From a virus: DNA of 21,232 bases. The stretch covers positions 1 through 21,232 of the IMG/VR virus record IMGVR_UViG_3300044946_000053; one strand, written 5' to 3'. Each line of letters opens with the position of its first letter. The stretch's first letter is position 1. Positions 1 through 21,232 of this stretch are shown here, in pieces. The notes below the pieces were generated by a model. The model made no database searches. It saw nothing but the letters and a program-made list of their open reading frames with translations, and had not been told where the DNA came from. Made by a program: the position numbers and the translations under genes.

Positions 1-384
1 AAACGCGTTCGTCGCCAGTGTTATCTGATACCCCGTCGCGGAGCCATCGACAAGCCACAGCAGCGTCCCGTTGTCGATCATCGAGACGTTGGTGGTGGAC
101 ACTGCGGTGAGCTGGCCCAGCAACGTCAGCACCCAGTTCTTCGCGATCGCATAGACGTTCTGGCCGATCACGCAGTACCCATTCCCGTTGCTCGCACGGT
201 AGAGGCCGCGAACTGGGGCCACTGGCCCGGCTGTCAGCGCGCGGAGTCCAGGCCGCTGATAGTGCGTCAGCGGGACAGGAGCGTCTTTCTGATTGTGTTC
301 TGGGAAGAGGTTGATACACCGCTGGGCGTTCGAGATAATACTCCTCGCAGAGTACGAACCACCGATGAGCGCCAACCGAGCCAC
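1..384 (-). CDS. P22 gp10-like tail stabilisation protein, N-terminal part (cut by window edge)
   Basis: The frame is open from a GTG at 384 to base 1, giving 128 residues and continuing outside the window. An in-frame TAG lies 15 bases above the GTG, and AAGGA sits about 9 nt before it, which fixes the start. The protein begins MARLALIGGSYSARS and continues with AQRCINLFPE, THYQRPGL, RGLYRASNGNGY and VSMIDNGT. This pattern is what I know from the packaged-DNA stabilisation (P22 gp10-type) family, which plugs the portal-tail channel together with gp4. Its place downstream of a gp4-like gene matches P22 order. The family call rests on recognised motifs plus gene order; no search was run. The C-terminal part is not visible. 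Confidence 0.8.
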   Translation of the reverse strand, partial: MARLALIGGSYSARSIISNAQRCINLFPEHNQKDAPVPLTHYQRPGLRALTAGPVAPVRGLYRASNGNGYCVIGQNVYAIAKNWVLTLLGQLTAVSTTNVSMIDNGTLLWLVDGSATGYQITLATNAF

Positions 385-405
385 TTTCCGCCGTCCTTGC
401 TACTG

Positions 406-852
406 CTACGTGTTAAGTTGCTGCTTCCACTTCCCCGGCGCGAAACACGAGTACACCGCCGACGCCGCATTCGCGAGGGTGACTCCCGTCGCGCTCGCGG
501 TTTGGACGATCGAGTTATGCGGCGCGATCGTATCGCCGAGGCCAGTGTTCGGGTTCAGCGTCTGGCCGAACACCTGAATCGACTGGCCACTATCATTGAT
601 CACCGTGACCTCGAGGCCCGGCAGGCCCAGCGGCAGCATAACCGAGTCCGTCCCGCCCGCGCCTGCGCCAGTCACCTCGTTGAGATACGCCGTCAGCGGT
701 GTCGCCCCGACTTGGCCTCCGCCGGCGAGGGCGGTGATACCGTTGACGGCGGAGATCTGGAGCTTGACCAGGTTCAAGCAGTCCCCACCGTCCACCAGAC
801 GTGAACCTGGGACGAACGACGAGAAGTATTGCAAGATGGAAGAGAAAGACAT
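406..852 (-). CDS. Small virion-like protein between gp4-like and gp10-like genes
   Basis: 148 residues from an ATG at 852 with AAGGA about 8 nt upstream. The N-terminus (MSFSSILQYFSSFVPGSRLV) is followed by a Gly/Ala/Thr-rich beta-type region. The segment SVMLPLGLPGLEVTVINDSG, then IQVFG, NPNTGLGDTIAP and a C-terminal GKWKQ, looks like a short beta-sandwich of a kind I have seen in small phage structural proteins with no assigned role. There is no signal peptide, unlike the neighbouring fibres. It lies 43 nt after the gp4-like gene and 21 nt before the gp10-like gene. A virion or tail-accessory role is inferred from position only. Confidence 0.7.
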   Translation of the reverse strand: MSFSSILQYFSSFVPGSRLVDGGDCLNLVKLQISAVNGITALAGGGQVGATPLTAYLNEVTGAGAGGTDSVMLPLGLPGLEVTVINDSGQSIQVFGQTLNPNTGLGDTIAPHNSIVQTASATGVTLANAASAVYSCFAPGKWKQQLNT

Positions 853-875
853 GAGCGTGGTTCCTTTTCACTCAA

Positions 876-894
876 AACGGCGCGTGCCGCCGTT
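876..894 (-). terminator. Hairpin after the gp4-like gene; weak terminator candidate
   Basis: A perfect 7-bp stem (AACGGCG / CGCCGTT) with a 5-nt loop lies in the 43-nt gap after the gp4-like stop. On the minus strand it is followed by only two more T residues, so any U-tract is short. It could be a weak terminator, an RNA-stability hairpin, or chance. Confidence 0.3.
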
Positions 895-895
895 G

Positions 896-1702
896 CTAAT
901 ACATCGTGTCAGAGAACACATTGTAGAGCCCCCGGCGGAGGATGTCCCTGGGCATCTGCAACCGTGCGATCGCCGTGTTCGCGCCGCGCAGGACATTCAA
1001 CGAGTCCTTTGCCAGGGACACCAGCGGGTCACCCGGGTCCAGCCTCATTCCGTATTTCGACTTGAGGCGGATAGCGAGGTTCAGGTACATCGCGGCGTAG
1101 TACTCATAGGGTAGGTTGATCGGGATGGCCTGGGTAGCGAAGCCGATCGGCAGTTGTTCCAGGATCGAGATGTGCAGCTCGTAGATCGCCGGCTGCGGCA
1201 CCGGCCAGGGATAGATTGTGCCGAGGGGCCAGCTCGGATCGTAGAAGAACCAGCTGGGAAAAGACTGCAACTGCTTGAGCCGGATGAGATTGTAGTCCTC
1301 CATGGACTCGAGCCGCTCGAGCGGGTAGTCGATCTGATTGGGCTGCGACTGTACGATCTGCCGCAAGAACGCGCTCTCGATCCTCGCCGGGCGGACGGAC
1401 CTCGCCTGGTTCGAGCCAAAGGCCGAGTTGAACTGATTGTTAAACGCCGATGGCTGGGTGTTGAGCGCCCCACCGGGGCCGACCGAGTACGACTGCGCGC
1501 CGGTCGAGACGATCGAGAACGAAACTAGGTGATAAATCAACCAGCGCTTCCGCTCCCACTGCTGCAGCATCCATTGCAGTCTCGCCTGGGCATCGCTGAG
1601 ATCATCGCCAGTGGGGGTCTGCCCGACGCCAATTGCACCGCTTTCACGAAGCGCCGCGTTGACGATGTCACCAACTGTCGTATTTGACGGGTCAAGTATC
1701 AT
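896..1702 (-). CDS. P22 gp4-like tail accessory factor (DNA stabilisation, portal adaptor)
   Basis: 268 residues starting ATG at 1702, 4 nt after the upstream TAG stop; no clear Shine-Dalgarno, so translation is probably coupled. Recognisable family signatures are TVGDIVNAALRESGAIGVGQ at residues 9-28, then QWERKRW, SVGPGG, RPARIESAF, SMEDYNLIRLKQL, FFYDPSWPLGTIYPWPVP and LPYEYYAAMYLNLAIRL. These are typical of the P22 tail accessory factor gp4 family, which binds beneath the portal ring and starts tail assembly after DNA packaging. It is longer than P22 gp4 (about 166 aa), as in many distant relatives. Position between the coat region and a gp10-like gene agrees with P22. The function follows from family knowledge; the assignment is strong by motif. 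Confidence 0.88.
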   Translation of the reverse strand: MILDPSNTTVGDIVNAALRESGAIGVGQTPTGDDLSDAQARLQWMLQQWERKRWLIYHLVSFSIVSTGAQSYSVGPGGALNTQPSAFNNQFNSAFGSNQARSVRPARIESAFLRQIVQSQPNQIDYPLERLESMEDYNLIRLKQLQSFPSWFFYDPSWPLGTIYPWPVPQPAIYELHISILEQLPIGFATQAIPINLPYEYYAAMYLNLAIRLKSKYGMRLDPGDPLVSLAKDSLNVLRGANTAIARLQMPRDILRRGLYNVFSDTMY

Positions 1703-1706
1703 TGCG

Positions 1707-3140
1707 CTAGCAGGAATGCACTGCGATTGGTGCTGGGATCACGAACCCTGGCGGACCAGCGACGCGGGCAAGAATAGGATCAACAAATCCACTTGGTAAC
1801 GCCGAGAACGTATACAACGCCCCACTGCATCCAGGGTTGGAGTGGTTTGGGCTTGCGTCGTTCACGTCGCTGCCAGTCGTATCCTCACTTCCCCCTGCTT
1901 TATTGTGGTAATCGTTCGAGGAAATCGTAATCCACGCACTTGGACCGCCAGGCGCCGAAGCATATCCAGTACCCCACTGATGGTTTCCGAAGCTGAAAAT
2001 CGCATACGCGTTCGCGCCGGAGAAGTTCATCAATACGATATTCTTCGAGATGCTATTCGGTGACGCGGTGGGAGTTGTGCAGGTCTGCCCGCCACCCTGA
2101 CCACAGAACCCGGCGCCCAACGCCGGAGTCGTATTACTCGTGCCATTATCAATGACGTTACCAGTCCAGATATTCCCATCCCCTCCATTCATAAACATAG
2201 TGGAACTTTGGGCAATTCTGGCCCCAGGAACCTGGGGCGCGAGGATATTCCCAGTCACAGTTACAAGGGAACTGTCGTTGTCAAGATACACGTCGCGGAA
2301 GCCGTTGCCGCTTGTCTCGGCAAAGCCGATGTCTTGGACAAAGTTGTTCTTGATCGTGAGCGGGTTCGATGTTGCACCTGAATTGGTAGGGAAATTCCCA
2401 TTCATTATAACATAAATGCCACCGCAGTCATCCAGCGTGTTACAAACACCAATGACCACGTTTTGTGACACAACAGCACCGGCGATGGTATCTCCAGTGT
2501 TATAAGCACCAAGCGCAATTCCAGGCCCTTGCCCATTGTGCAGGTAATTGTTGGCAAATGTGCAGTTCGAGCAATCGTCGATATCGATAATGCCAGAGCC
2601 AAGCGCACCGCCAGTGTTCGAGCTGGTGCCAGAGATGTCTGAGTTCTCGACCACGAGATTGGTGTCAAGCGCGACGTTTGGAGTGTTAACGCAAGTGGCA
2701 GCGCACCCGCTAATCGCGATGCCATTCCAAGTCCAGTTCGTAACTCCATTAAACGAAACCGGGACATTACCCCCTCCAGCAATCTTCGCGGTATTCACAC
2801 CGGACGCTGGGTCGTATTGCCAGGTCTCGTTGTTATCGGTGGAGCCGAAGGTCAGTCCACTTGTCAGCGTGTATGTCCCAGATTTCAAACACCCGACTTG
2901 GTTGCCAGAACCCGCCGCGCGAAGCGCTGTTTGCAGCTTCGCTGGGGTGAGGAACGGCGAGGCGCTTGTTCCAGCGTTACTGTCGCTGCCACTCGGCGAG
3001 GCGTAGAAATTGCATGTCAGCCCGCCCTGGCCGCTTCCGGCGGCACCGCCGCCGCAGTAATTCGCAGCGGCGCTCACACCAGTCACTAGCGTTGCCAGCG
3101 TTAGCAAGGCGATGCTCCAGGCCACCAGTGGCTCTCGCAT
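1707..3140 (-). CDS. Exported right-handed beta-helix protein, candidate tailspike or polysaccharide depolymerase
   Basis: About 477 residues. Two ATGs lie at 3146 and 3140; GAGGG touches the first, so the second is the better start, while the first overlaps the upstream stop as ATGA. The N-terminus MREPLVAWSIALLTL...GVSAA is a Sec signal peptide with cleavage near VSA/A. FYASPSGSDSNAGTSASPFLT follows, the classic entry motif of parallel beta-helix polysaccharide lyases. The rest has regular turns rich in Asn and Gly (TIKNNFVQDIG, ENSDISG, NIWTGNVIDNG) as expected of a beta-helix. There are 13 Cys, many paired (DDCSNC). Two sampled 60-base lines (2401, 2461) have about 43-47 % GC, below the roughly 60 % elsewhere, suggesting acquisition. 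A P22 tailspike-like role is inferred; catalytic residues are not identified. Confidence 0.8.
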   Translation of the reverse strand: MREPLVAWSIALLTLATLVTGVSAAANYCGGGAAGSGQGGLTCNFYASPSGSDSNAGTSASPFLTPAKLQTALRAAGSGNQVGCLKSGTYTLTSGLTFGSTDNNETWQYDPASGVNTAKIAGGGNVPVSFNGVTNWTWNGIAISGCAATCVNTPNVALDTNLVVENSDISGTSSNTGGALGSGIIDIDDCSNCTFANNYLHNGQGPGIALGAYNTGDTIAGAVVSQNVVIGVCNTLDDCGGIYVIMNGNFPTNSGATSNPLTIKNNFVQDIGFAETSGNGFRDVYLDNDSSLVTVTGNILAPQVPGARIAQSSTMFMNGGDGNIWTGNVIDNGTSNTTPALGAGFCGQGGGQTCTTPTASPNSISKNIVLMNFSGANAYAIFSFGNHQWGTGYASAPGGPSAWITISSNDYHNKAGGSEDTTGSDVNDASPNHSNPGCSGALYTFSALPSGFVDPILARVAGPPGFVIPAPIAVHSC

Positions 3141-3142
3141 AT

Positions 3143-4147
3143 TCATTCCCTCACAATGCCATAGGACATCAAGATGAACGAGGTTCCGTTCCCTGTGTAA
3201 CTCTCCGTCGTACCAGAATACATGATCGTGTTTTCAAACACTGAGGTGAAGTTGCCGAGAGTTCCAACAACCTCGATCAAACACCAGCCATTCGACAGCG
3301 AGATCGAGAGGTGAGAAGTAAGAGCGTCACCGCCAGTGCTGCCATCCGAGACGAACGCGCAAGTGGACGGGTTGAAAATCCCAACGAGACAGGCTGCAAA
3401 GGTGCTATCGCAGACCCCAACGCTCGCATTTCGCGTCCCACTCCCTTGCTTGACCATCGTCGAGTACGTATACGACGTGTTCGCGGTTTGGGTGTCTGGT
3501 GCTGGTGAATTGTCGATGAAATGGACACCAGTTGAGGTGTCTTCAGTGAGGGTTGCCGCGTTTGTCCCACTGAACGGATCACCGCTAACACTAGTGACCA
3601 ACGTCGCCCCATTCGTCGAAAGTGTGCTCGTAAATCCGGGATACCCCCAGGTCGTCGCGAGGTTCGGAACAGCTAGCGCGAGGCCAGATGGATCAGTGAG
3701 CCCACCGTTGTTTGTCGTGGCAACGGTGCCACTCGCCGCTACCAGCGGCACGCAGGTGAACGTCAGCGCGCCGGTGCCCGCGAACGTGACAGTGGTCGGG
3801 GAGAAGATGCACTCGTTTGTCGTGTCAGCAGGCGTCACGACAGCCGTTGCGGTGCCGCCTGTCGGGGTGACAGTGTAGTTGCTGGAGGCGATACCGACCT
3901 TGCCGCTAGACGGGCCTGTGAGCGTGTACGTCGTCGCCATCGCTGCGGCGCATGGATAGGCTCCGCCAGTCACTAGCGGAAACGCCAGGGCTTCGCCCGC
4001 GCAGGCGCGCTCGACAGCAGGAACAAGGCTCCAGTGTCTAACAGTCCAATTCCCAGCCGAGAAGCGCAGATCCCCGTAAAGTGGGTTGAAGAGTGCGAGC
4101 GCGAGCGCGACGAAGCCCAGCACGAGTTTGATCCCGCGCGAGGTCAC
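3143..4147 (-). CDS. Membrane-anchored or exported fibre protein with Ig-like and carbohydrate-binding-like domains
   Basis: 334 residues from GTG at 4147 (GTGA overlap with the previous stop; GGGA about 6 nt upstream). Residues 6-25 (IKLVLGFVALALALFNPLYG) form a hydrophobic helix: a signal peptide without a clean AXA site, or a membrane anchor. Around residues 70-160 a repeat-like domain (YTLTGPSSGKVG, NYTVTP, SPTTVTFAGTGALTFTCVPL) resembles bacterial Ig-like domains of phage surface proteins. The C-terminal half (ATLTEDTSTGVHFI, YTYSTMVKQGSG, NGWCLIEVVGTL) has the look of a beta-jelly-roll carbohydrate-binding module seen at phage fibre ends. There are eight Cys after the helix. It sits in a coupled trio with the genes on either side. 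Domain names are inferred from pattern. Confidence 0.75.
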   Translation of the reverse strand: MTSRGIKLVLGFVALALALFNPLYGDLRFSAGNWTVRHWSLVPAVERACAGEALAFPLVTGGAYPCAAAMATTYTLTGPSSGKVGIASSNYTVTPTGGTATAVVTPADTTNECIFSPTTVTFAGTGALTFTCVPLVAASGTVATTNNGGLTDPSGLALAVPNLATTWGYPGFTSTLSTNGATLVTSVSGDPFSGTNAATLTEDTSTGVHFIDNSPAPDTQTANTSYTYSTMVKQGSGTRNASVGVCDSTFAACLVGIFNPSTCAFVSDGSTGGDALTSHLSISLSNGWCLIEVVGTLGNFTSVFENTIMYSGTTESYTGNGTSFILMSYGIVRE

Positions 4148-4959
4148 TCGAAGTCCCAGTTATTAGTGGACTGGGTGAAACACATCGTTACTGAGACTCC
4201 ATTCGTCCCGGCGCCGCCGCCGAGGACCTTGCTGGCAGAGCCCTCAATCGTGGTGCCAGCACCAGCCACCAGCGTGATCGAGTTCGCGGCGGCGTTGCGG
4301 TTGTAGTCCTTGATAGTGTAGCACTGGTCGGGGGGAGGTGAGGTGTAGAAGTTCAGCGTAGCTGTGGCCGAGGCCACATTCACGTTGAGACGTTGAGGAT
4401 CTGTCACTAGGACGGTGTATATCCCGGAGACGATCTTGGAAAGAACCTGGGCCGGCCCGGCGTAATAATTCGCGCCAGTGAACGTGTTTGGAGAGGCAAG
4501 GTGCGCGAGCGGAGCGCACGCGAGCGATAGCACGTTCGAGCTTGCAGTGCCAGTACAATCTCCAGTGGCGCTCGTGGCGCCGCTCGCGCCAGTGATCGGG
4601 CCGATAGTCGCGCCGTTGTTTTGGAAGAACAATCCGCTGGACAAGAGCCAGATATTGCCGTTTTGAGGGCTTGCCGGGGCGGTCGAGCTTAGCCCCAGCG
4701 TGAACCCGGCAGCGCCGAGGGTGTTCGGAGCAGTGATCAACGGTCCGAGCATCGTCCCGCCGAACAAGTTCAGCTGGGAGCAGATGATGTTCCGAACGTA
4801 GGCGGGGGTGATCGAGCCGAGGGGCGCGTTGTCGCCGAACTCGGCGAGCATCGTCGCTGAGGGGTAGGTGTTGCAGGAGAACTGGGCATTCGCGCTTCGC
4901 GCCAGCAATGACGACAGCGCAAGCGCGAGCGCCAGTCCAATGGTGAGTCGACGAAGCAT
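4144..4959 (-). CDS. Exported phage fibre-like protein with signal peptide
   Basis: 271 residues. The ATG at 4959 lies 2 nt after the upstream stop, with AAAGG about 10 nt before it. MLRRLTIGLALALALSSLLARSANAQ is a textbook signal peptide with cleavage at ANA/QF. The mature part starts with SCNTYPSATMLAEFGDNAPL, then SQLNLFGGTML, SPQNGNIWLLSSGLFFQNNG and a fibre-type motif SPNTFTG. It ends in YTIKDYNRNAAANSITLVAG and TTIEGS, a C-terminal beta domain common in phage structural proteins. There are six Cys in the mature part. A longer reading from upstream in this frame covers the neighbouring gene and is rejected. Role: probable adhesin or tail-associated protein (inferred). Confidence 0.8.
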   Translation of the reverse strand: MLRRLTIGLALALALSSLLARSANAQFSCNTYPSATMLAEFGDNAPLGSITPAYVRNIICSQLNLFGGTMLGPLITAPNTLGAAGFTLGLSSTAPASPQNGNIWLLSSGLFFQNNGATIGPITGASGATSATGDCTGTASSNVLSLACAPLAHLASPNTFTGANYYAGPAQVLSKIVSGIYTVLVTDPQRLNVNVASATATLNFYTSPPPDQCYTIKDYNRNAAANSITLVAGAGTTIEGSASKVLGGGAGTNGVSVTMCFTQSTNNWDFE

Positions 4960-4961
4960 TG

Positions 4962-5450
4962 TTAGCTGGCCTTTGTGACCTTGGCCCCGGCAGCGGGCTG
5001 CGTCGCCCCGCTCGGTCGCAATGCACCCAGCTGGAGGGCCTGCGCATCCGCCAGCGCGCGTTGCATCTGCGCCAGCTGCGCTTGTAGTTCCTTGATCGTC
5101 TCGTCGGAGGAGACGGCAGGGGCGTCCTTGCCAGCAGCAGCGATGGCCTTCGACGGGTGGTCGTGCCAGCCTGCGCTTCGCGCCTCTCGTTCCTCGGCCT
5201 CGTTGTTGACCGTCCGGTTGATGATCTCGCGCTGCTCGCCGACTGCCTTCGGGCCTAGCGGCGTCACGATAATCTCCGCTGGGACGACAATCTTTTCCTC
5301 GCCGAGTGGGTGGTAGAACATTTTTGGAAACTCGGCCTTCTTGTACTCCGGCGAGATCGCGTTCGCGGGGTTGGACTCGAAATCGCCCCGCGCGTCCATC
5401 GCGTCGTAGATGGTGAAGCGGCGAGAGCGGACACTTCCACGAGTTGCCAT
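4962..5450 (-). CDS. Small phage protein with PKMFYH motif and C-terminal coiled coil
   Basis: 162 residues from the ATG at 5450, which has AGGAG 8 nt upstream. An earlier ATG at 5456 overlaps the previous stop (ATGA) but sits too close to that site. Residues 41-47 read FPKMFYH, followed by VVPAEIIVTPLGP and SAGWHDHP at 92-99. The same layout occurs in the product of 5593-5943. Residues about 118-145 (IKELQAQLAQMQRALADAQAL) are a clear heptad coiled coil, and the tail is Ala/Pro-rich. I have seen this PKM-Y-H arrangement in small uncharacterised proteins of head modules; no function is known to me. No signal peptide. Confidence 0.75.
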   Translation of the reverse strand: MATRGSVRSRRFTIYDAMDARGDFESNPANAISPEYKKAEFPKMFYHPLGEEKIVVPAEIIVTPLGPKAVGEQREIINRTVNNEAEEREARSAGWHDHPSKAIAAAGKDAPAVSSDETIKELQAQLAQMQRALADAQALQLGALRPSGATQPAAGAKVTKAS

Positions 5451-5452
5451 GA

Positions 5453-5593
5453 TCATTTCTCCTTTGGTTTTGCTTTCCGACGAGACTGCGAAAGCGCAAT
5501 GGCAACCGCCTGTTTCTGCGGCTTGCCAGCAGCCACTTCGGTCTTAATATTGGCCGAGATAGCCTTTCGACTGCTGCCGCGTTTGAGCGGCAT
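5453..5593 (-). CDS. 46-aa basic phage protein of the PQKQAVAIAL type
   Basis: The start ATG at 5593 overlaps the stop of the preceding gene as TAATG; there is no separate Shine-Dalgarno, so expression is probably by re-initiation. The product starts MPLKRGSSRKAISANIKTE and ends in a Lys/Arg-rich tail (SRRKAKPKEK). GSS-K-IS-NIK plus PQKQAVAIALS is a pattern I recognise from very small phage proteins with no known role (DUF6496-like; assignment tentative). A longer reading in the same frame from further upstream is out-of-frame shadow of the neighbour. Basic charge suggests nucleic-acid or acidic-protein contact, but this is inference. Confidence 0.75.
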   Translation of the reverse strand: MPLKRGSSRKAISANIKTEVAAGKPQKQAVAIALSQSRRKAKPKEK

Positions 5594-5943
5594 TAGGGCG
5601 CTTCGCGCGGGACGCTGCGCGCTAGCGGCGGTGACGGCGGTGTCTCGGCTACTGGCGCTGACAGCGGCGTCGTCCGCCACCCCGGGCCAGAGGGGACTTC
5701 GTCCTCGCTGTCGACGGTGAAGCCGCTGGGGGCCAGGGCATCGTGGTAGTACATCTTGGGCCACTCTTGTGGCGGCGATGCCTCGAACGCCACCAGCTCG
5801 AACCTGTGACCGAGCTTCGCCAGCTCATCGACCCCGGCGAGGATCGAGTCGAACGCCGCGTTGGCGAGGTACGCGCGTTGGGGGTGCTCGCCATGCACGC
5901 CCGCGAGGTGCGAGCGCAGTTTGTCTCTCTTCTCTTGGTCCAT
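5593..5943 (-). CDS. Small phage protein with PKMYYH motif
   Basis: 116 residues from ATG at 5943, 3 nt after the endonuclease gene; AGGA lies about 9 nt upstream. The N-terminal half (residues 1-55) is helical and charged. WPKMYYH at residues 61-67 is followed by GFTVDSEDEV and GPGW (86-89), then a Pro/Ser-rich tail. The WPKMYYH...GPGW layout parallels the product of 4962-5450, so the two may share a small fold or arise from duplication. The function is unknown to me. The tail overlaps the next gene start, implying coupled translation. Confidence 0.75.
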   Translation of the reverse strand: MDQEKRDKLRSHLAGVHGEHPQRAYLANAAFDSILAGVDELAKLGHRFELVAFEASPPQEWPKMYYHDALAPSGFTVDSEDEVPSGPGWRTTPLSAPVAETPPSPPLARSVPREAP

Positions 5944-5946
5944 GAG

Positions 5947-6534
5947 TTAGAGTCCTATGTCAGAGGGTGATTTGGTTGGCGTTTGCTGACGCTCCTCAAT
6001 CGCCTCGGCTAGTGCCACGATTTCGTCATCAGACGGCACGAGTGCAAACTCACCCCAAGCCGCAATAGCTGCTCGTTTGTACGCGCGAGCAGCGTCGACG
6101 ATACTTGTGTACCGACCGAGGTTCTTGGCAACGCCATCGACAGTAATAACAGCAATCCACTTACCGCGCGATGGTTGCCAGCTGACGCCTTTGAAGCCAG
6201 AGGTGTTAGTTGACCAGAATGCGTTTGCCTGATTTTGACTGTTCGTCGCGAGACGCAAGTTCGTGAATCTGTTATTATCACGGACGCCGTCTTTGTGCTC
6301 GACGAAATCGACCGGGTCCTGACCAGTCATGAAGAACCAGGCTAAGCGACCTGCCCGGTAATCCAAAGTCTCGATCTGGATGTACCGATAGCCGTTCTTG
6401 TAAACTGAACCTGCGAGATCACCAGCTCTCACCTTCGACCTCGTAGGAGGGACCTTCCAGAAGAACTCCCCTGTCTCAGGGTTGTACTCCAGGAGATCTT
6501 TCAGCTTGTCAGTCAGGACCCTCTGAATTTCCAT
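5947..6534 (-). CDS. HNH homing endonuclease with AP2 DNA-binding domain
   Basis: 195 residues from ATG at 6534, with GAGGT 6-7 nt upstream and 12 nt after the coat stop. Residues about 14-60 (LLEYNPETGEFFWK, AGSVYKNGYRYIQI) are the usual N-terminal module. VDFVEHKDG (H80), DNNRFTNLR (N88, N92) and NSQNQAN complete an HNH_3-type nuclease. Residues 111-165 (TSGFKGVSWQ, GKWIAVITVDG, LGRYTSIVDAARAY) form an AP2 domain that would bind DNA. These free-standing enzymes nick cognate phage genomes and spread by homing; they are not structural. The usual AHRLAW segment reads AGRLAW, so one conserved His is missing. Sampled lines (6181, 6241) are about 48-52 % GC, below neighbours, as expected for a mobile gene. 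Confidence 0.9.
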   Translation of the reverse strand: MEIQRVLTDKLKDLLEYNPETGEFFWKVPPTRSKVRAGDLAGSVYKNGYRYIQIETLDYRAGRLAWFFMTGQDPVDFVEHKDGVRDNNRFTNLRLATNSQNQANAFWSTNTSGFKGVSWQPSRGKWIAVITVDGVAKNLGRYTSIVDAARAYKRAAIAAWGEFALVPSDDEIVALAEAIEERQQTPTKSPSDIGL

Positions 6535-6546
6535 CTCGCACCTCGT

Positions 6547-7770
6547 TTAGACTTGATCGGCCACTACACATGCCCATTCTGGACGCAACCACAAAAATCC
6601 ATACAGCACATCGAGCCTCGTGACCATCTGGTCCGTTCCAGGCACGTACGCCGTCAGCATTCTCATCGAGACCCCGTCGAACGACTCGCGGGCGACCTCG
6701 TGCACGCCTCGGGGCATTTCCAGATCAGCCGTTGCCAGCGTGACAGCCTCTGGTGCGTACGCGAAGTTCTTGCGGTAGGTCACGCTGGCCGCCAGGCCAT
6801 TCGCGGGGTTGACCGCCGCGCCATTCGCCGGGCTCACAGTCACGGTCTGGTACTGCACCGCCTGCCCACCTACGCCTGGGATCAGGGCCGGGTAGATCGG
6901 GATGCTCGTCGCGCCAACAGCCACGTTCGCAGTGACCGCGAACTGGCGCAGCTGGCCCGTCGACTGCTTGGTGACCCTGTTGACCTGGAACACGCCAGCG
7001 ATGGTGATGATGTCCCCGACATTGAGCGAGCCGGCGAGTGCGCCGACGGTCAGGTTGAGCCCGGTCTGGTTCGCGCCGGCGACGGTGGCTGAGCCTTGCG
7101 CCAGCGTCCCTGTCGTGTGCGCGATCGCGGTCTGGTCCTTCATCCAGATGAAGCCCAGGGCGTCGTACATCCGGCCAGTAACGTATTGACGGCTGATCTG
7201 GCTCGCCGGGTTCAGCAGGCCGGTGAGCGCCGCAACGACGCGGGCCTCAGTCACCGGACTGTTGACAATCTTGCGATTGGCGATCGGGGACGAGTTCAGG
7301 TCGAGCTGCGCGCCGGAGTTCAGATAGGTGCTGGCGATCGGCGAGAGGATATTGTTGTTGACGTCCTGATTCGCGACGAAATTGCAGATCCCGCCCTCTG
7401 CCCCGCCCATGATCCCGACCGCGACCGCGCCGGCGAGCACGTTGACCATCGGGGCGAGGATTCGCCGGCTGTAGTCGTCGAGGGACAGGGTTCGGTCCAC
7501 CGTCGAGAACGACACATCGACGTGCTGCTGGGTTGCCAGCACCAGGGTCGTCGACTGCTCCGCGGTGTCTTGCACGCTGAGCGCCGGCCCGGTCGTGACG
7601 GTGAAGTCGTTCGGCAGGCGGATGCGAAGGGTCGAGCCGATCTTGGCGCCGCTGACAGCGAACGATTCGTCGTATTGCATGTCCACGTTCATCAGGAAGG
7701 CGTTCGAGTTCTTCCATAGCCTTACTGCTTCGCGCGTGATCATCGAGATGGTAAGAAGACTGTTAGCCAT
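6547..7770 (-). CDS. Major capsid (coat) protein, P22 gp5-like
   Basis: 407 residues from ATG at 7770 with GGAG about 9 nt upstream. It starts MANSLLTISMITREAVRLW, followed by GSTLRIRLPNDF, VDRTLSLDDYSRRIL and NVLAGAVAVGIMGG. Near residues 235-310 GSLNVGDIITIAGVFQVN and YQTVTVSPANGAAV match the insertion domain and following strands of P22-type coat proteins (P22 coat is 430 aa). The end, LDVLYGFLWLRPEWACVVAD, is typical of the family's last strand. It forms the icosahedral shell around the scaffold encoded just upstream. Order scaffold-coat supports the call. The assignment comes from recognised motifs and order. Confidence 0.9.
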   Translation of the reverse strand: MANSLLTISMITREAVRLWKNSNAFLMNVDMQYDESFAVSGAKIGSTLRIRLPNDFTVTTGPALSVQDTAEQSTTLVLATQQHVDVSFSTVDRTLSLDDYSRRILAPMVNVLAGAVAVGIMGGAEGGICNFVANQDVNNNILSPIASTYLNSGAQLDLNSSPIANRKIVNSPVTEARVVAALTGLLNPASQISRQYVTGRMYDALGFIWMKDQTAIAHTTGTLAQGSATVAGANQTGLNLTVGALAGSLNVGDIITIAGVFQVNRVTKQSTGQLRQFAVTANVAVGATSIPIYPALIPGVGGQAVQYQTVTVSPANGAAVNPANGLAASVTYRKNFAYAPEAVTLATADLEMPRGVHEVARESFDGVSMRMLTAYVPGTDQMVTRLDVLYGFLWLRPEWACVVADQV

Positions 7771-7913
7771 TGCTACGCACTCCAGTTGTTAGCGTCAGTG
7801 GGCTTCCAGACCACTTGACGGGGTTCGAGTTGCCCATGCTCAACTGGTGGGCGAGCAGGCCAAGACGGGGCCAGACCGGCGGCAGCGTAACAGCGAGGAC
7901 GGCTGCGAACGTC

Positions 7914-8006
7914 CGGCGAGATCGCGAAGCGCAGGCGACCAGGAGACTGCCAGCGGAGAGAGCCGCTGTCTCGGCGAGGTCGCGCTAGTGCGGGCGACCA
8001 GGAGAC
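7914..8006. repeat. Degenerate direct repeat of about 34 bp, two copies 58 bp apart
   Basis: Copy 1 (7914-7947) and copy 2 (7972-8006) both start CGGCGAG, continue with TCGCG, and end with the exact 14-mer GGCGACCAGGAGAC; they differ by a few substitutions and one indel. The copies flank a hairpin at 7951-7968. Seen directly in the sequence. Confidence 0.75.
7951..7968. other. Hairpin between the two direct repeats
   Basis: Perfect inverted repeat CAGCGG / CCGCTG with a 6-nt loop (AGAGAG on the plus strand). No T-tract follows on the minus strand, so it is not a standard terminator. Confidence 0.5.
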
Positions 8007-8013
8007 CGCTTGC

Positions 8014-8027
8014 GCGCGCTAGCGCGC
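8014..8027. other. 14-nt perfect palindrome covering the scaffold stop codon
   Basis: GCGCGCTAGCGCGC is fully self-complementary and contains the scaffold TAG stop (8019-8021) at its centre. It could fold in the mRNA or bind a dimeric protein; it may also be chance in GC-rich DNA. Confidence 0.45.
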
Positions 8028-8795
8028 CGCGCCATTCTTGGCCGCGAGTTCAGCCTCTCGCCGCCTCATCCAGGTGGCAGTGTCGAGCTTGTCGGAGCGC
8101 TCGGGGTCGGAGGCGTCGATGGCCTCGTGCGAGGTGCCACGGCTGCCAACCGGCGTGACGGGTTTCGGAGCGCGGGTCATGGGCGTGGCCCCGGTCGCCA
8201 GCTTTGTCAGTTCGATCGCCATCTTCACCGGGCTCAAGGCCATGATCCTGCTCGCCTCGTTCAAGTCCCCGCCCAGCGCGTGGATCAGCTTCGGCCCTTC
8301 CCCGGTCTCGATGGCAGCGGCCAGGAACGAGTTATACGCCGAGACTTGACTCGGATCCTTCTGATCGATGGTCTTGACCAGCTCGGCAACCCGAGTGTCA
8401 AAGTCCGGAAACTGCTGGCGGCCGGCGGCCGCTGTCTCGTTGCACGAGCGATTGAACTCGTTCTGCGCGGCGATCGCGGCAGCACGCCGGTTGACCTCCG
8501 CGTCATCAGCAGCAGCCACCGGCGGTGGCGCAGCCGGGTCTGCTGGCGTAGCCGGCGTCTTCGCCGCGGCAGCGTTCTTCGCCTCCTCTGCGCGCAGTCG
8601 CGCAGTCAGCTGCGCGATGCGGCGGTCTCGCCAGTCGGTAGGCTCGGCGACGGGGGCAGGCTCGGGCGCTGGCGAAGGCGATGGCGGCGTTGCCGGTTCT
8701 GGCGTCTGCGCCGGCTCGGGTGCCGGATCACCAGCAGGAGCGGCCAATGGCGCCGGCTTTGCCGGCTCGGGTGCTGGGGTCGGTTCTCCGGCCAT
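8019..8795 (-). CDS. Capsid scaffolding protein
   Basis: 258 residues from ATG at 8795 with GAGGA about 7 nt upstream; that site overlaps the previous gene's stop, so a longer start at 8834 is less likely. Residues 1-60 are low-complexity Pro/Glu/Ala (PAPEP repeats), a flexible acidic arm. DWRDRRIAQLTARLRAEEAKN near 60-80 is a coiled-coil helix, followed by another Ala/Pro linker. The C-terminal half is helical and ends in DTATWMRRREAELAAKNG, a short basic helix of the kind that docks scaffold to coat in P22-like phages. Length and position between portal and coat match scaffold (P22 gp8, 303 aa). It guides procapsid assembly and leaves before packaging. Sequence identity to known scaffolds is probably low; order and architecture carry the call. 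Confidence 0.82.
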   Translation of the reverse strand: MAGEPTPAPEPAKPAPLAAPAGDPAPEPAQTPEPATPPSPSPAPEPAPVAEPTDWRDRRIAQLTARLRAEEAKNAAAAKTPATPADPAAPPPVAAADDAEVNRRAAAIAAQNEFNRSCNETAAAGRQQFPDFDTRVAELVKTIDQKDPSQVSAYNSFLAAAIETGEGPKLIHALGGDLNEASRIMALSPVKMAIELTKLATGATPMTRAPKPVTPVGSRGTSHEAIDASDPERSDKLDTATWMRRREAELAAKNGAAR

Positions 8796-8805
8796 TTCTG
8801 GTTCC

Positions 8806-9123
8806 TCAATGCTGCCGTGGCGTCGCCGCGCCACGTCCTCGGACGAGGGAGTTGTCGAGCACTAGTGCATCATAGATCTGTTCGGCTTGTGAAGGGTCTA
8901 ACGATGGGTTTCCAAGCATTTGCCCGAGGATGGCCCGGGCCTGCGGCACGAGCCTCCCCCAGTTCTTCGCCACGAACCGGCTTTCCAACGCGAGCGCGTT
9001 CGCACCCGGATTTCTTTTCTTCCAGATGGCGTACCACTCGTTGTCCAGCATCATCTTGTCGTACAACTCATGGGCCATCGCCTTGGCAGTCTCAGCCAGC
9101 AGCTTATGACAGTGTGCAGGCAC
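8806..9123 (-). CDS. Small helical phage protein between portal and scaffold
   Basis: 105 residues from a GTG at 9123 with a strong GAGGAGG 7 nt upstream, which decides the non-ATG start. The sequence is helical and charged: CHKLLAETAKAMAHELYDKM, NEWYAIWKKRNPG, FVAKNWGRLVPQARAILGQML, then PSLDPSQAEQIYDALVLDNSL. This W-K-PG, F-K-W-P-AR-L and ALDNSL pattern recurs in uncharacterised proteins encoded near phage portals; I know no function. The stop overlaps the ribosome-binding site of the scaffold gene. Confidence 0.78.
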   Translation of the reverse strand: MPAHCHKLLAETAKAMAHELYDKMMLDNEWYAIWKKRNPGANALALESRFVAKNWGRLVPQARAILGQMLGNPSLDPSQAEQIYDALVLDNSLVRGRGAATPRQH

Positions 9124-9156
9124 GACTTCGCCTCCTCTTCGCTATCGCTGGTGGTG

Positions 9157-9234
9157 TCAGGTCGCCATGAGCCCAGCGAACGCGGACAGATACGCCGCGG
9201 GCGCGAGCGCGGCAGTGCTGGCAATCCCGATCTC
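9157..9234 (-). other. In-frame 25-codon extension after an amber stop
   Basis: After the TAG at 9235-9237 the same frame stays open for 25 codons to a TGA at 9157-9159. It reads EIGIASTAALAPAAYLSAFA, then GLMAT. By my count 20 of 25 third positions are G or C, like the coding regions, and the peptide is hydrophobic and Ala-rich. It could be a readthrough tail, the remnant of a longer protein cut by a nonsense mutation, or chance. Confidence 0.4.
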
Positions 9235-9531
9235 CTAATTGTACCAGTTCCCGCTCGCGGCGTTCTGCCTCACGTGGTTATAGACGTTGGTTGCGTACTT
9301 GGCCAGCTCCGGCACAGTCGCGAAATCACCGTGTCCGATCTGCCCCATGGGCCACGCTAGCAGGGGCAGGCCGCTCGAGTCCACGAGGACGGAAACGTCC
9401 ACGCCAGTCGATTTCGCCAGCGCCGTCACCGCTGCAGCCGGCGGGTTCAGCAGCACCGGGACACTGGCCTTGCCCAGCGGCGAGATCGCGCCGAGGATCT
9501 GAGCTTGGGTCGTCGCGATGAGCTTTGTCAT
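9235..9531 (-). CDS. Small phage protein downstream of portal
   Basis: 98 residues. The ATG at 9531 has GAGGA about 9 nt upstream and is preferred to a TTG 9 nt earlier. The sequence MTKLIATTQAQILGAISPLG leads into a Val/Ala-rich segment (VPVLLNPPAAAVTALAKSTG) and GLPLLAWPMGQIGHGDFATV. It ends HVRQNAASGNWYN, then a TAG stop. I recognise no family. It follows the portal stop by 12 nt. The frame continues past the amber stop (see the neighbouring entry), so the native protein may be longer. Confidence 0.7.
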   Translation of the reverse strand: MTKLIATTQAQILGAISPLGKASVPVLLNPPAAAVTALAKSTGVDVSVLVDSSGLPLLAWPMGQIGHGDFATVPELAKYATNVYNHVRQNAASGNWYN

Positions 9532-9543
9532 GCTACGCAATCC

Positions 9544-11769
9544 TCAATGTTGTGTTGCCAGAGGCCCAATTCGCATCGTACGCAAGCGCCGAGTTGGATC
9601 GGACAGATACCACTCGCCGCTGCCGCCAAGGGCATTGCTGGCGCTAGCACCATTCGCGACTGGCGAAGCCGGTGGCGCATCGTCGTCGCTCTGGGCCGAC
9701 AGCCCAGACGAGTTCGCCTTCAGAATCGGCACGAGCGACGTTTGCAGGGCCTCGTCCACCAGTTGCCTAATGATGCTCCGCACACCCTCGTCCTCCTCTG
9801 GCAGCATGTCCGCGAGCGCGGCCATCCGGCGGGTCTCGGAGTCGTAGGCGTCAATATCCCGCATCTGGTCCTTACCCGCGAGTTTGACCGTGTCCTTCGC
9901 CACACGTTCGAGCGACTTCGCCAGCGCGGCTTGCAGCTGGGCCACTTGTTGCTGAAGTGCCTGCTCAGCCTGAGTCGGCCCCTTACCCAGCGCCATCGGC
10001 GGGACCATCCGCTTGAGCCGCACTGCGGCCTCCTGCGCCTCCTTGAAGTCCATCGCCGACAGCAGCAGGTCGCCAATCACACCAGTGAGCGCGGGGTTCT
10101 GCGTCAGAATCAGGGTCATCGCCTTGACAGTTTCTTCTCGCCTGCTGCCAAAAGCCTTCCCCGGCTGCGAGATCACATCGTACTGCCCGACACTCGGGTT
10201 GAAGATTCGGCGGATGACCTGGCCGTTGTGCGCCAGCCGTTGCTGCAGTGCCTGCCGCGCTGTCGGGTCGATCTCGACCTCGAGATCCGTCCCATCATCG
10301 GCTTGGAGCATCAGCACTCGTTTCGTATCGTAGACCTTGGGCACCAGATCGATGATCATCTTCCCCGTCAGCAGCAGCGCAGCTTCATAGGCATCTCGGA
10401 AATGGAACGTGGCGGTGTCGCCCTGATCCTGCCGCTTCGCAATCGCGTCGCCAGTCCGTTCATTCCCCTGCATCCCCATCTGGTTCTGCCACTGGCCAGA
10501 GGCCATCATCATCTGGTTGAACGCGGTTTGCATGCCGGCTTCGTAGGCCGGTGCCGCCGACGGCGGCTCGGTTCGTTGCGGGGCAGGGATCTCGGCCCCG
10601 TCGTCATTCGTGTGGTTGTATGGCAGCACCGCATGGTTCTGCGTATTGGCAGTGTTCCAATACGTCTCATACTCCTCAATAGCCTGCGCCGGCGCAACCC
10701 AGGGCGTCTTGCCCTGCAACGCCACGAACTCGACCTGCGAGCTCGCGTTGTAGTTGAACATACGCTGGGCATCCTTAATCGCCCGAGTGTGGCCCTTGCG
10801 GTCAAGCACGCCCTCGATCCGAGTCTCTTCGCCCAGCACCGGCACCAGCGGGATGTACTTCCCCATCCACTCGGTCTCATCCACGACCTCGTCCCCGACG
10901 ATCAGTTTCCACTCAATCACATCCTCCCACACGTCGCGGATGCGGGTCAGCGGGTCATCGATGATCCCCTTAACTACCTCCTTCGGCGCGAGCGATTCGC
11001 GCAGCAGCTTGCGCTGACCCGAGGCCGGGTCCATGAAGCTCAGCAGCCGATCATGGCGCGGGACCTTGCGCCAGTACTCACACACCCGAACATGATCCCG
11101 AGTGACCCAGTCGGAGTCCGGACTGCCGACACCCAGCGGCGACAGCGAGGCCATGTTCTTGAGCTTCGGATAGGCTTCCTCGAACTCGTCTCGAGGCACG
11201 AGATCGAACACAAACGCGAAGTTCATGTCGGATTTGTCCCGCTCGCGGGCGTCCGGGTCACAGTAGACGGTGAGCGGGTCCTCGATCCGCCGGATGAAGA
11301 CCTCTTGGTCGAAGGAGTTCTCGTCCACGTAGTCGGTGTGGAGCCGCCACCAGCCGATGCCACCGTAGACGCAGAACTCTGCGGCGGTGTCATAGGCGGC
11401 TTGGGCGTTTGAGCGGTACTCGATATGGCGAACAACACCTTCCCAGAGCGTCGCGGCCTCCGCAGTGGCGCCGTTGCCAACGGCGCGGATGCCAACGGCA
11501 CTCTTGTTCTGCTTGAACTCGTTGGTGATTTGCAAATTGTGCTGCCGGACAACGTTCATCGTCAGGCACGGCCTCGTATCAACGTCCCTCGCCCGGCGGA
11601 TCGCGTTCGGCCACTGATACCCGTTGTCGCTGTCGCCATGGGCGAATTTCAGATCATTCAGAAATCGCTCGCGAGCTATCGACTCCCACTCCAGACACCG
11701 CTGGAAGCGCTTCCGCGCCTCGTCGATCAGTGGGTCTCCAGTGCTTGCAGGAGTCGGGTCAGCGCTCAC
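9544..11769 (-). CDS. Portal protein, P22 gp1-like
   Basis: 741 residues from a GTG at 11769 whose codon overlaps the end of the preceding small gene; a TTG at 11814 is possible but less likely. Length agrees with P22 portal (725 aa). Signatures include RFQRCLEWESIARERFLNDL near the N-terminus, RPCLTMNVVRQHNLQITNEF, WEGVVRHIEYRSNAQAAYDT, IEDPLTVYCDPDARERDKSD and NYNASSQVEFVALQGKTPW. The C-terminal part has a helix-rich stretch (ALQQQVAQLQAALAKSLERV), fitting the helical barrel of P22-type portals. Twelve copies would form the DNA channel at one capsid vertex and bind TerL during packaging and gp4 afterwards. Position after TerL supports this. Confidence 0.92.
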   Translation of the reverse strand: MSADPTPASTGDPLIDEARKRFQRCLEWESIARERFLNDLKFAHGDSDNGYQWPNAIRRARDVDTRPCLTMNVVRQHNLQITNEFKQNKSAVGIRAVGNGATAEAATLWEGVVRHIEYRSNAQAAYDTAAEFCVYGGIGWWRLHTDYVDENSFDQEVFIRRIEDPLTVYCDPDARERDKSDMNFAFVFDLVPRDEFEEAYPKLKNMASLSPLGVGSPDSDWVTRDHVRVCEYWRKVPRHDRLLSFMDPASGQRKLLRESLAPKEVVKGIIDDPLTRIRDVWEDVIEWKLIVGDEVVDETEWMGKYIPLVPVLGEETRIEGVLDRKGHTRAIKDAQRMFNYNASSQVEFVALQGKTPWVAPAQAIEEYETYWNTANTQNHAVLPYNHTNDDGAEIPAPQRTEPPSAAPAYEAGMQTAFNQMMMASGQWQNQMGMQGNERTGDAIAKRQDQGDTATFHFRDAYEAALLLTGKMIIDLVPKVYDTKRVLMLQADDGTDLEVEIDPTARQALQQRLAHNGQVIRRIFNPSVGQYDVISQPGKAFGSRREETVKAMTLILTQNPALTGVIGDLLLSAMDFKEAQEAAVRLKRMVPPMALGKGPTQAEQALQQQVAQLQAALAKSLERVAKDTVKLAGKDQMRDIDAYDSETRRMAALADMLPEEDEGVRSIIRQLVDEALQTSLVPILKANSSGLSAQSDDDAPPASPVANGASASNALGGSGEWYLSDPTRRLRTMRIGPLATQH

Positions 11770-11950
11770 GTACGATACCCGCTCGAATATCAACGTTCCC
11801 CAACGCACGTACAAATCGCTTCAGCGCATCACGCGCATGGTGCAGCTGGTTAAATGAGCGACTACTCTGCGCGATCAGCCGCATGTTATAAGAGAAGATA
11901 TGCCAGGTGAACTTACCCTGCTTCTCATGAATTGTTGCGAACGAGGCCAT
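11759..11950 (-). CDS. 63-aa protein between TerL and portal, possibly DUF1508-like
   Basis: ATG at 11950, 6 nt after the terL stop codon begins; no Shine-Dalgarno seen. The stop overlaps the portal GTG (GTGAGCGCTGA), so the gene fits as a coupled bridge between terL and portal. The core GKFTWHIFSYNMRLIAQSSR followed by ARDALKRFVRAL resembles the small DUF1508/YegP alpha-beta unit (G-F-W-hydrophobic, N, IA-S, then a helix with A...A). The resemblance is from memory and moderate. Basic residues are frequent. The role is unknown; a packaging-accessory role is only a guess from position. Confidence 0.55.
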   Translation of the reverse strand: MASFATIHEKQGKFTWHIFSYNMRLIAQSSRSFNQLHHARDALKRFVRALGNVDIRAGIVRER

Positions 11951-11956
11951 CTGGCG

Positions 11957-13279
11957 TCAGCCCATCCACCCGGTACCGGGGGCGTCGTCCATCAACACGT
12001 TGCGGACGCGCTTGAGCTTGTCTGCCAGCTTGCTCTGAGCCTTCGGTGGTTTGATGTACTGCCCCATCGTCATGAACGCATCAGCGCCATTTGAGTTCTC
12101 ATCATGCAGCGGTTCTGCCGACAGCTGCTCGTCGTCATCCCCCTCATTCTCCACATCGTACTTATACCTGCGAAGCCGGTTAAGGCCCTCCTCGCACTGA
12201 GTCTCGTCGAAATAACATGATGGGAAGATGATCCGAGCAGCATTGATCGCGTTCGCCTTCTTGTTCGTTCGTTTCACGATCTGCACACGAAAGCCCATCC
12301 CCTGCGCGATCTGTTTCACCGAGCGTTTTGCTACCAACAGCTTATTCTCCGCGTCGTGTGGCATCACAGTGTTGCCATAGACGTAGGGACGGTTCTGACA
12401 GTATTTCAAATAATGCGTAATGTCCTCGCCGGAGTTCTCATAGTACTCCAGAACCCGCCACTGCATCGCAACTCGCTGCGCGAACCAGATACTCGTCATG
12501 TCGCGCCGGCCGAGGTCCCAGAACGTGTCAACGGGGGTTTCGTGATCCCAGGGCACGCTGCAGATCCGACCGGAAGCCGCTGCCGCCCGTAGTTCCTTCG
12601 CGAACACGACGCCAGAGAGCATCTGGAGGCATTGACCCTCCCAGATGTTCAGATACGAGTCATAATCCCGCTTTCGCTCTTCCTCCATCTCCCCATACAT
12701 GGGGCTATCTTTGAACCAGGGATTGTCGCGCCAGGTCGTCTTAACAACGAACGAGTTTGGCGACGGCTCTTTCACAAATCGCTTGTAGGTGTAGGCAGTC
12801 TCGAGTTCTGGATTGAACGTGATCCAGATCTCGCTGCCGGGCTTCCGAATGGTCGGGATCAAGATCCCCCAGCTCTTCTTCGACACCGTCTCAGCTTCTT
12901 CCACCCAACAGAAGTCAACGCCCTCGTAGCTCTTAATCTTCGTCGTGTTATTGCGAATGCCCTCGAACGAGAATGTCGTGCCATTCAGGCCGATGATCTT
13001 CCCGACCTGGATCTCGTAGAAGTGCGAGAGGCCAAGCTTGTCGATCTGATCGGTCAGCAGTCTATGAACTGACTCGGCGATCGAGTTCTGGAGTTCCCGA
13101 GCGCAGAGCACGCGAATTGGCCTCTGCGCACCGATCAGTAGCAGTGCGCGAGCACACGCCCAGCTTCTCCCGCCGCCTCGCCCTCCCCAGAGGACTTTCG
13201 TCCGTTTTGGCTGGAAGAGGCAGTGGAACGGGGCAGGGAACTCAACGTCGATGGTAGGGGTGGCAGTTGCTAAGGGCAT
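11957..13279 (-). CDS. Terminase large subunit (packaging ATPase and nuclease)
   Basis: 440 residues from ATG at 13279. Residues 32-39 GGRGGGRS form the Walker A loop, with Arg in place of the usual Lys. VDFCWVEEAE at 121-130 is Walker B with catalytic Glu, and WITFNPE near 152-158 is the coupling motif. The nuclease part has D255 in WDLGRRD, D309 in PHDAENK and D400 in SNGADAF, a metal-binding triad of the RNase H-like fold. The layout matches the PBSX/SPP1-type Terminase_3 group. It drives DNA into the procapsid through the portal and cuts the concatemer. No small terminase gene is recognisable nearby. No Shine-Dalgarno precedes the start, and an intrinsic terminator lies 43 nt upstream. 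Confidence 0.95.
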   Translation of the reverse strand: MPLATATPTIDVEFPAPFHCLFQPKRTKVLWGGRGGGRSWACARALLLIGAQRPIRVLCARELQNSIAESVHRLLTDQIDKLGLSHFYEIQVGKIIGLNGTTFSFEGIRNNTTKIKSYEGVDFCWVEEAETVSKKSWGILIPTIRKPGSEIWITFNPELETAYTYKRFVKEPSPNSFVVKTTWRDNPWFKDSPMYGEMEEERKRDYDSYLNIWEGQCLQMLSGVVFAKELRAAAASGRICSVPWDHETPVDTFWDLGRRDMTSIWFAQRVAMQWRVLEYYENSGEDITHYLKYCQNRPYVYGNTVMPHDAENKLLVAKRSVKQIAQGMGFRVQIVKRTNKKANAINAARIIFPSCYFDETQCEEGLNRLRRYKYDVENEGDDDEQLSAEPLHDENSNGADAFMTMGQYIKPPKAQSKLADKLKRVRNVLMDDAPGTGWMG

Positions 13280-13308
13280 TGTTTGATGGTCAAGGATGGC
13301 TACAGGGC

Positions 13309-13321
13309 GCCGCTTCGCGGC
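13309..13321. other. GC-rich hairpin next to the terminator T-tract
   Basis: GCCGCTTCGCGGC (minus strand GCCGCGAAGCGGC) is a 5-bp stem with a 3-nt loop and a GCGAAGC core. It follows the T-run of the terminator directly on the minus strand and lies in the short leader of terL. Confidence 0.5.
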
Positions 13322-13357
13322 AAAAAAGAGGCGGACCCCAGGGGCGAAGTCCGCCTC
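13322..13357 (-). terminator. Intrinsic (Rho-independent) terminator
   Basis: On the minus strand a perfect 9-bp stem GAGGCGGAC / GTCCGCCTC with a 12-nt loop is followed at once by TTTTTT. It lies about 43 nt after the stop of the exported fibre gene at 13400 and about 43 nt before the terL start, so it ends the accessory operon. The plus strand lacks a T-tract after the stem. Confidence 0.9.
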
Positions 13358-13370
13358 AGTTTCACCATGA

Positions 13371-13392
13371 GCACGGCCGCTTCGCGGCGTGC
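13371..13392. other. Second GC-rich hairpin just after the fibre gene stop
   Basis: GCAC plus GCCGC pair with GCGGC plus GTGC around a 3-nt TTC loop, with one bulged G. The hairpin core again contains GCGAAGC on the minus strand. It lies 8 nt downstream of the stop at 13400, before the terminator, and may protect the mRNA end. Confidence 0.5.
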
Positions 13393-13399
13393 CGTGCCT

Positions 13400-14692
13400 T
13401 CACATCACCACATCTGACTTGACAGTGATCACACCGCTGCCGCCACCGCCATTCAGCCCAGAGATCGAGCCAATGGTCGCATCGGTCGTCGTCGCAGTCA
13501 CCGTGCAAGCAGTAGTCGAGCAGGTGCCAGCGGTCGGGCTCGTCCAGGTCGTCGGGGTGGTGCCACTGATATTGAGCTTGAACGTCCCAGTGGTCGGGAT
13601 CGCCACCACCGGGGTCGTCCCACGCATCTGCACCGGCAGCGCGAACGGGCACACTTGGCTGCCCGAGGCGACGTTCCCGCACATCAACGGCGTAGCCGCG
13701 CCGCTCGCCGGTTCGTTCAACTGCCAGAAGAACCGTTCCGAGTCCCGGAGCTCATCCGCCAGCGAGCGATTTTCAAACTGACTCGGTCCGGGGTTCGAGT
13801 TCGTGCCAGTCACGATCTCGAGTTGATCCCCGACCTCGGCGAAGCCATCAGTCACGCCAGACGTGACCGTCGCCGGAGTGAAGCAGAGCTCGACCCCGAC
13901 CTCGGTCGCAGTCGCAGGAATGGCAACTGCTGGGGTGAACTGCCGCGTCCAGACCGCCGTCAATCCGAGGTTCCAGGTCGCAGCAGGGCTCGTCCCACCG
14001 GCGATGTTCGTCCACGCCGGCGTGATCGCGGGTGAGGCCGTCAGGGTCCCCAGCCCCTGGTCGGTGCCAGTCCCAGTGATCACATACGCACTCACAGCAC
14101 CGTTTAGAGAGGTCAGCGCCGCCAGCGGCTGCAATAACACCGAGAACACCACGTTCTTGCCCTGGAGTTCGGTCGCTCTGGTCGTTTCGACCTCTTGGAT
14201 CTCACACACCGGCTGCAGCAGCGCGCCGGAGTTCCGCCAGAGTTTCACGCTCTGCGTGAAGCCAGGGGGCGGCGCCGGTGAGGCCGTGATAATCTGGGCT
14301 TCGCCAGCGCCAGAGCCCACGTTCGTGTCCACGAACCAGCGGTCCGCGGCGAACTGCAGCGCAGTGATCGTGGTCGTCCCGCCGACGATGGCAGCAGTTC
14401 CTTGCTGGTTAACATTGTGCGCGCCGTTGACCAGGAAGTTCCTGGGCGTCGCCGGTTGCCCGACAGCAGTCAGCAGCTGCGAGACGGTGACCGCCTCGCT
14501 CGCGGGGTTCAGCCCCTGCGTCAGGTTCGTATCCACGGGCACAGTTTCATTCCCTGTCAGTGGGATCGTACCCGGATACTGGCTACCGCCCGCAACCGGG
14601 ACGCCATTCGTGTACAACCCAGCGGCCAGCGCCGCCGTCGTCACGCTTGCCACTGCAAGTCCGGCAAGCGCGAGCAGTTTCATGCTTCGCAT
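13400..14692 (-). CDS. Exported tail-fibre-like protein with carbohydrate-binding-like domain
   Basis: 430 residues from ATG at 14692 with AGGAG about 8 nt upstream; a second ATG (14683) is also possible. MRSMKLLALAGLAVASVTTAALAA is a signal peptide with ALA/AG cleavage. The mature protein has NFLVNGAHNVNQQGTAAI and ALQFAADRWFVDTNVGSGAG, the N-G...N-Q-G...ADRW pattern familiar from C-terminal receptor- or sugar-binding domains of phage fibres. FWQLNEPAS and MCGNVASGSQVCPFALPVQM follow, and the end is Thr/Gly-rich (GTCSTTACTVTATTTDAT). There are six Cys in the mature part, two pairs close together. It is the last gene before the terminator. Role as exported adhesin or virion protein is inferred. 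Confidence 0.82.
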   Translation of the reverse strand: MRSMKLLALAGLAVASVTTAALAAGLYTNGVPVAGGSQYPGTIPLTGNETVPVDTNLTQGLNPASEAVTVSQLLTAVGQPATPRNFLVNGAHNVNQQGTAAIVGGTTTITALQFAADRWFVDTNVGSGAGEAQIITASPAPPPGFTQSVKLWRNSGALLQPVCEIQEVETTRATELQGKNVVFSVLLQPLAALTSLNGAVSAYVITGTGTDQGLGTLTASPAITPAWTNIAGGTSPAATWNLGLTAVWTRQFTPAVAIPATATEVGVELCFTPATVTSGVTDGFAEVGDQLEIVTGTNSNPGPSQFENRSLADELRDSERFFWQLNEPASGAATPLMCGNVASGSQVCPFALPVQMRGTTPVVAIPTTGTFKLNISGTTPTTWTSPTAGTCSTTACTVTATTTDATIGSISGLNGGGGSGVITVKSDVVM

Positions 14693-14723
14693 TTCTCGTC
14701 TCCTAGCCGCCGCGCTTGCATTT

Positions 14724-14753
14724 CCAGTTCGATGGGCAGCATAATCGAACTGG
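14724..14753. other. Intergenic 10-bp perfect inverted repeat
   Basis: CCAGTTCGAT and ATCGAACTGG are perfectly complementary around a 10-nt loop, between the small gene ending at 14757 and the exported fibre gene. No T-tract follows on the minus strand, so it is more likely an RNA-processing or stability hairpin than a terminator. A 20-codon ORF (ATG at 14742, stop at 14680) begins within the loop. Confidence 0.6.
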
Positions 14754-14756
14754 CGT

Positions 14757-14993
14757 TTAGATCATCGCAATTCCGAGATCACACGTCACAGCGGAAGGGA
14801 AGTCCGTCAACAGCGACGGCGGAATGCCGATCTGATCGACAGTCATAACCACTTGGGACCACATCGCAATCACTTGACAGTTGCCGTCCCCCGGCTCGAA
14901 ATACGCCACGAACGGAGCGGAGCCAAGTTGCGTCGCCATCGCTGCGACGGCGGGTTGGAAGACCGAATAGGCCGTGTATGTCAGTTGCAGCAT
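14757..14993 (-). CDS. Small phage protein of unknown function
   Basis: 78 residues from ATG at 14993, or 82 from the ATG at 15005. GAGG abuts the first ATG, so the second is preferred although its spacing (about 13 nt) is long. The sequence MLQLTYTAYSVFQPAVAAMA, GSAPFVAYFEPGDGNCQVIAMW and SLLTDFPSAVTCDLG is mixed hydrophobic without a signal peptide and with two Cys. I do not recognise a family. It lies 12-25 nt after the repetitive exported fibre gene and before a strong hairpin. Confidence 0.6.
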   Translation of the reverse strand: MLQLTYTAYSVFQPAVAAMATQLGSAPFVAYFEPGDGNCQVIAMWSQVVMTVDQIGIPPSLLTDFPSAVTCDLGIAMI

Positions 14994-15017
14994 TGCTAGT
15001 TCCATTCCTCGTTTGAG

Positions 15018-16727
15018 TTAATACTGAAACCCTGTAATCTCCACATCCAGCGTCGGCGCATTCGTTACGAACGTCGAGTTGGCTGTGACGCAGATCGCCA
15101 GGGTCCCATTCCCAGCGATTTCCCAGCCATCCGGTATCGGGACCTGAAATCGATCGAACGCTGCCAGCGTAGCAGCAGCCCCACTCACTGCTTGGAAGGC
15201 GATCGGAGTCGACGTTACCACGCACGTCCCACCAGTGTTGATCCTAAGCGAAAACGTAGTGATCTGTGCTGTCGCTGTCGCAGTGTTTCCCCGGGTCGCA
15301 AACGTCAGCGAAGTCATCCGGAACGTCTTGCCAGCTGTGATGACGAAACTCGTCCCAGTTGTCGTCGCACCAGTACCACTTGCCTGTGTCAGTGTAAGCA
15401 GGGTCTCAACTGTCGTCGCGCCGGCGGCAGCGCCAGTTGCATAGTAATTGACCTCGGTCCGGCCGGAGTTTATCACGTCCTGTGTCGGGAAGAAGTTCGA
15501 GGCCTGAGTACCCTTAGCCTGTGCCGCGACGGCAGTCCCGCCGACCTGCGAGACATTGTCTTGGGCAATCGTGTTCGGGGACGATGCCACGACAACCGCC
15601 GGCTGGCTCGTCGTAGCAGCAGTGACGGCGGGCGCCACCCCAGCAGTATTGACCCCGTCCGTCAGCTCGGAGAACCACCCGTTCGCGGCGGTGCCATGCG
15701 TACCCTGGTTCGCCGTCACAGTTCCGCTTACTGTAGGCGTATTCGTCACAAACACGTTCGCGCCCAGGTAATTCCCCGTCGTCGGCGCGGTGCCATACGC
15801 CGTGGGCACGCCAAGACTCGTCGTGTTCCACTGCGTCACGTTGGTCGAAGCATTGCTCGGCGGGACTGTCGTCACCGCGTCAGCAGACGTAAGCGCCCGA
15901 ATGCTCCTCGGATCGACAATCGCTCCGCTGACAGCGATCCCCACAGGCCACGCTGCCGAGGCACTGCCCGCCGTCCCCTGCGTTGCAGTCGTCGTCCCAC
16001 TCGTGACCCACGGAGAAGTCGACTGTGTTACAGCAAGTGTCGAGTTCGAGATCGAGAACGACGAGGGGAAATTGCTAATGATCCGAGGGTCAATCGCGAC
16101 GCCGCCAACGACGATATCGACAGGCCAGGGCGAGCTAGTGCTAGCAGCAGCCCCTTGAGCAGTGGTCACGACATCAGCACTTGTCAGCGCCCTGATCTGG
16201 TACTTGCTTGAGCTAACACCGCCCGCGAGGGTCGCAAGGTTCCCGCCGCTTTCCAGCGCCAGCAGCGACGTGTTCAGATTCGTGCCGGCGTTCGCCGTGA
16301 CGCTCCCTGTCACCGAGTCGACCCACGGCGAGGTCCCTTGCGTAGCAGCAACGGTGCCGGACACCAGCTGAGTCGCCGGGAAGTTCGAGACGCTTACGCT
16401 ACCGCTGCTCACGCTTACGCTGCCGCTGATGATCCTCGGATCAACAACAACCCCGCCAACGACAATGTCAACAGGCCAAGCGGCCGAGGCCACCGCAGGG
16501 GTTCCCTGCGCAACAGTTCCCCCGCCGCTTCCCCCACCACCAACAGTGCAAAGCGTCCCGGTTGTATCTTGAGTCAATATCGAAAGCTGCCCTGGGACAT
16601 ACGCTTGCGGCAGCGTACCGCAGGTACTCACCACAATGGCCGAGTCAGCAGCGTGGGCGGTGCCCGCCAGCGACGCGAACGCCAGCGAAGCGAGACTGGC
16701 CAGCGCGAGGCACTGGCGCTTAGCCAT
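15018..16727 (-). CDS. Exported repetitive fibre-like protein
   Basis: 569 residues. The ATG at 16727 overlaps the upstream stop by 8 nt (ATGGCTAA). MAKRQCLALASLASLAFASLAGTAHAA is a signal peptide with AHA/AD cleavage. After a Gly-rich linker (62-70), a unit with WPVDIVVGG and DPRIIS occurs three times (about 84-100, 201-217, 260-276), with TQGTSPWV and IRALTSAD units between. Residues 298-330 (TQWNTTSLGVPTAYGTAPT) and 345-380 (GTAANGWFSELTDGVNTAGV) match modules I know from uncultured-phage fibre-like proteins. The C-terminal domain (470-569) has FRMTSLTFATRGNTATA and PDGWEIAGNGTLAICV, beta-sandwich-like. Four Cys remain in the mature protein. Role: head fibre, tail fibre or secreted adhesin (inferred). 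Confidence 0.82.
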   Translation of the reverse strand: MAKRQCLALASLASLAFASLAGTAHAADSAIVVSTCGTLPQAYVPGQLSILTQDTTGTLCTVGGGGSGGGTVAQGTPAVASAAWPVDIVVGGVVVDPRIISGSVSVSSGSVSVSNFPATQLVSGTVAATQGTSPWVDSVTGSVTANAGTNLNTSLLALESGGNLATLAGGVSSSKYQIRALTSADVVTTAQGAAASTSSPWPVDIVVGGVAIDPRIISNFPSSFSISNSTLAVTQSTSPWVTSGTTTATQGTAGSASAAWPVGIAVSGAIVDPRSIRALTSADAVTTVPPSNASTNVTQWNTTSLGVPTAYGTAPTTGNYLGANVFVTNTPTVSGTVTANQGTHGTAANGWFSELTDGVNTAGVAPAVTAATTSQPAVVVASSPNTIAQDNVSQVGGTAVAAQAKGTQASNFFPTQDVINSGRTEVNYYATGAAAGATTVETLLTLTQASGTGATTTGTSFVITAGKTFRMTSLTFATRGNTATATAQITTFSLRINTGGTCVVTSTPIAFQAVSGAAATLAAFDRFQVPIPDGWEIAGNGTLAICVTANSTFVTNAPTLDVEITGFQY

Positions 16728-17055
16728 ACTTGACGACAAATGGGTGCCCCACACTCGCCCCCGCCAGATGCACCGAGTCATTGAACACCGGAGAGGGGAA
16801 GATCATTTTCCACTCGCGGAGCGGGTCGAGTGGCAAGGCACCGAGTCCAGGAGCACCGGCTTCGCCAGCGGGCAGGGTGAAGTTGATCCAGAGCTGCTCC
16901 GTCGTCGACAGGTTGAACACCAGCAGCATCGCACGGTTGTACTGCTGTGGGAGTACCTGCTGATCAGCAAAGCCCCCAGATGCCAGGGCGCCAGAGGCGT
17001 CGTTCGCGCTGATACAGCAGCTCCCGCGGTTGGCAAGGGCGCCGAGTTCACTCAC
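16720..17055 (-). CDS. Small phage protein upstream of the repetitive fibre
   Basis: 111 residues from GTG at 17055, overlapping the upstream stop (GTGA). The core QQYNRAMLLVFNLSTTEQLW, INFTLPAGEAGAPGLGALPL and DPLREWKMIFPSPVFND followed by GHPFVVKYG looks like a small beta-sandwich virion protein. I have seen similar short proteins beside phage fibre genes but know no role. It has a CC pair near residue 13. The end overlaps the next start by 8 nt, so both are probably made together. Confidence 0.7.
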   Translation of the reverse strand: MSELGALANRGSCCISANDASGALASGGFADQQVLPQQYNRAMLLVFNLSTTEQLWINFTLPAGEAGAPGLGALPLDPLREWKMIFPSPVFNDSVHLAGASVGHPFVVKYG

Positions 17056-17633
17056 TTCGCAGCCAATATGCTCTGCAACGACCCATCTCCAGTCGGGCGC
17101 AGCGATCCAGCAAACCCAGCGATTTTCTCCTCCCGCGCGAGCACCGCTGCTTCCCGCGCGGACACTTTCGCCTCGCGGTCTGCCAGCGCGGCTTCGCTCG
17201 CGCGCAGCGCAGTCTCTCGAAGCGCCAGCGCCGAGTCCCTGATCTTCGTCGCGGCGGCCAGGTCCGCTTGCGCTTTCGCCGAGCTTTTCGCAAAATCCGC
17301 CGCCTTCGCCGCCAGCTCAGCCTCTTTCGTCGCCAGGGTGCGGCGCGAAGCGCCCAGCTCGACGTTCGCGGCCTCCACTTCGCCGACGCTGTCCGACAGC
17401 TTGGCCTCGCCGGCCGCTAGTGCGGCCTCGCGTTTGTCAAGCCCTGAGCTTGCAGCAGCAGCGACCTCGGCCGCGCCCTCGGCCTTGGCTTGCGCCTCGC
17501 CGGCGCTTTTCGCCGCCGCACGAAGCTCGCTCGCGGCTTGGCCCAGGGCCTTCAGATCCGTCAGCGCAGCAAGGCCCTTGACCAGGGCTTCCAGCGTTCC
17601 AGCAGTCTGGGCCGCGCCTGCTAGCGAGATCAT
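17052..17633 (-). CDS. Ala-rich coiled-coil protein
   Basis: 193 residues from ATG at 17633 with GAAGGAG 8 nt upstream; it overlaps the previous stop as ATGA. After a short N-terminal helix (TLEALVKGLAALTDLKALGQ) almost the whole protein is one long coiled coil rich in Ala, Glu, Lys and Arg, with near-repeats such as KREAALAAGEAKL and REAKVSAREAAVLAREEKIA. The C-terminus (TGDGSLQSILAAK) is short. Such rods occur as phage head or tail accessory proteins, but none is recognised by name. Overlaps on both sides place it in one translation unit with 17630-17908 and 16720-17055. Confidence 0.72.
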   Translation of the reverse strand: MISLAGAAQTAGTLEALVKGLAALTDLKALGQAASELRAAAKSAGEAQAKAEGAAEVAAAASSGLDKREAALAAGEAKLSDSVGEVEAANVELGASRRTLATKEAELAAKAADFAKSSAKAQADLAAATKIRDSALALRETALRASEAALADREAKVSAREAAVLAREEKIAGFAGSLRPTGDGSLQSILAAK

Positions 17634-17908
17634 CTCACAAACTCCTTCACCGTAATCGTCGTGCTTGCGCTCACGCCGTAGAATCTCGTCCCCGCCGGCA
17701 GCGGATGGGCAAGACCCTGCCCCCAGTCCAGCATCACCAGCTCATCGGCGTAAAGCATCACAAACTTCGTTCGGTTGGTGAACTTCTTGCTCGTGTCGCC
17801 GAGCTCGAGCGTCTGCTCCCGCAGCGCCGGGGCGGCGCCGGCTTGCACTGGCGAGCCGTCGAAATCCCTAGCCAGCGAGGCGAACTCGGTCAGCCAAACG
17901 CGTGCCAT
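17630..17908 (-). CDS. Small phage head or tail protein
   Basis: 92 residues from ATG at 17908 with AAGGG 8 nt upstream; a GTG 9 nt earlier is too close to that site. MARVWLTEFASLARDFDGSP leads to QTLELGDTSKKFTNRTKFVM, LYADELVMLDWG and LPAGTRFYGVSASTTITV. The R-V-L-Y-A-D...LPAGT-Y-GV pattern is one I recognise from short virion-associated proteins of uncharacterised podoviruses. It probably forms a small beta domain. No signal peptide and no Cys. Confidence 0.72.
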   Translation of the reverse strand: MARVWLTEFASLARDFDGSPVQAGAAPALREQTLELGDTSKKFTNRTKFVMLYADELVMLDWGQGLAHPLPAGTRFYGVSASTTITVKEFVR

Positions 17909-17920
17909 CGGCCTCACCCT

Positions 17921-18595
17921 TCACAGTATAACATTGCAATCCACCGTCGCGGTAAGTGCCGACAACGACGAGTCCGTCGTAATCACCCGCCATGTTCTCG
18001 GCACCACTGCATTCACGAGCACAGCAGTCGCGCTACTGGCAGCAGTCACGCCCGGGTACACCGTTAGTACGTCAGTGCCAGTCCCAGTGAGGGCCGTACT
18101 TGCCAACAGGGTGTAATAAATCCCGTTCGTGTTGTCCTTCCCCTGGATCGTGAACGTTACGCTCGTGCCAGTCAGCGCCGTGATGTTGACGACACAGACG
18201 AGGCCGCGCCCGACATAATTCGTCTGGTCGAGGCCGTTCACGCTGGCGGTACCTGGCACAACGACGTTGCCGTAGTCTGAGTTAGACCACGGTTGACAGT
18301 ACTGGGTCTGCACCCCCGTCGGACTGGCTGTCGCCGGCGTCGTCACGAGGAAACATGGCTGGACCGGCACTTGCGCGGACGCAAGCGAGGGCGCGAGTCC
18401 AAGCACGAGCGCGAGCACTAGTACGAAATACGGCAGTTTTGCTGGGGCGGAAGCTGCCAACGCTGAGGGGCAATCCGACCGAGTTACCCCGGCCTTGAGT
18501 ACACCAGTGCAAGGCCCTGGCCGCGCCGCTACGCGCTGTTGTCCCCACCCACGCAGGACGTTCATGACCGTCTGCGTCCAGTTCGATCTCATCAT
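17921..18595 (-). CDS. Exported small beta-sandwich phage protein with a long N-terminal extension
   Basis: 224 residues from ATG at 18595, overlapping the upstream stop (ATGA) with AAGG about 8 nt upstream. The hydrophobic core KLPYFVLVLALVLGLAPSLASAQ lies at about residues 53-75, with cleavage at ASA/QV. About 50 residues rich in Arg, Pro and Cys precede it, which is unusually long for a signal-peptide n-region. The mature domain has GLVCVVNITALTGTSVTFTI, YYTLLASTALTGTGTDVLTV and VPRTWRVITT, an Ig-like sandwich common in short phage structural proteins. There are four Cys in the mature part. No better in-frame start was found nearer the signal. Confidence 0.75.
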   Translation of the reverse strand: MMRSNWTQTVMNVLRGWGQQRVAARPGPCTGVLKAGVTRSDCPSALAASAPAKLPYFVLVLALVLGLAPSLASAQVPVQPCFLVTTPATASPTGVQTQYCQPWSNSDYGNVVVPGTASVNGLDQTNYVGRGLVCVVNITALTGTSVTFTIQGKDNTNGIYYTLLASTALTGTGTDVLTVYPGVTAASSATAVLVNAVVPRTWRVITTDSSLSALTATVDCNVIL

Positions 18596-18867
18596 TCGCC
18601 AGCCTTCAGATACTCAACCGCCCCGCGCAAGGCGCTGCCAGCACCGTCCGGCGAGACGCCCTGGCGACCATCTGCTGCCGGCGGGGTGATCCTCGGCGGG
18701 TTCTTCGTGAACACCTGCGAGGATCGATACTCGCCAGTGGCCTCATTGCACGAACTCGTCGTCGTGATGTACCCGTTGTCGATCTTCCGAGTCGAGATCG
18801 AGTGGCTCTCACCAGCGCCCAGCGGCTTCGCCGCGAGCGAGGCCGTGTCATTCAAGCGTTTTGCCAT
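18592..18867 (-). CDS. Small phage protein with RKIDNGY and LRGAVEYLK motifs
   Basis: 91 residues from ATG at 18867 with GGAGGTG about 6 nt upstream, which rules out the longer reading from 18900. The protein MAKRLNDTASLAAKPLGAGE continues with SISTRKIDNGYITTTSSCNE, ATGEYRSSQVFT and a Pro-rich region. It ends GSALRGAVEYLKAGE. The S-RKIDNGY...C-E-TGEYRS pattern is known to me from uncharacterised proteins of P22-like phages. Its last motif is shared with the next gene upstream (18919-19179). Confidence 0.75.
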   Translation of the reverse strand: MAKRLNDTASLAAKPLGAGESHSISTRKIDNGYITTTSSCNEATGEYRSSQVFTKNPPRITPPAADGRQGVSPDGAGSALRGAVEYLKAGE

Positions 18868-18918
18868 TACCCACCTCCGCTTCGCGATTACTGGCAGCAA
18901 AGTCGCCGAAGGCGGCGC

Positions 18919-19179
18919 CTACTTCGAGTACTTGCCCGTGGGCTTCATCCCATGCAACGGCACGTGCCGAATGTGCGCGGTCGAGCCCTGGTGCGGGCCG
19001 AGATCATCATACCGCTCGGGATGCTGTTTTTTCAACTCGTCGACCGCCCCTCGCAAGCCCTGCGTGGGCGAGCCCTCCAGCGCCCCGTGCATATCAGCCT
19101 TTTTCTCGTTCCCGACGTGGTCGGCCTTTGGCCCGCCGGCAGCCGCCGGCGCTTCGCGGAGGGGTTTTCCATCAGTCAT
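18919..19179 (-). CDS. Small charged phage protein with LRGAVDELK motif
   Basis: 86 residues from ATG at 19179 with AGGAGA about 8 nt upstream. The N-terminal half is disordered-looking (EAPAAAGGPKADHVGNEKKA). GSPTQGLRGAVDELKKQHPE at residues 37-56 is helical, and the C-terminus STAHIRHVPLHGMKPTGKYS is basic and His-rich. The family is not recognised by name; similar short tails occur in podovirus hypothetical proteins. No signal peptide. Confidence 0.68.
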   Translation of the reverse strand: MTDGKPLREAPAAAGGPKADHVGNEKKADMHGALEGSPTQGLRGAVDELKKQHPERYDDLGPHQGSTAHIRHVPLHGMKPTGKYSK

Positions 19180-19203
19180 CTTTCAGTTCTCCTGCTTTCC
19201 AGT

Positions 19204-19229
19204 TGACCGCCGCGAAGCGGCGGGGGTCA
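19204..19229. other. Strong GC hairpin between the nuclease and the next small gene
   Basis: CCGCCGCGAAGCGGCGG (19207-19223) is a 7-bp stem with a 3-nt GAA loop; outer TGAC and GTCA can also pair around bulged G residues. It fills most of the 60-nt gap. No T-tract follows on the minus strand, so an RNA-stability or processing role is more likely than termination. Confidence 0.55.
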
Positions 19230-19239
19230 TAGGTTGACA

Positions 19240-19776
19240 CTATAGGCCAAGGGTTTCCGGCGCCAACGGTGCGGCGGTGACTCGTGGACGAATGGCGCAA
19301 GATGGCGCCAGTGGCGCCTTCGGTAGCCACTGCAGCACCACTCTCCCGCCAGCAGTCGCGATATCGACTGCCTTCTGCCAGTCGCCAGTGATCACGGCCC
19401 CGGAGTCAAGGGCCTCCGGCACCAGCACCTTGCACACCACCAGCCCGAAAACGCGCTTGCCACTGGCCTTCGCCACAACCGGCCGATACAGCTTCTCGAT
19501 CTGCAAATGCCCCTCGAGGATCCAGGTGTACTTGGCTTCCAGCACCAGCAGTCCACCAGCCACTGCTAGTAGCAGATCAGGCTGGCACCAGCCAGCCCCC
19601 CTTCGATCCTTAAACTCGAACCACTGCCCATGGACTGCTGTCGGCAGGGCCTTCGCCAGCGCTCGCTCATACCGCAAGCCCTGAGCCTTGGCCCCGCGGC
19701 TTCGCCGTTTGCCAGCAAACATGGGCGGCGGCTGGCACGTCCTCGCCCACACCAGCCCATCAATGACCCTGGTCAT
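19240..19776 (-). CDS. PD-(D/E)XK nuclease-like protein
   Basis: 178 residues from ATG at 19776, 22 nt after the fibre stop; Shine-Dalgarno weak. A basic N-terminus (AGKRRSRGAKAQGLRYERAL, with E37) precedes QPDLLLAVAGGLLVLEAKYT, which supplies D67 and E80-x-K82, the core of the PD-(D/E)XK fold. HLQIEKLYRPVV and RVFGLVVCKV then form the following helix and strand. The layout E...PD...ExK is that of resolvase-like and VRR-NUC-like nucleases. In this position it could trim DNA ends during packaging or degrade competing DNA; both are guesses. The C-terminal 30 residues are Pro/Ala-rich. Catalytic residues are all present, so it may be active. Confidence 0.72.
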   Translation of the reverse strand: MTRVIDGLVWARTCQPPPMFAGKRRSRGAKAQGLRYERALAKALPTAVHGQWFEFKDRRGAGWCQPDLLLAVAGGLLVLEAKYTWILEGHLQIEKLYRPVVAKASGKRVFGLVVCKVLVPEALDSGAVITGDWQKAVDIATAGGRVVLQWLPKAPLAPSCAIRPRVTAAPLAPETLGL

Positions 19777-19798
19777 AGCTTCGACAGCGCTGTTGCTG

Positions 19799-21232
19799 TC
19801 ACAGCTTCATCTCGAAATTCACCGCCGTCGTCGGCTGGATGATCGACAGCGGTGTGCTCGACCCGCCAAGGTGCACACCAGTCGTGGACGAACTGGTGGC
19901 CGTCGGGGTGTAGATAGTGCCGGGCAAGTTCCCGCCCGCGCCGTCGTTACTGCCAGTGCTCAAATTATACGTATGCGTGTGGCCCGGGTCCGGCAGCACA
20001 TAGTCCGGCAAATTCGCCTGGGCGATCGTAGAGGTCTGGGAGCCAAAGGACGAGCCCAACACGCGGGCCGACAGCCCCGCGCCAGTCCCCGCCGAGCCAA
20101 CAACGCGGCTTTGCATCAGCGGCAGGTTGATTGTCTTGTTCGCGGCGAAGTCAGCAGCAGCGCTCGCGCCCCGGCCACCACTCACCGGACAGTTCGCATT
20201 CGCGCAGTCAGTCCACAGCAGGGCGAACAGCGCCGAGGTGCTCGCGGACGCCAGCGTCGTCGCCCCACTCGCAGCATTCCCGATGGTCCCGTCGTTCATC
20301 AGCACCCAGCCAACGTCCGCAGTCAGCTTCAGCGTCATCTTGACATCGCCGGTCGACCAGATCCCCTGCCCAGTGTTGAACGTGCTCACGCTCGGGTTCG
20401 GATAAGTACCAGCGAGATCGCCAGCAGCGGCCCCGGTGATCGAGTTGCCACTCGCCTGCGTCAGCGACAGCACCCGCCAGACGCCAGAGGGCTCTGCCGC
20501 CACCAGCGCGGTCGTGCCCGCTGCCGTGGTGATGTTGCTCCCGCCCGCCGGCAACTGCAAGTTCGTGCCCTGCGTCAGCGTCAGCACCCCCGTGAACTCG
20601 AGCCCGATGATCGTGCCGGCTGGGCAGCTCGCGTCAAATGCGGTGATCGTGGTCGTGCCAGTCACCTGCACGTACGGATTCCCCAGCGCACAGATATTCG
20701 TCGTCCCCGCGCTCGCGATCGTCGCAAACCCGCTCTGCCACCCGCCGTTCAGCAGCTGATACTCGGTCCCATCCCAGGTCGCCGAGTACGCCGAGCCGAG
20801 CACCAGATCACCCGCAACGAGTGGCACCAGGCCACTGCTCGCCCGCTTTAGCACCGAGAACACACCAGTCCCGCTCGTGTTCAACGTCACCGCTGCTGTG
20901 TTCGTGAACCCGGCCACGAAGTTGAGCTGGTTCCCAACCGTCAGCGCGAAGCCCACCGGCACCGTGCTAGTCACCACCTGGGCATTCGCCGCACCGACAG
21001 TCGAGCCGGGGAAGGAGAAGAACGTGCCAGCGCTGCCACTGCCCAGCAGCGCGATCGGGTCTCCCGTCAGCTGGTCCCACACCAGGTCCGAGAATTGGTC
21101 AAATACCTGCTGCCGGTACTGCCCGCTGCCATACACGATCGCGCGGCCAGCAGCATCAAGGCTGACACACGGCGAGGCATTCGGCGTGACCTGGAGCGGG
21201 TCGAGCCAGGTCGTCTTCGCGATCAGGGTGTT
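19799..21232 (-). CDS. Tail fibre with collar-like C-terminal domain (N-terminus outside window)
   Basis: The frame is open to the right window edge: 477 visible residues, with a GTG at 21136 as an internal codon rather than the start. The visible N-terminal part has TTWLDPLQVTPNASPCVSLD and YRQQVFDQFSDLVWDQLTGD. AAAGDLAGTYPNPSV is a linker motif typical of phage fibres. Near the C-terminus GWVLMNDGTIG...TSALFALLW...KTINLPLMQSRVVG matches the phage collar domain, and GHTHTY followed by a distal end STPLSIIQPTTAVNFEM is usual for collar fibres. The H-T-H resembles metal-binding HxH motifs of fibre tips. Five Cys are visible. Whether it also has a signal peptide lies outside the window. Confidence 0.85.
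   Translation of the reverse strand, partial: NTLIAKTTWLDPLQVTPNASPCVSLDAAGRAIVYGSGQYRQQVFDQFSDLVWDQLTGDPIALLGSGSAGTFFSFPGSTVGAANAQVVTSTVPVGFALTVGNQLNFVAGFTNTAAVTLNTSGTGVFSVLKRASSGLVPLVAGDLVLGSAYSATWDGTEYQLLNGGWQSGFATIASAGTTNICALGNPYVQVTGTTTITAFDASCPAGTIIGLEFTGVLTLTQGTNLQLPAGGSNITTAAGTTALVAAEPSGVWRVLSLTQASGNSITGAAAGDLAGTYPNPSVSTFNTGQGIWSTGDVKMTLKLTADVGWVLMNDGTIGNAASGATTLASASTSALFALLWTDCANANCPVSGGRGASAAADFAANKTINLPLMQSRVVGSAGTGAGLSARVLGSSFGSQTSTIAQANLPDYVLPDPGHTHTYNLSTGSNDGAGGNLPGTIYTPTATSSSTTGVHLGGSSTPLSIIQPTTAVNFEMKL

Follow-up and report, generated by a model that had tools for sequence, protein, structure and literature searches.

In phage lambda (tR'/Q) and in the late control of P22, a terminator is located ahead of the packaging and head genes, and in plasmid RK2 the operator OB has a palindromic core of 13 bp. 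In the part of the literature that we draw on, OB is given as a 16-bp sequence recognized by KorB (PMC11790492), and the sections used on mycobacteriophage L5 describe its stoperators as asymmetric sites of about 13 bp, more than twenty in number, which are found in short intergenic gaps, are bound by a monomeric repressor and follow transcription in their orientation (PMC9283540). A literature search conducted at a level above full texts met no description of a dispersed palindromic element such as the one presented here, and a search of N15 centromeres as an analogue was not useful.

The sequence analysed, which we call the window, is the whole of virus record IMGVR_UViG_3300044946_000053 (21,232 nt), a 21-kb record of a kind that is often fragmentary. 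The window is a fragment of a P22-like phage, and every gene assigned to it through PHROGs and Pfam scans is on the minus strand, including an HNH gene (phrog_99) and a match to a head-tail adaptor (phrog_637); no terS was recognized by these scans. The genes around the site of interest are:

6547..7770, minus strand: P22-like coat protein (PF11651, E 1.3e-29)
8019-8834: presumed scaffold, so called by its place alone
9544..11814, minus strand: P22-like portal, the gene after terL in the operon (PF16510, E 1.7e-148)
11957..13279, minus strand: terL, terminase large subunit, 440 aa (PF04466, E 4.2e-38; phrog_3717)
13400..14692, minus strand: upstream ORF of 430 aa, presumed virion fibre/decoration protein, its function assigned by eye

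For the ten ORFs upstream of terL (13400-21136) PHROGs gave no matches, nor did Pfam for the seven of them that were scanned. By eye they look like low-complexity virion proteins of fibre or collar type, several with a start resembling a signal peptide, and the product of 13400-14692 has a relative of 37% identity in locus L009. This resemblance to virion fibre genes makes the site before terL an operon boundary. The first-pass annotation had taken it for a control point between accessory and head genes, and it does look like a control point, but by eye the genes upstream look fibre/collar-like and not accessory. Hydrophobic stretches similar to signal peptides were also seen by eye near the N-termini of the presumed virion proteins encoded at 13400-14692, 15018-16781 and 3143-4147.

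The elements found between the upstream gene and terL, followed by one related copy elsewhere in the window, are:

13370..13393, minus strand: hairpin A, a 10-bp stem interrupted by one bulge (RNAfold), containing GCCGCGAAGCGGC
13322..13357, minus strand: intrinsic terminator, 13-bp stem (13357-13328) followed by T6 (13327-13322)
13309..13321, minus strand: hairpin C, GCCGC-GAA-GCGGC, 5 bp with a GAA loop, exact, adjoining the T tract
13295..13307, plus strand: flank of the palindrome, GATGGCTACAGGG (RTGG...AGGG), pointing away from terL
13282..13294: operator-like palindrome of 13 bp, CTTGA-CCA-TCAAA (CTTGACCATCAAA) on the minus strand and TTTGATGGTCAAG on the plus strand
19209..19221, minus strand: hairpin GCCGCTTCGCGGC in a third exact copy, located in a different gap between genes

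On the minus strand, the terminator stem has 13 pairs, 8 of them G-C, with a loop of 4, and its energy is -22.9 kcal/mol alone and -31.0 kcal/mol with the A-tract paired into the U-tract. When a strict criterion was used (at least 12 bp, at least 8 G-C and at least 6 T), this was the sole site in the window, and none of 100 dinucleotide shuffles produced one, in agreement with the earlier claim of a strong intrinsic terminator before terL. A laxer consensus scan of positions 11000-16000 found 2 terminators against 3.6 expected, which is not above chance, so that only the quality of this terminator is unusual. For the folding of the 120-nt region z is -3.55, a stability reached by 1 of 200 shuffles. 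On the plus strand the stem has no T tract, and therefore the terminator is directional, towards terL. The element thus has the GC-rich stable hairpin followed by a U tract that defines an intrinsic terminator, being like rho-independent terminators in its GC-rich stem, its T6 and its direction, and unlike them in the two flanking hairpins that share GCCGCGAAGCGGC, of which hairpin C adjoins the T tract.

Hairpin C is exactly as it had been described, and hairpin A, placed previously at 13371-13392, is present with slightly wider limits (13393-13370), the stop codon of the upstream gene being 6 nt ahead of it. There are three exact copies of GCCGCTTCGCGGC in the window (at 13309, 13376 and 19209), all of them intergenic, with 1241 of 20827 positions being non-coding according to our own gene list. 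One strand of these copies reads CGCGAAGCG and includes GCGAAGC, which is a very stable DNA mini-hairpin. Rfam gave no match at gathering thresholds, and a search for the same terminator stem elsewhere found a single match, on a phage contig without visible kinship (L094), which was judged convergent.

The gap to terL is as short as had been claimed, with the ATG at 13279, 42 nt from the T tract, and the absence of a visible promoter was also borne out, since a search of 11000-16000 yielded no promoter of the sigma-70 type. The missing Shine-Dalgarno sequence of terL was confirmed too, but it is not special to the window, given that 15 of 52 terL starts in the clade have one, in comparison with 48 of 56 coat starts. 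In the 35 loci having all three genes, a Shine-Dalgarno is found at 10 terL, 12 portal and 33 coat starts. This pattern, in which terL and portal mostly lack the sequence and coat has it, suggests a translational tuning of copy number.

For the comparison with relatives, 79 loci were collected through their portal protein, and terL was located upstream in most of them. From these a set of 50 loci was defined, which includes the window, after removal of 10 near-duplicates and of loci where terL runs off the contig, is too near its edge or is less than 45% identical to that of the window; a larger table of 59 loci still contained duplicates. Terminator-like sites (-10 kcal/mol or lower) within 300 nt of terL were found in 7 of the 50 loci and in 14 of 268 control windows, and on these numbers the terminator as a control element of the whole clade was rejected as the main reading. 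Strong terminators (-20 kcal/mol or lower) within the same distance are present in 4 of the 50 (L021, L033, L065 and the window), with unrelated sequences. A strong hairpin (z < -2, with 12 shuffles each) is found within 110 nt upstream of terL in 18 of the 50, mostly without a T tract. A terminator or hairpin therefore turns up again in loci where terL is preceded by fibre-like genes, without being universal. Of 6 annotated records examined, 5 have a preceding gene that overlaps the start of terL, the start in MW202691 being ambiguous. A tiny basic ORF (MKKPHKMTMKEFEHSA...) was seen by eye between hairpin and terL in L033, L035, L046, L054 and L024, and was not seen in the window.

The leader had been regarded as empty, but its last 15 nt hold the palindrome, which recurs before terL in relatives. 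It ends 2 nt before the ATG, has one arm mismatch and a perfect core of 11 bp (13283-13293), and its flank reads GATGG on the plus strand. When leaders were placed side by side, a short palindrome close to terL was seen in many relatives, and TTGACCATCAA is common to the palindrome of the window and to L022, L054 and L065. The pattern TTTG-N4-6-CAAA occurs 26 times near terL, near-duplicates included, against 1.7 expected. The element was then defined as an AT-rich palindrome of the form 5+N3+5, flanked by RTG[GT] and located within -80 to +40 of terL. Perfect palindromes with the flank were found at terL in 15 of the 50 loci versus 8 of 1915 control windows; with up to one mismatch the numbers were 26 of 50, window included, versus 91 of 1915, and some of these 26, such as L035 and L076, look like chance. 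The orientation seen in the window, with a flank that points only away from terL, is that of 21 of the 26; in 3 the flank points only in the opposite direction, and in 2 it points both ways. In the other 24 loci the element is not found near terL even when one mismatch is allowed.

Perfect 5+N3+5 palindromes of any composition are present at terL in 25 of 50 loci, and the same count gave 4 for a spacer of 2, 10 for a spacer of 4, 14 for spacers of 1 and of 5, and 15 for a spacer of 7; GC-rich hairpins account for several of the 25, including the entry of the window, which is hairpin C. In the window the one-mismatch rule is satisfied at 9 places, and these lax matches, together with the arm mismatch, make its copy not significant alone, in such a way that its membership is based on its position and its identity with relatives; no second clear copy was found in the 21 kb. 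As RNA the palindrome has no stable fold (0.0 kcal/mol), which favours recognition as DNA.

A portal scan of bacterial genomes gave five loci (Dyella, Rhodanobacter, Hyphomicrobiales, Methylotenera and Beijerinckiaceae), two of them without a terL match. In one, L160, TTTGATGGACAAA is located around 120 nt upstream of terL and was judged to be there by chance, and the remaining two with terL had no TTTGN5CAAA. When viral contigs were scanned for the full motif, 50 stretches matched, a number that by rough estimate is not above chance for that collection; 3 of these are on L022, L031 and L086, contigs already represented among the loci.

Copies of the palindrome are dispersed in related genomes. 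The pattern TTTGANNNTCAAA was found in 10 of 30 whole records, with 7 copies in G007, and the reversed control pattern in 1 of 30 (G025). When all 5+N(0-8)+5 palindromes in the 15 longer records were ranked blindly, the palindrome class came first in 8 (G007, G008, G017, G022, G018, G025, G009 and G021) and tied second in G015, with p values for those nine records from 1.9e-6 to 1e-14, uncorrected for roughly 9000 arm-spacer types. No such palindrome was among the top five in G006, G011 and G012, and G001 and G016 had only weak candidates, with 2 copies. The ranking of G020 (L184-L186) is dominated by REP-like GC-rich palindromes, with 25 copies of GCGGC-N3-GCCGC and 21 of GCCGC-N2-GCGGC, which is unusual among the 15 records.

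The half-sites differ between phages: TTTGA in G007, G008, G017 and G022, TTTGC in G018, TTTGG in G015, GTTTG-N5 in G025, ATTGA in G009 and ATTAA in G021. Each set was collected by the commonest form of its genome, so the uniformity of half-sites within a genome is partly by construction, and mixed forms are found in G018, G022 and G025. From phage to phage, many of the sites, though not all, vary symmetrically in the outer and fifth pairs. An RTG[GT] flank is present within two bases on one side in 39 of 45 copies from 10 genomes, versus 8.5% of 20000 random positions, the flank rule being derived from 27 seed sites that overlap the 45-copy set; in the genomes that gave no seed (G016, G021 and G025) 8 of 11 sites have it. 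The four palindrome copies of G025 (L168-L170) share a longer common flank, CAAAC-RTGNCNNCAGGGYTAA, than those of other genomes.

The relatives have 2-7 copies per genome. Many of these are in short gaps near stop or start codons, and several are inside ORFs predicted by a simple gene caller, two of these coding sites (G017 48025 and G018 26095) being probably chance. Of the 10 genomes, all except G007 and G008 have one copy at terL, which in G022 is found only with one mismatch. In all 8 genomes that have both such sites and an early DUF3987 gene, a site is located 8-2763 nt beyond the 3' end of that gene, within 700 nt in 6 of them, in a count made without a random control and leaving off two coding-looking sites and one extra site of G018. 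The palindrome tends to mark boundaries, both from fibre genes to head operon and at the end of the early operon.

A protein able to bind these sites was sought, and no binder was established. A family of small early proteins of about 65-90 aa (L169 9629-9892, homologues L197-L215), with the motif RHxxIYDEDWEYL...IGVSxxIRxxxH, is present in 14 of 15 records, the exception being G008, whose early region is partly missing. In its structural model (pLDDT 78, pTM 0.48) an extended N-terminal stretch precedes two helices, an arrangement that would fit a ribbon-helix-helix monomer; the family is a candidate binder, as a lead only. Five of these proteins had no Pfam match over the cut-off (best DUF2239, E 0.0017), the best PHROGs match had an E of 0.17, and in the PDB the best values were 1.5 by sequence and 4.1 by fold. 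Compared by eye in 14 records, the residues of the predicted beta-strand did not sort with the half-sites. No tyrosine integrase was found in the 15 records, and the search for a T7-type polymerase was uninformative because its own control gave no signal.

OB differs in sequence from the phage palindrome. The likeness to KorB/OB, within what our source covers, is that of sites at several places with one global regulator. Unlike KorB, the ParB_N domain of the relatives is fused to a DNA methylase and is also present in records without the palindrome, and a ParB/KorB-like binder was rejected on these grounds. The methylase is of the N6_N4 type (L145 3882-5492, L148 17134-18546 and L155 15921-17282); matches to the fusion protein, one of them weak, were obtained in 15 of 31 related records, and in all three ParB_N proteins scanned the methylase domain was present without any further DNA-binding domain from Pfam.

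Several explanations can be weighed for this locus. The first-pass annotation had made the head genes dependent on readthrough or antitermination at the terminator, in a Q-like switch without any promoter in the leader. The strong terminator, the lack of sigma-70-type promoters and the location of all assigned genes on one strand would agree with it, but the Q families PF06530 and PF03589 have no match in any of the 15 records, window included (records that may be incomplete, the window being a 21-kb fragment), strong terminators are present in just 4 of the 50 loci, and the leader is filled by a recurrent element. Unlike in lambda and P22, moreover, the terminator of the window stands between presumed fibre genes and terL. 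Dependence on antitermination of the Q type is thus not supported, and we consider such a switch unlikely; the earlier observation is confirmed and its interpretation is partly supported. Also improbable in our opinion is that the terminator is an ordinary leaky one that tunes stoichiometry, like T7 TE, which is leaky and follows the capsid gene, with the palindrome having no role. Few copies of TerL are needed, and its gene, like that of portal, mostly lacks a Shine-Dalgarno sequence, as this explanation would expect. The same terminator, however, also precedes the gene of the abundant coat protein, which would make attenuation costly, and the enrichment of the palindrome is left unexplained.

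The palindrome with its RTGG flank could instead be a promoter specific for the phage, used by the host polymerase in modified form or by a sigma factor or polymerase of phage origin. The many sites in gaps before genes, the genome-specific versions and the lack of a sigma-70 promoter before terL would speak for this. By eye, however, the flank runs mostly along transcription in G007 and G008 and in the opposite direction at terL, which a simple directed promoter fails to explain, and we hold this explanation to be quite improbable. Very unlikely, finally, is a site for packaging, recombination or partition (pac/cos or centromere-like) near terL: the copy at terL in most of the genomes and the lack of a recognized terS in the window agree with it, but the copies of each genome are several, many are far from terL, and some are at operon ends.

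The explanation that we prefer, to which we give about an even chance, is that the fibre operon ends at the terminator and that a dispersed operator-like element controls the terL-portal-coat operon. Since the palindrome tends to mark boundaries, terminator and operator are proposed to form together the boundary before terL, which would separate two late transcription units. The terminator at 13357-13322 and its neighbouring hairpins would end the transcripts of the upstream fibre genes, and the 42-nt leader would carry one copy of the dispersed element, the 13-bp palindrome with its one-sided RTGG flank. The lack of an RNA fold and the often symmetric change of the half-sites make it resemble the site of a phage-specific dimeric protein; such a protein, presumably encoded by the phage and with a specificity differing between phages, would recognize the palindrome and set from the leader the timing of terL-portal-scaffold-coat transcription. 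It could do so in two modes, either at a promoter of non-consensus type within the leader or on the RNA polymerase that crosses the boundary.

To the extent that our source describes the L5 stoperators (PMC9283540), the element resembles them as a site of around 13 bp whose copies are spread over short gaps between the genes of a single genome. It is unlike them in that its core is palindromic and only the flank is asymmetric, in the terL copy facing opposite to most sites of G007 and G008, and in that no tyrosine integrase was found in the 15 records. As to number, the relatives have 2-7 copies, many intergenic and several inside predicted ORFs, and the window has one candidate, next to the more than twenty sites of L5.

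A more general proposal, which we make tentatively and to which we give less than an even chance, is that a P22-like clade without detectable tyrosine integrase carries an undescribed dispersed operator system, a 13-bp palindrome with a constant RTGG flank of which one copy is usually found ahead of terL, and in which the whole set of half-sites (TTTGA, TTTGC, TTTGG, ATTGA, ATTAA) switches together, with a co-evolving regulator, possibly the small early protein, acting at operon boundaries. If this is true, the genome-specific palindrome set would offer a simple way to search uncultured P22-like phages for their late regulator, and the palindromes at operon boundaries would let their transcription units be predicted. 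It would also mean that the switching of specificity by a whole operator set, best known from repressor immunity, takes place in phages without a recognized integrase.
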